This document shows, piece by piece, positions 1 to 64,000 of a stretch of DNA of 64,000 nucleotides. The stretch comes from an uncultured Tateyamaria sp. (GTDB taxonomy: Bacteria; Pseudomonadota; Alphaproteobacteria; Rhodobacterales; Rhodobacteraceae). Location of the stretch: NCBI RefSeq assembly GCF_947503045.1, contig NZ_CANNCF010000001.1, positions 1,240,001-1,304,000 on the forward strand, given 5' to 3'. How positions within the stretch are numbered: position 1 is the stretch's first letter; every line of letters begins with the position of its first letter. A model generated the notes under the pieces. It was not told where the DNA came from, did no database searches, and worked only from the letters and a program-made list of their open reading frames with translations. A program made the position numbers and the translations under genes.

Positions 1-1551
1 TTCGATGCGGATGCCGAACGCCCCTTCGCGGTAATAGCCGGGCTCATTGGACAGGATCATGCCGGGTTGGAACGGCACATGGCTGACCCGACTGAGCCTC
101 TGTGGCCCCTCGTGCACGGACAGATAGGCGCCCACGCCGTGGCCCAGCCCGTGATCAAAATCCTGATGCGCATACCAAAGGGGGGCGCGTCCGATGGCCT
201 CGATATCGCGCCCCGCCAGCCCCTTGGGCCAGATCAGGCGGGACATGGCGATCATGCCCATCAGCACGCGGGTAAAGGCGGCGCGGGCCTCTGGCGGTGG
301 GGTGCCGATGACAATTGTGCGGGTGATGTCGGTGGTGCCATCCAGATATTGCCCGCCGCTGTCCAGCACGATCAACTGGCCGTCTTCCAGCGTGCTGTCC
401 GTCTCTTCGGTCACGCGGTAATGCATGATGGCGCCGTTGGGTCCGGTGCCTGCGATGGTCTCGAAACTGATGTCCTGCAGGGCGTTGTCGCGGCGGCGGA
501 ACCCTTCAAGCTGGCTGACCACCTGGGTTTCGCGCAGCGTGCCGGGGGCTTGCCCGTCCAGCCAGGCCAGCAGTTCGACCACAGCCGCCCCGTCGCGCAG
601 ATGCGCCTCGGCGCTGCCCGCGATTTCGGCCGCGTTCTTACAGGCCTTGGGCAGGGCGCAAGGGTCGTCGCCCCATTGCACGCGGGTTCCGACGGCATCG
701 GCGACACTCATGGGAACCGAGGATTTCTCGAGGCGCACGGGGCCTTCCAGTGCTTCAAGGGCTGCCAGAAACGCATCCGGCATGTGGCAGGTTAGATCTG
801 ACCCCAGATGGTCGCGCACCTCGGCGAGCTTGGCGGCGTCCATGAACAGATCGACCGCGCCGTCGCTGTGCAGTATGGCAAAGCCTTGCGCGATCGGATT
901 GCGCGGGATGTCGGCGCCGCGGATATTGAGCAGCCAGCAGATCGAGTCGGGCAGGGTGATAACGGCGCAGGCCGCCCCGGCCTCAGCGAGGGCCTTGCCC
1001 AGACGTGCGCGCTTGTCCGCGTGGCTTTCGCCCGCAAATTCGATGGGGTGTACCTTGGCGGGCCGCGCTGCGGGGCCGGGTTGATCGGCCCAGACGCGGT
1101 CGACCAGATTGTCCACCTGCACCAGTTCGATTTCAGTACCGCTCAGCCCCTTGCGGGCCTGTTCGATCTGTCCCGGCGTATGCAGCCACGGATCAAATCC
1201 AACGCGCCCGCCACCCGGCAGTTGCTCTTTCAACCAGTCGGCAAGGCTCACATCGGGCCAGGGCACGGGGGTGTAGACATCCGCCACCTGCGCCTTGACC
1301 TGCGTGCGATAACGCCCGTCGATGAATACGCCAGCCACGTCTCGCAAAACGGCGGCAAACCCGGCGGACCCCGTAAACCCGGTCAGCCAGGCCAGACGTT
1401 CGTCCCGGGCCGAGACATATTCGCCCTGATGGGCGTCCGCGCGGGGCACGAGAAATCCATCTAGCCCTTCGCCAGCAATTTCAGCGCGCAATGCCGCCAG
1501 CCGGGGCGGGCCCTGTTCGGGCCGCGCTGTCACTTCAAAAGATTGAAACAT
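1..1551 (-). CDS. Xaa-Pro aminopeptidase (M24B), 3' end cut by window edge
   Basis: Metallopeptidase of the aminopeptidase P family, which removes an N-terminal residue preceding proline; the family is normally cytoplasmic. About 517 residues are visible and the family is usually near 600, so the C-terminus lies outside the window. It shows two creatinase-like N-terminal segments and then the M24 pita-bread domain: Asp ligands in VLDSGGQYLDGTTDITR, a His in HGLGHGVGAYLSVHEGP, a Glu in SNEPGYY, and the final Glu ligand in GIRIE, which is where the window begins. Start ATG (1549-1551) follows a purine-rich AGAAGGGGGA. It lies downstream of cobT on the same strand, with a weak terminator-like run between them, so it probably has its own promoter. 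The identity is secure from the metal motif; substrate preference is inferred from the family. Confidence 0.93.
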   Translation of the reverse strand, partial: MFQSFEVTARPEQGPPRLAALRAEIAGEGLDGFLVPRADAHQGEYVSARDERLAWLTGFTGSAGFAAVLRDVAGVFIDGRYRTQVKAQVADVYTPVPWPDVSLADWLKEQLPGGGRVGFDPWLHTPGQIEQARKGLSGTEIELVQVDNLVDRVWADQPGPAARPAKVHPIEFAGESHADKRARLGKALAEAGAACAVITLPDSICWLLNIRGADIPRNPIAQGFAILHSDGAVDLFMDAAKLAEVRDHLGSDLTCHMPDAFLAALEALEGPVRLEKSSVPMSVADAVGTRVQWGDDPCALPKACKNAAEIAGSAEAHLRDGAAVVELLAWLDGQAPGTLRETQVVSQLEGFRRRDNALQDISFETIAGTGPNGAIMHYRVTEETDSTLEDGQLIVLDSGGQYLDGTTDITRTIVIGTPPPEARAAFTRVLMGMIAMSRLIWPKGLAGRDIEAIGRAPLWYAHQDFDHGLGHGVGAYLSVHEGPQRLSRVSHVPFQPGMILSNEPGYYREGAFGIRIE

Positions 1552-1574
1552 GCCCGTCCCCCTTCTCTGATTTG

Positions 1575-1595
1575 AAAAAATCCCCCCCGGAGGGC
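1575..1595 (-). terminator. Weak terminator-like element after cobT
   Basis: On the minus strand a short GC-rich inverted segment (CCCTCC followed by a G run) leads into six T residues, between the cobT stop and the pepP-like start. The stem is short and imperfect. The position fits, but termination is only a guess. Confidence 0.3.
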
Positions 1596-1600
1596 CGATC

Positions 1601-3478
1601 TCAGCTTGCGCGCTTCATCCCCATGACGCGGGCGCGGGCCCGTGGGTCGCTGTCAAACAGGGCGGCAAGCTGTTCTGTCATGGCCCCGGCCAACTGTTCC
1701 ACATCCGTGATTGTCACAGCCCGGTCGTAATAGCGGGTGACGTCATGACCGATGCCGATGGCCAGCAACTCGACCGCGCGCTTGCGTTCGACCATGGCGA
1801 TCACGTCGCGCAGGTGCTTTTCAAGGTAGTTGGCGGGGTTCACCGACAGGGTGCTGTCATCGACCGGGGCACCATCGGAAATCACCATCAGAATCTTGCG
1901 CGCCTCTGGGCGATGCACCATGCGGCGGTGCGCCCATTCCAGCGCCTCGCCGTCGATGTTTTCCTTCAATAGGCCTTCCTTCATCATCAGCCCCAGATTG
2001 GGGCGGGTGCGGCGCCATGGGGCGTCAGCGGATTTGTAGATGATGTGGCGCAGATCATTGAGGCGACCGGGCTGGGCCGGGCGACCATCGTTCAGCCATG
2101 CCTCGCGGGCAAGGCCGCCTTTCCACGCGCGGGTGGTAAAGCCGAGAATTTCGACCTTGACGTTGCAGCGTTCCAGCGTGCGGGCAAGCACATCCGCACA
2201 GATCGCTGCGATGGAAATGGGGCGGCCACGCATGGATCCGGAATTGTCCAGCAGCAGCGTCACGCAAGTGTCACGGAATTCTGTGTCTTTTTCGACCTTG
2301 AAGGATAGGGGCGTGGTCGGGTTGGCCACAACGCGCGCAAGGCGACCCGCATCCAGAGTGCCTTCCTCCAGGTCGAACTCCCAGGACCGATTCTGCTGAG
2401 CCTGCAGGCGGCGCTGCAGCTTGTTGGCCAACCGACTCACCGCACCTTTCAGCGGCTCAAGCTGCTGGTCCAGATAGGCGCGCAGACGCTCCAACTCGAC
2501 CGGTTCAGCTAGGTCTTCGGCGGCAATTTCCTCATCATGTTCAGAGAGATAGACCTGATAGTTTGGGTCGGCCTCGGACATGGGTTGCGGGGGCGGAGGT
2601 TCAAGCGGAGCCTCGCCATCAGGCATCTCGGCCTCTTCGCCAAGCTCCTGATCGGCCATGTCATCCATCGACACTTGGGCCTGCGACGCATCCTGCTGTT
2701 CTTCCTGCGACGATTCAGGCGAGGCGTCCTCGTCCTCCTGATCCTGATCGTCCTGTCCGGTGCTGTCGGGGTCCTGATCCTCGTCCTGACCTTCTTCGGC
2801 CTCGTCCTCCTGATCCTCGTCGATCTGGTCGGGGTCATCACCCAACTGATCGCCATAACCAAGGTCGGAAATCACCTGCCGCGCGAAACGGGCAAAGGCG
2901 GACTGGTCGTCCAGAATGTCGTCAATGTTCTCAAGTGTGCCGCCCGCCTGATCCTCGATAAAGCCGCGCCACAGGTCCATCGCGTTTTGCGCGCCACCGG
3001 GCAGATCGCGGCCCGTGGCGAGGTGACGGACAAGGTAGCCCGCGGCCGCCGCCAAGGGCACGTCGCTGGCCTGTTTGACCTGATCATAGCCGCGGCGCAT
3101 CGCGTCATTCTTGATCTTGGCGTCGATATTGCCTGCGGTTCCGGGCATGTCCCGCGCACCCATCGCCTCGCAGCGCGCGGTCTCCATCGCCTCATACAGA
3201 TCGCGGGCCATTTCGCCTTGCGGGACATAGCGCGCATGGGTCTGGCCATTGTGATAGCGGCGGTGCAGGGCGAGGGCGTCAGCAGTACCGCGCGCCAGCA
3301 TCACCTCGTCCCGCGTCATGCGGCGGGACACCTGCGGCAAGCGCATCGCATCGCCCGACACGCCCGAGGGGTCGACCGAATAGGACACGTTCAACTCGGG
3401 ATCATTCGCCATGACCTTAGTGGCCTCGGCAAGGGCCTTTTTGAACGGATCGGCGGGGTTGTCGTTTTGAGTGCTCAT
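1601..3478 (-). CDS. cobT: Cobaltochelatase subunit CobT
   Basis: Part of the aerobic (CobNST) cobaltochelatase that inserts Co2+ into hydrogenobyrinate a,c-diamide during cobalamin synthesis. The 625 residues comprise an N-terminal CobT domain (about 1-205), a very acidic, low-complexity Asp/Glu/Gln linker (about 210-300), and a C-terminal von Willebrand A domain with the MIDAS motif DNSGSMRG at 411-418. The vWA domain is expected to contact the AAA+ partner CobS, encoded two genes upstream. ATG at 3478 overlaps the stop of the racemase-like gene by four bases (ATGA), which indicates translational coupling. The large subunit CobN is not in the window. The acidic linker also exists in characterised CobT proteins, so it is not unusual. 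Confidence 0.96.
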
Positions 3479-4179
3479 GCAGAACCGCCTACGGAATGGT
3501 CAGACAGGGTGGCGCGCCCGGTTGCGAGATCAACCAGCACAGCCACATGAATATCAAGGGCGTCGATGACTTCATAGCCCACGTCGCGCCCGTCAAAGGC
3601 AAGATTGAGGTCCGTGCCCGCCAAAATGACCGCCTGCGCGCCCTTTTCGGCCACCAGTTTGCGCCCTTCTTCGACAAAAAAGGCGCGCTGCGCGTCAGTG
3701 CAGGCACCGATAATGGCCATATCGGTATAGGCCGTTCCAACACCGTCGACATCGTCGGGCACCACGGCACCAGTGCGTTCGAGCTGACCATAAAGCTGCG
3801 TGCGCATGACCACGCCTGTGCCCAAAAGCCCCACGGTGTCATAACCTTGCGCGGCAAAGTGCGCATCGAGCGGGGTGACCGCACTCACAAGCGGCAAGCT
3901 GGACAGCGGGATCGTCTGATCAAAACAGAAATGCCCGCCCAGCGACGTAATTGCGGCACAATCTGCGCCTGCTGCCTTCAGCCGATCAATCAGAACCGCA
4001 TAGGCCTGCGCCTGCGCTTGCGTGTTTCCGGCAAGGTTGTTGGTCAGCAGCGTATCCACATCCGCATTCACGATTGTCAGGTCCAGCGGAACTCCCGCCG
4101 CGCGCATTGCCGCGCTGAGACGTTGGTAGTAGGAAATTGTGGCCGCAGGACCAATGCCGCCGATCAGGCCGATATGCAT
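3475..4179 (-). CDS. Aspartate/glutamate racemase-fold protein lacking both catalytic cysteines
   Basis: A 234-residue protein that opens with the Asp/Glu racemase signature ([19 protein letters not shown]) and follows the family along its length. Cofactor-independent racemases use two cysteines, usually in contexts like PCNTAH and GCTE. Here the first context reads ITSLGGH (Ser79 at the Cys position) and the second ILAGTDL (Gly188 at the Cys position), so the canonical two-base mechanism should not work. The nearby Cys73 and Cys85 fall outside the motifs. It lies between cobS and cobT (14 bp after cobS, 4 bp overlap with cobT), so it is probably co-expressed with cobaltochelatase. It could be a pseudoenzyme, a hydrolase or isomerase with altered chemistry, or a passenger gene. 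Confidence 0.82.
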
Positions 4180-4193
4180 CCCGCCTCCGCGCC

Positions 4194-5180
4194 CTAACCC
4201 AAGCTCACGCTCGCCGCTGATTCCGGCAGTTCCTCGTCAAACAGGCGCTGATAGAACTCGGCCACGGTCTGGCGCTCCAGTTCGTCGCATTTGTTGAGGA
4301 AAGACAGGCGGAAGGCATAACCGACATTGCGGAAGATTTCGGCGTTTTGCGCCCATGCGATCACCGTCCGGGGTGACATCACGGTCGAAAGGTCCCCGTT
4401 CATGAAGGCGGTGCGAGTGAGGTCGGCGACCGTCACCATTTGCTTGACCGTCTTGCGCCCCTCGGCGGTGTTGTAATGCGGGTTCTTGGACAGAACGATG
4501 GCCGTCTCTGCATCAATGCTCAGGTAGTTGAGCGTCGCCACAAGGCTCCAGCGGTCCATCTGGCCCTGGTTGATCTGCTGCGTGCCGTGATAGAGGCCCG
4601 TCGTGTCGCCAAGGCCCACCGTGTTGGCGGTCGCAAAGATGCGGAAATAGGGGTGGGGTTCGATCACCGTGTTCTGATCGAGCAGTGTCAGTTTGCCGTC
4701 CACTTCCAGCACGCGCTGGATCACGAACATCACGTCCGCGCGGCCCGCATCATATTCGTCAAACACGATGGCGCAGGGGTTGCGCAGGGCCCAGGGCAGG
4801 ATTCCTTCTTGGAAATCAGTAACTTGTTTGCCGTCGCGCAACTTGATCGCATCCTTGCCGATCAGGTCGATCCGGCTGATGTGGGAATCGAGGTTCACCC
4901 GCACCGCAGGCCAGTTCAGACGCGCGGCGACCTGTTCGATATGGGTCGATTTTCCCGTCCCGTGATAGCCTTGGATCATCACGCGGCGGTTGTGGGAAAA
5001 CCCGGCAAGAATGGCGAGCGTGGTATCGGGGTCGAACTTGTAGGTGGTGTCGATCACGGGGACGCGGTCGCTGGTCTCTGCAAATCCTTTGACCATCATA
5101 TCGGTATCAATGCCGAACACCTCGCGGACGGAGATTTCTTCGCTTGGTTTTGCATTGATATCCATCGCGCCGTCCGCCAT
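4194..5180 (-). CDS. cobS: Cobaltochelatase subunit CobS (AAA+ ATPase)
   Basis: AAA+ ATPase of the CobNST cobaltochelatase, which forms the chaperone-like complex with CobT that drives cobalt insertion. The 328 residues match the usual family length. Walker [10 protein letters not shown] is at 71-79, Walker B AIVFDEYD at about 137-144, and an arginine-rich sensor region follows. The frame stays open to 5378, but ATG at 5178-5180 ([15 protein letters not shown]) is the better start because the extra 66 residues look like translated upstream region and the family begins here. It heads the cobS / racemase-like / cobT cluster. No cobalamin riboswitch is recognisable in the roughly 190 bp upstream. 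Confidence 0.96.
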
Positions 5181-5372
5181 TTCGCCGTTCCTTAAAGCTG
5201 TTTGCGCGCCCGGTTTGGGCGCGCTGAACGTGGTGCAACATAACGCGCGGAAGGGCAAGGGGAAGGGGGGGATACGGCGCATAAAGTGCACGACCTCTGC
5301 ACAAGCCCCGCCGCAGACTTGCACATCCGCGCGCCATAACGGGCTGGTCAGTAACGAAAAAGGATAACCTCG

Positions 5373-5834
5373 ATGCAATTCATGACTTCTCCCGCCCGGC
5401 TGCGTTGTGCCGCACTTATGGCCATCACCGGCGGCGCCGTCTCACAAACCATGTCGATCTGGGGCGGCGATTTGGCGCGGTTTCTGCCGCCGATGCTGGT
5501 GATGATTTGCGCAGGCGCTGCCGGGGCGGGGCTGGCAGGTCTGCTGCTTGCGGACGGGTTTGGTCGCAAGGGAGCGTTTGGTATGTTGTGGTCAGTCCTT
5601 GCATGGCCCATCGCGACTGCGTGCGGGGCTGTATTTGGTGCTGCAACGTTGGCGATCGAGTGGATGCGCAGCCCGGTTCAGATGGTTGCACATGCACTGG
5701 AACATGGAGCGCCGCTTGGGGTGATGGCTGTCGCAGACGGCATTGCCACCAGCCCCGCCGTGGCGGGTGTCTGGTTGGTGTCAGGGGTCGCGATGCATTA
5801 CGGCGCCCGTATCGAGCGCGCCGTAATCACTTGA
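5373..5834 (+). CDS. Small integral membrane protein, uncharacterised
   Basis: A 153-residue protein with three or four hydrophobic segments (around residues 11-28, 38-60, 70-90 and 120-140) and few charged residues, so probably an inner-membrane protein. I do not recognise the family. ATG at 5373 follows an AAAAAGGA ribosome-binding site. The gene is divergent from cobS, and its last eight bases overlap convergently with the end of the J-domain gene. Nothing in the sequence suggests a specific function. Confidence 0.7.
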
Positions 5835-6453
5835 AATTACGGCTGTCCTTGATCTGGTCCCAGGCCCAGACGACCTCTTGCAGCTGTTCTTCCTGACTGC
5901 GATCCCCGCCGTTCATGTCGGGGTGCAGCACCTTGATCAGTGCCTTGTAGGCCTTGCGCACGTCGGCCTTGGTCGCATCTGCCGTGGTCTCAAGGATTTC
6001 GATGGCCCGCTTTTCGGTGGGGGGCAGTTTGCGGGCAGCCGCATTACCGCCGCGCCCGGGGTTCTGGGTCGCGTTCTTGCCCAGCACCTGATGCGGGTCC
6101 TCGATGCCCAGACGCGCCCAGGCCCGGGCCTCCGGATCGCTCATTGGTTTGGTGGCGCGTTCCCACACCTTGTCCTTGGACTGCTGCGCGTTGATCTCGG
6201 CCTCGGTGGTGCCGTCGAAAAAGTTCCATTTCAGGTTATATTCGCGTACGTGCTGCTGGCAGAACCAGAAAAAATCATCCAGCACGTCGGGCGCTTTGGG
6301 CGCGCGGAACTTGCCCGCCTCTTCGCACCCATCGTGATCGCAAATACGGGTCGACGTCTCGGACGCGCCCGACATGCCACGACGGCCCCGCGGATTCTTC
6401 TTTTTTGCCGACGAGACGGACATATCGAAACCAAAAGGGTCAGACTTGCGCAT
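5827..6453 (-). CDS. J-domain protein (DnaJ-like co-chaperone)
   Basis: A 208-residue protein with its J domain at the C-terminus (about 145-208), including the HPD tripeptide in KVLHPDMNGGD that stimulates DnaK-type ATPases. The N-terminal 140 residues are not DnaJ-like. They carry a Cys/His-containing segment (CDHDGCEEAG, then FCQQHVREYN) that could be a small metal site. There is no Gly/Phe region or DnaJ zinc finger, so this is a specialised J protein and not dnaJ itself. It is divergent from bolA with 74 bp between the starts. Client specificity is unknown. Confidence 0.85.
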   Translation of the reverse strand: MRKSDPFGFDMSVSSAKKKNPRGRRGMSGASETSTRICDHDGCEEAGKFRAPKAPDVLDDFFWFCQQHVREYNLKWNFFDGTTEAEINAQQSKDKVWERATKPMSDPEARAWARLGIEDPHQVLGKNATQNPGRGGNAAARKLPPTEKRAIEILETTADATKADVRKAYKALIKVLHPDMNGGDRSQEEQLQEVVWAWDQIKDSRNFK

Positions 6454-6527
6454 GGGATGGTCCTTTTCGACTCAGGCGCTCAAGTTTAGGCTATGAGGGC
6501 GAGGATTGAAGGGGGTCGGAGAAAAAA

Positions 6528-6785
6528 ATGTCAGTGCGGCAGGAAATAGAAGACAAGTTGCGCGCAGCCTTTGCGCCGCGCGAGATTGCGGTGGTGGATG
6601 ACAGTGCCAGCCATGCGGGCCACGCAGGGGCCCCGGCAGCTGGAGAAAGTCACTTTAACGTCATTCTGCGCAGTGCTGAATTCAAAGGGAAAAGCCGTGT
6701 TGCCCGTCATCGGGCGGTGCATGCGGCACTGGGTTCGGACACAATTGGGCGCATCCACGCCCTTGCGCTTGATTTGGACGTTTAA
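6528..6785 (+). CDS. BolA family protein
   Basis: An 85-residue protein with the BolA layout: a short N-terminal helix (MSVRQEIEDKLRAAF), the DDSASHAGHAG loop with the His residues used for Fe-S coordination with monothiol glutaredoxins, SHFNVILRSAEFKGKSRVARHRAVHAALG, and a C-terminal IHALALDL strand. BolA proteins help traffic or sense iron-sulphur clusters and can affect transcription. ATG at 6528 is the first good start. It is divergent from the J-domain gene and convergent with the DUF4177 gene 9 bp away. Confidence 0.92.
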   Translation: MSVRQEIEDKLRAAFAPREIAVVDDSASHAGHAGAPAAGESHFNVILRSAEFKGKSRVARHRAVHAALGSDTIGRIHALALDLDV

Positions 6786-6794
6786 GTTAGGCGT

Positions 6795-7292
6795 TTAAGC
6801 ATCTGATTTTGATGCATTATCGCGATCTGTAAGACCTTTCAACGACGCTGTGACGTCGAGAATGTCCTTGGGCCCGTCATTTGCACTTTTTTGCGTATCG
6901 TCCGGTGCGTTTGGGCCCTCTTGAGCGGGCGCTTCGGGCGTGCTTTGCGCAACGGCGGGTGGTGTTTCGACACGCTCAGGCTCAGTTACCTGCTCGGCTT
7001 CGGTTTCCGCGACGGCAGGCGGCGGCAGAAGTTCGGGTTCGAAATCGTCCATCACCGCGCGAGCCTGACGGCGAAACACCAGAACATTGCGCCATTCCGT
7101 GGTGCTGCCCGTCAGGCCAGACCGTTCGACCGAGGGCAGGGTTTCGGCGCGCTGGTATTGCCACCCTTCGCCGCCCATCTCGTTCATCAGCCCCTCAAGC
7201 GCGTTGGCAAACCGCCCCTCGGGTCCCTTAATTCCGCGCCCTTTGACCCCTTTGGTCGGGGCCGGAACGACCTTGTATTCCCACGCTGACAT
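6795..7292 (-). CDS. DUF4177 domain protein with disordered C-terminus
   Basis: A 165-residue protein. The N-terminal 80 residues (MSAWEYKVVPAPTKGVKGR..., then NEMGGEGWQYQRAETLP and TEWRNVLVFRR) match the DUF4177 fold, a small alpha/beta domain of unknown role. The remaining half is Pro/Glu/Ala-rich and probably disordered. The open frame runs to 7391, but ATG at 7290-7292 has an AAGGG site upstream and begins at the domain edge. There is no signal peptide or membrane segment. Function unknown. Confidence 0.8.
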   Translation of the reverse strand: MSAWEYKVVPAPTKGVKGRGIKGPEGRFANALEGLMNEMGGEGWQYQRAETLPSVERSGLTGSTTEWRNVLVFRRQARAVMDDFEPELLPPPAVAETEAEQVTEPERVETPPAVAQSTPEAPAQEGPNAPDDTQKSANDGPKDILDVTASLKGLTDRDNASKSDA

Positions 7293-7411
7293 ATCATGCC
7301 CTTCATTTGCTTTGGCGCGCATATAGCGGGGCCCGAGGCTGGTGAAAAGCCCAGCTGAACCGGTCGGCATCATCCGCAACCCAAAGGGCACAGCGTAAGG
7401 ACGGGCGGGGC

Positions 7412-7912
7412 CTAGCGTCGTCTTAAGCCGATACTGGCCCCGACACGGGGCGGTCGGGGCAGGCTGGCATGCGCCTCCGCGAGGGCCGTGACCTTGCTCA
7501 GCACGTCATCCGGCATCGGCGCCACACGCGGCCCTGACTGATCCACATGCAGCGTCAGCGCCTCGCCCGTGGCGGCCAGCCAGCCGTCTTCGTGCCAGAG
7601 TTCCTGATAGTAATGGAACCGCTTTGCATCGAAATCGATCAGCTGGAAGGTGACCGTGACCGCATCGTTTACGTGCAATTCGCGCAGATAGCTGAGGTGA
7701 AATTCGGCCACATAGGTCGTGTTGCCGGTCCGCGCATGATAATCTGGGCCAAAGCCCATCAGAGCATAGACCTCGTCCGCACATTGATCGAACAGGACGT
7801 TGTAATAGGCCATGTTGAGGTGGCCATTATAGTCGATCCATTCGGGTTTCACGGTCATGACCGAGGATCGGAACGGGCTGGTTTGGGACACTTGGGCGGC
7901 CTTTGCAATCAA
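7412..7912 (-). CDS. Hotdog-fold acyl-CoA thioesterase
   Basis: A 166-residue hotdog protein of the 4-hydroxybenzoyl-CoA thioesterase type. The signature EWIDYNGHLNMAYYNVLFDQ carries the Asp/Asn-Gly-His active-site loop, followed by YVAEFHLSYLRELHVND on the central helix and strand. It should hydrolyse an acyl-CoA in the cytoplasm. The DYNGHLN pattern resembles thioesterases associated with carnitine/betainyl-CoA metabolism, but no carnitine genes are nearby, so the substrate is unassigned. The start at 7912 may be internal: Met19 (MTVKPEWIDYNGH) also fits the family. It is divergent from the methyltransferase gene. Confidence 0.85.
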   Translation of the reverse strand: MIAKAAQVSQTSPFRSSVMTVKPEWIDYNGHLNMAYYNVLFDQCADEVYALMGFGPDYHARTGNTTYVAEFHLSYLRELHVNDAVTVTFQLIDFDAKRFHYYQELWHEDGWLAATGEALTLHVDQSGPRVAPMPDDVLSKVTALAEAHASLPRPPRVGASIGLRRR

Positions 7913-8027
7913 CAGTATGGATCGGCAAAGTCTAGGTCAGACCCGCAGGCTTGGCCATGGCGTAAGGCGATTGCGCACCACTCTCACGGTGATACCTTGC
8001 GCGGCAAGCACCAGCAGGACATGCCCC

Positions 8028-9218
8028 ATGAGCGACACCGAGGTTCAGGCCCAATACGAGGCTTATCCCTATCCCGAACGCAAGCCCACGGACGAACGCA
8101 AGCGACTGATCACCGGCTCGCCCTCGTTGCCGGTCGAGATGGATCACTGGCTGTGGGGTGGGGCGCGCGACTGGTCGCGCCCTTTGCGCGCGCTGATCGC
8201 TGGGGGTGGCACGGGGGACGCATTGATCCAACTGGCGCAGCTGCTTCGGGACGCGGGGCGGCCTTACGAGATCACCTATCTCGACATGTCCGAGGCTGCG
8301 CGCCGGATTGCGGAAAAGCGCGCGCAGGTGCGTAAGCTCGACGGGATCAGCTTTGTCACGGGATCGTTGCTGGATGCGGGGGAACATGGCGCATTTGACT
8401 ACATCGATTGTTGTGGCGTGCTGCATCACCTCGCCGATCCGCAGGCCGGGTTTGACGCCTTGGCAGGCGCTTTGGGACCCGAGGGCGGGATGGGATGCAT
8501 GGTCTATGCACCGCATGGCCGGTCAGGAGTCTATCCGTTACAAGCTGCATTTGGTACATTGTTTCAAGGGCTTGCGCCGGAAAAACGCCTCAAGCAGGCC
8601 AAGCGTATCTTTGCCGCCCTGCCGGATGCCCACCCGTTCAAACGCAACCCGCGGCTGGTTGATCACGAGAAGGGCGATGCGGGGTTTTATGATCTGCTGC
8701 TGCACGGGCGCGACCGGCCCTTTACCATCACCGAATTGCTGAGTGCGCTCGCGGAGGCGGGCCTTGACTATGCGGGCAGCCCGGAGCCGATGCTCTACGA
8801 TCCGACACCGCTAACCGGCGATCTGCCTGCGGGGATGGACCAAGTCGCGCGGATGCAACTGGCCGAGGACCTGCGCGGCACGTTCAAGACCCATGTGGTA
8901 TATGCGAGCAAGTCAGGCCAAGTGGTACCGCCACCTTTGGGGCATGGCGATGCCGTGCCGCATCTGCGCGGCGTGGCTCCCGAAGCGCTGGCGGCGCATG
9001 TCGCTGAGACAGGCCAGATCACCATCGACACGGCGGGCGAGGCGTTCACCTTTAACGTGCCGCGCACCGCTGCCGGTGCCATCGCGCTTGTGGACGGGCG
9101 GCGCGACCTTGAACAGATCGGGCGCGGGCAGGACGGGTTTGCGCCGCTCTGGGCGCAGGTCGAGGCGGCGCTGTGCGGCTCGGGCATGATGCACTATTCG
9201 CGGATATTGGCCGTTTGA
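8028..9218 (+). CDS. Class I SAM-dependent methyltransferase with C-terminal extension
   Basis: A 396-residue protein. The N-terminal 290 residues hold a Rossmann methyltransferase domain: motif I ALIAGGGTGDALIQLA, an acidic residue after strand beta2 (TYLDMSEAARR) and FDYIDCCGVLHHLADP at motif IV. The last 100 residues form a separate alpha/beta module similar in placement to methyltransferase regulatory domains. ATG at 8028 (MSDTEVQAQYEAYPYPERKP) is chosen over the longer frame because an AGCAGGAC site precedes it and the YEAYPYPER opening is typical of the family. The acceptor molecule is not evident from the sequence or from its neighbours. Confidence 0.85.
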   Translation: MSDTEVQAQYEAYPYPERKPTDERKRLITGSPSLPVEMDHWLWGGARDWSRPLRALIAGGGTGDALIQLAQLLRDAGRPYEITYLDMSEAARRIAEKRAQVRKLDGISFVTGSLLDAGEHGAFDYIDCCGVLHHLADPQAGFDALAGALGPEGGMGCMVYAPHGRSGVYPLQAAFGTLFQGLAPEKRLKQAKRIFAALPDAHPFKRNPRLVDHEKGDAGFYDLLLHGRDRPFTITELLSALAEAGLDYAGSPEPMLYDPTPLTGDLPAGMDQVARMQLAEDLRGTFKTHVVYASKSGQVVPPPLGHGDAVPHLRGVAPEALAAHVAETGQITIDTAGEAFTFNVPRTAAGAIALVDGRRDLEQIGRGQDGFAPLWAQVEAALCGSGMMHYSRILAV

Positions 9219-9251
9219 TCCTTCGCCTTACCTGAACCGGGTGCCGCTCTC

Positions 9252-9272
9252 GCGCATCCCTTTGGGATACGC
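9252..9272 (+). terminator. Hairpin between convergent methyltransferase and gatB genes
   Basis: A nine-position stem (GCGCATCCC against GGGATACGC, one mismatch) with a TTT loop sits between two convergent stops. There is no strong T run, so it may be a weak or bidirectional terminator. Confidence 0.4.
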
Positions 9273-9298
9273 TGCCGCGCACTCAATCCAAAAGCTGT

Positions 9299-10822
9299 TT
9301 ACGAGTTCAGTTTCTTCGAAACCAACTCGTTTACCGCTTTTGGATTGGCCTTGCCCCCCGTCGCCTTCATCACCTGACCCACGAACCAACCCGCCAGCTT
9401 GGGATTTTCCCGCGCCTTTTCGACCTGCGCGGGGTTGGCGGCGATGATCTCGTCCACGGCGGCCTCGATCGCGCCGGTGTCTGTGACCTGCTTCATACCG
9501 CGCGCTTCGACCACTTCGGCCGGGTCTCCGCCTTCGGAATAAATGATTTCAAACAGGTCCTTGGCGATCTTACCCGAGATGTCACCCTTGGCGATCAGGT
9601 CCACGATCCCGCCCAATTGCGCAGGGGACACCGGGCTTTCGGTGATGTCGCATTCGTCCTTTTTCAAGCGGCCAAAGAGTTCGTTGATCACCCAGTTCGC
9701 CGCCTGTTTGCCGTCGCGGCCCGTCGCCACGGCCTCAAAATATCCAGCCGTGTCCACGTCTGCTGTCAGCACCGATGCGTCATAATCCGTCAGCCCGTAA
9801 TCGCCCATGAACCGCGCCTTTTTGGCGTCTGGCAGCTCGGGCAGGGACGCGGCGATGTCATCCACCCATGCCTGTTCTATCTCAAGCGGCAGCAAGTCGG
9901 GATCGGGGAAATAGCGGTAGTCGTGTGCTTCCTCTTTCGAGCGCATTGAGCGGGTTTCACCCTTGTCCGGATCATACAGCCGCGTTTCCTGATCCACTTC
10001 GCCGCCGCCCTCAACAATGCCGATCTGGCGGCGCGCCTCGACTTCGATGGCCTGCTGGATAAAGCGCATGGAGTTCATGTTCTTGATCTCGCAGCGCGTG
10101 CCGAGATGCGAAAAGTCCTGTGTTTCCTGATACTTCTCGTACTGCCCGGGCAGACAGATCGACACGTTCACGTCTGCACGCAGGTTGCCGTTCTGCATGT
10201 TGCCGTCGCAGGTGCCGAGATAGCGCAGGATCTGGCGCAGCTTGGTGATGTAGGCCGCCGCCTCTTCGGGGCCGCGGATGTCGGGGCGGGAGACAATCTC
10301 CATCAGCGCCACGCCTGTGCGGTTGAGATCGACAAAGGACATGTTCGGGTCCATGTCGTGAATGGACTTGCCCGCGTCCTGTTCCATGTGAATGCGTTCG
10401 ATCCGCACAAGGCGCTTTTTGCCAAGGTCCGGTCCGGGGCCCATTTCCACCAGCACTTCGCCTTCGCCCACGATGGGGTGGTAGAGCTGGGAAATCTGGT
10501 AGCCCTGCGGCAGGTCGGGATAGAAATAATTCTTGCGGTCAAAGGCCGAAGTCAGGTTGATCGCTGCCTTGAGGCCGAGCCCTGTGCGCACCGCTTGTTC
10601 CACGCAGAATTCGTTGATCACGGGCAACATGCCGGGCATGGCCGCGTCCACAAAGGCGACATTGGAATTGGGCTCCGCCCCGAAGGTCGTCGAGGCCCCG
10701 GAAAACAGTTTCGCATTCGAGCTGATCTGAGCGTGCACCTCCATCCCGATCACCAGTTCCCAATCATGTTTGGCACCGGCAATGGTTTTGACTTTGGGGG
10801 TCTCGTAGGTCAGGTCCAGCAT
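9299..10822 (-). CDS. gatB: Asp/Glu-tRNA amidotransferase subunit GatB
   Basis: Subunit B of the GatCAB amidotransferase, which converts Glu-tRNA(Gln) and often Asp-tRNA(Asn) to the amidated forms. The 507 residues include the GatB catalytic cradle ([60 protein letters not shown]) and a C-terminal YqeY-like helical domain that binds the tRNA elbow. The open frame starts at 10849, but ATG at 10820-10822 ([12 protein letters not shown]) matches the family start. gatA and gatC are not in the window, so the genes are dispersed in this genome. Confidence 0.97.
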
Positions 10823-10944
10823 CGCTCGTCTTTCCCGAAAATACAGCACTGATCGGGGAATAGATCAGCCATTTGCGCGCTGCAAGGGGGCGCGACGATT
10901 GCACCTCTTGGCCGGGGCGGCATTTCAGGCAAAATGCCGGGGCC

Positions 10945-11427
10945 ATGGACATTCGCGAAACAACAGCCCCCGCCGACAGCCTGATTGCCCCTTTCCGGGC
11001 GCAAGAGGCGCATCATACCGACTGTTTCGAGGTTGAGTGCGCGTCAGACGTGACGCTGCCCAACTACATCACCGCCTTTTACACGCAGCCGCTGTTTCGC
11101 GCCGAACGGCTGGTGCTGCGCGTGGCCGCGCGCGCGCCATCGACGGATGCGGATGTGGCGGCCCTCGCTGCCGGAACGGCCGACCGCTTTGCGGTCTGGC
11201 GGGTTTCTGAGCGGCGCGAGACCGAAATTTTCCTCACCGACAGAAGCGGGCGCACCTGTTCGTGGCTACAGGTGGGGGCAGGGGTGCTGCGTTTTGGCTC
11301 AGTCGTGGTGCCGGTGCGTGGGCGCAACGGCAAGCTGACGCTGGGCCCCGTGTTTCACAGCCTGCTCGGCGCACACAAGCTTTATTCCCGCGCGCTGCTT
11401 GCGGGGGCCGCGCGGCGGGTTTGCTAG
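10945..11427 (+). CDS. Uncharacterised protein, possibly DUF2867-like
   Basis: A 160-residue soluble protein without signal peptide or membrane span. The order of elements (HTDCFEVE, FYTQPLFRAERLVLRV, a central beta-rich part, and a C-terminal FHSLLGAHKLYSRALLAGA helix) loosely recalls DUF2867 proteins, though this is a weak resemblance. ATG at 10945 is preferred to the longer frame because the upstream part looks untranslated. It is divergent from gatB and ends 7 bp from the convergent peptidase-like gene. Function unknown. Confidence 0.65.
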   Translation: MDIRETTAPADSLIAPFRAQEAHHTDCFEVECASDVTLPNYITAFYTQPLFRAERLVLRVAARAPSTDADVAALAAGTADRFAVWRVSERRETEIFLTDRSGRTCSWLQVGAGVLRFGSVVVPVRGRNGKLTLGPVFHSLLGAHKLYSRALLAGAARRVC

Positions 11428-11434
11428 CTTAGCC

Positions 11435-11902
11435 TTATTTGTAGCAGTGGAATACGTTGGCCTTGGTGATCGGCACGCCGTAATTGGACGTCGATCCCGA
11501 CACCTGTTCGTACAGGATCTTGATCCCGGCCTTTTTCATGATGGCAGAGAGCTTTTTCTTGTCGTCATTGCCAAGGTTCTTGACCGACACGTCCTGCGCC
11601 TTGCCACCCACATGGGGAAAGCCCGGGGATTTGCCCGCCTGGGCGAGGATCGCCTTTTTCCACCAGGCCAGTTGGTCCTTGTCGAGATCACCGCGTTTCT
11701 TCGGCAGTTCCTTGAGTTTGAACTTGGCCAGAAAGCGCGCCTTGATGTTCTTGTAGTTCTTGGCCCGTTTGGGCTGCAGGATGATGTCGAGCTGATCCTG
11801 CCAGGTCCGGTTGCCGGACGTCAGATAGGCCTTGCCCTTGAGTTTCGGATTTTCCTTCTCAAAGGTCGCAATCGCTGCCTGCACGTCACTTTTGATACCC
11901 AT
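11435..11902 (-). CDS. M15-like peptidoglycan peptidase, no signal peptide
   Basis: A 155-residue, Lys-rich basic protein. It carries the arrangement of D-Ala-D-Ala/LD-type M15 metallopeptidases: a SGNRT strand (29-33; compare SGxRT), then PHVGGKAQD with His97 and Asp104 in H-x6-D spacing, and a C-terminal His152 that could be the third zinc ligand. Such enzymes cut peptidoglycan stem peptides. No signal peptide is visible, so if it acts on the wall it must be exported by another route or released by lysis. It lies 15 bp downstream of an exported protein gene on the same strand and is probably co-transcribed with it. The M15 assignment rests on motif spacing only. Confidence 0.62.
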   Translation of the reverse strand: MGIKSDVQAAIATFEKENPKLKGKAYLTSGNRTWQDQLDIILQPKRAKNYKNIKARFLAKFKLKELPKKRGDLDKDQLAWWKKAILAQAGKSPGFPHVGGKAQDVSVKNLGNDDKKKLSAIMKKAGIKILYEQVSGSTSNYGVPITKANVFHCYK

Positions 11903-11917
11903 ACTTACTCTGCTTCC

Positions 11918-12691
11918 TTATCCTAAAACGCCTTGAAATCGGATGAACTGAAAGGTTTCGACGACCTCGCCTGACCGCATGACGTCGACGACGAAGTGGC
12001 GGTAGATATGCTGAGCGATCGTGATCCGCTCCCATTCCGACAGGCGCAGCTGGCCGCCCTCGATCGGGACATGGGCCAGAATGCGGGCATCGTCCAGTGT
12101 GGGGATTGCGCCGATGGGGCTTTGATCAGGATCATACGGGGTGTCAAAAGCGTCCCTGTAGGCGGCGCGGAAGTCTTCGCGATAGGTGGCGACCTCGGCC
12201 ACTTCGGCAGGGCTCATATCCCGGGGTTTTCCGGCTTGCGCGAGGTCCACCGGCCCCGCAATGGCCCCGGTCCAGCCCAGGACTGCGCCTGCTGCGATGC
12301 CGCTGCCGGCGCGGTAAAGGCCGAGGTGATCTGGAACGTCGCAATTGTCCGGCATGCCGCGGTCAAAGACGTCCAGACCGGACGTCGTGATCGGTTCACC
12401 CGCGCGCCCGCAGCGCCCAGACTCCGAAGGTGCGTTTTCTGCAGCCGCAGGATGCACGCCGCGCGCAATGCGGTCGAGATGGGCCGGGGTGGACGTGGCC
12501 CCTTCGCTCAGCGGCACAAGTGTCAACGTGTCGGGCCAAGACGTCTGATCCGCGTCTGGCGCCATGAGATAGATCGCGCCCGAAGGGTAGGCTTGCCCCA
12601 GCATGGGCGTCTGGGCCAAAGCGGCCAATGGAGCGAGACAGGTGGCGAGGCTCAGGGCAAACAGGCCGCACTGGAGATCAAACAAACGCAT
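11918..12691 (-). CDS. Exported (periplasmic) protein of unknown function
   Basis: A 257-residue protein with a clear Sec signal peptide (MRLFDLQCGLFALSLATCLA, cleavage after AALAQ or close to it) and a soluble mature part with four or so cysteines (including GRCGRAG and DNCDVP), suggesting disulphides in the periplasm. The mature C-terminal half contains helical stretches and ends FQFIRFQGVLG. The open frame extends to 12787, but ATG at 12689-12691 opens directly on the signal peptide. It is the upstream partner of the M15-like gene. No family was recognised. Confidence 0.7.
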   Translation of the reverse strand: MRLFDLQCGLFALSLATCLAPLAALAQTPMLGQAYPSGAIYLMAPDADQTSWPDTLTLVPLSEGATSTPAHLDRIARGVHPAAAENAPSESGRCGRAGEPITTSGLDVFDRGMPDNCDVPDHLGLYRAGSGIAAGAVLGWTGAIAGPVDLAQAGKPRDMSPAEVAEVATYREDFRAAYRDAFDTPYDPDQSPIGAIPTLDDARILAHVPIEGGQLRLSEWERITIAQHIYRHFVVDVMRSGEVVETFQFIRFQGVLG

Positions 12692-12814
12692 ACAGGATTC
12701 CCCGACTTGGACCTCAACCCTAGATCGAGTTTTGTGTACCTGCAACGGCTTACAGCGCAGTTTGTTCGATAATCGGGGTCGATGCACGGCGCGGCGCTCA
12801 GATGATTGCAGAGG

Positions 12815-14110
12815 TCAGCTTGCACGCGTCTCAAAGCCGTGTTTGGTGAACAGCACTTCGTAACCGGCGGCCAGTTCGTTGCGGAACAGGGTGCGCAGGA
12901 AGTGCATCGCGTCCGAATGGCCCGAGGCGGCAAAGCGGTCGGGGCAGCGCACCCGCAGCGCATTGTCAAAGCCGCGCGCGGCATGGGCCCACAGCATCGG
13001 GTGCAGTTCGGTCAAGTGGTCGCGCACAATCCAGTCTGCAGCCTGTCCGATCTGGGCGCGGGTATAGTCGGCCTCGTCATTGCCGGTCTGGGTCGCGCCC
13101 ATCGTGTTGGCGCAATAGGCCAACAGCAGGTTCACGGTGTGCTGATCGTTGCTGTTGCGCAGGATGTCGCGCAGCCCGTCCAGAAAGAATTCAAGGTCGA
13201 CCTGCGCACAGGCCGTGGTGTCGCTGGAAATGGCGTCGAACATGGTCCAAGCATATCCGCCCGCGCCCCAGATATCATGGGTGCGCCCGGCGGTGCGGCG
13301 CGCCTCAAGCTCGAGCTGTTCATGGCTGCCGTTCCAGCGTGGCAGCATCTGCGCGCCAAACGCGCGGTAACAGCGGGCATTTCTGGGGTCGAGGTCGATC
13401 CACGTCTCGAACCGGCGGGCCACTTTGCGGGTTGGTTCGGTCCGCCCGGCGCAAAGCGCACAGTGCGCCGCTGCGATCAGAGGCGAATCGAGCGCGGCGG
13501 CGTCAAAATCCGACAGGATGCTGGCCGCGCGGTCGAAATGCGCAGAAAACGCTTCGAGATTGCGGGCGGGCACTTCGATTTTCCACGCCGTGCCGCGCCA
13601 GGCCCAGCCCAGATCGACATGGGCCAGTGCGACGATGGCCGCAAGCACCGGGTTTTCGGGATGTTCGGAAAGCACATGTTCCAGCGCCTCGATCCCGGCC
13701 ATCAGGGGGGCGTCATGGGCAGGGCGCCCGTTCATCAAGGCGTGTTCGGCCGCACTCACCACATCGCTGCGCGCGCCAAAGGCCAGGATTTCGGCCACAG
13801 GCATGCCGCCGGGCGTCTTGACCCGGTTTGCGTCCGCCGTGGCGATTTCATCGGTCAGTTTTTCCCAGTCCTCGAGGCGGGCCAGTTTCTGGCCGCGCAC
13901 CTGATGTACATCGCGCGCGCGTTCCTCGGCGGTCGGGTCGGGGCAGGGGATGGTCAACCCGCTTTTGGCCCGCGTGGGCGCTGGCAGCGGCATGGGTTTG
14001 GGGGCGTGCACAGGCTGCATCACCCCATCATGGGCCATCTGCATCCGGTGTGTTTTGAGTTTGCCTCGAAAATGCGCGATCGGCGCAAAAATGAGTTCTG
14101 CGATGGCCAT
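12815..14110 (-). CDS. Helical repeat (TPR-like) protein, uncharacterised
   Basis: A 431-residue cytoplasmic protein rich in Ala, Leu and Trp. Repeated helical segments (for example EALEHVLSEHPENPVLAAIV and RFETWIDLDPRNARCYRAFG) resemble tetratricopeptide repeats. The N-terminal 80 residues are Pro/Lys-rich. ATG at 14108-14110 (MAIAELIFAP) has a GGAAGT site, and the longer frame to 14161 is less likely. It stands alone with about 230 bp upstream before the divergent transglycosylase gene. I cannot assign a role beyond a likely protein-protein scaffold. Confidence 0.65.
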   Translation of the reverse strand: MAIAELIFAPIAHFRGKLKTHRMQMAHDGVMQPVHAPKPMPLPAPTRAKSGLTIPCPDPTAEERARDVHQVRGQKLARLEDWEKLTDEIATADANRVKTPGGMPVAEILAFGARSDVVSAAEHALMNGRPAHDAPLMAGIEALEHVLSEHPENPVLAAIVALAHVDLGWAWRGTAWKIEVPARNLEAFSAHFDRAASILSDFDAAALDSPLIAAAHCALCAGRTEPTRKVARRFETWIDLDPRNARCYRAFGAQMLPRWNGSHEQLELEARRTAGRTHDIWGAGGYAWTMFDAISSDTTACAQVDLEFFLDGLRDILRNSNDQHTVNLLLAYCANTMGATQTGNDEADYTRAQIGQAADWIVRDHLTELHPMLWAHAARGFDNALRVRCPDRFAASGHSDAMHFLRTLFRNELAAGYEVLFTKHGFETRAS

Positions 14111-14337
14111 GTGTACTTCCCGACTGGTTACTGCACATGAGATGCCATCAGATTGGGTCACAATCGGGGCGCGGAATGGACATGTTCACGCAGCTTTGAT
14201 GAACTTTTGCATCAACTCAGCGGCCTATTGAGACAATCCCGCCCCAATCGGTGGATTGTTGCCCATGTCGGGCGAATAGGGGGTCGAAAACGCTCTTTTC
14301 TGGACAGGGGACAGGGCGCGCACTCATACTGCGCCCC

Positions 14338-15075
14338 ATGTTTTGGAATGGACCCTTTTTGATGGCCTGTGCGGCGGCAGGCGCCCTGATCCTGACCGGC
14401 GGTGCCCGGGCCGAGACCGGGTCTGTGCCCGTACCTGTCCCAGAGATACAATCTGACGTAGAAACAATAACTTCCGCGCCGAATGCGGCGCTGGCGGCCG
14501 TGCGTCCCCGCCTGCGCGAACGCGATGTACCCGCCACCCGCTGGACCCATCAGCCCGGTCACATGGTCTGGAACCGCGCCGCACTGAGTGCGCTCAAGAC
14601 CCATGGCCGCGCGCTGGTTCAGACCGTCCCTGCGGATATCGACACGTGGTGCCCGCACTACCCAAAAGCAACCGATGCGCAGCGCCGCGCCTTTTGGCTG
14701 GGGTTCATGTCGGCTCTTGCGAAATATGAAAGCACTTACAAGCCGCGCGCGGTTGGTGGCGGCGGGCGCTGGTACGGGTTGCTGCAGATCCTGCCCGCGA
14801 CGGCGCGCGGGTATAAGTGTAATGTAGGCACCGGGGCTGCGCTCAAGAACGGGGCGGCCAATCTCAGCTGTGCGGTGCGCATCATGGCCGAAACGGTGCC
14901 CCGCGATGGGGTAATCTATGCCCCCGGCGGGCGCGGCGTGGCGGCGGACTGGGGCCCGATGCGGGCGCGGGCCAAACGCGCCGATATGGCCGGGTGGCTC
15001 AAGCGTCAACGCTATTGCATGCCTGTGTCCGCGACCCGCCCCGCCCTGCGGCCTGTACGCGTGGCCTCTGACTGA
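14338..15075 (+). CDS. Lytic transglycosylase (SLT fold), exported
   Basis: A 245-residue exported enzyme that cleaves the MurNAc-GlcNAc bond of peptidoglycan with 1,6-anhydro product formation. The signal peptide is MFWNGPFLMACAAAGALILT, cleaved near GGARA. The SLT domain is in the second half: the catalytic Glu131 lies in AKYESTYKPRAVG, followed by WYGLLQILPATARGY. Two cysteines flank the C-terminal part. No repeats or wall-binding domain are visible. The start at 14338 is chosen because it begins at the signal peptide; the ribosome-binding site is poor. It is convergent with the lipoprotein hydrolase gene. Confidence 0.85.
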   Translation: MFWNGPFLMACAAAGALILTGGARAETGSVPVPVPEIQSDVETITSAPNAALAAVRPRLRERDVPATRWTHQPGHMVWNRAALSALKTHGRALVQTVPADIDTWCPHYPKATDAQRRAFWLGFMSALAKYESTYKPRAVGGGGRWYGLLQILPATARGYKCNVGTGAALKNGAANLSCAVRIMAETVPRDGVIYAPGGRGVAADWGPMRARAKRADMAGWLKRQRYCMPVSATRPALRPVRVASD

Positions 15076-15138
15076 AAGGCGCGCCTGACGGCGCACGCGA
15101 TGCTTTGCCCCCGCCTCCGGCAGGTGCGTTTTGGCGCC

Positions 15139-16029
15139 TCAGGGCGATCTGATTTCCGCAATGATCCGGTCCCAGACTTGCGGATAGGTCAGCAGCAAGA
15201 GGTGTCCATTCTTTGCAATCAGGTGCAGTTTGGCGCCCGGCAGCGTGTCGACAAAGCGCGCCGTGATCCGGGGTGGAAAGACCGGATCGACAGCCCCGTG
15301 ATAAAAGTCGAGCTGCGCCCCGCTGAGCCGTTCGGGGTTTTTGTTTCGCCATTGCCTGAGCGCGCGGGTGTGCCGCCGCCCAAGCCCGCGACTGGGCAGT
15401 GTGATCCGGTCGTCATTGGCCGCCACCAGCGCATCCGCGGCCTGTGCCACTTGCGGGTCGGTTTCGGCACCCGGCCCATAGGCGAGCCTGCGGTAGTATT
15501 CGAGCCAGACCACGCGCGGTTTGAGGCTGCCTGCACGCGCCGCCGCTGCGACCGTGCCCGCAGCCCCGCGCACCCCCGCCAGCACCGGTTGCGGCGCGGG
15601 CAAGGCGGTCGAGATGGCGTGCAGATGCACTTTGGTGTTCGGGCTGGTCTGGCGGATCACCTTGGCCGCCTCGATCGCGATCACGGCCCCGGTCGAGTGT
15701 CCGACAAGGTCGATGCGCACGAGGCCGTTTTCCTGCACCAGCCGTGCGATGCGCTGGGCGGCGCGGTCGATATCCACCCATTCCTCTTCGGGCCGGCCGT
15801 CATAGCCGGGCAGGCGGTAATAGGCGACGGCACGGTTGCGGCTGGCCACCGCATCAAGCGGGAACAGCACCCGGATCGAGGTCAGCGCGCCGGGGATGGC
15901 GACAACCGCACTGTTCGCTCCCTCCATGGCGGTCGCGTCAAACTGCAAAGGGTCAGGGCCGCCCCGCTGTTCCGGCACGGCACAGGCGCTGATCAGGAAC
16001 GCCATGAGCAAAAGGGCCGCGACCCTCAT
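15139..16029 (-). CDS. Alpha/beta hydrolase lipoprotein
   Basis: A 296-residue esterase/lipase-fold protein. The N-terminus is a lipoprotein signal with lipobox LISAC (Cys16), so it is probably membrane-anchored and periplasmic. The nucleophile elbow GHSTG has Ser112, an Asp follows in GAVDPVFPP, and a His in the C-terminal KNGHLLLL motif completes a plausible triad. Substrate unknown. Its start overlaps the stop of the upstream PH-like gene by four bases (ATGA), so the two are coupled. Confidence 0.83.
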   Translation of the reverse strand: MRVAALLLMAFLISACAVPEQRGGPDPLQFDATAMEGANSAVVAIPGALTSIRVLFPLDAVASRNRAVAYYRLPGYDGRPEEEWVDIDRAAQRIARLVQENGLVRIDLVGHSTGAVIAIEAAKVIRQTSPNTKVHLHAISTALPAPQPVLAGVRGAAGTVAAAARAGSLKPRVVWLEYYRRLAYGPGAETDPQVAQAADALVAANDDRITLPSRGLGRRHTRALRQWRNKNPERLSGAQLDFYHGAVDPVFPPRITARFVDTLPGAKLHLIAKNGHLLLLTYPQVWDRIIAEIRSP

Positions 16030-16457
16030 CCCAGCAGCGAAAAGTGATGGCGTTCGACCTTGATCCCGCGCTCGCTCAGCTCTTTTTCGAACGTCTCGGA
16101 TTCAGGTGTGCATTCCAGCGGCAGGCGCACTTTGCGCCCGGTGACCAGCACAGCGCTTGAACGCACGGAAAAATCGAGCCGCGTGTCGAGCCGCATGTGG
16201 CTGATCTGGTTCCACGCGATCTGCCCTGTCCGCCGCCCGGCAAACCAGCTGAGCCCGTCGGGACCCAGCGCAACCCCTGACCGACGCCCCGCAATCAGAT
16301 CATAGAGGGCAGGGGCGGTGCACAGACCAATCAGCCCGGCGATCCAAAGCGAGGCATCGAGAAACAGAACAGCCGCAAGGATCGCGGCCCAGACCAGCAG
16401 CACCGCCACCAGTGTCTTGCGGTTGCGCCCGCTGGTCTCGTAGGCGTAAGGCGTCAT
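16026..16457 (-). CDS. Small membrane protein with PH-like C-terminal domain
   Basis: A 143-residue protein with two transmembrane helices (about 16-34 and 36-52), followed by a beta-rich segment (GVALGPDGLSWFAGRRTGQI, WNQISHMRL) like the bacterial PH domain found after short membrane hairpins. The start follows the SDR gene closely on the same strand, and its end overlaps the lipoprotein hydrolase. Function unknown; the domain suggestion is a pattern match only. Confidence 0.68.
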   Translation of the reverse strand: MTPYAYETSGRNRKTLVAVLLVWAAILAAVLFLDASLWIAGLIGLCTAPALYDLIAGRRSGVALGPDGLSWFAGRRTGQIAWNQISHMRLDTRLDFSVRSSAVLVTGRKVRLPLECTPESETFEKELSERGIKVERHHFSLLG

Positions 16458-16464
16458 GCGGGCC

Positions 16465-17208
16465 TCAGCGCCCGCCCGTCACATCCAAAGTCGAGCCCGT
16501 GACATAGCTCGCCTCGGGTGAGGCCAGCCAGAGAATGGCGCGCGCAACCTCTTCGGCGGAACCTTCACGCTTCATCGGGACCATATGGGCGAGGCGCTGG
16601 GCGCGCCCGGGCTCGCCCCCTTTGGCGTGCAGTTCGGTGTCGATCAGGCCAGGGCGGATGGACATGACGCGGATATTGTCGCCCGCCACCTCGTCCGACA
16701 GCCCCTTGGTGAAACAGTCGATGGCGGCCTTGGAGGCGGCGTAGTCGACATATTGATTGCCTGACCCCAGACGTGCGGCGGCGGACGAGATGTTGACGAT
16801 CGCCCCCCCTGTGCCTTGCGCCTGCATGCGGATCACGGCCTCTTTCGCGATCAGCATCGCGCCGATCACGTTCACATTCATCATCCGCGTCAGGCGGGCG
16901 TGGTCGATGTCGGTCAGCTTTGCCGTCTGATCCACGATCCCTGCATTGTTGATCAGCACGTCGATCCGGCCAAAGCTGTCATCGACTGCCTTGTAGATCG
17001 CCGCGATATCGTCGGGCTCAGCCACGTCCCCCTGGGCCAGCACAACCCGCGCGCCCTGCGACTCTAGGTCTACCTTGACCGCCTCGGCGGCGGCGGTGTT
17101 GCTGCGATAGTTCAGGACAAAGTCGTAACTGCCCGCAGACAGGCGTGCGCAGGCGGCGCCGATTCCGGCAGAGGCACCTGTGATCAGGCAAATGGGGCGT
17201 TGGGTCAT
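16465..17208 (-). CDS. Short-chain dehydrogenase/reductase
   Basis: A 247-residue classical SDR. The cofactor motif TGASAGIG is at the N-terminus, NNAG follows in LINNAGIVDQ, the catalytic Ser lies in NISSAAARLG, and YVDYAASKAA supplies the Tyr-x3-Lys pair. The RSN segment after the second strand suggests NADP(H). The C-terminal ITGSTLDVTGGR-type ending is typical of FabG-like enzymes acting on sugar or acyl substrates. It probably starts a three-gene unit with the PH-like and lipoprotein genes, although spacing of 7 bp is the only evidence. Confidence 0.9.
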   Translation of the reverse strand: MTQRPICLITGASAGIGAACARLSAGSYDFVLNYRSNTAAAEAVKVDLESQGARVVLAQGDVAEPDDIAAIYKAVDDSFGRIDVLINNAGIVDQTAKLTDIDHARLTRMMNVNVIGAMLIAKEAVIRMQAQGTGGAIVNISSAAARLGSGNQYVDYAASKAAIDCFTKGLSDEVAGDNIRVMSIRPGLIDTELHAKGGEPGRAQRLAHMVPMKREGSAEEVARAILWLASPEASYVTGSTLDVTGGR

Positions 17209-17231
17209 GTGGGCGGGCCTTCTTTTGTCGC

Positions 17232-17729
17232 TTAGTGATGTGTTTGGGGGGTGGTGTAGATGTGATAGCCGTCCAGATCCGCTTTGCCCACCTGCGCACC
17301 GGCTGCACGCAGAGTCGCGTAGCCAAGGGTCAGGTGGAACTGTGCATTGGGCAGGCCGAACAGCAGGGCATAGTCCTGGCCGTTCTGGGTCAGCGTTGCC
17401 TCGCCCGCGATATGGGTGATCTCGCGGTGGACGGCATCGTCGAAATCGTGCCGGGATATGGTGTCGAGCATGAATGTCATGTCCTCAGCCAGTGCCACGA
17501 TCAGCCCGGCATCATTGTCAAAGGGCAGTTCAGGCACATCCCGCCCGAGCAGCGGCAGCACCGTGCGCGCCACAAAGCCAAGCGCGCAGCAGAAATGTTC
17601 GCCCCCCGTGAACCCGTCCTTGGCCAGCCGGGCAGAGAGGGGTCCTGCATCCTCAAGCCGGTCGATCAGGCGCGGAACGGCCTTGGAGAGCCGTTTCAGG
17701 GGCGGGACGGTGGCGTCATAGAGGTCCAT
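17232..17729 (-). CDS. DUF1993 family protein
   Basis: A 165-residue helical protein. The C-terminal FHLTLGYATLRAAGAQVGKADLDGYHIY stretch and the internal His residues match the DUF1993 family, which is related to DinB-type four-helix bundles with possible metal binding. No biochemical role is established. It lies between the pepN-like gene and the SDR, with 23 bp to the SDR start on the same strand. Confidence 0.82.
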   Translation of the reverse strand: MDLYDATVPPLKRLSKAVPRLIDRLEDAGPLSARLAKDGFTGGEHFCCALGFVARTVLPLLGRDVPELPFDNDAGLIVALAEDMTFMLDTISRHDFDDAVHREITHIAGEATLTQNGQDYALLFGLPNAQFHLTLGYATLRAAGAQVGKADLDGYHIYTTPQTHH

Positions 17730-17814
17730 GGTGCGGCCTTTGGCGAGTGTCGGAGCAGGGGCTTATGCTCCGATGCGGTTTGTCTGGTGAAATGATGCCC
17801 GGATCGGGCGCGGG

Positions 17815-20358
17815 TCAGGCCTCGCGGATGCGGGTGATCATTTCGGTGGTGTCCCGGCTGAGGTCCGGGGTTGCGGCGATGCGATCAAGTTCCTTGCTGA
17901 TCATCGACTGGCGGATCGCATCATAGCGCCGCCATGTCTGAAAGGCCGAACACATCCGCGCGGTGGTCTGCGGGTTCACCGGGTCAAGCTGGATCAGCCA
18001 GTTGGCCAGCAGGCTGTAGCCCGAGCCGTCCTTGGCGTGGAACCCTGCGTGATGCATCGACAGCGCCCCCAGCGTCGCGCGGAAGCGGTTGGGATTTTTC
18101 CAGTTGAAATCGGCATGTTTGGTCAGGGCCGAGGCGGTGTCGGCGGCGTCATCGGGCTTGGCCTCGATCACCTGCAGGCCGAACCATTTGTCCATCACGA
18201 GGCGGTCGTCCTTCCACTGCGCCTCGAACCGGGCCAGCGCGGCATCACCGCGCCCGGCACGGATCAGGTTGGCAAGGGCGGCAAGTTGCTGGGTCATGTT
18301 GTCCGCAGCATCATATTGGGCCTGCGCCTGATCGCCGCCATCCTGCCGGGTCAGCAGACCGAGGATCGTGTTGCCAAGCGCACGTCGGCCCGCCTGTGCG
18401 GCATTGGGCTGGAACGCCTCGCTCACCTGGTAGGCCGCATAGAGCCCCGCCAGATCGTCGCGAATGTGATCGGACAGCGCCTGTTTCAGCGTGTTGACCG
18501 CCACCCAGATCGCATCCGGATCGGGGATGTGGCTTTTGCGGTGGATGTCAGCGGCCAGTTCGGACTGGCCGGGCAGGTTCACCATCAACGCGCGATAGGC
18601 GGGATCAAGGTGGTCATCCGCAAGCACCTTGGCCACGCCGGTGACCCATGCCGGGTCCGGGGCGGCGCCGTCCAGAATGGTGGCCATCAGCGAGGCGCGG
18701 GCAAGGCTGCGCCCGGCCTCCCACCGGTTGAACGGGTCGGTGTCATGGGCCAGCAGAAAGGCGTGATCGGCGGCGTGGTCCAGCACCACGGGCGCGGAAA
18801 ATCCGCGCAGGATCGAGGGCACTGGCTGGGCTGCTAGGCCGGGAAAGGAGAATGTCTGGCTCGCCTCGGTCAGTTCCAGCACTTGCGTCGGCATCACCTC
18901 GTTCCCGTTTGGGCCAAGCAGGCCCACTGCAATCGGGATCACCAGGGGTTGCGGGTCGGGTGTGGTGGCCGAGGGCGGCGTGGTCTGGGTGAATTCCAGC
19001 GTATAAGTATCGCCTGCGAACCGTCCCGTGGCGCTGACCTGTGGCGTGCCGGCTTGCGTGTACCAGCGTTTGAACTGCGACAGATCGCGGCCCGTTGCAT
19101 CCTCAAACACCTTCAGCCAGTCCTCGATCGTGCAGGCCTGCCCATCGTGGCGGTCAAAATAAAGATCAAGCGCGCGCCCATAGGCGTCATCCCCCACCAG
19201 CGTCTTGAGCATCGCGATGACCTCGGCGCCCTTTTCATAGACGGTGGCGGTGTAAAAGTTGTTGATCTCCTGAAAGCTGTCAGGCCGGACAGGGTGGGCA
19301 AGCGGGCCCTGATCCTCGGGGAACTGGCGGCCACGCAGGTCGATCACGTCGCCGATCCGCTTGACCGGGGCAGAGCGCATGTCGGCCGTGAACTGGCTGT
19401 CGCGGAACACGGTCAGCCCTTCCTTGAGGCAGAGCTGAAACCAGTCGCGGCAGGTGATCCGATTGCCCGTCCAGTTGTGGAAATATTCATGGGCGATGAT
19501 CGCCTCGATCCGTTCGAAATTCATGTCGGTGCTGGTTTCGGAGCTGGCGAGCACGGCTGAGGCGTTGAAGATGTTGAGGCCCTTGTTCTCCATCGCGCCC
19601 ATATTGAAATCGTCAACGGCGACGATGTTGAACACATCCAGATCATAAGCGCGGCCATAGACCTCTTCGTCCCATTTCATCGAATCCTTCAGGGCCTGCA
19701 TGCCAAAGGCGCATTTGCCCTCGTCCCCGGGACGCACATAAAGGGCAAGATCGACTTTGCGCCCTTCCTTCGTGGTAAAGCTGTCGCGATGGGCAACAAG
19801 TTCCCCCGCCACCAGCGCAAACAAATAGGCGGGCTTGGGCCACGGGTCATGCCATTCGGCCCAGCCCTTGCCTGAAGACACCGGATTGCCATTGGACAAG
19901 AGCGTGCCGTGGGGGCCGTTTATGCGCACGGTGAATGTGCTCATCACATCGGGGCGGTCGGGATAAAAGGTGATCTTGCGAAACCCTTCGGCCTCGCATT
20001 GGGTGCAGTACATGCCGTTGGAGAGATACAGGCCCTCAAGCGCGGTATTCGCCGCAGGATCGATCTGCACTTCGCATTCCCATGTAAATCCCACATTGGG
20101 CACATCACAGGTCAGCCCCTGATCGGTCACGCTGGGTTTGACCACCTCGCCGTCGATCTTGGCCGAAATCAGGTTCAACGCCTCGCCGTGCAGGAAAAAG
20201 GTGCGGTCCGTGGCGTCCGGATTGGGCGCAAAACGGATGCGCGAGGTCACCCGCGTCGCGGACGGGGCCAGATCAAAGGTCAGGTGGACCTCCTGCACGA
20301 CAAAGCCGAACGGCGTGTAGTCTTTGAGGTAGATCGTCTGGGGGGCCGCGTCGCGCAT
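17815..20358 (-). CDS. pepN: Aminopeptidase N (M1 family)
   Basis: A zinc aminopeptidase of about 847 residues that releases N-terminal amino acids in the cytoplasm. It shows the exopeptidase motif GAMENKG (about 254-260), the zinc site HEYFHNWTGN (about 290-299) with the distal Glu in LKEGLTVFRD, and the long helical C-terminal domain. The size matches bacterial PepN. The frame also allows a GTG start at 20370, but ATG at 20358 is preferred because related proteins begin at RDAAPQTIYLKDYTP and AGAGTG can serve as its site. No operon partner is evident. Confidence 0.95.
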   Translation of the reverse strand: MRDAAPQTIYLKDYTPFGFVVQEVHLTFDLAPSATRVTSRIRFAPNPDATDRTFFLHGEALNLISAKIDGEVVKPSVTDQGLTCDVPNVGFTWECEVQIDPAANTALEGLYLSNGMYCTQCEAEGFRKITFYPDRPDVMSTFTVRINGPHGTLLSNGNPVSSGKGWAEWHDPWPKPAYLFALVAGELVAHRDSFTTKEGRKVDLALYVRPGDEGKCAFGMQALKDSMKWDEEVYGRAYDLDVFNIVAVDDFNMGAMENKGLNIFNASAVLASSETSTDMNFERIEAIIAHEYFHNWTGNRITCRDWFQLCLKEGLTVFRDSQFTADMRSAPVKRIGDVIDLRGRQFPEDQGPLAHPVRPDSFQEINNFYTATVYEKGAEVIAMLKTLVGDDAYGRALDLYFDRHDGQACTIEDWLKVFEDATGRDLSQFKRWYTQAGTPQVSATGRFAGDTYTLEFTQTTPPSATTPDPQPLVIPIAVGLLGPNGNEVMPTQVLELTEASQTFSFPGLAAQPVPSILRGFSAPVVLDHAADHAFLLAHDTDPFNRWEAGRSLARASLMATILDGAAPDPAWVTGVAKVLADDHLDPAYRALMVNLPGQSELAADIHRKSHIPDPDAIWVAVNTLKQALSDHIRDDLAGLYAAYQVSEAFQPNAAQAGRRALGNTILGLLTRQDGGDQAQAQYDAADNMTQQLAALANLIRAGRGDAALARFEAQWKDDRLVMDKWFGLQVIEAKPDDAADTASALTKHADFNWKNPNRFRATLGALSMHHAGFHAKDGSGYSLLANWLIQLDPVNPQTTARMCSAFQTWRRYDAIRQSMISKELDRIAATPDLSRDTTEMITRIREA

Positions 20359-20570
20359 GGGGTCGATCACTCTTTTTGGGAATTGGAGGATACCGGTGTC
20401 TCGGGGCGACGGTAGTGCGCGGCTGCGCGGGCTTCAAGGTGAAGCGCGCGGGAACGCGGGCGGGTGCCCGCGTGTTGGTCCGACTTGAAAGCGAAAGGTC
20501 GCGCGCCACCCTTGCGCTAACGCGTTGGGGTCCGCACCCGGCATCGCAGATGAAACAGAAAGGATATGTC

Positions 20571-20762
20571 ATGTCATCGACCGACATCAGTGTTGAAAAG
20601 CAGACCCGCCGCCATCGCCCCGCACTGCTGGGGATCGGGATTGCGGTTGTCTCGACCGTCGTGGTGATCGCCGGGCTGGTCGCCTTTGGGGCGGGACCGG
20701 GCATTGACGAGGCGTCGAGCGGCGAGCCGCAGAACGAAGCGATGCCGATGATCTCGCAGTAA
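20571..20762 (+). CDS. Small single-pass membrane protein
   Basis: A 63-residue protein with a basic N-terminus (EKQTRRHRPA), one hydrophobic helix (about 22-43, GIGIAVVSTVVVIAGLVAF) and an acidic, probably periplasmic tail. ATG at 20571 has a good GAAAGGA site. It lies just before the photolyase gene on the same strand (45 bp gap) and could be co-transcribed. Function unknown. Confidence 0.6.
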   Translation: MSSTDISVEKQTRRHRPALLGIGIAVVSTVVVIAGLVAFGAGPGIDEASSGEPQNEAMPMISQ

Positions 20763-20807
20763 CCCAGTGAGTTTGGCGCGCCACACCATCAGCAGGGACC
20801 AACGGCC

Positions 20808-22331
20808 ATGACATCGGTGATGTGGTTCAAGCGGGATTTGCGGGTTGAGGACCATCCGGCCCTTGCCCGCGCTGCCGCCTATGGTGATGTGATCCCGCTT
20901 TTCGTGTTCGAACCGGACTATTGGACGCAACCGGACGTTTCTGGTCGCCAGTTTGCCTTTGTACGCGAAAGCGTGGAGGCGCTGGCCGCCGCTTGCGCCG
21001 CGTTGGGCGCACCGCTGGTGATCCGAGTCGGGCGGGTTGTGGATGTGCTGGCAGATATCCGCACGCAGGTTCCTTTTGACGCCCTGATCAGCCATGAAGA
21101 GACTGGCAGCGGCTGGACCTATGCCCGCGACAAGGACGTGGCGACGTGGTGTGCGGCCAATGCGGTGCGCTGGGAAGAACTGGCGCAATCGGGCGTCGTG
21201 CGCCGTCTGAACGGGCGGGATGGATGGGCCAAACGGCGCAACGCCTTTCTGCGCGCCGGGCAGGAGGCCACGCCCGAGCGGATCAGTGGGCCAGCGTTGG
21301 ACAATGACGCCGTGCCGGACCTCACAGCTCCAGACCATTGCCCCGACCGTCAGGCGGGTGGGCGTGACAACGGTCTGACCCTGCTCGACAGCTTTCTGAT
21401 GCAGCGCGGACAGACCTATCGGCGCGACATGTCTTCGCCCGTGACCGGAGAGGGTGCCTGTTCGCGCCTGTCCCCATACCTTGCCTTTGGGTGTCTCTCG
21501 GGGCGCGAGGTTGCGCAGGCCACAGCGGAGCGTCAACGCGAGGTGCAAGGCACGCGGGCAGGATGGGGCGGATCACTCAAATCCTTTCAGGCGCGGCTCG
21601 CTTGGCGCGATCACTTCATGCAAAAGCTCGAGGATGAACCGGCGCTGGAGCACCGCTGCCTGCATTCCGCTTATGAAGGGCTGCGCCCAAAGATTCCGGA
21701 CGCTGCGCGACTGGCCGCATGGGAAAAGGGCGAAACCGGCATGCCCTTTGTCGATGCCTGTATGCGCTACCTCGCGGCCACAGGCTGGATGAATTTCCGC
21801 ATGCGTTCGATGCTGATGGCCGTGGCCTCCTATCACCTCTGGCTCGATTGGCGGGTCACTGGCTTGCATCTGGCGCGCCAGTTCACCGATTTCGAGCCGG
21901 GCATTCACTGGCCGCAGGTGCAGATGCAGTCGGGCACGACGGGGATGAACACGGTGCGCATCTACAACCCGGTCAAGCAGGGGCGCGATCAGGACCCGAC
22001 CGGGGCCTTTACCCGCCGCTGGTGCCCGGAATTGGCCGAAGTGCCGGATGCGCACCTGCAAAACCCGTGGACATGGGACGGGGCGGGGACCCTTCTGGGA
22101 CGCGCCTATCCCGAACCGATTGCCGATGTGGCCGAGGCAGCGCGTGTTGCGCGCGAACGGGTCTGGGCCGTGCGCCGGGGCAATGCGTTTCGGGCAGAAG
22201 CTGTCCGGGTGATCGACAAACACGCCAGCCGCAAGGACAGTGCGGGCCATTTCGTCAATGACCGCGCGCCCAAACGTAAGGCGGGGGTGTCCCCCGCCCG
22301 CGACAATCGCCAGATGGGATTCGATTTCTGA
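20808..22331 (+). CDS. Photolyase/cryptochrome family flavoprotein
   Basis: A 507-residue member of the photolyase/cryptochrome superfamily, which uses FAD (usually with an antenna pigment) to repair UV lesions or sense light. The N-terminal Rossmann domain opens [15 protein letters not shown]. The C-terminal FAD domain contains [43 protein letters not shown] and [20 protein letters not shown]. The last stretch replaces the WxWxAGTG-type motif of ordinary CPD photolyases and is followed by [13 protein letters not shown]. This marks a non-classical branch, so repair versus signalling is unsettled. The last residues are encoded by a REP-like palindrome (22276-22298). A DUF2256 gene begins at its stop. 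Confidence 0.88.
22276..22298 (+). repeat. REP-like palindrome copy A, inside photolyase 3' end
   Basis: Header GTAAGGCGG then a perfect stem: GGCGGGG, loop GTG... TCCCCCGCC. It shares the 5' header GTAAGGCG with four other copies in this window. It lies in frame in the photolyase, encoding part of the [10 protein letters not shown] segment, 11 residues before the stop. Copy B lies in opposite orientation about 190 bp downstream. Confidence 0.78.
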
Positions 22332-22480
22332 TGGGGCGCATGCGCAAGACATCCGAGCTGCCGCAAAAGACCTGCCCGGTCTGCGCCCGCCCGTTCAGTT
22401 GGCGCAAGAAATGGGAGAAGGTCTGGGACGAGGTCAAATACTGCTCTGACAGGTGTCGTCGCGCCGCGCGCCGCAGTTGA
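22331..22480 (+). CDS. DUF2256 zinc-ribbon protein
   Basis: A 49-residue basic protein, [18 protein letters not shown]..., with a four-cysteine metal knot (CPVC near residue 15, then CSDRC near 38). This is the DUF2256 layout. Such genes are often found beside cryptochrome/photolyase genes. Its ATG shares one base with the photolyase stop (TGATG), so translation is probably coupled. It is too short to be called confidently on length alone; the Cys pattern and the neighbour support it. Its role in photoreactivation is not established. Confidence 0.85.
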
Positions 22481-22484
22481 AAAG

Positions 22485-22506
22485 GGCGGATCAGGATCCG
22501 CCTTAC
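22485..22506 (-). repeat. REP-like palindrome copy B, after DUF2256 gene
   Basis: On the minus strand: header GTAAGGCGG, then a stem GGCGGATC / GATCCGCC. It begins 5 bp after the DUF2256 stop and is opposed to copy A, so the DUF2256 gene sits between two convergent palindromes. It could also act as the hairpin of a terminator, but no T run follows. Confidence 0.75.
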
Positions 22507-22533
22507 GGGGCAATCACGACCGCTCACGCAGTT

Positions 22534-22554
22534 TTGGTCAAATTATCTGACCAA
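22534..22554. promoter_or_regulatory. Operator-like inverted repeat upstream of malate synthase gene
   Basis: A perfect inverted repeat, TTGGTCA and TGACCAA, separated by AATTATC. The half-sites resemble operators of GntR/FadR-subfamily regulators (for example TGGTC...GACCA), which often control lactate, glycolate and pyruvate genes. It lies about 70 bp before the glcB start, where a repressor or activator could act. The regulator is not in the window. Confidence 0.6.
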
Positions 22555-22626
22555 TGATGTTTACGATAGGAAACTTTTTCTCTAATCCTGACCGCGACTC
22601 GCAGATCAATGGCAGGAGAGCATGCA

Positions 22627-24774
22627 ATGGCGACATATGTGGAACGGGCAGAATTGCGCGTGGCGGACACGCTGGCCGGATTTATCGAAACGCAGGCCCT
22701 GCCGGGCACGGGCGTGGCCACGGCTGACTTTTGGGCCGGGTTGTCGGCGCTGGTTCACGATCTGGGCCCGAAAAACCGCGCCCTTCTGGCAGAGCGGGCG
22801 GACATTCAGGCCAAGATCGACGCTTGGCACGTGACCAACCGCGCCGCACCGCATGATGCCGCGGCCTACACGGCCTTTTTGACAGAGATCGGTTATCTTG
22901 TGCCCGAAGGCCCCGATTTTGAGATCGACACGGCCAATGTCGACCCCGAGATCGCCTCCACCCCCGGCGCGCAACTGGTGGTGCCGATCACCAATGCCCG
23001 CTTTGCCCTGAACGCTGCCAATGCCCGCTGGGGCAGCCTTTACGACGCACTTTATGGCACCGACGCGCTGGGCGATCTGCCAAGTGGTAAGGGCTATGAC
23101 GCAGAGCGCGGCGCGCGGGTGATCGCCTGGGCCAAAGGGTTTCTGGATGAGGCGGTGCCGCTGGATGGCGCGACATGGGCGGACGTGACAGGGATCGATC
23201 ATGATGCCGGCGGATTGGCCATTATGACGGCGCAGGGTGAGGTCCGTTTGAAAGCACCGGCACAATTTGCTGGAATTGCTCAGGACGGTGCCGAAATTCT
23301 GTTCTGTCATAATGGGTTGCACGTCATTGTTAAGCTGGACAAAAGCAGTGTCATCGGCGAAAGTGACCCCGCTGGCATGTCTGACGTCATTCTGGAATCC
23401 GCCTTGTCCACGATCATGGACTGTGAAGATTCCGTTGCGGCCGTGGATGCAGAAGACAAGATGCAGGCCTATTCCAACTGGCTGGGTCTGATGAAGGGCG
23501 ATCTGACCGAGAGCTTTGACAAGGGCGGCCAGACCATCACGCGACGCATGAATGCGGACAAGCGTTTTCGCGGTCAGGACGGGGCCGATGTCGTTGTGAA
23601 GGGTCGCAGCCTGATGCTGGTGCGCAATGTCGGCCACCTGATGACGAACCCCTCCATTCTGGACCGCGACGGCCTCGAAATCGGCGAAGGGCTGATGGAT
23701 GCGATGGTCACTACGCTGATCGCCATGCATGATCTCAAAAAGTCCGAGGGCCTGCGCAATTCGGTCACGGGTTCCGTCTACGTGGTCAAACCCAAGATGC
23801 ACGGGCCTGCCGAAGTCGCGTTCTCGGACGAGATTTTCACTCGCGTCGAAAAGGTGCTGGGCCTGCCGGCCAATACGGTCAAGCTGGGCATCATGGACGA
23901 GGAGCGCCGCACGTCCGCCAATCTCAAGGAGTGCATCCGGGCCGCAAAATCACGTGTGGCGTTCATCAACACAGGCTTCCTTGATCGCACGGGCGATGAA
24001 ATCCACACCTCGATGGAGGCCGGACCCATGGTGCCCAAGGGCGAGATGAAAGGGGCGGCGTGGATCTCGGCTTATGAGGATCGCAACGTGGATATTGGTC
24101 TGGCCTGTGGCCTCAAGGGGCGCGCGCAGATCGGCAAGGGGATGTGGGCGATGCCCGACCTCATGGCCGAGATGCTGGAGGCCAAGATCGGCCATCCACA
24201 ATCCGGTGCCACCTGCGCCTGGGTGCCCTCGCCGACGGCCGCTACGTTGCACGCCACCCACTATCACAAGGTGGACGTGCTCGCCCGTCAGGATGCCATC
24301 AAGGCAGGTGGTGCGCGTGGCAAACTCGCCGATCTGCTGACCATCCCGGTCGCCGTGGGCCGCAACTTTTCCGACGCCGAAATCAACCGCGAGCTGGAAA
24401 ACAACGCGCAAGGCATTCTGGGATATGTGGTGCGCTGGGTCGATCAGGGGGTCGGCTGCTCGAAAGTGCCCGACATCAACGATATCGCCCTGATGGAAGA
24501 TCGCGCCACCTGCCGCATTTCGGCGCAAGCCATGGCGAACTGGCTGCATCACGGCGTGGTCAGCGAGGATCAGGTGATGGCCGCGCTGAAAAAGATGGCC
24601 GAGGTGGTGGATCGCCAGAACGCGTCCGACCCGGCCTATGTGCCGATGGCGCCGGGCTTTGACGGGATCGCCTTTCAGGCGGCCTGCGATCTGGTGATTT
24701 TGGGTCGCGTGCAACCCTCGGGCTACACCGAGCCTGTGCTGCATGCCCGCCGGCTCGAGCACAAGGCGGCCTGA
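22627..24774 (+). CDS. glcB: Malate synthase G
   Basis: A 715-residue cytoplasmic enzyme that condenses glyoxylate with acetyl-CoA to malate, completing the glyoxylate bypass or glycolate use. The length matches the G isoform. The family core is visible: [65 protein letters not shown] and a C-terminal DVLARQ segment. ATG at 22627 ([12 protein letters not shown]) has the AGGAGA site; an earlier in-frame ATG at 22609 lies too close to that site. A GntR-like palindrome precedes it and a GlcG-like gene follows. Confidence 0.96.
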
Positions 24775-24795
24775 GGGTCGGATTGAGGGCGGGAA

Positions 24796-24818
24796 CGAGG
24801 GGGCTGTCTGCCCCCTCG
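24796..24818 (+). terminator. Strong GC hairpin after malate synthase
   Basis: A nine-base perfect stem (CGAGGGGGC / GCCCCCTCG) with a TGTCT loop lies 20 bp after the glcB stop, followed by a C-rich stretch and ATTTATTG. It is a plausible attenuator or mRNA 3' stabiliser that would limit read-through to the GlcG-like gene. The T run is short, so termination is not certain. Confidence 0.5.
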
Positions 24819-24890
24819 CGCTCCCCCGAGGATTTATTGAAAACAGAGAAGGGACGGGCGCAAGCCGCACAGTTCCGACAAGGAGAACAC

Positions 24891-25316
24891 ATGGGAATTT
24901 CACTGGATCAGGCGCGCACGATGATTGCCGCCACGCTCGAACAGGGTCACGAGATGGGGCTGAAGCCGCTGTCGGTTGTGGTGCTGGATGCGGGTGGCAA
25001 TGTGCAGGCATTCGAGCGCGAGGATGGCGCAGCGCCGGGGCGTTTTGCCATCGCGCATGGCAAGGCCTACGGGGCGGTCATGCTGGGCATGGCAGGTACG
25101 GCGCAAATGGCGCGGGCCGAGGCGCAGGCCTATTTCATGGGGGCCGTGAACGGTGTGTTCGGTGGGCAGGTGGTGCCGGTGCCCGGGGGCGTTCTGATCC
25201 GCGATAGTTCGGGCGCTGTGATCGGGGCCCTTGGGGTCACAGGTGATACGTCGGACAATGACGCCATCGCCGCACAAGCGGGTGTCGAGGCCGCAGGCCT
25301 TGTGGCGGAAATTTAG
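24891..25316 (+). CDS. GlcG/HbpS family heme-binding protein
   Basis: A 141-residue protein of the GlcG/HbpS fold (LSVVVLDAGGNVQAFEREDGA, then RFAIAHGKAYGAVMLGMA and VPGGVLIRDSSGAVIGALGVTGD). Members bind heme or degrade it, or accompany glycolate oxidase genes as glcG. Its position after malate synthase G mirrors glc operons. ATG at 24891 has a perfect AAGGAG site. No glycolate oxidase subunits are in the window, so it may be a detached member; its role is inferred. Confidence 0.85.
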   Translation: MGISLDQARTMIAATLEQGHEMGLKPLSVVVLDAGGNVQAFEREDGAAPGRFAIAHGKAYGAVMLGMAGTAQMARAEAQAYFMGAVNGVFGGQVVPVPGGVLIRDSSGAVIGALGVTGDTSDNDAIAAQAGVEAAGLVAEI

Positions 25317-25380
25317 GCACGGCCCGAACTGCGGCTTTGCGCACAGTGTTCTGCGCGCGGGACGCTACTAGGCTTGATCA

Positions 25381-25408
25381 CACATGGCCGCTATAAGGCA
25401 GCCATGTG
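25381..25408. promoter_or_regulatory. Inverted repeat before the C26-type hydrolase gene
   Basis: CACATGGC and GCCATGTG form a perfect eight-base inverted repeat with a 12-base spacer containing TATAAG, a possible -10 element. The centre is about 33 bp before the start codon. It could be an operator overlapping the promoter or a hairpin in the leader. Confidence 0.45.
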
Positions 25409-25427
25409 AACGACTTATGAGGACGCA

Positions 25428-26207
25428 ATGGCCCGCCCGATTATCGGTATCATCAGCAACCAGCACACGATCAACGATGAATACGTGGTGCAGGCCGCAG
25501 GCGAGATCAACATCTCGGCTGTTGCAGATGTCGCCGAGGGTTTGCCGCTGCTGGTGCCTGCCGATCCGGTCAATGTGCGCCTGAGCGATCTGCTGGAAAG
25601 CTGCGCGGGCTTTGTGTTCACCGGTGGGCGCGCCAATGTGCATCCCGAAGAATATGGCGAGGAAGAAACCCCCGCCCACGGTGCCTTTGATCGCAACCGG
25701 GACCGTATAACGCTGCCCCTGATCCGTGCGCTTGTCGAACGGGGCCAGCCGCTGCTGGGCATTTGTCGCGGCTTTCAGGAGGTGAACGTGGCGATGGGCG
25801 GCACGCTGTACCCCGAAATCCGCGACCTGCCGGGCCGCGACAACCACCGCATGCCCCCCGATGGCACGCTGGAAGAGAAATTCGCCCTGCGCCACAATGT
25901 AGAGTTCTCCGAAGGTGGTGTGTTTCACCAGTTGATGGGTGCGAGATCCGTGCTGACCAATACGCTGCACGGGCAGGGGATCAAGACCCCGGGCCCGCGT
26001 GTTGTGGTGGATGGCCATGCACCTGACGGCACGGCCGAAGCGGTCTATATCGACGGCGCGCCCGGCTTTACCCTGTCGGTGCAATGGCACCCCGAATGGA
26101 ACGCCAAGGCCGATCCGGTCTCGCGCCCGCTGTTTGAGGCCTTTGGCGCCGCCTGTCGCGACTGGGCGGATGGCCGTCGCGCGCGACCGATGCTGCGCAG
26201 CGCCTGA
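25428..26207 (+). CDS. Gamma-glutamyl-gamma-aminobutyrate hydrolase-like (peptidase C26)
   Basis: A 259-residue class-I glutamine-amidotransferase-fold hydrolase. The nucleophile Cys113 lies in LLGICRGFQEVNVAMGG, and His221 and Glu223 in VQWHPEWN complete the triad. The overall pattern matches the PuuD-like branch, which releases glutamate from gamma-glutamyl compounds in polyamine degradation. ATG at 25428 follows GAGGA. No putrescine genes are nearby, so substrate assignment is tentative. An inverted repeat lies upstream. Confidence 0.88.
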   Translation: MARPIIGIISNQHTINDEYVVQAAGEINISAVADVAEGLPLLVPADPVNVRLSDLLESCAGFVFTGGRANVHPEEYGEEETPAHGAFDRNRDRITLPLIRALVERGQPLLGICRGFQEVNVAMGGTLYPEIRDLPGRDNHRMPPDGTLEEKFALRHNVEFSEGGVFHQLMGARSVLTNTLHGQGIKTPGPRVVVDGHAPDGTAEAVYIDGAPGFTLSVQWHPEWNAKADPVSRPLFEAFGAACRDWADGRRARPMLRSA

Positions 26208-26259
26208 GCGCCGCCTCCATTTAACGCTGAATTAACCAAGCTGCGGCTAGCGTTGGTCC

Positions 26260-26823
26260 ATGCCACGCTCTGCCCCCTTTGCCCGCCCCGGTTGCACCTA
26301 TTTCATTACCCTGCGCGCCGCGCGGCGCGGCGATGACCTGTTCGTGCGTGAGATCGAGGCGTTGCGACAGGCCACCCGCAAGACCCGCGCCGCCTGTCCT
26401 TTCACGATCGACGAAATCGTAGTGCTGGGGGACGTGATCCACACCCTCTGGACCCTGCCGGAGGGCGACGCAGACTTTTCCCGCCGCATCCGCATGCTCA
26501 AAAGCGTCTTTTCCCGTAGCGTTCCTGCGCCTGCCGATGTCGGCACGCAACGGCTCCGTTCAGGGGAAAAGGGGCTGTGGCAGCGCCGGTTCTGGGAACA
26601 CGTGATCCGGGATCGCGACGATCTGGCGGCCCATCGCCACATGATCCTGACGGCGCCAGTGCAGGCGGGGCTGGTCAACCGCCCCGAGCAGTGGCCGCAT
26701 TCCTCGATCCACCGCGCCATTGCGCGCGGCACCTATGTGCCGAACGGGCGGGTGGGCGTCGCCTATCGCCCGACGCTAACCGGGCGCACGATGCGTGCGC
26801 CTTACGAGGCAGCGGCGCAGTAA
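26260..26823 (+). CDS. REP-associated tyrosine transposase (RAYT) with degenerate active site
   Basis: A 187-residue protein of the IS200-related RAYT family: PGCTYFITLRAARRGDDLFV, the TLPEGDADFSRRIRMLKS segment and LWQRRFWEHVIRD are clear hallmarks. Active members carry an H-x-H pair (as in DHMHAVW) and a Tyr in a Y-x3-NPV helix. Here the pair reads DVIHTLW (first His replaced by Val) and the helix reads HMILTAPV (Tyr replaced by Met). Single-strand cleavage is therefore unlikely. A REP-like palindrome (copy C) contains the stop codon, as expected for a REP/RAYT unit. It is probably a domesticated or decaying gene. Confidence 0.85.
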   Translation: MPRSAPFARPGCTYFITLRAARRGDDLFVREIEALRQATRKTRAACPFTIDEIVVLGDVIHTLWTLPEGDADFSRRIRMLKSVFSRSVPAPADVGTQRLRSGEKGLWQRRFWEHVIRDRDDLAAHRHMILTAPVQAGLVNRPEQWPHSSIHRAIARGTYVPNGRVGVAYRPTLTGRTMRAPYEAAAQ

Positions 26824-26842
26824 GGCGCAGGTGTCCTGCGCC
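26820..26842 (+). repeat. REP-like palindrome copy C, containing the RAYT stop codon
   Basis: Header GTAAGGCG, where TAA is the RAYT stop, then a perfect stem GGCGCAGG / CCTGCGCC with a TGT loop. The header and loop match copies A and E; the stem carries compensating G-C changes, as expected for a family kept for its hairpin. Confidence 0.78.
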
Positions 26843-26917
26843 CGGTGCGGGCTGCCACTTGCTCTGAACGGGCGATCCTGCAACCCTGCGATCATTGCAC
26901 CCGTTCCGAGGCAGAGC

Positions 26918-27370
26918 ATGAAAGACCTGATAGATATTCCCCCGGTCTGGCTGGCGCTGGCGATCATTGCCGCGTGGTGGCAGGCGCGGCTGTTTCCCAT
27001 GGGCCTGTCGTTGGACGGGGCAGTCACCGACGCGCTGGCCGGGATGCTGATCGGGGCAGGGGTGATCCTGATCATCGCCGCCGCGCTGGCGTTTCGACGC
27101 GCCCGCACCACGATCATCCCGCACCAGACGCCTGCGCACCTGATCACCACCGGCATCTTTGCCCGCAGCCGGAACCCGATCTACCTTGGGGATGCGTTGA
27201 TCCTGACGGGGCTGATCCTGCGCTTTGACGCTGTGCTGTCGCTGGTGCTTGTCCCGCTCTTTGTCTGGTGGATCGAGCGGCATTTCATCCTGCCCGAAGA
27301 GAATCGGATGCGTCGGGTCTTTCGGGCCGAATTTGCGGCCTACGAAAGAAAAGTACGCCGCTGGGTGTAA
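26918..27370 (+). CDS. ICMT-type isoprenylcysteine methyltransferase family membrane protein
   Basis: A 150-residue integral membrane protein with three to four helices. The C-terminal signature IPHQTPAHLITTGIFARSRNPIYLGD, then WIERHFILPEENRMRRVFRAEF, matches the phospholipid/isoprenylcysteine methyltransferase (ICMT/PEMT) fold. Prokaryotic members probably methylate lipids or other membrane substrates, so isoprenylcysteine is not implied. ATG at 26918 has a GAGGC site. It follows the RAYT unit without evident functional link. Confidence 0.85.
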   Translation: MKDLIDIPPVWLALAIIAAWWQARLFPMGLSLDGAVTDALAGMLIGAGVILIIAAALAFRRARTTIIPHQTPAHLITTGIFARSRNPIYLGDALILTGLILRFDAVLSLVLVPLFVWWIERHFILPEENRMRRVFRAEFAAYERKVRRWV

Positions 27371-27521
27371 ATCCTTGCGATTATGACCGAAGCCTCTGCG
27401 CGGCCCTGCTTGTATCTCGGTACCGGTAACGTTAATTGGACCGGCAAGTGGCGCGCGCCACTCTGTCCGTGCGGCCACAAGCCGCGTGATGTCTGCCACG
27501 ACTGCCAAAGGAGCGCTCCGT

Positions 27522-29102
27522 ATGAAGATCGGAACACCAAAAGAAACCTTTGCCGGAGAGCGCCGGGTCGCGATGACCCCCGAAAGTGCCACGGCCTTGC
27601 AAAAGCTGGGTCACACCTGCCTGATCGAAACGGGCGCAGGGCTCGAGGCCGGGTTTTCCGATGCGACCTACAAGGATGTGGGCGTCGAGGTGGTCAAGAC
27701 GGCGGCAGCCCTTTGGAAGGCGGCTGATGTGGTGGCCAAGATGCGCGCACCCGACGCCACCGAGATGAAACGCCTGCGCGAAGGGCAGACGCTGATTTCC
27801 TTCTTCAGCCCCGTTGCGGACGAAAAGAAGATGGCCGCCGCCGCCGAAAAGGGCGCCACCGTTGTCGCGATGGAGATGATCCCGCGCATCAGCCGCGCCC
27901 AGAAGATGGATGCGCTGTCCTCGATGGCGAATATCGCGGGCTACCGTGCCGTGATCGAGGCAGGCAACAATTTTGGCCGCTTTTTTACCGGTCAGATCAC
28001 CGCTGCGGGCAAGGTGCCACCGGCCAAGGTGCTGGTTGTGGGTGCGGGCGTTGCGGGCCTTGCCGCCATCGGGACGTCCACGTCGCTGGGCGCGATCACA
28101 TACGCCTTTGACGTGCGCCCCGAAGTGGCCGAGCAGGTCGAATCCATGGGCGCCGAATTCGTCTATCTCGACTTTGAAGAGGAACAGACCGACGGCGCGG
28201 CCACGGGCGGCTATGCCTCTGTATCCAGCCCGGAATTCCGCGAGGCGCAACTGGCCAAGTTCCGCGAACTGGCCCCCGAGGTCGATATCGTCATCACCAC
28301 GGCCCTGATCCCCAACCGCGAAGCACCGGAGCTCTGGACCGAAGACATGGTCGCCGCGATGAAGCCCGGTTCGGTTGTTGTTGACCTGGCTGCGGAAAAA
28401 GGCGGCAACTGCAAACTAACCGTGATGGACGAGAAAATCGTCACCGAAAACGGCGTCACCATCATCGGCTATACCGACTTCCCCAGCCGCATGGCGACGC
28501 AATCCTCGAACCTTTATGCGACCAACATCCGTCACCTGATGACGGACCTGACGCCGGAAAAAGACGGCGTGATCAACCACAACATGGAAGATGACGTGAT
28601 CCGCGGGGCGACAATCGCCCACGCCAAAGAGGTCACCTTTCCGCCGCCGCGTCCCAAGGTGGCCGCCATTGCAGCAGCCCCGAAAAAGGACAAGCCCAAA
28701 GAACTGACGCCGACCGAAAAACGCGATCTGGAAACGGCTGCGTTCAAGGCGCAGACCCGCAATCAGGTCACGTTGTTGGGCGCCGGTGCCGCGCTTGTGC
28801 TGGGGGTCGGGTTGATCCCGGGGATGCCTGCCAGCTTCATGCAGCACTTCATCGTCTTTGTGCTCAGCGTCTTCATCGGCTTCCAGGTAATCTGGAACGT
28901 GGCCCACAGCCTGCACACGCCGCTGATGGCCGTGACCAACGCCATTTCGTCGATCATCATTCTGGGCGCTCTGATCCAGGTGGGCTCGTCGAGCATGCTG
29001 ATCACATTACTGGGCGGTCTGGGGATTTTGATGGCCTCCGTCAACATCTTCGGCGGCTTCCTCGTGACACGGCGCATGCTCGCCATGTTCCAGAAATCTT
29101 AA
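27522..29102 (+). CDS. pntA: Proton-translocating NAD(P) transhydrogenase subunit alpha
   Basis: Subunit alpha of the membrane transhydrogenase, which uses the proton gradient to reduce NADP+ with NADH. The 526 residues hold the alanine dehydrogenase/PNT N-domain ([20 protein letters not shown]), the NAD-binding Rossmann motif [15 protein letters not shown] and a C-terminal region with about three or four membrane helices (from about 400). This is the fused form; some alphaproteobacteria split it into PntAA and PntAB. ATG at 27522 has AAAGGAG. pntB follows 16 bp later. The roughly 150 bp upstream holds no recognisable operator. Confidence 0.96.
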
Positions 29103-29118
29103 GACGGGGCAGGGACTT

Positions 29119-30636
29119 ATGGAAAACGCATTCACCATCGCGGCCTATGTGGTCGCAGCCATCCTCTTTATCCTCTCGCTGGGCGGCCTTTCGGGGCAGG
29201 AAAGCGCCAAACGTGCCGTCTGGTACGGCATTGTCGGCATGGCCATCGCCGTGCTTGCGACGCTGGTCGGCCCCGGCTCTGGCCTCTGGTTTGCCTCGCT
29301 TGTGCTGATCGCAGGCGGCGCAGCCGTGGGCTATCAACTGGCCACCAAGGTCGAGATGACGCAGATGCCCGAACTGGTGGCCATCATGCACAGCCTCGTG
29401 GGTCTGGCGGCGGTCTTTGTCGGGTTCAACGCCGATCTGATGATCAACTATATCGCTGACATCTACGCTGCCGAGGGCCTCGTGATGGGCGCGGTGGGCG
29501 ACAACGGTGTCACCGCCGTCGGCCTGCCCAAAGAAATCTACGAAGGGCTGTCGGCCTTTGGTCAGCTCATCGCCAAGAAATCCAGCGTCGAGATCGGCAT
29601 CCTGCGGGTTGAACTGGTGCTGGGCATCTGGATCGGGGCCGTGACCTTTACCGGGTCGGTCATCGCCTATGCCAAGCTGGCGGGATCGTCCTCCAAACTG
29701 CCGATCGAAATCGACACGAGCGCCAAGAAACTGCCCGGTGGGCATTTGTTGAACGCGGGCGCAGCGGCGCTGTCGGTGATCCTGCTGATCATGTATCTCA
29801 GCGGGTCTGGATCGTGGGCGCTGGTTCTGCTGACGCTGGCCGGTCTCTTCATTGGCTATCACCTGATCATGGGCATTGGCGGCGCGGACATGCCCGTCGT
29901 TGTGTCGATGCTGAACAGCTATTCCGGCTGGGCGGCCGCGGCCATCGGCTTCAGCCTTGGCAATGACCTATTGATCGTTGTGGGTGCGCTTGTGGGCTCG
30001 TCCGGTGCGATCCTGTCCTACATCATGTGCAAGGCGATGAACCGGTCGTTTGTGAGCGTTATTCTGGGCGGCTTTGGCGGCCCGGCAGGCGAGCAGATGG
30101 CGGTCGAGGGCGAGCAGATCGCCATCGAGGCCGACGGTGTAGCTACGGCGCTGAACGAGGCGGACAGCATCGTGATCATCCCCGGTTACGGCATGGCGGT
30201 GGCGCAGGCCCAGCAGGGCGTGGCCGAGTTGACGCGTAAGCTGCGCGCGGCTGGCAAGACAGTGCGCTTTGCCATTCACCCGGTTGCCGGGCGTTTGCCG
30301 GGCCACATGAACGTGCTCTTGGCAGAGGCCAAGGTGCCCTATGACATCGTGATGGAAATGGACGAGATCAACGACGATTTCCCTGACACCGATGTGGCCA
30401 TCGTCATTGGGTCCAACGACATCGTGAACCCGGCCGCACAGGACGATCCGAACTCGCCCATCGCAGGCATGCCGGTTCTTGAATGCTGGAAGGCCAAGCA
30501 GGTGTTTGTCTCGAAACGCGGGCAGGGCACAGGCTATTCCGGCATCGAGAACCCGCTGTTCTTCAAGGACAACACGCGGATGTTCTATGGCGATGCCAAG
30601 GCGTCCATCGACAAACTGCTGCCGATGATCGACTGA
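29119..30636 (+). CDS. pntB: Proton-translocating NAD(P) transhydrogenase subunit beta
   Basis: Subunit beta of the transhydrogenase. The N-terminal two thirds contain about eight membrane helices with small-residue packing, and the C-terminal domain III binds NADP(H) through [16 protein letters not shown] and [16 protein letters not shown]. At 505 residues it is slightly longer than the common 460-480 because of extra loop residues around 110-160. It follows pntA on the same strand; the pair is complete in the window. A terminator lies about 50 bp downstream. Confidence 0.96.
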
Positions 30637-30688
30637 CGGAACAGAGGCACCCTCGACGCGAAATGCGCTTGGGCATGCAGGAAAAACT

Positions 30689-30715
30689 AAGGCGGGCCAA
30701 TGGGTCCGCCTTTTT
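30689..30715 (+). terminator. Rho-independent terminator after pntB
   Basis: AAGGCGGGCC pairs with GGTCCGCCTT (one G-U pair) around an AATG loop and is followed by five T residues. It lies 53 bp after the pntB stop, and transcription of pntAB probably ends here. Confidence 0.8.
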
Positions 30716-30942
30716 CATTTCTTGGGCGGCTTGGCCTTGCCGCCAATAAGGGGCAAAGCCAGTGGCATTGTCGAACAGCTGCCCCAAATGCAAGTGCATA
30801 ACCTGCGCGAACAGGGGCAGATGGGCGGGATCGGCGCGCGGTATACAATTGTACTCTGTTAACGCATTGAAATAGCGTGTAAAAAATATTGGCATCACGC
30901 CCGGTTCAGGCTAGGTCTGTCACACACACGCTTGGAGCAGAC
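30716..30942. other. Intergenic stretch without a convincing gene
   Basis: Between the pntAB terminator and the DUF3422 gene. A minus-strand reading frame here has protein-like codon choice (FAQVMHLHLGQLFDNATGFAP) but would run through the terminator and overlap pntB, so it is not called. AT-richer sequence just upstream of 30900 (AAAAAATATTG) may hold the promoter of the DUF3422 gene. Confidence 0.4.
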
Positions 30943-32226
30943 ATGTCCCCTGTAGAAGACCACCCGCTGCGCTACCAGTTGGCCAACGAATTGCACGCAC
31001 GGCCCTTTCCGTCGATGCAGGCACCTTGTGCTGCGGCCTATGTGGCCTTCAAACAGCCGGAAATGGCCGCCAATCGCGACCGGGCGGCAGATATTGAGCA
31101 TCTGCACAAACTGCTGGATCGCCACGGCGCGCAGCATCCCCAGCCCGGGGCCACCCACTATTACGGGCAGGTCGGGCGGCATTGGCTGAAATGGGAACAG
31201 CACACCGAATTTGTGACCTACACCGTCTTTTCCGAAGGGGTGGAGGAGCGCCCATTCGATCCCCGCGCCTTTGATCCGTTTCCGCAGGATTGGCTGGAAC
31301 AGGCGCCCGGGCAGCGGGTGACGTCGATCCTCGTGCGGGTCGAGCCGCGCGTGCCGTCCAAGGACATCCAGTCCCGCCTGCGAGACTGGTTCGTGCCCGA
31401 AAGCCTTGCCGCCAGTTCCGTGCTTGAGAACGCGGCGATCATGGCTGGCGACTTCCGCATTGATCAGAACGGGCACATGCGCTTTGCCCTGTTCGTGACC
31501 AAGGGCACCGGCGAGCGCCGCGTCGGGCGCATCGTCCAGCGCCTGTGCGAGATCGAGACCTACAAATCCATGTCGATGCTCGGCTTTGCCCGCGTGCGTG
31601 GCCTCGGCGCGCAACTGGGCGCGCTCGACACCCGCCTGACGGAACTGGTCGAAAGCATGTCGGTCGAAACGTCCAAGGCCGAAGACACGCTGCATTCGCT
31701 GCTCGAAATCTCGGCCGAGTTGGAGACCTTGTCCGCCCAAAGCTCGTTCCGGTTCGGGGCGACCTGGGCCTATGAGGCGATCGTGAATGAGCGCATCGCG
31801 GCCTTGCGCGAAGAACGCTATGAGGGCCGCCAGACCTTCCGCGAGTTCATGGTGCGCCGCTATCAGCCCGCCATGCGCACGGTGCGCTCGGCCCAAGACC
31901 GGCTGGATGCGATGAGTGCGCGCGGCGTGCGCGCCGCCAACCTGCTGCGCACCCGCGTCGACGTCGAACGTTCGGCCCAGAACCAGACACTCTTGGAAAG
32001 AGTGGACAAACGCGCCGACCTGCAACTGCGTCTTCAGCGCACGGTCGAGGGGTTGTCTGTGGTGGCGATCAGCTACTACGCGGTGTCTTTGGCGTCCTAC
32101 CTGCTGTACCCGCTTGAGGCGCCCACGGGCCTGTCCAAGGGCCTGCTGACGGCGCTGATCACCGTGCCTGTGGTGCTGCTGGTCTGGGCGGCTGTGCGGC
32201 GCTTGCGCCGGGCGGTGGAGAAGTAG
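30943..32226 (+). CDS. DUF3422 family membrane protein
   Basis: A 427-residue protein of the DUF3422 family. It opens DHPLRYQLANELHARPFP, has a long helical middle with probable coiled coil (about 225-355), and ends with two membrane helices (about 370-390 and 400-418). The N-terminal soluble part is therefore probably cytoplasmic. Function is unknown in the family. ATG at 30943 has TTGGAG upstream. No neighbour suggests a pathway. Confidence 0.85.
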   Translation: MSPVEDHPLRYQLANELHARPFPSMQAPCAAAYVAFKQPEMAANRDRAADIEHLHKLLDRHGAQHPQPGATHYYGQVGRHWLKWEQHTEFVTYTVFSEGVEERPFDPRAFDPFPQDWLEQAPGQRVTSILVRVEPRVPSKDIQSRLRDWFVPESLAASSVLENAAIMAGDFRIDQNGHMRFALFVTKGTGERRVGRIVQRLCEIETYKSMSMLGFARVRGLGAQLGALDTRLTELVESMSVETSKAEDTLHSLLEISAELETLSAQSSFRFGATWAYEAIVNERIAALREERYEGRQTFREFMVRRYQPAMRTVRSAQDRLDAMSARGVRAANLLRTRVDVERSAQNQTLLERVDKRADLQLRLQRTVEGLSVVAISYYAVSLASYLLYPLEAPTGLSKGLLTALITVPVVLLVWAAVRRLRRAVEK

Positions 32227-32582
32227 GGGCGGGGTTAGTTTAAGCGCTGGCGACCGTGCGAATAACACCGCCACCGCGCCGATCCATTGCCAGTCCGCGG
32301 GGTAGCGCGCAAACGCAGATTCCCGGGCGGGTTATGGATCAAGGGTATCTTTTCGCTGCCATGCCGCGCCAAGACCAGCCATATCGCCAGCCCGGTCGGG
32401 CGGCATTGTCCATTGTCTCTCGGACCAATGGCGAGACAATTCCTGATCAATGGATCGTCGCCTTCGGCCTGGTTCCGATCTGGGTAGTTAGCGATGGGTC
32501 GTTTTCAGCCCTAACTCATTGATGTTGCGACCCACCTTGATCACTGACGGTCAGCGCCCCTCGGAGCGCTCAGGGTCTGGCG
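32227..32582. other. Gene-poor stretch, possible relic
   Basis: No intact gene is supported. On the minus strand two short reading frames (PTGLAIWLVLARHGSE in one frame and ADWQWIGAVAVLFA in another) look like pieces of membrane helices and would join by a frameshift, as in a decayed DMT-type transporter end. The evidence is weak. Confidence 0.35.
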
Positions 32583-33035
32583 TCAGTCGTCCGTCCTGCC
32601 TTGGCGCAAGACGGTCCCATCGTCAGCCACCAAACGCCAGTTGGGCGGCTCATGAAACAGGGTCTCTCCACTGTCCGGATAGCGCACGAGGTCGGTTTCC
32701 GGCAGTGATCCAACGACGAAGTAGACGACCGGTGCGGCGGACATGTTCTTCACATGATGGGCGTTCTGGGCTCCGGCGGGCCAGACTGCGATATCTCCGG
32801 GCGTCAACACATGTGCGCCGTCGTCCTCTATCACCGTTGCTTCGCCTTCCAAAAGGACGAGGATTTCGTCTGAATTCCTGTGCCAGTGCCGATCAGACGA
32901 AGTCTCGCCCGGCGCCAAAGTCACTACATTCGCGCCGAGATGCATGAGGTCAAAGGCCGCACCAACTTTCTGCTCTGTTCGCGACCAGGTGCCGTCAATG
33001 CGTTCTTTGGCGACAGAGTTCTTTCGAGCAATCAT
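32583..33035 (-). CDS. Cupin domain protein
   Basis: A 150-residue single cupin. The double motif is visible: HWHRNSDEILVLLEGEATVIEDDG (motif 1, His and Glu ligands) and then PGDIAVWPAGAQNAHHVKN (motif 2, His). It is probably a metal-binding enzyme or sugar/metabolite-binding protein in the cytoplasm. ATG at 33035. Both neighbours are isolated genes, so substrate and pathway are not indicated. Confidence 0.83.
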   Translation of the reverse strand: MIARKNSVAKERIDGTWSRTEQKVGAAFDLMHLGANVVTLAPGETSSDRHWHRNSDEILVLLEGEATVIEDDGAHVLTPGDIAVWPAGAQNAHHVKNMSAAPVVYFVVGSLPETDLVRYPDSGETLFHEPPNWRLVADDGTVLRQGRTDD

Positions 33036-33170
33036 GCGGGGCCTCCAGATCGTGTTGGCAAGTGCGTTTTGTCAGCGCTACGCCCCCTATTCTATCTCCC
33101 AATCAACGGCCTGTTCGACTCCTTTTTGGGGCGTTCGCGCAGCACGCTGATCACGTGCATTTCGCACGAT

Positions 33171-33668
33171 CTATGGCAGCATTGACAGATTGGTTGGCTC
33201 GGGCACCACACCTGCGGCGGTCAACATGGCGTGGACTTGCCCCCGGTGATGGGTCTGGTGATTGAAGAGTTCAGCGACACAGAGGGTCTTTGGCCGCTCA
33301 ATCCGGGTCGCGCCGTCGCCCGGATACCAGACAACCATGCCTTCCAGGTCATGATCCATCAAACCGCGTGCCCAGTCTTCAATCTCCGCGTCACGTTTCG
33401 CACGCAGGTTCACGAAGTCATCCCAGTTCGATGGGCTGGTAAGGGAGTGTGTGATGGTCTCCTCTGGCCGCAGGTTTCCCTTCAATCGCTGCAAAATCAG
33501 GGCATCAGCCCAATAAAGATGGTTCAGCGTGGCCGCAATGGATTGGAAAAACGCGCCGCGATCCATCCAGCGCGCCGCATCGCTGAGACCGCCAGCGGCT
33601 GTCACCAAAGAGGTGTTTTGCCACGCATTGTAGCGGGCCATGAGTCGGCAATTTTCGGCTGAGATCAT
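33171..33668 (-). CDS. DinB family protein
   Basis: A 165-residue four-helix DinB/YfiT-like protein. The three-histidine metal site is visible in LNHLYWAD and FNHQTHHRGQVH. Family members include metal-dependent thiol transferases and uncharacterised proteins. A frame opens at 33692, but ATG at 33668 (MISAENCRLMARYNAWQ) has AAGGAG nine bases upstream and is the better start. Function unknown. Confidence 0.88.
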   Translation of the reverse strand: MISAENCRLMARYNAWQNTSLVTAAGGLSDAARWMDRGAFFQSIAATLNHLYWADALILQRLKGNLRPEETITHSLTSPSNWDDFVNLRAKRDAEIEDWARGLMDHDLEGMVVWYPGDGATRIERPKTLCVAELFNHQTHHRGQVHAMLTAAGVVPEPTNLSMLP

Positions 33669-33875
33669 CTTCTCAGACTCCTTTGTTTTCATGTTGGGAT
33701 GGTTTTGGGACGCTTATCGAAGCGTCTGTCCGTTGTGCTTAACCACACCGTGGTCTCGTGCACGAGGTTGCCTGGCGATCAAGTCAGTGCCGCCACGCAA
33801 CTGTTTTAGGCTCCGCCATTTCAGCAATAGCGTCAAGCGTCAGGCAGGACAGGAAAGTCCCACAGTCTTACGACC

Positions 33876-34862
33876 TCAGCGCCCCCGGATCCGCGGATCA
33901 AGTGCGTCGCGCAGGCCGTCGCCAAGGTAGTTTACTCCCAGCACTGTCAGTGAAATCAGCAGGCCCGGCAGGATCACCCGTTCGGGGTATTGCTCCATCC
34001 GCTGCACCGCATCCGCCAGCAGCTTGCCCCATGTGGGAAAGTCCGACGGAAAGCCGACGCCGAGGAAGGACAGCGCGCTTTCGGTGATGATCGCCGTGGC
34101 CAGACCCAGCGTGGCTGACACCATGATCGGCGAGATCACGTTGGGCAACAGATGGCGCATGATAATCGACCCCGACGTGGTCCCGATCGAGCGGGCGGCG
34201 AGGATGAACTCGCGCTCTTTCAATGCCAGAATGTCGCCGCGCACGATCCGCGCGGTCTGCATCCATGAGGTGAGGCCAATGACCCCGACAATCAAGATGA
34301 ACATGCCCCCTTCGGGTCCGAAATTTGCCCTGAGCGGTTGTCGGAACAGGGTCACTGCAACCAAGAGCAGGGGCAGGATGGGCAGGGACAGCACAAGGTC
34401 GGTAAAGCGCATCAGCCAGAAGTCGGCCTTTTTGAAATAGCCCGACACAACGCCCACGGCGGTGCCGATCAGCAGGGCCAGCACCATCGCCGCCCAACCC
34501 ACGGCCATCGAGGCGCGCCCGCCCGCAATCAGGTTGGCCAGAAAGTCCCGCCCGATCTGGTCGGTGCCCAGCGGATGAGCCCAGTCGACCTTGGCCGTAT
34601 TGTCCCAGAGCGCCACATAGATGGGGCGGATATCGCGCATCGTCAGGATTTCGCGCCCCTTGGGGGTCGCCTGCGGATCGACCTGCCACAGCCACGGCCC
34701 GATCAGCACGGCCAGGGTGATAAAGACCAGGAACCCGCCGCCGAACAACGCGCCCTTGTGGTGCTTGAACTGGTCCCAAACGTCTTTCCACTGGCTGCGG
34801 GGGGCCTTGGGCGGCTCCTTGTCCTGCAGGGCGGCATAGGGGTCGATGGCTTGATCAGTCAT
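33876..34862 (-). CDS. Dipeptide/oligopeptide ABC permease, OppC/DppC type
   Basis: A 328-residue permease with six membrane helices. The cytoplasmic coupling region (EREFILAARSIGTTSGSIIMRHLLPN) and the C-terminal SFLGVGFPSDFPTWG segment are typical of the OppC/DppC type, and a short soluble extension precedes helix 1. Its start overlaps the upstream permease stop by eight bases. It forms the second permease of the transporter whose binding protein and first permease lie upstream; the ATPase is on the other strand at 38035. Confidence 0.95.
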   Translation of the reverse strand: MTDQAIDPYAALQDKEPPKAPRSQWKDVWDQFKHHKGALFGGGFLVFITLAVLIGPWLWQVDPQATPKGREILTMRDIRPIYVALWDNTAKVDWAHPLGTDQIGRDFLANLIAGGRASMAVGWAAMVLALLIGTAVGVVSGYFKKADFWLMRFTDLVLSLPILPLLLVAVTLFRQPLRANFGPEGGMFILIVGVIGLTSWMQTARIVRGDILALKEREFILAARSIGTTSGSIIMRHLLPNVISPIMVSATLGLATAIITESALSFLGVGFPSDFPTWGKLLADAVQRMEQYPERVILPGLLISLTVLGVNYLGDGLRDALDPRIRGR

Positions 34863-35862
34863 AGCGGATCCTCGGGTCGAGCACGCCGTAGAGCACGTCG
34901 GCTATGAGGTTGAAGAGCACGATCAGGATCGCAAAGATAAAGGTCAGCGTCATCACCATGGGAATGTCATTGGCAAAGAGCGCGGTCAGCAGAAGCTGCC
35001 CGATCCCGTTCACCTTGAACACGTTTTCGGTGATGATCGCGCCGCCAAAGATGGCCGGAATGCCAAGGGCGATCACGGTGATCACCGGGATCATCGAGTT
35101 GCGCAGCACGTGCTGCATGACCACAACCCCTTCGCGCAGGCCCTTGGCGCGGGCGGTGCGCACATAGTCCTGTCCAAGGTTGTCGAGCATGGACGAGCGC
35201 ATGTAGCGCGAGATTTGCGCGGTGGTCTGCAGCGCCAGCACCATGACCGGCATCACCATCTGCATGAACTGCACTTTGAAACTGGCCCAGTCGGTCACCA
35301 CGTGGGTGGTGTCATAGATCGAGGGCAGCCAGCCCAGCTGCACCGAAAAGACCACGATCAGCAGCGGTCCGGTAAAAAAAGGTGGGATCGAAAAGCCGAT
35401 CATCGTAATGAACGTGCCGGACTGGTCAAAGACCGAATACTGTTTGTAAGCCGAATAGATGCCAATGGGCAGGGCGATCAGGATGCCAACGATATAGGAC
35501 AGGCCCACGACCCAGAGGGTCTGCGGAATGCGCTGCACCACGATGTCCATCACGGGGCTGCGGGTCTGCCATGAGATCACGCGCAGCTTGCCTTCGGAAA
35601 AGGTGGTCCCGAGCCAGTGATCGAGCAGCACCTGCGGTTCGATCCAGAAGAACTGCACAATCCATTTCCAGTACTGGATGTGGATGGGTTGGCCGAGGCC
35701 GAGGGCTTCGCGCATCTTTTCTTTGACCTCGGGCGGGACGGTCAGGGGCACCTGCGCCATCGGATCGCCGGGCGCCAGCTGCAGCAGCAGGAAAATGACG
35801 AGGCTGATGAACAAAAGCGTCGGGATCGACAGGATCAACCGGCGGATTGTGAATGTCAGCAT
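34855..35862 (-). CDS. Dipeptide/oligopeptide ABC permease, OppB/DppB type
   Basis: A 335-residue permease starting in FTIRRLILSIPTLLFISLVIF, with six membrane helices and the coupling loop LGQDYVRTARAKGLREGVVVMQHVLRNSMIPVI in the second half. It pairs with the OppC-type permease, overlapping by eight bases. The binding-protein gene is about 150 bp upstream on the same strand, separated by two REP-like palindromes. Confidence 0.95.
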   Translation of the reverse strand: MLTFTIRRLILSIPTLLFISLVIFLLLQLAPGDPMAQVPLTVPPEVKEKMREALGLGQPIHIQYWKWIVQFFWIEPQVLLDHWLGTTFSEGKLRVISWQTRSPVMDIVVQRIPQTLWVVGLSYIVGILIALPIGIYSAYKQYSVFDQSGTFITMIGFSIPPFFTGPLLIVVFSVQLGWLPSIYDTTHVVTDWASFKVQFMQMVMPVMVLALQTTAQISRYMRSSMLDNLGQDYVRTARAKGLREGVVVMQHVLRNSMIPVITVIALGIPAIFGGAIITENVFKVNGIGQLLLTALFANDIPMVMTLTFIFAILIVLFNLIADVLYGVLDPRIRYD

Positions 35863-35909
35863 AAAGCGGCCAGTCCTTTTTCGGAGGTCTTTTTTGTTGG
35901 CGGGCGCAG

Positions 35910-35932
35910 GGCGGACAACATGTCCGCCTTAC
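35910..35932 (-). repeat. REP-like palindrome copy D
   Basis: On the minus strand: header GTAAGGCGG, stem GGCGGACA / TGTCCGCC. With copy E it forms an inverted pair (about 47 bp apart), a BIME-like arrangement, between the binding-protein and permease genes. Confidence 0.78.
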
Positions 35933-35979
35933 GGGGTATGAGGTCCCGCCGATCAGCAATGGCCACCGGCGGGGGATGA

Positions 35980-36002
35980 GTAAGGCGGAGGTGTCCTCCG
36001 CC
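35980..36002 (+). repeat. REP-like palindrome copy E
   Basis: Header GTAAGGCGG, stem GGCGGAGG / CCTCCGCC with a TGT loop. It starts 9 bp downstream of the binding-protein stop in the direction of transcription, so it would form a hairpin at the 3' end of that message. Partner of copy D. Confidence 0.78.
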
Positions 36003-36011
36003 TTGCCCGGT

Positions 36012-37715
36012 TCAGTTGACGCGGTGCCAGTCGGCCACGTTCCACAGCTCGCTGTCCCAGACGTTCAGCTTGACGCCGCCCAGCGTGTTGGAGTGGGCCG
36101 ACACACGACCACGGTGCACAAGCGGCACGATGGTGAATGTGTCTTTGGTCAGCATGTTGTTCATCTTGATCGCGATTTCTGCGCGTTTCTCGATGTCGCC
36201 GGTGCGTCCCAGCTCGTCGATCAGCGCGTCATAGGCCGGATCACAGAAGCGGTTGATGTTCTCACCCTGCCACTGGCTGGATGGCTTGGGTTCGTTGCCG
36301 CAACGGTAGGCCGCCAGATACTGCTGGGGGTCTGTGCCGTCAAAGGTGTTGGCATACATTTCCACGTCCGCATAGAACTTCTGGAACGTGTCAGGCGACC
36401 CTGGGTCACCACCAAAGAACACGGATGCATCAAGGTTGCGCAGTTCGGTTTCAACACCGATTTCGCTCCACCACTGCTTGATCAGCGCCTGAAAGTCCTG
36501 ACGGACAGCGTTGGTCGAGGTCTGGTAGAGGATGCTCAGCTTGACGCCGTCCTTGTCGCGGATGCCGTCACCATCAGAGTCGGTCCAGCCCGCTTCGTCG
36601 AGCAGCGCCTTGGCGCCGTCGATGTCTTGCGTGGCACAGTGCTGATCACCGCTTGCAAACATCGCAGGGGCAGGGACCAGATCGCAGGTCACTTTACCGG
36701 CGGTGCCATAGCCCACTTCAACCAGCAGCGGCCGGTCGATGGCCATGGACAGGGCCTTGCGCACGTTGATGTCGCTCAGGAACGGGTGGGGTTCGGCCAC
36801 TGTCGCACGGGTTTCCGGCGGCAGATCGGGCGACGGGTTGGTCAGGTTCATCTCAAGCCGTTCGACCAGTGGGCCAAAGCCTGCGACGGCCTTGCCTTTG
36901 CCGGCACTTTCCATGCGCGCAATGACGTCGGGCGCCAGCTGCAGGTTCCAGGCATAGTCAAACTCGCCGGTTTCCAGAACCGAGCGGCCCGCTGCGGCAG
37001 CGTCACCGCCACCTTTGAAGGTCAGCTTGGCAAAGGCCGGTTTGGCCGGATCGCGAAAGTTCGGGTTGGCCGACATCTGGATCACGTCATTGGGGCGGAA
37101 ATCGTCCACAACAAACGGGCCGGTGCCGATCGGGCCAAAGTTGGCGTCTGTGCACTCAGGGGCCTTGGCGCCTGTGCAATCAGCAAACTGTGCGGCCTGA
37201 ATGATCGGGGACTGACCGCCGACAAAGGGGCCATAGGGGTTGGGCTTGGGCTGGTTGAACGTCACCACGATGGTCTGTGCATCGGGCGTTTCAACGTTTT
37301 CAACGCCGTCAAACTTGGCCAGCTGCGCGCAACCGCCTTCGGGGTTCATGCAGTAATCGGCGGTGAATTTCACATCGGCCGACGTCACCGGCGTGCCGTC
37401 AGACCACAACAGGCCCTCTTTCAGCTTCCAGGTGATCTGGGTCAGGTCGTCGCTCACGCCGCCATTGCCAACGGTGGGCACTTCGGCAGCCAACCATGCG
37501 GTCAACTCACCCACTTCATTGTAGCGTGCCAGTGGCTCGATCACGAGCGAGGAGGATTCGATGTCCTTGGTACCACCCGAAAGATACGGGTTCAGGATCG
37601 ACGGGGCTTGCCAATAGATGATGCTGACTTCGCCATCCGAGCCACGCTCGGCGAAGGCCGCCGGCGCAAGGGCCGCGGTTGCAACAGCACCCATAAGAAG
37701 GGTCTTGAATGTCAT
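36012..37715 (-). CDS. Dipeptide/oligopeptide-binding periplasmic protein (SBP_bac_5)
   Basis: A 567-residue family 5 solute-binding protein. The signal peptide MTFKTLLMGAVATAALAPAAFA is cleaved before ERGSDGEV. Family hallmarks include IYWQAPSILNPYL, LKEGLLWSDGTPVTSADVKFT and KALSMAIDRPLLV. It delivers peptides or related compounds to the OppB/OppC permeases downstream. About 150 bp containing two REP-like hairpins separates it from the permeases, which is often how the binding protein is expressed above the rest. The ligand is not evident from the sequence. Confidence 0.95.
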   Translation of the reverse strand: MTFKTLLMGAVATAALAPAAFAERGSDGEVSIIYWQAPSILNPYLSGGTKDIESSSLVIEPLARYNEVGELTAWLAAEVPTVGNGGVSDDLTQITWKLKEGLLWSDGTPVTSADVKFTADYCMNPEGGCAQLAKFDGVENVETPDAQTIVVTFNQPKPNPYGPFVGGQSPIIQAAQFADCTGAKAPECTDANFGPIGTGPFVVDDFRPNDVIQMSANPNFRDPAKPAFAKLTFKGGGDAAAAGRSVLETGEFDYAWNLQLAPDVIARMESAGKGKAVAGFGPLVERLEMNLTNPSPDLPPETRATVAEPHPFLSDINVRKALSMAIDRPLLVEVGYGTAGKVTCDLVPAPAMFASGDQHCATQDIDGAKALLDEAGWTDSDGDGIRDKDGVKLSILYQTSTNAVRQDFQALIKQWWSEIGVETELRNLDASVFFGGDPGSPDTFQKFYADVEMYANTFDGTDPQQYLAAYRCGNEPKPSSQWQGENINRFCDPAYDALIDELGRTGDIEKRAEIAIKMNNMLTKDTFTIVPLVHRGRVSAHSNTLGGVKLNVWDSELWNVADWHRVN

Positions 37716-38034
37716 GTTTTACTCCTTGTTGGACGGTCCGGCGCACCTGAACCGTCAATCGCGCGCCCCGTTGGCCGGAGCGCATTTTTCAACGCTTGGG
37801 AAATTCGGATCGCATACCGGCGTAACCTACGGTTTCTCCGACGATTTTGCCCTTTGCCCCCAAGCACACGCCAACATCGAAACAGACTTTGGCGAAAATG
37901 CAAGCCTCGCGTGCGGTCAAGGGATGATTTTGGACATCTAAAGTTTGACAGTGCCTGAGGCTTCGACCACTCTTTTCAAAAGGTGAGCCAAATCGGCTCA
38001 AACCGAGCCAAACGGCGCGACAGCGGGGATGTAC
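37716..38034. promoter_or_regulatory. Divergent intergenic region of the transporter, with GAGCC repeats
   Basis: The regulatory space between the binding-protein gene (minus) and the fused ATPase gene (plus). Near its right end, at 37985-38009, GAGCC-AAATC-GGCTC-AAACC-GAGCC makes two overlapping inverted repeats with alternating arms, which could be an operator. I see no clear promoter hexamers and no gene. Confidence 0.5.
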
Positions 38035-39867
38035 ATGCTTGATCACACCGACCAGAAGCCAATCGCCGAAATCCAGGAATTGCGGGTCGCCTTCCAGACC
38101 AAGGACGGCCCGGTGCTGGGGGTCGAGGATGTCTCGTTCTCGATCAATTCGGGCGAAACCGTCTGTGTGGTGGGCGAATCCGGGTCCGGAAAGTCGGTGT
38201 CGTCCCTGTCCCTGATGCGGCTTGTCGAATTTGGCGGCGGAGAGATCGCCGGTGGCCGCCTCATTTTTGATCGCAAGGATGAGGGGCCGGTCGATCTGGC
38301 CACGACCGAACAGGAATTGATGCGCACGATCCGCGGCAACGAGATCGGGATGATCTTTCAGGAGCCGATGACCGCCCTCAACCCGGTCTTTACCGTGGGG
38401 CGCCAACTGACCGAAGGGCTGCGCCTCCACCGCAATCTCAGCAAGCAACAGGCCGAGGAACGCGCCCTTGAGCTGCTCAAGCAGGTGCGCATTCCCGAAC
38501 CCGAACGCCGCCTGAAACAATATCCGCACGAACTGTCCGGCGGCATGCGCCAGCGCGTCGTGATCGCCATGGCGCTGGCCTGCGAGCCGCGCCTGTTGAT
38601 CGCGGATGAACCCACCACGGCACTGGATGTGACCATTCAGGCCGAAATCCTTGCCCTGATGGACCGCCTCAAGCGCGAGACCGGCACCGCGGTGATGTTC
38701 ATCACCCACGATATGGCTGTGGTCGCCCAGATGGCCGACCGCGTGGTGGTCATGTTCCGCGGCAACAAGGTCGAGGAAGGCACGGTCGAGGAAATCTTTG
38801 AAAACCCGCAGCACCCTTATACCAAGGCGCTGCTGGCCGCGGTGCCCAAGCTGGGCGAGATGCGTGGCAAGGCCGCCCCCGAACCGATGAAGCTGATGGG
38901 CCGCGCGCAGAACGAAATCAAGCCGATCCCCGGCACGGATGAGCCGCTGCTGGAGGTCAGGAACCTGACCACCTGCTTTCCGGTGCGGGGCGGGTTCTTT
39001 CGCCGCCTTGTGGCCAATGTGCACGCGGTCGAGGATCTGTCCTTTACCATCAACAAGGGTCAGACGCTGAGCCTTGTAGGGGAATCGGGTTGCGGCAAGT
39101 CTTCGGCGGGCCGCTCGATCCTGCGTCTGGTGGAGCCGCAATCGGGCCATATCGTTCTGGACGGCAAGGACATCATGGCGCTCAATGACCGCGAGTTGCG
39201 CACCGCGCGGCTGGACATGCAGATGATCTTTCAGGACCCGTTTGCCTCGCTCAATCCGCAGATGCAGCTGGGCGATCAGGTGGCCGAACCGATGCGCAAC
39301 TTTAACATGTTCAAGGGCAGCGAGGGCACCGAACGGGTCGAGATGCTGTTTGACCGGGTCGAGTTGCCGCGCAGCTTCATGCGCCGCTATCCGCACGAGC
39401 TTTCGGGTGGGCAGCGCCAGCGGGTCGCCATCGCCCGCGCACTGGCCCTGAACCCCAAGCTGATCATCGCGGACGAGGCGGTGTCGGCGCTGGACGTTTC
39501 GGTGCAGGCGCAGGTGCTGAACCTGATGATGGAGCTGCAGGCCGAACTGGGCCTGTCCTTTTTGTTCATCAGCCACGACATGGCTGTGGTCGAGCGGGTC
39601 AGCCATCATGTGGGCGTCATGTATCTGGGCCGCATCGTCGAAATGGGTCCGCGCGCCCGCGTCTTTGAAAACCCCCAGCATCCCTATACCCAGGCCCTGA
39701 TGAAGGCGGTGCCCATCGCTGATCCGCGCCAGCGCAAGGATGAAAAGGATCTGAACTTCAAACCGATCCCGTCACCCATCCACCCGACCAGCTATGTCGC
39801 CCAGCCTTCGGCCTATGATGAGGTCGAGCCGGGCCATTTGGTGCTGACCACCGACAGCGGGTATTGA
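38035..39867 (+). CDS. Fused ABC ATPase (DppD-DppF type) of peptide transporter
   Basis: A 610-residue protein with two complete ABC ATPase domains, equivalent to DppD plus DppF. The first has Walker A GESGSGKS, signature LSGGMRQR and Walker B LLIADEPTTALD; the second has GESGCGKSS, LSGGQRQR and LIIADEAVSALD. The extra C-terminal segments are typical of oligopeptide ATPases. An in-frame ATG lies 6 bp upstream, but 38035 is better placed after GGGGATGTAC. It is divergent from the binding-protein gene and heads a plus-strand run of metabolic genes (SDR, ArgE-like, flavoprotein, aminoacylases). Confidence 0.93.
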   Translation: MLDHTDQKPIAEIQELRVAFQTKDGPVLGVEDVSFSINSGETVCVVGESGSGKSVSSLSLMRLVEFGGGEIAGGRLIFDRKDEGPVDLATTEQELMRTIRGNEIGMIFQEPMTALNPVFTVGRQLTEGLRLHRNLSKQQAEERALELLKQVRIPEPERRLKQYPHELSGGMRQRVVIAMALACEPRLLIADEPTTALDVTIQAEILALMDRLKRETGTAVMFITHDMAVVAQMADRVVVMFRGNKVEEGTVEEIFENPQHPYTKALLAAVPKLGEMRGKAAPEPMKLMGRAQNEIKPIPGTDEPLLEVRNLTTCFPVRGGFFRRLVANVHAVEDLSFTINKGQTLSLVGESGCGKSSAGRSILRLVEPQSGHIVLDGKDIMALNDRELRTARLDMQMIFQDPFASLNPQMQLGDQVAEPMRNFNMFKGSEGTERVEMLFDRVELPRSFMRRYPHELSGGQRQRVAIARALALNPKLIIADEAVSALDVSVQAQVLNLMMELQAELGLSFLFISHDMAVVERVSHHVGVMYLGRIVEMGPRARVFENPQHPYTQALMKAVPIADPRQRKDEKDLNFKPIPSPIHPTSYVAQPSAYDEVEPGHLVLTTDSGY

Positions 39868-40587
39868 GTGTCGGCCCAAGGCGTCACGGCGCGCAAATCG
39901 GTCCTGATCACCGGCGGTGCGCGTGGGATCGGGGCCGGGATCGCTGCGGCCTTGCGCGACAGTCACGATGTGATGGTGCATTTCAATTCGACTGACCCGG
40001 GTCTGGAGACGGGCGCCCATCTGGCCACCGTGCAAGGTGACCTGACCGATGCGACAACACCCGCCCATCTGGTGGCGGCGACAATCGAACGGTTTGGACG
40101 GCTTGACGCGGTGGTGCACAATGCAGGCGACATCTCGGTCTCGGCACTTGAGGGATATGATGCGGCCGCCTGCCACGCCATGTTCGACGTCAATCTCTTT
40201 GCCGCCCACGGGTTATTGGCAGCAGCCCTGCCGCATTTCCAGACTGGATCAGCCATGGTGAATATCTCTTCGGTCAACGCGGTGCTGCCACCCAAGGGGG
40301 CGGTGATGTATGGTGCCAGCAAGGCCGCCCTTGATCTGTGGACGCGAGGCGCGGCCAAGGAGCTGGGCCCCAAGGGCATCCGCATCAACGCGGTGGCCCC
40401 GGGGGCCATCGACGTGCCGGATGCGGGCCGGGACGACGCGCTGAAACAGGCCTTTGTCGATATGACCGCACTGGGCCGTATGGGTACGCCCAAGGACATC
40501 GCGGATGCGGTGGTCTTTCTGCTGAGCGATGCGGCATCCTTCATCACCGGCGAGGTGTTGACCGTATCCGGAGGGTATCGCCTATGA
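39868..40587 (+). CDS. Short-chain dehydrogenase/reductase
   Basis: A 239-residue SDR with the cofactor motif TGGARGIGAG, NAGD, a catalytic Ser in MVNISSVNAVLPP and YGASKAALDLW (Tyr-x3-Lys). The start is GTG immediately after the ATPase stop (TGA-GTG) and its own stop overlaps argE by four bases, so it is an internal gene of the operon. Substrate not evident; an oxidoreductase acting on an amino-acid-derived carbonyl would fit the neighbours but is a guess. Confidence 0.88.
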   Translation: MSAQGVTARKSVLITGGARGIGAGIAAALRDSHDVMVHFNSTDPGLETGAHLATVQGDLTDATTPAHLVAATIERFGRLDAVVHNAGDISVSALEGYDAAACHAMFDVNLFAAHGLLAAALPHFQTGSAMVNISSVNAVLPPKGAVMYGASKAALDLWTRGAAKELGPKGIRINAVAPGAIDVPDAGRDDALKQAFVDMTALGRMGTPKDIADAVVFLLSDAASFITGEVLTVSGGYRL

Positions 40588-41738
40588 GCACACGCATGAC
40601 ACCGCTGGAGTTGATGACCAAGCTGATCAGCTTTCCCACCGTCAGCCGGGACAGCAACCTGCCGCTGGTGGACTGGCTCGAGGACTATTTGATCAGCCAC
40701 GGCATCACCTGCCATCGCTACTATCACCCCGACCAGCCCAAGGCGGCGCTGTTTGCCCATGTGGGCCCCGAGGTCGAAGGGGCCGTGGTGCTGTCGGGCC
40801 ACACGGATGTGGTGCCCGTGGATGGCCAGCCCTGGGATACGGACCCGTTTGTGGTGACCGAACGCGAGGGCAAGTATTTCGGGCGCGGCACCTGCGATAT
40901 GAAGGGCTTTGATGCGCTGGCCGTCTGGGCGCTTGTCGAGGCGCATCATGCAGGCAAGCCGCTGCAGATCGCGCTCAGCTTTGACGAGGAAGTCGGCTGC
41001 CTTGGTGCCCCGCCGATGATCGAGGCCATGCAGGGCGTGGTGCCCAAGGGTGGCCCGGTGATCGTGGGCGAGCCTTCGATGATGCGCGCGGTTACCGGCC
41101 ACAAGGGCGGGCAGGGGTTTGACACCCACGTGATCGGGTTCGAGGTCCACTCCTCGTTGCTGCCCACCGGGGTCAGTGCCATTCTGGAAGGGGCCAAGAT
41201 CATCGACTTTGCCAACAAGCGCAACGCCGAGAACATGGCCGCAACGCCGCCGCCCTTGGCTGCGATGTTCGACCCGCCCTTTACCACGTGGCATGTCGGG
41301 CAGATCACGGGCGGGACGGCCCACAACATCACGGCCAAGTCCTGCCGCTTTGGCATGGATTTCCGCGCCGTGCCCGGGGATGACACGGTGGCACTGAAAG
41401 AGGCGTATCTGGCCCATGTCGCCGAAATCGAGGCCGGCATGCAGGCCATCCATCCCGACACGCGGGTCGAGATCGACGAACGGTTCAATGTGCCGCCTTT
41501 GAAACCGGAGCAGGACGGCGCAGCGGAGACGCTGGTGCGCGCGATCACCGGCGACAATGCAGGCCACGTGGTCAGCTATGGCACCGAGGCCGGGCAGTTC
41601 CAGGCGGCGGGCTATTCGGCGGTGGTCTGCGGACCGGGCGATATCGCACAGGCCCACCAGCCCAACGAATTCATCACCGTTGCCCAATTCGATGCAGGCC
41701 ATGCCTTTATGCGTGATCTGGTGGCGCGGCTGGCATGA
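40584..41738 (+). CDS. ArgE-like acetylornithine deacetylase/M20 peptidase
   Basis: A 384-residue M20 metallopeptidase of the ArgE/DapE branch. Di-zinc ligands are seen in SGHTDVVPV, CDMKG and DEEVGC, and the dimerisation insert lies at about 170-280. Acetylornithine deacetylase is the usual annotation, but in this operon of transport and acylase genes it may remove acyl groups from other amino acids. It begins at an ATGA overlap with the SDR. A perfect palindrome follows the stop. Confidence 0.87.
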   Translation: MSTRMTPLELMTKLISFPTVSRDSNLPLVDWLEDYLISHGITCHRYYHPDQPKAALFAHVGPEVEGAVVLSGHTDVVPVDGQPWDTDPFVVTEREGKYFGRGTCDMKGFDALAVWALVEAHHAGKPLQIALSFDEEVGCLGAPPMIEAMQGVVPKGGPVIVGEPSMMRAVTGHKGGQGFDTHVIGFEVHSSLLPTGVSAILEGAKIIDFANKRNAENMAATPPPLAAMFDPPFTTWHVGQITGGTAHNITAKSCRFGMDFRAVPGDDTVALKEAYLAHVAEIEAGMQAIHPDTRVEIDERFNVPPLKPEQDGAAETLVRAITGDNAGHVVSYGTEAGQFQAAGYSAVVCGPGDIAQAHQPNEFITVAQFDAGHAFMRDLVARLA

Positions 41739-41754
41739 TCGTCGTGCGGGACTG

Positions 41755-41773
41755 TTTTGAGCGACGCTCAAAA
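41755..41773 (+). promoter_or_regulatory. Palindrome between argE-like gene and flavoprotein gene
   Basis: TTTTGAGC and GCTCAAAA form a perfect eight-base stem around GAC. It lies 17 bp after the argE-like stop and about 35 bp before the next start. With no T run on the plus strand it is more likely an mRNA hairpin or operator than a terminator. Confidence 0.4.
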
Positions 41774-41808
41774 GGCGCCCGCCCGCCGACCCGCGGGTGG
41801 ATGAGCTG

Positions 41809-43152
41809 ATGCATTTCCCGATCCATGATGCGACGCCCGTCACATGGCCCGGCCCGCATCCCCAAGAGGCCGATGTCGTGGTGATCGGTGGTGGCGTGAT
41901 TGGCGTGTGCACGGCGCTCTACCTTGCGCGGGACGGCAAGCGGGTTGTGCTGCTTGAAAAGGGGCGCATCGCGGGCGAGCAATCTGCGCGCAACTGGGGC
42001 TGGATCCGACAGCAGGGCCGCGACCCAGACGAATTGCCGATCATGATCGAGGCCAACCAGCTCTGGCGCGATCTGGCGGGTGAGACCAATGTCGATATCG
42101 GGCTCACCACGGGCGGTGTCACCTATCTCGCCCACACGGAAAAAGAGATGGCGGGCTATGCCAAATGGCTGGTTAATGCGCAGGCCCATGGGCTGGACAG
42201 TCGCTTGCTCAGCTCTGCCGAGACTGCCGATCTGATCCCCGGCATGTCCGAAACCTATCACGGCGCGCTTTTTACCGCGTCGGACATGCGCGCCGAGCCT
42301 TGGGTTGCCGTGCCCGCACTGGCCGGGATCGCCGCGCGGGCCGGGGCCAGCATCGTGGAAAACTGTGCCGTACGCGCGCTCGACATCGAGGCCGGAAAAG
42401 TGGCGGGCGTCATCACCGAGCAGGGGCGGATCAAGGCAACCGAGGTGGTGCTTGCCGCTGGTGCGTGGTCGGCCCTGTTCCTGCGGCGGCACGGGGTGGC
42501 TCTGCCACAGTTGTCCGTGCGCGCCACGGTCGCGGCGACCGAAGCCATGCCAATGGTTTATCCCGGCGGAGCTGCGGACGACCGGATCGCCTTTCGCCCG
42601 CGCGCCGACGGCGGCTATTCGCTGGCTGCGGGTGGCTATCATGAACTGTTCGTCGGCCTGGACGCGTTTCGCGCCCTGCCCAAATACCTCGCACAATTGC
42701 GCGCCGATCCGTTTGGCACCCGGTTCCTGCCTGCTGCGCCGCGCGGCTTTCCGGACGCATGGGGGACGCCGCGCAGATGGGCCGAGGATGAGGCCAGCCC
42801 GTTCGAGCAGATGCGCGTGCTGAACCCTGCGCCAAATGCGGGCAAGGTCGCCGCCCTCCAACGCGACTTTGGCGCCCTGTTTCCCAAACTGGGCCCGGTG
42901 CGCATCAAGACGGCCTGGGCCGGCATGATCGACACCATGCCCGACGTGGTGCCGGTGGTGGACCGCGTTGCCGCACTGCCCGGCGTCACGATTGGCACCG
43001 GCATGAGCGGTCACGGCTTTGGCATCGGGCCGGGCATGGGAAAGGTGCTCGCCGCTCTGGTCACCGGCGGCGAGGTGGGGCATGATCTGTCACGCTTCCG
43101 CCTGAGCCGGTTTTCGGACGGTTCGGCGATGCGCATTGGCCCCTCGGTCTGA
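41809..43152 (+). CDS. FAD-dependent D-amino-acid-oxidase-type oxidoreductase
   Basis: A 447-residue DAO-family flavoprotein. The FAD-binding fold opens with DVVVIGGGVIGVCTALYLA and ends with a GTGMSGHGFGIGPGMGK segment that contacts FAD. Family members oxidise D-amino acids, glycine or sarcosine-type amines. The frame also offers GTG at 41797, but ATG at 41809 (MHFPIHDATPVT) fits the family better. It stands in an operon with ArgE-like and M20 aminoacylases, consistent with degradation of acylated or D-amino acids. The exact substrate is not known. Confidence 0.88.
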   Translation: MHFPIHDATPVTWPGPHPQEADVVVIGGGVIGVCTALYLARDGKRVVLLEKGRIAGEQSARNWGWIRQQGRDPDELPIMIEANQLWRDLAGETNVDIGLTTGGVTYLAHTEKEMAGYAKWLVNAQAHGLDSRLLSSAETADLIPGMSETYHGALFTASDMRAEPWVAVPALAGIAARAGASIVENCAVRALDIEAGKVAGVITEQGRIKATEVVLAAGAWSALFLRRHGVALPQLSVRATVAATEAMPMVYPGGAADDRIAFRPRADGGYSLAAGGYHELFVGLDAFRALPKYLAQLRADPFGTRFLPAAPRGFPDAWGTPRRWAEDEASPFEQMRVLNPAPNAGKVAALQRDFGALFPKLGPVRIKTAWAGMIDTMPDVVPVVDRVAALPGVTIGTGMSGHGFGIGPGMGKVLAALVTGGEVGHDLSRFRLSRFSDGSAMRIGPSV

Positions 43153-43171
43153 GACCCAGAAAGGAAACACG

Positions 43172-44338
43172 ATGCCGATCAGGAATCGTCTCGCGGAAAC
43201 CCATGCCGATATCGTTGGCTGGCGTCATCACCTCCATTCCATCCCCGAACTGGGGTTCGAAGAGCATCAGACGTCGGCCTTTGTGGCCGAGCGGCTGACC
43301 GAAATCGGTGTGGACGAGATCGTGACGGGCGTCGCGCAAACCGGCGTGGTGGCCGTGATCAAGGGGCGCACCGACACCAAGGGCCGCGTGATTGGTCTGC
43401 GCGCCGACATGGACGCACTGCCCATCCTCGAGGCCAGTGGCGTGGACTATGCCTCCACAAACGAAGGTGTCATGCATGCCTGCGGCCATGACGGGCACAC
43501 TTCGATCCTGCTTGGCACCGCGCAATATCTGACCGAAACCCGCAATTTCGATGGCACCGTCGTGCTGATGTTCCAACCCGCCGAAGAAGGCGGCGGGGGC
43601 GGGCGCGTCATGGTCGAAGAGGGGGTGCTGGATAAATACGGTGTGCAAGAGGTTTACGGCCTGCACAACATGCCGGGCCACCCGACCGGGCAATTCGCCA
43701 TCCGGCCCGGGGCGCTGATGGCCTCGGCGGACGAATTCTATATCACGGTGACGGGCAAGGGCGGCCATGCCGCAGCGCCGCACCAGTCGATTGACCCCAA
43801 TGTGACGGCCGCCCATATCATCCTTGGCTTGCAAAGCATCACCAGCCGCAATGTCGATCCGCTGCACTCTGCCGTGGTGTCGGTCTGCGCGCTGCATTCG
43901 GATGTGGACACGCACAATGTCATCCCGCAGCAGACCCGTATGACCGGTACCGTGCGTGCGCTGGACCCGGAGGTGCGCGACCATGTCGAGGCGCGGGTCA
44001 AGGCCATCGCCAAGGCCACAGCCGAGGCCTATGACTGCGTGGCCGAGGTCGACTACCGCATCGGCTATCCGGTCACCGTGAACGATCCTGAACACACCGA
44101 ATACGCGATTGCCGCAGCGCGCGTCGTGGCCCCGGATGTGGATATCAACACGCCCCCCATCATGGCGGCCGAGGACTTTTCCTTTATGCTCAACGCGCGC
44201 CCCGGGGCCTATATGTTCCTTGGCAACGGCGACGGGGCCATGGTCCACCATCCGGCCTATGTGTTTGATGACAATGCCATTCCTGCGGGATGCAGCTGGT
44301 TTGTCGAACTGGTCGAACAGCGCATGCCCGCGCAATAA
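43172..44338 (+). CDS. M20 aminoacylase/amidohydrolase, tandem copy 1
   Basis: A 388-residue M20D metallopeptidase of the N-acyl amino acid hydrolase (hippurate hydrolase) branch. Zinc-binding motifs include MHACGHDGHTS and AEEGGGGG, with a further HNMPGHPTG and an AEDFSFM segment near the end. It cleaves an acyl or aromatic group from an amino acid. ATG at 43172 follows AAAGGA. It is a close paralogue of the next gene, which has the same length and the same motif order. Confidence 0.9.
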   Translation: MPIRNRLAETHADIVGWRHHLHSIPELGFEEHQTSAFVAERLTEIGVDEIVTGVAQTGVVAVIKGRTDTKGRVIGLRADMDALPILEASGVDYASTNEGVMHACGHDGHTSILLGTAQYLTETRNFDGTVVLMFQPAEEGGGGGRVMVEEGVLDKYGVQEVYGLHNMPGHPTGQFAIRPGALMASADEFYITVTGKGGHAAAPHQSIDPNVTAAHIILGLQSITSRNVDPLHSAVVSVCALHSDVDTHNVIPQQTRMTGTVRALDPEVRDHVEARVKAIAKATAEAYDCVAEVDYRIGYPVTVNDPEHTEYAIAAARVVAPDVDINTPPIMAAEDFSFMLNARPGAYMFLGNGDGAMVHHPAYVFDDNAIPAGCSWFVELVEQRMPAQ

Positions 44339-44366
44339 TCCGCACCCAAAAAACGAGGAGAGCACG

Positions 44367-45533
44367 ATGCCCATCAAGAACCGCTTTGCCGAAATGCAGG
44401 CCGACATCACCGCCTGGCGACGCGACATGCACGAACATCCCGAAATCCTGTTCGACACCCACCGCACCAGCGCGCTGGTGGCGGACAAGCTGCAAGGGTT
44501 CGGCTGTGACGAAGTGGTGACGGGCATTGGACGCACGGGTGTGGTGGGCGTAATCAAGGGGCGGGCCTCGGGTTCGGGCAAGGTGATCGGGTTGCGCGCA
44601 GATATGGATGCGCTGCCGATCCATGAGCAGACGGGGCTCGACTATGCGTCGAAGACTCCGAATGCGATGCATGCCTGCGGCCATGACGGGCACACGGCCA
44701 TGCTGCTGGGGGCCGCGCAATACCTGGCCGAAACCCGCAATTTCGACGGCACGGTTGTGGTGATCTTTCAGCCGGCCGAAGAGGGCGGCGGCGGCGGGCG
44801 CGAGATGTGCAATGACGGCATGATGGAGCGGTGGGGCATCGACGAAGTCTATGGCATGCACAACTGGCCGGGCCGCCCTACGGGCGAATTTGCGATCCGC
44901 TCGGGGCCGTTCTTTGCCGCCACTGACCTGCTCAACATCGAATTCGAAGGGCTGGGCGGGCATGCGGCCAAACCGCAGGAAACCATCGACACGACTCTGA
45001 TGGCCTCCCACGCCGTCACCGCCCTGCAATCCATCGTCAGCCGCAATGCCGACCCGATTGACCGGATCGTGGTGTCGATCACCTCGTTCGAGACGTCCTC
45101 GAAAGCCTTCAACGTGATCCCGCAAAAAGTGCAGATCTATGGCACCGTGCGCACCATGTCGGCTGAAATGCGCGATCTGGCCGAAAAGCGGGTGAGCGAG
45201 ATCTGCAACGGCGTGGCGGCGACCTTTGGCGGCACAGCGCGGGTCGAATACCAGCGCAACTATCCGGTGATGGTGAACCACGACGAACAGACGGAATTTG
45301 CCGCCTCCGTGGCGCGTTCGGTCTCTGGCCAGTGCGATGAGGCACCCTTGGTGATGGGGGGCGAAGATTTCGCCTTCATGCTCGAAGAGCGCCCGGGCGC
45401 CTATATCCTTGTGGGCAATGGCGACACGGCGATGGTGCATCACCCCGAATATAACTTCAACGACGAGGCGATCCCGGCGGGCTGTTCGTGGTGGGCCGAG
45501 ATCGTGGAGCAGCGGCTGCCGATTGCGTCCTGA
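44367..45533 (+). CDS. M20 aminoacylase/amidohydrolase, tandem copy 2
   Basis: The second 388-residue M20D member: MHACGHDGHTA, AEEGGGGG, HNWPGRPTG and GGEDFAFM align with copy 1. The two proteins differ mainly in the lid domain (about 175-290), so different acyl substrates are likely. ATG at 44367 follows GAGGAG. It is the last gene of the plus-strand operon begun by the fused ATPase; the convergent glycosyltransferase follows. Confidence 0.9.
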   Translation: MPIKNRFAEMQADITAWRRDMHEHPEILFDTHRTSALVADKLQGFGCDEVVTGIGRTGVVGVIKGRASGSGKVIGLRADMDALPIHEQTGLDYASKTPNAMHACGHDGHTAMLLGAAQYLAETRNFDGTVVVIFQPAEEGGGGGREMCNDGMMERWGIDEVYGMHNWPGRPTGEFAIRSGPFFAATDLLNIEFEGLGGHAAKPQETIDTTLMASHAVTALQSIVSRNADPIDRIVVSITSFETSSKAFNVIPQKVQIYGTVRTMSAEMRDLAEKRVSEICNGVAATFGGTARVEYQRNYPVMVNHDEQTEFAASVARSVSGQCDEAPLVMGGEDFAFMLEERPGAYILVGNGDTAMVHHPEYNFNDEAIPAGCSWWAEIVEQRLPIAS

Positions 45534-45581
45534 CGGCATGTGACGCTCCTGCCTTTGGCAGGTCGCCCCACCCACCGTCCC

Positions 45582-46631
45582 TTAGCTGCCGAGCAGTTGG
45601 CGGTAGATCGCGACAATCGCGTCCGCCTCCTGTTGCAGCTGGAAATTGGCAAGCACGTGCGCGCGCGCGGCTTGCCCCCACTGCAACATTTTTTCCGGGT
45701 CGCTCAGCAGGGCCTGCGTGTGGCTGGCCATGGCATCGACATCCTCGATCTCGACAAGATTGCCGGTCTCTCCGTCCACAACCAGTTCCTCAAATGCCCC
45801 GACGCGCGTCGCGATCACAGGCGCGCAGCAGGCCATGGCCTCAAGCGGGGTCAGGCCAAACCCCTCCCATCGTTGCGGCGCGATATAAAGGTCGAGCGCG
45901 CGAAAGTGGTCCGCCAGCGTGTCGATCGGGACCTCGTCGCGGAAATGGATCTGCCCCTCAAGCCCGGCAGCCGTAACCTTGGCCTTGAGGTCATCGAGAT
46001 AGTCCTGATTGTTCGCCGTTGCCCGCCCCATGATCAGCGCATGGGCGTCCGGGTGATCGGGCAGGACCCGCAGCATCGCATCAACAAACAGATCATTGCC
46101 CTTTTGGTGGCGAATGCGGCCAAAACAGCCAATCAGCGTGCCTGAAGGCAGGTCCAGCGCGCGCCGCAATGCGGCCTTGTCCTCGGCCGGGCTGAACTGC
46201 GCGCAATCCACCCCGTGCCGGATCACCTCTGCCGGACGTTCCAGATAGGCCGCGGATTTCGAAGAGGTCGCGATGATTGCATCCTGCTGACGGATCAGCC
46301 AGCGGGTAAACGGCTTGTGACGGCGCTGCGCGGCCGAGGTGAAGAGCAGGCGCATGTTCTTGAACAGCGCGTATTTCAGCGCAAGGCCCGCAACCATTTC
46401 GACATTGCGGCGGGCATGCCAGACGCGCGGCCCGGACAGCCCGTTGCGCGTCATGCCCAGCAGCTTTGTCCACGCCACATTGGGCACTTCTGGCGGCAGA
46501 TCGGGGGCGCAACTGGTGATGGCGATCTGTTTGGCCTGCAGCGGCACAAGCCGGATCACGGTCGAGGTCACACCCGAATGCCGCCGTTTGAAGTTCGGGG
46601 CGATCACATCGATGGTACTCAGATCAGTCAT
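45582..46631 (-). CDS. Family 4 glycosyltransferase, probably LPS core
   Basis: A 349-residue GT-B fold glycosyltransferase. The C-terminal family 4 signature is clear: FGRIRHQKGNDLFVDAM, APQRWEGFGLTPLEAMA with the E-x7-E pair, then AFEELVVDGETGNLV. Its start overlaps the waaA stop by eight bases, so it probably extends the lipid A-core after Kdo transfer. The longer frame to 46724 covers waaA and is not used. Sugar donor and acceptor are unknown. Confidence 0.87.
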   Translation of the reverse strand: MTDLSTIDVIAPNFKRRHSGVTSTVIRLVPLQAKQIAITSCAPDLPPEVPNVAWTKLLGMTRNGLSGPRVWHARRNVEMVAGLALKYALFKNMRLLFTSAAQRRHKPFTRWLIRQQDAIIATSSKSAAYLERPAEVIRHGVDCAQFSPAEDKAALRRALDLPSGTLIGCFGRIRHQKGNDLFVDAMLRVLPDHPDAHALIMGRATANNQDYLDDLKAKVTAAGLEGQIHFRDEVPIDTLADHFRALDLYIAPQRWEGFGLTPLEAMACCAPVIATRVGAFEELVVDGETGNLVEIEDVDAMASHTQALLSDPEKMLQWGQAARAHVLANFQLQQEADAIVAIYRQLLGS

Positions 46632-47919
46632 GCGGACCCATAGCGTGGGCTTCGGCCAAAGAGAAGAGGCGGGCGGCGAGCTCCCCCAGTGCTGCCTCCC
46701 CGCTTTCGGCCAGCGGGCGGGCATTTGCCGCGAGCTGTGCTGCGCGGCTGGGGTGGGTCAGCAGGGCGTGGAGTTCGGACGCAAGTACAGTAGCATCGGC
46801 CACTTCGACACTGGCATCTTTCATGAGGAACGCCGCGTAAGCTTCGGAGAAGTTGGCATAAAGTGGTCCATGCAGGATCGCGCATCGGGCTGCGGCAGGC
46901 TCAAACGGCGTATGCCCGCCCACATCCGTGAACGACCCGCCCAGAAAGACGATCGGGCTGAGCGCATACCACAGATCGGTCTCGCCCATCGTGTCCGCCA
47001 GATAGACCTGCGCACCATCTCCCAGCGTGCCGCCGGTGCTGCGCTGCGCCACGCTCAGACCTGCCGTACGGATCAGCCCCAGCACCTCATCGGCCCGTTC
47101 GGGATGGCGGGGAACAAGGATCAGGCACAGGTTGGGATGGTCGCTCAGCAGGCGGGTATGGGCGGCCAGCACCGCCTCTTCCTCGCCCGGATGGGTCGAG
47201 GCGGCGACCCAGATGGGGCGACCTTTCAACTCGGCATGGGCAGCCTCCACCACGTCGGGCGCGATCAGCGGCGGGCCGATCATGGATTTGAGGTTCGCGC
47301 CCTGCTGCGCCATCTCCAGCCCCATGTCGCGCAGGTGAGTGCGACTGCGCATGTCCTGACAATGGGCCATCACGATACCGCGCAGCACATAGGCGGCTGT
47401 GCCGGGAAAGCGTTTCCACCCTTGCGCGGACTTGTCCGACAGGCGCGCGTTCAGCAGGGCGACGGGGATGCCCTTGTGCGCGCATTGATCGAGCAGGGTG
47501 GGCCACAGCTCGGATTCGACCAACACGCACAGATCGGGGCGCCAATGGCGCAAAAAGCGGCTGACAGGGCCGGTGCCGTCCAGCGGGCTGAACTGATGCA
47601 CGGCGCGTCGCGGCAGGCGTCCGGCCACGGCTTGGGCCGATGTCGCGGTTCCGGAGGTCAGCAGGATGGCCGCATCCGGGTGATCACTGGCGATGCGCGC
47701 AATCAGGGCCAGTGCCGATTTCGCCTCGCCCACGCTTGCGCCATGAAACCAGATCAGCGGGCCCGCGCGCCGTTCGGCGCTGGCATGACCCAGCCGTTCA
47801 TGGGCGCGGGTGACGCTGACACCGGCGCTGCGCAGCTTGCTCACGGCCCGGCGCGCGGCAAAGGGCAGGGCGAGGGTGCTGGCGGCCTTGTAAAGATAAA
47901 ACAGGGCGGTGGGCCGCAT
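46624..47919 (-). CDS. waaA: 3-deoxy-D-manno-octulosonic acid transferase (KdtA)
   Basis: A 431-residue inner-membrane-associated enzyme that adds Kdo from CMP-Kdo to lipid IVA. Features: short N-terminal hydrophobic segment, IWFHGASVGEAKSALALI, VLVESELWPTLL, ILVPRHPERADEV and FLGGSFTDVGGHTPFEPAA. The length is normal. It lies 5 bp after moaA and overlaps the glycosyltransferase. Number of Kdo residues added (mono or bi) cannot be told. Confidence 0.95.
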   Translation of the reverse strand: MRPTALFYLYKAASTLALPFAARRAVSKLRSAGVSVTRAHERLGHASAERRAGPLIWFHGASVGEAKSALALIARIASDHPDAAILLTSGTATSAQAVAGRLPRRAVHQFSPLDGTGPVSRFLRHWRPDLCVLVESELWPTLLDQCAHKGIPVALLNARLSDKSAQGWKRFPGTAAYVLRGIVMAHCQDMRSRTHLRDMGLEMAQQGANLKSMIGPPLIAPDVVEAAHAELKGRPIWVAASTHPGEEEAVLAAHTRLLSDHPNLCLILVPRHPERADEVLGLIRTAGLSVAQRSTGGTLGDGAQVYLADTMGETDLWYALSPIVFLGGSFTDVGGHTPFEPAAARCAILHGPLYANFSEAYAAFLMKDASVEVADATVLASELHALLTHPSRAAQLAANARPLAESGEAALGELAARLFSLAEAHAMGPHD

Positions 47920-47924
47920 CGGCC

Positions 47925-48932
47925 CTAACCGCCTGTGTGGCTCATGTGGCGGGGCATCTGCCCGTCAAGACGCTGGCGGGAATAGTCGAAATCATGGCCC
48001 TTGGGCTTGGCCCCGATGGCCGCGCGAATGGCCTCTTCGAGCGGCGCGTTGCTATCGGGATGGGCACGCAGGGGCGCGCGCAGATCAGCCATGTCTTCTT
48101 GGCCGAGGCACATGTAGATCTCGCCCGTGCAGGTCAGGCGCACGCGATTGCAGCTTTCGCAGAAATTATGGGACAGGGGCGTAATGAACCCGATCTTTTG
48201 CCCGGTTTCCTCAAGGCGCACATAGCGCGCCGGACCGCCCGTGCGTTCAGCCAGATCGGTGACGGTGAAGTGATCGCCGTAGCGCGCGCGCACGTCCTTC
48301 AGTGACCAGTACTGGCCCAGCCGGTCCTCGTTGCCGAGATCACCCATGGGCATGACTTCGATCCAGGTGAGGTCCATGGACCGCTCGGCGCACCATTGCG
48401 TGATGGTCTCAAGCTCGTCTTCGTTAAAGCCTTTGAGGGCAACAGCGTTGATCTTGACCTTGAGGCCTGCGGCAAGGGCCGCATCCACACCGCGCAGCAC
48501 CTGCGGCAGACGTCCCCAACGGGTGATGTCGGCGAATTTTGTCTCATCCAGCGTATCGAGCGAGATGTTCACCCGCCGCACGCCCGCCGCATAAAGGTCG
48601 GTGGCAAAGCGTTCGAGCTGGCTACCATTGGTGGTCAGGGTCAGCTCCTTGAGCGTACCTGCTTCAAGATGGCGGCCCATCCCATTGAAAAACGTCATGA
48701 TATCGCGCCGCACCAGAGGCTCGCCCCCGGTGATCCGCAGCTTTTCCACGCCCAGCCCGATGAATGTCGAACACATGCGGTCGAGTTCCTCGAGGGTCAG
48801 CAGTTCCTTCTTGGGCAGAAAGGTCATGTTTTCCGACATGCAATAGACACAGCGGAAATCGCAGCGGTCGGTGACCGAAACGCGCAGGTAGGTGATCGCG
48901 CGCAGGAAGGGATCAATCAATGGGGCTGTCAT
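47925..48932 (-). CDS. moaA: GTP 3',8-cyclase MoaA
   Basis: A 335-residue radical-SAM enzyme that begins molybdenum cofactor synthesis. The radical-SAM cluster is C24-x3-C28-x2-C31 ([16 protein letters not shown]). The second cluster is supplied by [12 protein letters not shown], and the required C-terminal Gly-Gly is present (HTGG). Other moa genes are not in the window. It lies immediately upstream of waaA, which may be chance proximity. I see no molybdenum-cofactor riboswitch upstream. Confidence 0.96.
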
Positions 48933-49007
48933 GTCCTAGTCGTATGTGCGCAGGCGGACACCTGCAAGGGGCATTGCGTGCGATTTTCTGTGGGCTATGG
49001 TGCGGGG

Positions 49008-49433
49008 ATGCGATGGATGTTGATCTCTGTGCTCTGTGTGGCGGGCTGCGCGACGTTGATTGCGCCCCCGGATGACGGCCCGGGCGTGGGCACCGACGAC
49101 ACGGCCATTGCCCCAAGCGGCGCACAGCGTCCGCTGGCCCGTCCTGATCAACGCCCGGTGGTGACAGAGCCCGAAGTCTCAGTCGGCACGCTTGGGCGCA
49201 CAGTGGCCTCTTTGGGCAATCCGGCGGAGCCGGGGCTGTGGTTGAAAACGCCGTTGGTGCGTGCGGAGCGACAGGCGCGGGTTTACAGCGCCAAGACCGA
49301 CAAAAGTGTGTCGGTCACACTGATTCCGATCGAGGGGCCAAAGACCGCCGGAAGCCGCATGTCGCTTGCCGCGATGCAGGCGCTTGGGGTCTCACCCGCT
49401 GATCTTGTCGAAGTGGACGTGTTCGGGGCCTAG
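49008..49433 (+). CDS. Putative lipoprotein
   Basis: A 141-residue protein with signal MRWMLISVLCVAGC (lipobox VAGC, Cys14), so membrane-anchored and periplasmic. The mature part ends in a compact beta domain (GLWLKTPLVRAERQARVYSA, then MSLAAMQALGVSPADLVEVD) resembling double-psi barrels. The long frame that begins upstream at 48396 overlaps moaA antisense and is not used. It is divergent from moaA. Function unknown. Confidence 0.75.
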   Translation: MRWMLISVLCVAGCATLIAPPDDGPGVGTDDTAIAPSGAQRPLARPDQRPVVTEPEVSVGTLGRTVASLGNPAEPGLWLKTPLVRAERQARVYSAKTDKSVSVTLIPIEGPKTAGSRMSLAAMQALGVSPADLVEVDVFGA

Positions 49434-49434
49434 C

Positions 49435-49455
49435 CGTTTTCCATCTCGGAAAACG
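49435..49455 (+). terminator. Hairpin after the lipoprotein gene
   Basis: A perfect eight-base stem, CGTTTTCC / GGAAAACG, around ATCTC, starts just after the stop at 49433. It lies between this gene and the convergent AlkD-like gene, so it may work for both strands. No T run. Confidence 0.5.
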
Positions 49456-49486
49456 TCCGGAACCCCGTGTCGGATTCCGTCCAGCG

Positions 49487-50170
49487 TCACCCGTCAGGCA
49501 GATACTTGGCCGCTTCCTTGGCGGCGAAGGGTTTCATCCCGTCCCCATGTTCGGACAGAAACGCCCGCGCGCGCGGCGCATCATGCTTGCCCAATTCACG
49601 CGCCCACCATGCCACGGCCTTTTGAATAAACCATTGTTGGTCAGACACATACCCGGCAGCCCAGCCCAGAACCCGCTCGCGGGCGGCAACCTCTTCGGGC
49701 TTGGGAAAGTTCTGCTTGGTCCAGGGCAGGGTGATGATCAGCGCCGCCCGGCGCGTCCACATGTGATCGGACCCTGTCCACGCCTCGACCTGATCCAGCC
49801 GGGATGGGTCCGCCACCAACCGGCGCTGCCCGGCCATGCAGGCGTGATCGGCGATGGCCCAACTGTCAAAATCGGGAACCCAGGACACGATCAGGTCCCA
49901 GGCCGCATCATCGGGCCGGATGCGCGCCTGGGTGAGCAGTTTGGCTGCGGCCAGCCGCGCCTCGAAAATGTCCGTGGCCCAAAGCCCGTCGGCCAGAGCG
50001 ACACGCGCCTCGACATCCAGTGCGGCGCGCCATGCCTTGGTCAGATCGTTCAGAACCGGGTTCGGAACGCCCAGATGGACGCGTTTTGACTTGTGATAGG
50101 CCTTGGCCCCTTCGGCACGGGTCGCATCGCCATGGGCGGCGATCTCGGCCAGCGCGTCCTCGGGGCTCAC
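49487..50170 (-). CDS. DNA alkylation repair protein (AlkD-like)
   Basis: A 227-residue all-helical HEAT-like protein of the AlkC/AlkD glycosylase superfamily; AlkD excises alkylated bases without flipping them. The repeat pattern (IRPDDAAWDLIVSWVPDFDSWAIADH, then RRAALIITLPW and VSDQQWFIQKAVAWWARELG) matches, including the Trp and Asp residues lining the DNA groove. ATG at 50170 overlaps the glmS stop by four bases. Operon with glmS is structural only. Confidence 0.85.
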   Translation of the reverse strand: MSPEDALAEIAAHGDATRAEGAKAYHKSKRVHLGVPNPVLNDLTKAWRAALDVEARVALADGLWATDIFEARLAAAKLLTQARIRPDDAAWDLIVSWVPDFDSWAIADHACMAGQRRLVADPSRLDQVEAWTGSDHMWTRRAALIITLPWTKQNFPKPEEVAARERVLGWAAGYVSDQQWFIQKAVAWWARELGKHDAPRARAFLSEHGDGMKPFAAKEAAKYLPDG

Positions 50171-51987
50171 TCGACCGTCACCGATTTGGCGAGGTTGCGG
50201 GGCTGATCCACATCTGTGCCCTTGGCGACAGCGGTGTGATAGGCCAGCAGTTGCGCCGGGATCGCATAGAGGATTGGGGCCACCACGTCAGAACAATCGG
50301 GCATGGTGATCTGTGCCCAGGTGCCGTCCCCGGCCTCTGCTATTCCGGCGGCGTTCGAGATCAGGGCGACCTTGCCCTTGCGCGCCATGACCTCCTGCAT
50401 GTTCGAGATTGTCTTGTCGAAAAGCGCATCGCGCGGGGCCATGACCACCACGGGCACCGATTTGTCGATAAGGGCGATTGGGCCATGTTTCAGCTCGCCG
50501 GATGCATAAGCTTCGGCATGTATATAGCTGATTTCTTTCAGTTTAAGCGCGCCTTCCAGCGCCAGTGGATACATCACGCCGCGTCCCAGAAACAGGATGT
50601 CGCGCGCCTCGGCCAGTTGGCGGGCGGTGGATTGCATCGCCTCGCCTTGGGCAATGCCAAGGTTCATCAGCGCGGGCACACTGCGCAAGGCAGAGATGTG
50701 ATCGGCCATCTGCGCATCGGTGATCGTCCCGCGGGCGCGCGCCGCCTTCAGCACCAGCATCAGCAAGACGGTCAACTGGCAGGTAAAGGCCTTGGTCGAG
50801 GCCACGCCAACCTCAACACCGGCAAAGATCGGCAGGGCCAGATCGCTTTCCCGCGCGATCGAGCTTTCGGGGACGTTGATTACCGACACGATCTTGTCCG
50901 CCTTGCCCTCGCAATAGCGCAGCGCCGCCAGCGTATCGGCGGTTTCGCCTGACTGGCTGACAAAAAGCGCCAGCGTGCGGGCCGGGATTGGCGGTTCGCG
51001 ATAGCGGAATTCAGAGGCCACATCGACCTCGACCGGCAGGCGCGCGATCTGCTCGAACCAGTATTTTGCCGTGAGGCAGGCGTAATAGGCGGTGCCGCAG
51101 GCCACCATCGTCAGCCGGTCGATGGCGGTAAAATCGATGCCCGGGTCGGGCAGTGTGATCGCGCCATCTGCGCTCAGGTAATTGGCCAGCGTATTGGCCA
51201 GCACCACGGGCTGTTCGGCGATTTCCTTGGCCATGAAGTGCTTGTGCCCGGCCTTGTCGATCCGGGTCGAATCCATCTGCACCTGCCGCATCTCGCGATT
51301 GGCCAGCGCGCCTTGCGCGTCGCGGATTTCAACGCCTGTGCGGGTGACAACGGCGCGGTCGCCTTCTTCAAGATAGGTGATGCGATCCGTCATCGGGGCC
51401 AGCGCAATGGCGTCCGAGCCGACAAACATCTCGCCATCCCCATGCCCGATGGCCAGCGGCGATCCCTTGCGCGCCGCCACAATCAGATCGTCCTGCCCGC
51501 TGAACAGAAAGGCCAGCGCAAACGCTCCTTCGAGCCTGTCAAGCGCGGCAAAGGCCGCATCCACGGGCGACATGCCGGAATTCATATGATGCTGGGTCAG
51601 CAGGGACACGGTTTCCGTGTCGGTTTCGGTCTGGAAATGCAGGCCCGCTTCGCTCAACTCGGCGCGCAATTCGCGGAAGTTCTCGATGATGCCGTTGTGA
51701 ACCACGGCCACGGGGCCGGACTGGTGCGGGTGCGCATTGTCGACCGTGGGCGCGCCGTGGGTGGCCCAGCGGGTGTGTCCGATCCCGGATTTGCCCGCCA
51801 GCGGGTCATGCACCAGCCGGTCAGACAGGTTGACCAGCTTGCCCACCGCGCGGCGGCGGTCCAGCACACCATCGTTGACCGTGGCGATACCCGCACTGTC
51901 ATAGCCGCGATATTCCAGCCGTTTCAGCGCCTCGACCAGAATGGGCGCGACCTCGTGGCTGCCCAGAACCCCTACAATTCCACACAT
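50167..51987 (-). CDS. glmS: Glutamine-fructose-6-phosphate aminotransferase GlmS
   Basis: A 606-residue enzyme making glucosamine-6-phosphate for peptidoglycan and LPS. The N-terminal glutaminase begins MCGIVGVLG, with Cys2 as nucleophile after Met removal; two SIS domains follow (SQSGETADTLAALRYC and LGRGVMYPLALEGALKLKE), and a C-terminal DQPRNLAKSVTVE. ATG at 51985-51987 is required to expose the Cys; the longer frame to 52104 is excluded. It follows glmU by one base. I see no glmS ribozyme. Confidence 0.97.
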   Translation of the reverse strand: MCGIVGVLGSHEVAPILVEALKRLEYRGYDSAGIATVNDGVLDRRRAVGKLVNLSDRLVHDPLAGKSGIGHTRWATHGAPTVDNAHPHQSGPVAVVHNGIIENFRELRAELSEAGLHFQTETDTETVSLLTQHHMNSGMSPVDAAFAALDRLEGAFALAFLFSGQDDLIVAARKGSPLAIGHGDGEMFVGSDAIALAPMTDRITYLEEGDRAVVTRTGVEIRDAQGALANREMRQVQMDSTRIDKAGHKHFMAKEIAEQPVVLANTLANYLSADGAITLPDPGIDFTAIDRLTMVACGTAYYACLTAKYWFEQIARLPVEVDVASEFRYREPPIPARTLALFVSQSGETADTLAALRYCEGKADKIVSVINVPESSIARESDLALPIFAGVEVGVASTKAFTCQLTVLLMLVLKAARARGTITDAQMADHISALRSVPALMNLGIAQGEAMQSTARQLAEARDILFLGRGVMYPLALEGALKLKEISYIHAEAYASGELKHGPIALIDKSVPVVVMAPRDALFDKTISNMQEVMARKGKVALISNAAGIAEAGDGTWAQITMPDCSDVVAPILYAIPAQLLAYHTAVAKGTDVDQPRNLAKSVTVE

Positions 51988-51988
51988 G

Positions 51989-53335
51989 TTAGCTGCCTCT
52001 GCTTTGTCTGGCCTTCTTGGCCCTGAGCATGTCCATGAGCTTGCGCGCCATGCCCGGTTTTTCCACTTGCGGGGCGCGGGCCAGCGCCAGTGCGCCCGCC
52101 TCAACGTCCGATGTGATGACCGAGCCTGAGCCGGTTATCGCCTCGTCCCCGATGGTGACCGGGGCGACCAGCATCGTGTTCGAGCCGATAAAGGCGCGCT
52201 CGCCCACATGGGTGAAATTCTTCATCACTCCGTCATAATTGCAGGTGATGGTGCCCGCCCCGATGTTGGAGGCCGCCCCGATGGACGCATCTCCGATGTA
52301 ACTCAGGTGATTGACCTTGGCACCGGGGGCGAGGGTTGCGTTCTTGATCTCGACAAAGTTGCCCACGCGGACATCCTCGGCCAGTTCTGCGCCGGGGCGC
52401 AGACGGGCATAGGGGCCGACCACGGCACCGCGCGACACGTGACAGCCCTCCAGATGGGAAAAGGCGCGGATCGTGGCACCGGATTCAACACTCACGCCGG
52501 GGCCAAAGACCACGTTGGGCTCGATCAGCGTATCACGCCCGATATTGGTATCAAGCGACAGGAATACGGTGTCGGGCGCGGCGAGCGTCACGCCGTCCTC
52601 AAGCAATGCCGCCCGCGCAGCGGCCTGAAACTGCGCCTCGGCACCCGCCAGTTCCGCGCGGCTGTTGATGCCAAGGGTTTCGTCCTGAGCACAGCGCACC
52701 ACGGCCACATCCAGCCCGCGTGCGCGGGCAAGGCGGGGCAGGTCGGTCAGATAATACTCGCCTTGGGCGTTATCAGGCTGGACCTCGGCGATCAGATCAA
52801 ACAGCAAGGGGGCAGGGGCGGCCAGCACGCCGGAATTGCACAGGGTGATCGCGCGCTCAGCCTCGCTTGCGTCCTTGAATTCGACGATGCGCTGAAGCTG
52901 CTCACCCTCCATCACCAGACGGCCATAGCGGGCCGGATCAGTGGCCTCGAACCCAAGCACTGTGACGTCGGCAGTGGTCTCCATCAGCGCCTCAAGCGTC
53001 TCGGCGCGCACGAAGGGCGTATCCCCAAACAACACGATGGCGCGCCCCTCAAACCCGCTCAGGGCCTCACGCGCCTGGGCTGCGGCATGGGCGGTGCCCA
53101 GCTGTTCGGCCTGCACAACGACCTTGGCCTCATCGTCAAAGGCGAGTGCGGCGCGGGTCACGGCATCGACGCCATAGCCTGCGACGACAACCGTATGTTC
53201 GGGCGCCAGTACGCTGCCCGCCCGCATCGCGTGATGCAGCATCGGGGCGCCACCAATGGGGTGCAGCACCTTGGGCAGGTCGGAATTCATCCGCGTGCCC
53301 TTACCCGCGGCCAGGATGATTAATGCAACGCTCAT
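51989..53335 (-). CDS. glmU: Bifunctional UDP-GlcNAc pyrophosphorylase/acetyltransferase GlmU
   Basis: A 448-residue cytoplasmic enzyme that acetylates glucosamine-1-phosphate and then makes UDP-GlcNAc. The N-terminal uridyltransferase has LAAGKGTRMNSDLPKVLH and the C-terminal half is a left-handed beta helix (hexapeptide repeats, for example VGNFVEIKNATLAPGAKVN) that ends near ITSDVEAGALALARAP. ATG at 53335 has AGAGG upstream. glmU-glmS are in tandem for successive hexosamine steps. Confidence 0.97.
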   Translation of the reverse strand: MSVALIILAAGKGTRMNSDLPKVLHPIGGAPMLHHAMRAGSVLAPEHTVVVAGYGVDAVTRAALAFDDEAKVVVQAEQLGTAHAAAQAREALSGFEGRAIVLFGDTPFVRAETLEALMETTADVTVLGFEATDPARYGRLVMEGEQLQRIVEFKDASEAERAITLCNSGVLAAPAPLLFDLIAEVQPDNAQGEYYLTDLPRLARARGLDVAVVRCAQDETLGINSRAELAGAEAQFQAAARAALLEDGVTLAAPDTVFLSLDTNIGRDTLIEPNVVFGPGVSVESGATIRAFSHLEGCHVSRGAVVGPYARLRPGAELAEDVRVGNFVEIKNATLAPGAKVNHLSYIGDASIGAASNIGAGTITCNYDGVMKNFTHVGERAFIGSNTMLVAPVTIGDEAITGSGSVITSDVEAGALALARAPQVEKPGMARKLMDMLRAKKARQSRGS

Positions 53336-53476
53336 GTACTGCCTCTTGGCCAAATCTCTTTGTATTCTTGTTGCGCCCTGTTTATCCGCTAACAGCGTGT
53401 GCGCAAGCGGGCGGGCCATCAAACAAAATTGCGGCTTGCAACATGTCGCGGGCCAGAGGCGGTAAAGAGGGCAGTA

Positions 53477-54139
53477 ATGACAGCGGTGATTTTCGATCTG
53501 GATGGGACGCTTGCGGACACCAGTGGCGACTTGTTGGCGGCGGCCAATCTCTGTTTTCGCGACATGGGGCTGGGCGATGTGCTGGGCGCGGCGGACGCTG
53601 GCGTCGCGCTGCGCGGCGGGCGGGCGATGCTGCGCGCAGGGCTTGCGCGGGTCGATCAACTGCATGAAGGCACAGTGGATCGCTACTACCCGGTGCTGCT
53701 CGAGGCCTATGGCGCGGCCATCAGCGTGCACACGCGGCTCTATCCCGGCGCGATGGAGGCCATCGGGGTTCTCAAATCCCACGGCCATGCGGTGGGCATC
53801 TGCACCAACAAACCCGAGGCACTGGCCGAACAGCTCATGTCCGACCTTGGCGTACGCGATCAATTCGGCTCACTGATCGGGGCCGATACGCTGCCCGTGC
53901 GCAAACCCGACCCCGAACCCCTGTTCGAGGCGACCCGCCGTCTGGGCGTCGATCCGCGCGCCTGCCTTCTGGTGGGGGACAGCGACACCGACCGCAAAAC
54001 GGCGCGCGCCGCCGGTGTGCCATCGGTGCTGGTCACCTTCGGCCCCTCGGGTGACGACATGGCGGCACTGGAACCCGAGGCCTTGCTTGAAGATTACGCA
54101 GCGTTGCCCGCGGTGGTGGCCACGCTTCTCAACCGGTGA
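53477..54139 (+). CDS. Phosphoglycolate phosphatase-like HAD hydrolase
   Basis: A 220-residue HAD phosphatase with motif I FDLDGTLADTS (Asp7, Asp9), motif II CTNKPEAL, motif III Lys in VRKPDPEPLF and motif IV VGDSDTDRKTA. The family member Gph removes the phosphate from 2-phosphoglycolate. ATG at 53477 follows AAAGAGG. It is divergent from glmU (141 bp), an arrangement seen in related genomes. Confidence 0.88.
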   Translation: MTAVIFDLDGTLADTSGDLLAAANLCFRDMGLGDVLGAADAGVALRGGRAMLRAGLARVDQLHEGTVDRYYPVLLEAYGAAISVHTRLYPGAMEAIGVLKSHGHAVGICTNKPEALAEQLMSDLGVRDQFGSLIGADTLPVRKPDPEPLFEATRRLGVDPRACLLVGDSDTDRKTARAAGVPSVLVTFGPSGDDMAALEPEALLEDYAALPAVVATLLNR

Positions 54140-54223
54140 TCACGCGATAATCCCCGCATTCGATATCGTGAATTGCCAACGCACCGCATTGACGCGGACG
54201 CGGAGGGCGCGCAAAACGGGGCC

Positions 54224-55420
54224 ATGACAGAACGTTTCACCGGCAGTTTCACCCAGCAAGAACCGATTCCCGAAGCAGGCATCGATGCGGCCCTCGCCGT
54301 GCTGCGCCACGGACGCCTGCACCGTTACAACACGGTGCCCGAAGAGATCTCGGAAACCGGCTTGCTGGAACAGGAATTCGCAGCGCTTGTCGACGCGCCC
54401 TATTGTCTGGCGGTCGCCTCGGGCGGCTACGCCATGGCCACAGCCCTGCGCGCCGTCGGGGTCAAGGCCGGGGACAAGGTGTTGTCCAACGCCTTTACCC
54501 TTGCGCCCGTGCCGGGGGCCATCGCGTCCATCGGTGCCGTGCCGGTGTTTGTCGGCGTCACCGAAAGCCTCACAATCGATCTTGATGACCTCGCCGCCAA
54601 GCTGGATCAGGCCAGCGTCCTGCTGCTCAGCCACATGCGCGGGCATATCTGCGACATGGACCGGCTGATGAAGATGTGTGACGCCGCAAATGTCACTGTG
54701 ATCGAGGATTGCGCGCACACGATGGGCGCAGCCTGGCGCGGTGTGCCATCGGGGCGGCACGGGGCGGTGGGGTGCTATTCCTGCCAGACCTACAAGCACG
54801 TCAATTCGGGCGAGGGCGGTCTGCTGGTTACGGACGATCCCTACATCGCGGCGCGCGCGATCATGCTGTCGGGCAGCTACATGCTGTTTGAACGCCACCT
54901 CGCGGCCCCACCCAAAGAGGCCTTCGACGAGATCAAATACACAACACCCAACATCTCCGGACGCATGGACAACCTGCGCGCCGCCATCCTGCGCCCGCAG
55001 GTGGCGGACCTCGCCACCCAGTGCAAACGCTGGAACGAGCGCTATTACACGCTGGAACAGGGCCTGCGCGACACGCCGGGTCTGACGGTGATCGACCGGC
55101 CTGCCGCCGAAACCATCGTCGGCTCTTCCATCCAGTTCCTGCTGCTCGACTGGGCCGCCTCGGCGGTGCGCGAGGTGGTGGCACGCTGCGGCGCGCGCGG
55201 GGTCGAGCTGAAATGGTTCGGCGCGCCCGAACCTGTCGCCTTTACCAGCAAATATGACAGCTGGCGCTATGCGCCCTCCGCCCCGATGGCAGCCAGCGAC
55301 AGGGTGCTTGCAGGCATCGTGGACATGCGCGTGCCGCTCACCTTCAGCCTTGAGGATTGCGCCCTGATTGCGCGGATCATCCGGGGCGAAGTCAGCGCCG
55401 TCTATCAGGCCAGAGCCTAG
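54224..55420 (+). CDS. DegT/DnrJ/EryC1/StrS-type PLP aminotransferase
   Basis: A 398-residue PLP enzyme of the sugar aminotransferase family. The Schiff-base Lys191 lies in CYSCQTYKHVNSGEGG and the PLP phosphate cup in ASGGYAMATALRAVGV. Family members make amino sugars for LPS or secondary metabolites. No nucleotide-sugar or other sugar genes accompany it, so its substrate is open. ATG at 54224 is chosen because it matches the family start (MTERFTGSF). It follows the HAD gene by 84 bp. Confidence 0.87.
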   Translation: MTERFTGSFTQQEPIPEAGIDAALAVLRHGRLHRYNTVPEEISETGLLEQEFAALVDAPYCLAVASGGYAMATALRAVGVKAGDKVLSNAFTLAPVPGAIASIGAVPVFVGVTESLTIDLDDLAAKLDQASVLLLSHMRGHICDMDRLMKMCDAANVTVIEDCAHTMGAAWRGVPSGRHGAVGCYSCQTYKHVNSGEGGLLVTDDPYIAARAIMLSGSYMLFERHLAAPPKEAFDEIKYTTPNISGRMDNLRAAILRPQVADLATQCKRWNERYYTLEQGLRDTPGLTVIDRPAAETIVGSSIQFLLLDWAASAVREVVARCGARGVELKWFGAPEPVAFTSKYDSWRYAPSAPMAASDRVLAGIVDMRVPLTFSLEDCALIARIIRGEVSAVYQARA

Positions 55421-55577
55421 GTTTTCCAACCTCAGACGCCGTCGAGCCAGCGCGCTCACGCTGCGGCTCGCGGCGCTGACCTCCCACGGCTCTCGACAAC
55501 ACCCGCTCCGTTGATCCTGATCAAGGGGACGGGCCGCGAACGCTGCTACGCTCAACCCAACCAAAGAGGAGGCTGAG

Positions 55578-55955
55578 ATGGAAGATCTGATCAGGCTCGG
55601 GCAGGACTTCGTTCGGGCAATGCAAGCGCGCGAGGGCATCGCGCATGTCGATGCGACCTATGCCGAAAACGCAGAATCCGTCGAAGCCGTGGTGCCCCCG
55701 GCACGCGATGTCCGGATCGCCAAGGGCCGCGAGGCGATCAAGGCGAAACGCATCGATTGGGTGGCCGCGCACGAGATCAACCGCCTCGAGGTCGACGGCC
55801 CCTATGTGCACCCGCCGACAAGGTTCAGCGTGCGTTACGAGGCCGATGTGACCCACAAGGAAACGGGTCAGAATATGACCTTGCGCGAAATCGCCATCTA
55901 CACGATCCGCGACGACAAGATCGTGCGCGAAGAATTCTTCGTGCAGCCGAGATAG
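55578..55955 (+). CDS. NTF2-like (SnoaL-type) protein
   Basis: A 125-residue protein with the NTF2-like layout: an N-terminal helix (EDLIRLGQDFVRAMQAREGI), the GREAIKAKRIDWVA segment and a beta sheet ending TIRDDKIVREEFFVQP. Family members include polyketide cyclases and many uncharacterised small enzymes or binding proteins. ATG at 55578 follows AGAGGAGG. It precedes the leucine operon promoter and probably does not belong to that operon. Confidence 0.8.
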   Translation: MEDLIRLGQDFVRAMQAREGIAHVDATYAENAESVEAVVPPARDVRIAKGREAIKAKRIDWVAAHEINRLEVDGPYVHPPTRFSVRYEADVTHKETGQNMTLREIAIYTIRDDKIVREEFFVQPR

Positions 55956-56027
55956 GCCGACCGCCAGTCTCTCGCACGACACCGCCCGCGTACACGCCCT
56001 TGTGGCCGCGCCATCCCACATGGATAC

Positions 56028-56070
56028 TGGACAAAAGATCGTTCACATTATATTAATGAACGAGCGTTCA
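56028..56070 (+). promoter_or_regulatory. Promoter and TetR-like operator of the leucine operon
   Basis: A -35-like TGGACA (56028-56033) and -10-like TATTAA (56051-56056) with 17 bp between them are followed by the palindrome TGAACG-AG-CGTTCA at 56057-56070; a third CGTTCA half-site lies at 56040-56045. The operator would cover the transcription start. Spacing and symmetry suit a TetR-family repressor such as those known for leucine/isovalerate genes; the regulator itself is not in the window. The ivd start lies 20 bp downstream. Confidence 0.62.
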
Positions 56071-56090
56071 ATAAATCGGGGAGGTGCTGC

Positions 56091-57254
56091 ATGTTCACCC
56101 ATTCCATGGCCTTTGATCTGGGCGAAGACGTCAATGCGTTGCGCGACATGGTGCACCGCTGGGCGCAAGAGCGCATCAAGCCGATGGCCGCCGAGATTGA
56201 CGCCACAAACACCTTTCCGCCCGCGCTGTGGACCGAAATGGGCGAATTGGGCCTCTTGGGTATCACGGTCGAGGAAGAGTTCGGCGGCGCAGCCATGTCC
56301 TACCTCGCCCATACCGTCGCCATCGAGGAAATCGCACGGGCCAGCGCCTCGGTTTCGCTGTCCTATGGCGCGCATTCCAACCTGTGTGTGAACCAGATCA
56401 AGCTGAATGGCACGCCCGAGCAAAAGGCGAAATACCTGCCCGGCCTGATAAGCGGTGAACATGTGGGCGCGCTTGCGATGTCCGAAGCGGGCGCCGGATC
56501 GGACGTCGTGTCGATGAAACTGAGCGCCGAAAAGCGCAATGACCGCTACATCCTGAACGGCACGAAATACTGGATCACCAACGGCCCCGACGCCGACACG
56601 CTGGTGGTCTATGCCAAGACCGACCCGGAGGCGGGCCCCAAGGGCATCACCGCCTTCCTGATCGAAAAGTCCATGACCGGCTTTTCCACGTCTCCCCATT
56701 TCGACAAGCTGGGCATGCGCGGCTCGAACACGGCCGAGCTGATCTTTGAGGATGTCGAAGTCCCCTTTGACAACGTGCTGGGGATCGAGGGGCGCGGCGT
56801 GGCTGTGCTGATGTCGGGCCTTGATTACGAACGGGTGGTGCTTGCGGGCATCGGCCTTGGCATCATGGCCGCAAGCATGGACGAAATCATGCCCTACATG
56901 GCCGAGCGCAAACAGTTCGGCCAGCCCATCGGATCCTTCCAGCTGATGCAGGGCAAGATTGCCGACATGTACACGGCGATGAATTCGGCGCGGGCTTACG
57001 TCTACGAGGTCGCCAAGGCCTGTGACCGGGGCACCGTGACCCGGCAGGACGCCGCCGCCTGCTGCCTTTATGCCTCCGAGGAGGCGATGAAACAGGCCCA
57101 TCAGGCCGTCCAGGCTATGGGCGGCGCCGGGTTCCTCAACGACGCACCCGTCGCGCGCATCTTCCGCGACGCCAAACTGATGGAGATCGGCGCGGGCACC
57201 TCAGAAATCCGGCGCATGCTGGTGGGGCGCGAACTGGTCACGGCGATGGGCTGA
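56091..57254 (+). CDS. ivd: Isovaleryl-CoA dehydrogenase
   Basis: A 387-residue flavoprotein that dehydrogenates isovaleryl-CoA in leucine degradation. Acyl-CoA dehydrogenase core: [17 protein letters not shown] and [19 protein letters not shown]. The catalytic Glu is at the unusual isovaleryl-specific position (Glu247 in [11 protein letters not shown]) and the general position near the C-terminus is not acidic; this supports IVD over short-chain enzymes. ATG at 56091 follows GGGGAGG. It leads the operon with mccB, mccA and HMG-CoA lyase. Confidence 0.95.
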
Positions 57255-57526
57255 TGCCACGCTCCGTCCTCATCACGACATCCGTTCTGGTGGTGCTGGC
57301 CGGTATGGCAGGATTCTGGCTGGGCCAGCGACAGGTGACCCTCGACGCAACCGGGATCATCAACGCGGTCGCCGCGCGGCATGTGGCAGAACATGGCGGC
57401 GCCGTGACCGACTGCCTCGGCTGGGCGGGGGAAGGGGCGCACGTGTTTCGGGTCAAATGCGGCGATGTCACCTATCACGTGGACCGCTTTGGCGCGGTGC
57501 GCGTCGCGCCGGAGGACGAGCTGTGA
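57254..57526 (+). CDS. Small membrane-anchored protein within the leucine operon
   Basis: A 90-residue protein with an N-terminal hydrophobic helix (about 6-24, VLITTSVLVVLAGMAGFWLG) and a soluble part with two cysteines (DCLGWAGE and VKCGDV). It shares one base with the ivd stop (TGATG) and overlaps the acyl-CoA synthetase start by four bases (GTGA), so it is expressed with both. I do not recognise the family. Small periplasm-facing anchor is the most that can be said. Confidence 0.7.
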   Translation: MPRSVLITTSVLVVLAGMAGFWLGQRQVTLDATGIINAVAARHVAEHGGAVTDCLGWAGEGAHVFRVKCGDVTYHVDRFGAVRVAPEDEL

Positions 57527-58992
57527 ACATGGCCGCCCAATGCCTTGTCCATCCCGCCGATCAGGTGGCGATCATCGACCTCACCGGTGCCTGCCATGAC
57601 GTGACCTATGGTGCCTTGGCCGAGATGAGCGATTGGCTCGCGCGCGCACTCGCAGCACAAGTCCAGCCCGGAGATCGCGTCGGTGTGCTCCTGTCGCAAT
57701 CGCCATGGTGCGCGGCGGCCCATCTCGCAATCTGGAAAATCGGCGCGATTTCAGTGCCTTTTTTCAAACTCTTCAAGCAAGATGCGCTGCGCTCGCGGAT
57801 CATGGATTCCGGTCTGTCCCTCGTGTTGACCGACAGCGAGGGCGCTGATCTGGTGGGCGATCTCGCTCCTTGTTGGCACGCAGAGACAGCGGGAATCGCA
57901 GGCGACCCTGTTCCGGTATTCGCGGCGGATAACGACACGCCCGCCGTGCTGATCTACACCTCCGGCACAACGGGTACGCCAAAGGGCGCGCTGCACGGGC
58001 ACGGCGTGCTTGACGGTCATCTGCCCGGCGTAGCGCTCAGCCATAATGATCTCGGCCAGCCCGGCGATTGCCTCTGGACCCCGGCGGACTGGGCGTGGAT
58101 CGGCGGGCTGTTTGACGTGCTGATGCCCGGCCTTGCGCTTGGCGTGCCGGTCGTGGCGGCGCGCATCCCGAAATTTACACCCGAAGAGTGCATCAGGATC
58201 ATCTCACAAGGTGCTGTCAAAAATGTGTTTTTCCCACCAACCGCGCTGCGCATGCTGAAATCGAACGGGGTCGAAATCCACGGCCTGCGCTCGGTCGCGA
58301 GCGGAGGTGAGCCACTGGGTGCCGAGATGCTCGCCTGGGGTCAACGCGCGCTTGGGCTGACCATAAATGAATTTTACGGGCAAACCGAATGCAACATGGT
58401 GATCAGCAGTTGTTCTGCACGATACCCGGCGCGGCCCGGTTATATGGGGCGGCCAGTGCCCGGTTTTGATGTTCAGGTCATTGACGCCGACGGCAAAATA
58501 ACGGACGGCGAGGGCGATATAGCGGTCAGGCGCGGCGCACCGTCGATGATGCTGCGTTATTGGCAGCGCCCCGAGGAAACGGCCCAGAAGTTCCGCGGCG
58601 ACTGGATGCTGACCGGCGACCGGGGCCAACAAGACGGAGGCTTTGTCCGTTTTGTTGGACGCGACGATGACGTCATCACCTCAGCCGGATACCGCATTGG
58701 CCCCGCCGAGATCGAGGATTGTCTGATGACCCACCCGGACGTCGCCACAGTGGGGGTGGTGGGCAAACCCGACCCGCTGCGCACCGAGATTGTCAAAGCC
58801 TATGTAGTGCGTCGCGCAGGCGCGCAGGTCGACGCAGGCAGGTTGCAGGATTACGTCAAAGAACGCCTTGCAAGCTATTCATACCCAAGGGAAATCACTT
58901 TTGTTGATGCCCTGCCCATGACCGTAACGGGCAAGGTGATCCGCAAGGACCTCAAGGCCCGCGCCGCCGCCGAAACAGGAGACTCGCCATGA
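57523..58992 (+). CDS. AMP-dependent acyl-CoA synthetase
   Basis: A 489-residue ANL-superfamily enzyme. Motifs: [15 protein letters not shown] (P-loop-like), YGQTECNM and a C-terminal segment with [13 protein letters not shown] (catalytic Lys). It activates a carboxylic acid to its CoA thioester through an adenylate. In this operon a short branched acid such as isovalerate, or acetoacetate released by the pathway, would fit, but neither is proven. GTG at 57523 has GGAGG at proper spacing; ATG at 57529 is the alternative. It overlaps mccB by four bases. Confidence 0.9.
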
Positions 58993-60593
58993 AACTCACT
59001 TCGCAGGCGCTGCCCTCATCCGAGACGTTCCGCACCAACCGCGCCGCTCATCTGGAGGCGTTGGAGGTGGTGCGCGCAGCCGCTGAAACAGCGGCAGCCG
59101 GCGGCGGTGAGGCGTCGCGCGAACGCCATGTCTCCCGCGGCAAGATGCTGCCGCGTGAGCGGGTCGCTAACCTGCTCGATCCCGGCTCTCCCTTTCTTGA
59201 GGTCGGCGCGACGGCGGCGCATGGCCTCTATGACGGCGCTGCGCCCTGTGCGGGCGTGATCGCGGGCATCGGGCAGGTCATGGGGCAGGACGTGATGGTC
59301 ATTTGCAACGATGCGACGGTCAAGGGCGGCACCTATTACCCGATGACCGTCAAAAAGCACCTGCGCGCACAGGAGATTGCCGAACAGAACCATCTGCCCT
59401 GCGTCTACCTTGTCGATAGCGGCGGCGCGAACCTGCCCAATCAGGATGAGGTGTTTCCGGATCGCGACCATTTCGGACGTATCTTTTTCAATCAGGCGCA
59501 GATGAGCGCCAAGGGCATCGCGCAGATCGCTGTGGTCATGGGGTCCTGCACGGCAGGCGGGGCCTATGTGCCTGCGATGTCGGATGTGACGATCATCGTG
59601 AAGGAACAGGGCACCATCTTTCTGGCCGGTCCGCCCTTGGTCAAGGCCGCCACGGGCGAGGTGGTCACTGCCGAGGCACTGGGCGGGGGCGATGTGCACA
59701 CGCGCCTGTCCGGCGTGGCGGATTATCTGGCCGAGGATGACGCCCACGCGCTGGCGCTGGCACGCAGAAGTGTCGCAAACCTTAACCTTTGCAAACCCGA
59801 CACGGTCACTTTGCAAAGTCCGGAAGACCCCGCATACGACCCCGAAGAGATCCTGGGCGTTGTCCCCGGTGATCTGCGCACGCCTTACGACATTCATGAG
59901 GTCATCGCGCGCGTCGTTGATGGCTCCCGCTTTGATCCGTTCAAGGCGCGGTTCGGGGAAACGCTGGTCTGCGGTTTCGCCCATATTATGGGCTGTCCTG
60001 TGGGCATCATCGCCAACAATGGCGTGCTGTTTTCCGAAGCTGCACAGAAGGGCGCGCATTTCATAGAGCTGTGCAGTCAGCGCCGTATCCCTTTGGTGTT
60101 CCTGCAAAATATCACGGGCTTCATGGTCGGCCAAAAGTACGAAAACGAAGGGATCGCGCGCCACGGTGCCAAGATGGTGACTGCTGTGGCCACCACTTCG
60201 GTGCCCAAGATCACGATGCTGGTGGGCGGGTCCTTCGGGGCTGGAAACTACGGCATGGCGGGGCGCGCCTATTCTCCGCGGTTCCTGTGGTCATGGCCCA
60301 ACAGTCGCATCTCGGTCATGGGTGGGGCGCAGGCCGCAGGGGTGCTGGCCACCGTCAAGCGCGATGCGATCGAGCGCAAGGGCGGCGCATGGTCTGCGGA
60401 TGAGGAAGCGGCATTCAAGCAGCCGACCATCGACATGTTCGAGGAACAGTCCCACCCGCTTTATGCCTCTGCCCGGTTGTGGGATGACGGTGTGATCGAC
60501 CCGCGCCGCGCCCGCGAGGTGCTGCACCTGTCGCTGCGCACCGCCCTCAACGCCCCCATCGAGGAGACACGCTTTGGCCTGTTCCGGATGTGA
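58989..60593 (+). CDS. mccB: Methylcrotonyl-CoA carboxylase, carboxyltransferase subunit
   Basis: A 534-residue biotin-dependent carboxyltransferase subunit, transferring CO2 from biotin to 3-methylcrotonyl-CoA. The crotonase-like halves are visible: [60 protein letters not shown] and [21 protein letters not shown]. The GGANLPNQ and FPD features are typical of methylcrotonyl rather than propionyl enzymes. ATGA overlap with the synthetase gene. mccA follows after one unknown gene. Confidence 0.95.
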
Positions 60594-60625
60594 TGGATGG
60601 ATGCTGGCAACAGCAGGAAAGGACG

Positions 60626-61321
60626 ATGACAATGTTTGGTGCTGACAAGATCATTGGAAAGCTCAGCGCGGCCGTGCAGGGGATCGAATTGCCCAAGTTG
60701 GGCAAGGATGTCGAGATCCCGGTCTACGTGGTCCACAACTCTTTGGACGCCGAGGACTATTTTTTCATCTTCGACTTCGAGCAATTTGTCGAATCCTCAC
60801 GTCAGGGCCTGTTCGCGCGCCCGAAACTTCGCGTGTGGGCCGGGCGCGATGACTTTTCCCGAACCGAATTTGCCCGCCAGTTTCGTCGAAGCTTTGCCCG
60901 GGAATTCGACATTGCCCGCGCGCAATTGGAAGCACAGGGCGAACGCAAGACCGGCTGGTTCGGATTCCTGAAAAACACGTTTGGAGAGTTGAAGGGCGCG
61001 TCTTTGGGCTCTTTCCTTTCCAACCTTGTTCTTTTGGCAGCGACGACGACCGGCAAGGCGGTCTTGGCCCAAATCCTGCCCACCTCGTGGATGACGTCGC
61101 GGTCGGATGCGCAAAAGCTGGATGCGGCGATTGACGAAACGCAGACCAAAGTGGACGCGGCCCTCGGCGCGCTGACCATCACATTGCATGCCGAATTGAT
61201 GGAGCATGCATTCAAGGACGGCGGGTCCGGGCGGCGTTCGGGACTGGAGCGCGATGCGTGGCCTTTGCCCGCTTATGTGAGACAACACTTGCACGACGGA
61301 AAATCAGGGGCTTGGTGGTAA
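60626..61321 (+). CDS. Unknown protein between mccB and mccA
   Basis: A 231-residue protein without signal peptide. One hydrophobic stretch (about 128-150, SFLSNLVLLAATTTGKAVLA) could be a membrane helix or a buried helix; the N-terminal third is beta-rich (VYVVHNSLDAEDYFFIFDFEQ), and a coiled-coil-like segment follows at about 165-185. I do not recognise the family. ATG at 60626 follows AGGAAAGGA, and its stop overlaps the mccA start (TAATG). Being inside the carboxylase operon, it may be linked to carboxylase assembly or membrane attachment, but this is only context. Confidence 0.68.
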   Translation: MTMFGADKIIGKLSAAVQGIELPKLGKDVEIPVYVVHNSLDAEDYFFIFDFEQFVESSRQGLFARPKLRVWAGRDDFSRTEFARQFRRSFAREFDIARAQLEAQGERKTGWFGFLKNTFGELKGASLGSFLSNLVLLAATTTGKAVLAQILPTSWMTSRSDAQKLDAAIDETQTKVDAALGALTITLHAELMEHAFKDGGSGRRSGLERDAWPLPAYVRQHLHDGKSGAWW

Positions 61322-63258
61322 TGTTTGACAAAATCCTGATCGCGAACCGGGGCGAGATTGCCTGCCGGGTGATGGAAACGGCGCAATCCATGGGCGTGGC
61401 TTGCGTGGCCGTTTACTCGGACGCTGATGCGCGCGCCAAACATGTCGCGATGGCGGACGCCGCCGTGCACATCGGGGCAAGCCCGCCTGCGGAAAGCTAT
61501 TTGCGCGGCGATGTGATCATTCAGGCCGCTTTGGACACGGGCGCGCAGGCGATCCATCCCGGTTATGGCTTTCTGTCCGAGAACCCGGATTTTGTGGAGG
61601 CCGTCGCGGCGGCCGGGCTGACCTTTATCGGCCCATCGGCGCAAGCGATCCGCGCCATGGGCCTCAAGGATGCCGCCAAGGCGCTGATGGTCGAGGCGGG
61701 TGTGCCCGTCGTGCCGGGCTATCACGGGGCGGATCAGGATGACGATCTGCTGGCGGGCGAGGCGGCCAAGATGGGCTATCCCGTTCTCATCAAGGCGGTT
61801 GCCGGAGGTGGCGGCAAGGGCATGCGGCTGGTCGAGGAGCCGAGTGGTTTTGCCGACGCGCTTGCCAGTGCCCGCAGCGAGGCCAAGACCGCTTTTGGCA
61901 ATGCGGATGTACTGGTTGAGAAATTTGTGACGCACCCGCGCCATATCGAAGTGCAGGTCTTTGGCGATGGTACCCGCGCGGTGCATCTGTTCGAACGCGA
62001 CTGTTCACTGCAGCGCCGCCATCAGAAGGTGATCGAGGAAGCGCCAGCCCCCGGCATGACGCCCGAGATGCGGTCGGCCATGGGCGCGGCGGCGGTCAAG
62101 GCGGCGGAGGCTATTGGCTACAAGGGTGCGGGGACGGTCGAGTTTATCGTCGATGGCTCTGGCCCGCTGCGTGCCGATGGTTTCTTTTTCATGGAAATGA
62201 ACACGCGTCTGCAGGTCGAACACCCGGTGACCGAGGCGATCACCGGTGTTGATCTGGTGGAATGGCAGTTGCGCGTGGCCGCCGGTGAGCCGTTGCCTGC
62301 ATCCCAGGATGACCTCAGCATCAACGGCCATGCGTTCGAGGCGCGCCTCTATGCCGAGGATGTGCCTGCGGGGTTTCTGCCGGCGACCGGCACGCTGACC
62401 CATTTGCAGTTTCCCGACACTGCCCGCGCCGACAGCGGCGTACGGGCAGGGGATGCGATCAGCCCGTTTTATGACCCGATGATTGCCAAGGTGATCACCC
62501 ATGGGCCGACCCGCGACGTGGCCCTGCGCCGCCTGTCGCAGGCGCTGGCGCAGACCCAGGTTGCGGGCACGGTGACGAACCTTGCCTTTCTGGGAGCACT
62601 TGCGGGGCATGCGGGCTTTGGCCGGGGCGAGGTGGATACCGGGCTGATCGCGCGCGATCTGGACGGGCTGACAGCGATGCCAGACCCAAACCCGCGCCAC
62701 GCGGTGGCAGCGGCCATGGCGGTGGCGGGCCTTGATGCCGCAAGCGGGACAACCGGGTTTTCCTTGTGGAGCCCGTTGCGCCGCGCGGTGCCGCTGGCGC
62801 TTGGCGATACCGTGCTTGACGTTCATGTCGAGGTGCTGGGCCCGGATGCGCAGCGCTGGCATGTGGAAGGGACGACCCTGACCGCAGAACAGCGGCAGGG
62901 GCGGTGGAATATCGATGGGCAGCCCAAACCGGATGTCGATGTCGCGGGTGGCATTGCCACGGTATTTGATCACTACGGCGTCGCTTACCGCGCCATCGAC
63001 CTTCTGGATGTGGCTGCAAGTGCCGCAGGTGACGGCAACCTGATCGAGGCGCCGATGCCCGGTCTGGTCAAGATGATGTTCGCAACTCCGGGCGCAAAGG
63101 TTGCAAAGGGCGACAGATTGGCCATTCTGGAAGCCATGAAGATGGAACACGCCCTGCTGGCCCAACGCGACGGGATTGTCGCCGAAGTGCTGGCCGACAC
63201 TGGTGAACAGGTCAGCGCGGGCGCGGCCCTTGTCCGGCTGGAAGATGCGGAGACATGA
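61321..63258 (+). CDS. mccA: Methylcrotonyl-CoA carboxylase, biotin carboxylase/carrier subunit
   Basis: A 645-residue protein that carboxylates biotin with ATP and bicarbonate and carries it to MccB. The N-terminal biotin carboxylase has ILIANRGEIACRVMETA, KAVAGGGGKGMRLVEEP (ATP-grasp) and GTVEFIVDGSG; the C-terminal carrier domain shows the biotin Lys607 in LEAMKMEHAL. Length normal. Start ATG shares one base with the upstream stop. It pairs with mccB two genes upstream. Confidence 0.96.
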   Translation: MFDKILIANRGEIACRVMETAQSMGVACVAVYSDADARAKHVAMADAAVHIGASPPAESYLRGDVIIQAALDTGAQAIHPGYGFLSENPDFVEAVAAAGLTFIGPSAQAIRAMGLKDAAKALMVEAGVPVVPGYHGADQDDDLLAGEAAKMGYPVLIKAVAGGGGKGMRLVEEPSGFADALASARSEAKTAFGNADVLVEKFVTHPRHIEVQVFGDGTRAVHLFERDCSLQRRHQKVIEEAPAPGMTPEMRSAMGAAAVKAAEAIGYKGAGTVEFIVDGSGPLRADGFFFMEMNTRLQVEHPVTEAITGVDLVEWQLRVAAGEPLPASQDDLSINGHAFEARLYAEDVPAGFLPATGTLTHLQFPDTARADSGVRAGDAISPFYDPMIAKVITHGPTRDVALRRLSQALAQTQVAGTVTNLAFLGALAGHAGFGRGEVDTGLIARDLDGLTAMPDPNPRHAVAAAMAVAGLDAASGTTGFSLWSPLRRAVPLALGDTVLDVHVEVLGPDAQRWHVEGTTLTAEQRQGRWNIDGQPKPDVDVAGGIATVFDHYGVAYRAIDLLDVAASAAGDGNLIEAPMPGLVKMMFATPGAKVAKGDRLAILEAMKMEHALLAQRDGIVAEVLADTGEQVSAGAALVRLEDAET

Positions 63259-63920
63259 TCACCCTGCACCATTGCCCGCAGACCCGCTCGATGCGCACGC
63301 TGTGGCTGCTGAACGAGTTGGACGTGCCCTTTCGCCTTGTGGTCCACCCGTTCGACAAATCGCTGCGCCGCCCTGAGTTTTTGTCGGTGAGCCCGGCAGG
63401 GCGTGTGCCCGCCCTTGAAATCGACGGCGAGCGGATGTTCGAGACGGGCGCGATCACCGAATACCTGTGCGAGCGCTACAGCCCCGACCGGCTTGGGCGC
63501 AGTGCCGCCAGCATGGACCGCATGGCATGGCTGGTCTGGGTGCATTTTGCTGAAACCATCAGCCAGCATGTCGCAGCCCTGACCCAGCAACATGTCGCCC
63601 TTTACGAGGATCACATGCGCAGCCCGATTGTCATGAAGATCGAGGCCGCGCGGGTCAAGAAATGCTATGACGCGATCGAGGCGCGCCTGTCCACGCCGCT
63701 GGAAAACCGCGACTATCTGCTGACATCCGGTTTCTCTGCCGCCGACATTTCGGTTGGGCAGGCGGTCTATATGGCGCGCCATTTCGCGACGCTGGAGGAT
63801 CACCCCGAAACTGCGCGCTGGTTCGAACGGATCAGCGAACGTGCTGCGTTTCAGGCCAGCCTGCCCGATGGCGATGGCGGTCTTTATGACAGGGATTTCT
63901 ATCCGGCTTGGGAGGGTTAA
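63255..63920 (+). CDS. Glutathione S-transferase
   Basis: A 221-residue GST. The N-terminal thioredoxin-like domain (TLHHCPQTRSMRTLWLLNELD, with PALEIDGERMFETGAITEYL providing the glutathione site with the Glu-Thr pair) is followed by an all-helical domain. The Ser in PQTRSMR is a likely activator of the thiol. It overlaps mccA by four bases and precedes HMG-CoA lyase, so it belongs to the leucine operon; a role in detoxifying or isomerising a pathway intermediate is a guess. Confidence 0.87.
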   Translation: MITLHHCPQTRSMRTLWLLNELDVPFRLVVHPFDKSLRRPEFLSVSPAGRVPALEIDGERMFETGAITEYLCERYSPDRLGRSAASMDRMAWLVWVHFAETISQHVAALTQQHVALYEDHMRSPIVMKIEAARVKKCYDAIEARLSTPLENRDYLLTSGFSAADISVGQAVYMARHFATLEDHPETARWFERISERAAFQASLPDGDGGLYDRDFYPAWEG

Positions 63921-64000
63921 GTGCTAGGGTCAGTCGAAATTTACGAAGTGGGTCCGCGCGATGGCCTGCAGAACGAAACACGCGAGATTGCGGTGGCCGA
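63921..64000 (+). CDS. Hydroxymethylglutaryl-CoA lyase, 5' end only
   Basis: The first 26 residues are visible: MLGSVEIYEVGPRDGLQNE and onwards. GPRDGLQNE is the opening signature of the HMG-CoA lyase (TIM-barrel, metal-dependent) that splits HMG-CoA into acetoacetate and acetyl-CoA, the last step of leucine degradation. The start is GTG directly after the GST stop, with GGAGGG upstream. The window ends inside the gene, so the active Cys and remaining motifs are unseen. Confidence 0.87.
   Translation, partial: MLGSVEIYEVGPRDGLQNETREIAVA

Follow-up and report, generated by a model that had tools for sequence, protein, structure and literature searches.

Why bacteria keep single-copy RAYTs (members of the REP-associated tyrosine transposase family) together with many REPs is an open question, and the exact function of RAYTs is called unknown in PMC8049555. 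The window analysed here, a stretch of 64,000 nucleotides, comes from a marine bacterium (an uncultured Tateyamaria sp.) with dozens of short REP-type palindromes, and raises the question of what a RAYT that has lost its cutting residues may do with them. The header GTAAGGCG occurred 10 times in the window compared to 0.76 expected (maximum of 100 shuffles, 2). Six of these occurrences started a hairpin whose 8-bp stem is perfect, with a GTAA head and a 3-nt loop (2 nt at 22485), and a stem of that kind was absent at the remaining four (7962, 9231, 16446, and 59888). The palindromes and the genes discussed with them are as follows.

22276..22298, plus strand: GTAA-headed REP, stem GGCGGGGG/CCCCCGCC, loop TGT
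22485..22506, minus strand: GTAA-headed REP, stem GGCGGATC/GATCCGCC, loop of 2 nt
25428..26207, plus strand: upstream neighbour of the RAYT gene, amidotransferase-like, conserved position
26260..26823, plus strand: RAYT gene, 187 aa, APxxAG type, matched by NF047646
26783..26805, minus strand: GTAA-headed REP, stem GGCGCACG/CGTGCGCC, within the RAYT coding sequence at its 3′ end
26820..26842, plus strand: GTAA-headed REP, stem GGCGCAGG/CCTGCGCC, loop TGT
27486..30636, plus strand: two downstream neighbour ORFs, putatively transhydrogenase alpha/beta-like
35910..35932, minus strand: GTAA-headed REP, stem GGCGGACA/TGTCCGCC, inverted partner of 35980..36002
35980..36002, plus strand: GTAA-headed REP, stem GGCGGAGG/CCTCCGCC, loop TGT

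The initial annotation had described five palindromes with perfect stems of 7–8 bp, four of them in two inverted pairs. All five were confirmed, and a sixth (26783–26805, minus strand) had been overlooked; the stems were indeed perfect, at 8 bp in all six copies, and the inverted arrangement comprised three pairs once the sixth copy was counted. The loop region GGTGTCC was common to three copies, as claimed. The REP at 22276..22298 sits within the last codons of a photolyase-type gene (20808–22331), and the RAYT stop codon is the TAA in the head of the REP at 26820..26842. At the place of 22276..22298, a GTAA hairpin was present in G010, G011, and G014 (imperfect in G014), and the GTAA head was absent in G012, G004, G006, G009, G015, G018, G230, and G293.

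Genome-wide, the genome of the window (G000) contained 35 exact matches of GTAAGGCGNNNNTGTNNNNCGCC compared to 0 in the reversed-pattern control, and 88 covariance-model matches at E ≤ 1, for which 150 of 6619 candidates were scored; the expected excess over chance was therefore found. The shuffles of the header and this control ruled out a chance origin, and local duplication was ruled out by the spread of header sites over contigs. Positions 20000–38000 of the window gave no gathering-score match to a known RNA family in Rfam 15. The GTAA family was present in 16 of the 20 Tateyamaria genomes. Exact copies numbered one in G018, three in G015, and five in G009, and none were found in G006 although it carries an APxxAG RAYT (L050). 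All four middle stem pairs formed in 61 of 69 sites, which were chosen without regard to those pairs, and pairing among 17 distinct sequences was above all 2000 shuffles, bearing out the earlier claim of compensated stem differences. Alignment A4 was also fully paired (102 cells, 100%), and none of 500 shuffles attained its covariation score; this is weaker evidence because the A4 rows were selected as hairpins.

The copies were placed mostly at gene 3′ ends. Using a crude gene caller, 42 of 52 copies were intergenic compared to 13.4% of the sequence (p = 8e-28), so the predicted intergenic bias held genome-wide, but only 3 of 6 copies were intergenic in the window itself. Convergent gene pairs held 22 of 36 intergenic copies (5.1 expected) and divergent pairs held none of the 36 (9.4 expected). 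Neighbouring copies less than 250 bp apart were inverted in 14 of 18 pairs (10 −+ and 4 +−), a BIME-type arrangement. The REP/BIME reading of the initial annotation is thus supported by the counts, the presence in relatives with compensated stems, the intergenic bias, and the adjoining RAYT gene. The strong 3′-end placement of these GC-rich hairpins would also suit ordinary 3′-end terminators or mRNA stabilisers, with a merely coincidental link to the RAYT. We consider this highly improbable, as the GTAA head lies outside the stem and was far commoner than the other heads tested: in four 400-kb regions, hairpins whose stem begins with GG(C/T)G numbered 14, 9, 9, and 14 for GTAA, 0, 0, 1, and 2 for GTAG, and 0–1 for each of five other heads, in a family defined in the first place by its head GTAA. 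The head was also coupled to a RAYT clade across genera, REPs occur at the RAYT gene itself, and G013, G016, and G019, in which a full-length APxxAG RAYT was not found, held no exact copies.

The proximity to a RAYT gene anticipated by the initial annotation was seen in the window, where the cognate RAYT (26260–26823) carries two palindromes at its 3′ end. The protein scored 140.6 bits against NCBIfam NF047646 (cut-off 80), and the same model matched 16 of 16 members of alignment A1, whose sole PDB sequence match was 4er8 (E 1.8e-40). For the AF2 model of the window protein, too, the closest structure was 4er8, the E. coli TnpAREP, which has the same fold and is of the same family (34% identity, TM 0.74/0.84). 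The RAYT ORF by itself gave no Pfam families at 0.001, and an ordinary IS200/IS605 element was rejected (PF01797, 14.2 bits vs. a cut-off of 23). Whereas E. coli TnpAREP has His59, Tyr115, and Asn119, the window RAYT lost all three, with Val59, Met115, and Ala119 in their place and His61 kept (E. coli numbering). The complete HUH motif and the catalytic Tyr of the RAYT family are absent from this protein, which is therefore not part of an ordinary REP/RAYT pair. The elements resemble E. coli REP/BIME in the hairpin with a 5′ tetranucleotide, the inverted pairs, and the mostly intergenic placement, but the E. coli head is GTAG and its stem is described with a bulge, unlike the short, perfect stem found here. 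In PMC2817692 and PMC3686654, the Pseudomonas/Stenotrophomonas systems likewise have GC-rich palindromes with a 2–4 nt centre and a RAYT flanked by its REPs; their heads are GT(A/G)G and their catalytic residues are reported as conserved, and both features differ here. The head GTAA thus departs from the GT(A/G)G of REP elements and was absent from the main text of the REP/RAYT papers searched for it; a literature search on the GTAA/APxxAG variant also found nothing. Tateyamaria itself also has GTAG-tagged REPs (for example at L033, L051, and L058), of the same protein and element family, whose RAYT paralogues, unlike the window RAYT, have HUH, Tyr, and Asn intact.

Of the 17 Tateyamaria APxxAG loci (L032 and L035–L050), 13 had GTAA hairpins no more than 350 bp from the RAYT, and a minus-strand hairpin matched the position of 26783..26805 in L035–L037, L039 (head GTAC), L040–L044, and L047. 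The upstream neighbour, which by eye we take to be a PuuD-like amidotransferase, adjoined the RAYT in all 17 of these loci (that of the window among them) and in six from other genera; a further 7 APxxAG loci were tested and it was not found there. Among loci whose flanks extend that far, the downstream neighbours, presumably transhydrogenase alpha/beta-like ORFs as judged by eye, were present in L032, L045, L094–L096, and six loci of other genera.

The loss of residues was not confined to the window. Its 16 orthologues in the genus likewise lack Tyr115 and Asn119, as well as the first HUH His. Among 181 RAYTs examined, 41 were of the APxxAG class, defined by A119 (98%) and A123 (100%), and all were from Rhodobacteraceae. 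Tyr115 was missing in 40 of these 41 and His59 in 37, and 122 of the 181, L109 among them, kept H59, H61, and Y115 together; L290 and L291 retained HUH but not the Tyr. The class formed a single clade with moderate support (SH-aLRT 92, from a quick tree with the catalytic columns excluded). Tyr was also missing from the alignment in 12 RAYTs outside the clade, one of them truncated; hence, Tyr loss alone is not clade-specific. Q95 and R104, two of the residues that PMC8266576 names as contacting the head in E. coli TnpAREP, were kept in 98% and 88% of the clade, respectively.

The clade was coupled to the head base. The ratio of GTAA to GTAG hairpins beside the gene was 18:2 in the APxxAG clade compared to 1:57 in other RAYTs; neither hairpin was found beside the gene in 20 of the 41 APxxAG loci, and 2 of the 41 had GTAG only. 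The two-by-two tests of these associations count loci and genomes as independent even where they are related, so their p-values are too small. Eight of the 295 genomes had at least 25 GTAA pattern matches (26–145; reversed control 6–11), and all eight carried an APxxAG RAYT. At least 15 of the 295 carry one, residues having been read for the matches with a locus and for 40 fetched sequences, and 7 of 15 such family genomes had 0–14 GTAA matches. In G231, where the sole RAYT found was of the APxxAG type, there were 32 GTAG and 35 GTAA matches, with a hairpin bearing both heads scored in both. At the sensitivity of NF047646, no intact RAYT was found in the present-day genomes G009, G012, G014, G015, G017, G018, G206, G230, G231, and G124, eight of which have sizeable GTAA families. 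PF01797, which is insensitive to RAYTs and failed to pick up those that NF047646 found, had no match in 12 of 12 genomes (those ten, G202, and G326), which excluded IS200-type enzymes there.

One alternative is that the RAYT is a relic: an ancestral active RAYT, or intact GTAG-type RAYTs in trans, would have dispersed the REPs, and RAYT and REPs alike would now be drifting. Several Tateyamaria genomes contain intact RAYT paralogues (e.g., G000 C2:302704), mobilisation in trans is possible in genomes such as G000, and decayed or missing REPs were seen at orthologous places. We nevertheless regard a relic as rather unlikely. The median dN/dS was 0.167 (from the 86 of 120 pairs in which dS was < 2), pointing to purifying selection within Tateyamaria, and none of the 17 Tateyamaria APxxAG loci had a stop interrupting the match. 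RAYTs outside the clade mostly adjoin GTAG hairpins, and the ten genomes above yielded no intact RAYT, with past presence possible.

An APxxAG RAYT with a rebuilt active site, still mobilising REPs by another nucleophile or by His61 with other ligands, would account for the 35–145 GTAA pattern matches in G231, G124, G230, and G206, where it was the sole RAYT found. Many GTAA copies are identical within one genome, some REP positions differ between close species, and other residues are near-fixed in the clade (R19, 95%). This is unlikely, as the nucleophile and two of the three known metal ligands are altered, no Tyr was invariant among the 16 orthologues, and none exceeded 73% in any alignment column of the clade. 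A 400-kb stretch of G017 held 9 REPs, 7 of which aligned to G008 with a hairpin there too. Shared REPs between these two genomes kept 156 of 162 bases compared to 0.788 for the flanks (one shifted alignment row corrected), for which gene conversion could be an alternative source. In three other genome comparisons, conservation of REPs exceeded that of flanks little or not at all (0.772 vs. 0.784, 0.868 vs. 0.789, and 0.794 vs. 0.778), with misaligned rows as well as lost copies counted. We also searched for a clean insertion, opposite an empty site, that postdates the catalytic loss. The best candidate, the pair at 35910–36002, was not found at its place in 16 other genomes with alignable flanks, but G011 has an identical stem-loop there with the head GTTA, and G007 has different GTAA and GTAG hairpins. 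Another candidate (G004 699879) had no counterpart in G012; neither of the two is claimed as a post-loss insertion.

From the family, its 3′-end placement and compensated stems, the RAYT linkage, the residue loss, the single clade, the purifying selection within Tateyamaria, and the coupling of GTAA to the clade, we favour, at a probability of roughly 60%, the reading that GTAA REPs are recognised by a RAYT without canonical cutting, which the host would keep as a REP-binding protein. Judged from sequence, this RAYT would have lost the canonical single-strand cutting chemistry and most likely retains binding to the folded hairpin (its stem and GTA- head) with cleavage impossible, acting at gene 3′ ends on either single-stranded DNA or the transcript. 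Persisting binding, the absence of cleavage in the cell, and a retained function on the hairpins are what we infer. The order of events can be guessed: N119 and K122-H123 may have changed to A and x-A along with the head G-to-A, followed by loss of the Tyr and afterwards the His. That the clade became a host REP-hairpin binder family-wide, with the head moving from GTAG to GTAA in step, appears about evenly balanced. The head bases choose the cleavage site in one system (Mb), which is merely suggested for E. coli (PMC8266576); because of this role in Mb, the change of the fourth head base fits a constraint relaxed after cutting was lost.

What is new is the pairing of GTAA REPs with a RAYT clade without catalytic residues. 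Loss of the DNA-cutting parts in a conserved RAYT lineage suggests a job other than moving palindromes. If the favoured reading is true, REP families would persist over long evolutionary times without a cutting transposase, and REP/RAYT would have a function separable from transposition. A clade in which the cutting residues are lost while the gene, its hairpins, and their mutual match persist would separate binding from transposition and make the question of why these elements are kept testable.

The window (G000:C1:1240001-1304000, in a 4.74-Mb genome, G000) contained six GTAA-headed hairpins and one gene for a REP-associated tyrosine transposase (RAYT). The initial annotation had described five palindromes with stems of 7-8 bp; the hairpins stood, their number did not, and all six stems were perfect over 8 bp. 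The header itself occurred 10 times in the window against an expectation of 0.76.

Features of the window (for hairpins, the start position)
22276: GTAA-headed hairpin, perfect 8-bp stem
22485: GTAA-headed hairpin, perfect 8-bp stem
26260-26823 (+): RAYT open reading frame, NF047646 (REP-associated tyrosine transposase), 140.6 bits
26783: GTAA-headed hairpin, perfect 8-bp stem
26820: GTAA-headed hairpin, perfect 8-bp stem
35910: GTAA-headed hairpin, perfect 8-bp stem
35980: GTAA-headed hairpin, perfect 8-bp stem

Translation through the REP at 22276-22298 gives a photolyase-type protein its C-terminal tail, and a similar peptide was seen by eye in the relatives G012 and G004, which have no GTAA head there. 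In the gap at 35870-36010, hairpins differed by species (GTAG, GTAA, GTTA or other heads); this intergenic gap and its counterpart in relatives is a place of hairpin replacement.

An exact-loop pattern found 35 copies in G000 and 1-81 copies in 15 of the 19 other genomes of the genus, Tateyamaria (Rhodobacteraceae); outside the genus there were none in 17/17 genomes, and the reversed pattern gave none in all 37 genomes searched. The initial annotation had noted compensated stem changes and had called for a covariance-model count and a test of intergenic placement; the outcomes were in its favor. A model built from 16 copies (E<=1, 150 candidates scored per genome) gave 88 matches in G000, 77-125 in 12 other genomes, 56 in G009, 25 in G015 and 2-15 in G006, G013, G016, G018 and G019. 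Stem changes were compensated, with all four middle pairs intact at 61/69 sites. By crude gene calls from a custom script (1.66 Mb, five genomes), 42/52 copies were intergenic vs. 13.4% of the sequence, as were 7/31 bare headers. Among 36 intergenic copies, taken with a slightly different pattern and also with crude gene calls, 22 were flanked by convergent genes and none by divergent ones. Of the neighbor pairs less than 250 bp apart, 14/18 were inverted. The GTAA family has the defining features of REPs apart from the exact head.

Comparison of G017 with G008 aligned seven of nine REPs, with 156/162 bases identical vs. 78.8% in 60-bp flanks; one of the seven, at 12448, carried a compensated pair difference. 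Three other REP vs. flank comparisons (0.772 vs. 0.784, 0.868 vs. 0.789 and 0.794 vs. 0.778) showed little or no difference, their REP values including lost copies and misaligned rows. A separate sequence, GTAAGGCGGGGTTCGCAGGCACC, was present in at least 15 of the listed genomes, which belong to different genera; it is not a GTAA-type hairpin and could instead be part of a conserved gene.

The E. coli RAYT structure 4er8 was the only match in a PDB search with an alignment of the window RAYT and its orthologues (A1), and was also closest to the AlphaFold2 model (pLDDT 84, pTM 0.79). Its numbering, which recovers H59, H61, Y115 and N119, gave V59, H61, M115 and A119 in the window RAYT. The available text of PMC6006769 gives Tyr as the nucleophile and counts N119 as the third metal ligand; the window protein thus has neither its nucleophile nor two of the three metal ligands. 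It belongs to the RAYT sequence family and does not carry the catalytic motif. All 17 Tateyamaria loci with a RAYT of this type (L032 and L035-L050, the window's own among them) had lost the first His and the Tyr.

This type, termed APxxAG (A or S at 119, A at 123), made up 41 of the 181 distinct RAYTs from fetched loci. A quick tree of 122/181 RAYTs plus 4er8, with catalytic columns excluded, placed them in one clade (SH-aLRT 92). Tyr115 was missing in 40/41 and His59 in 37/41; Tyr was also missing in 12 RAYTs outside the clade, one of them truncated (alignment of 181). The exception, L109 from a Flavimaricola MAG, kept H59, H61 and Y115 with A119 present, and L290, L291 and L292 retained HUH with the Tyr gone. 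Four GTAA hairpin matches adjoined the RAYT at each of L109, L290 and L291, and four GTAA hairpins lay within 20 kb around L292 in its genome, G124. This graded pattern suggests, but does not prove, that the changes at 119/123 and in the head preceded the loss of Tyr and His.

The head followed the RAYT type. Of the 41 APxxAG genes, 18 had only GTAA heads beside them, 2 had only GTAG heads, 1 had both and 20 had neither; for the 140 other RAYT genes the counts were 1, 57, 3 and 79 (Fisher p = 1.6e-14, which is too small, the loci being related). As a second test, a hairpin-like pattern was counted in 295 Rhodobacteraceae genomes with a reversed control. Eight genomes had at least 25 GTAA matches (reversed control, 6-11): G000 69, G009 26, G124 40, G202 46, G206 145, G230 82, G231 35 and G326 97. 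All eight were among the 15 genomes where an APxxAG RAYT was read; GTAG-rich genomes included G061 (192) and G063 (118). Against the coupling, however, 7/15 APxxAG genomes had few GTAA matches (G336 5, G092 14, G293 1, G299 0, G177 9, G098 8, G025 5), G336 having stems that begin GATG, outside the reach of the pattern, and G231 also had 32 GTAG matches.

In ten genomes, no active partner RAYT was identified. The single NF047646 match was the APxxAG gene in G009, G012, G014, G015, G017 and G018 (exact-loop copies 5, 58, 22, 3, 77 and 1, respectively), and G206, G230, G231 and G124 also had one match each. Sizeable GTAA families (at least 22 exact-loop copies or 25 pattern matches, G009 qualifying by the latter) occurred in eight of these ten genomes, the others being G015 and G018. 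PF01797 had no match in any of the ten or in G202 and G326. A second NF047646 match in G202 was partial and below cut-off; a second RAYT was present in G326, G092 and G336. G006 had an APxxAG gene (L050) and no exact copies. On contig C2, G000 encodes an intact RAYT (L033) with GTAG hairpins within the gene. Such hairpins were also seen inside intact RAYT genes at L053, L061, L105 and L127, resembling subclass 2.4 as described in the available text of PMC6006769. One PF01797-type (IS200-like) protein (L031, G000:C11:35095-35451, 135 bits) lay on a small contig.

The RAYT stop was the TAA of GTAAGG in 13/41 APxxAG genes and the TAG of GTAGG in 4/41, with corresponding counts of 3 and 54 among the other 140. 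In the window, the RAYT stop (26820-26823) is supplied by the head of the REP at 26820. Use of the downstream REP head as stop codon (TAA of GTAA, TAG of GTAG) was seen in many RAYTs of both types.

Median dN/dS among 16 Tateyamaria orthologues was 0.167 (86/120 pairs, dS<2), and the lowest-dS pair gave 0.083. The upstream RAYT neighbor was common to 17/17 Tateyamaria APxxAG loci, and in other genera it recurred at six loci (L097, L098, L100, L103, L108 and L112), with the RAYT inverted beside shared neighbors at L097, L103, L108 and L112; it was not found at L054, L099, L101, L102, L104, L109 and L110.

The head GTAA was not found in the main text of PMC3733652, PMC6006769, PMC2817692 or PMC3686654. 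In their available text, PMC3733652, PMC2817692 and PMC3686654 call the HUH and Tyr of RAYTs conserved, and PMC6006769 retained 722/924 sequences, with both motifs, taking missing core motifs to signal non-functional proteins; this filter may be why a clade like APxxAG escaped notice. In the literature searched, where subscription papers were thinly covered, neither a clade of catalytically dead RAYTs nor GTAA-headed REPs from Rhodobacteraceae had been described. We infer that GTAA REPs and APxxAG RAYTs would resemble known REP/RAYT systems in recognition and differ from them in cutting.
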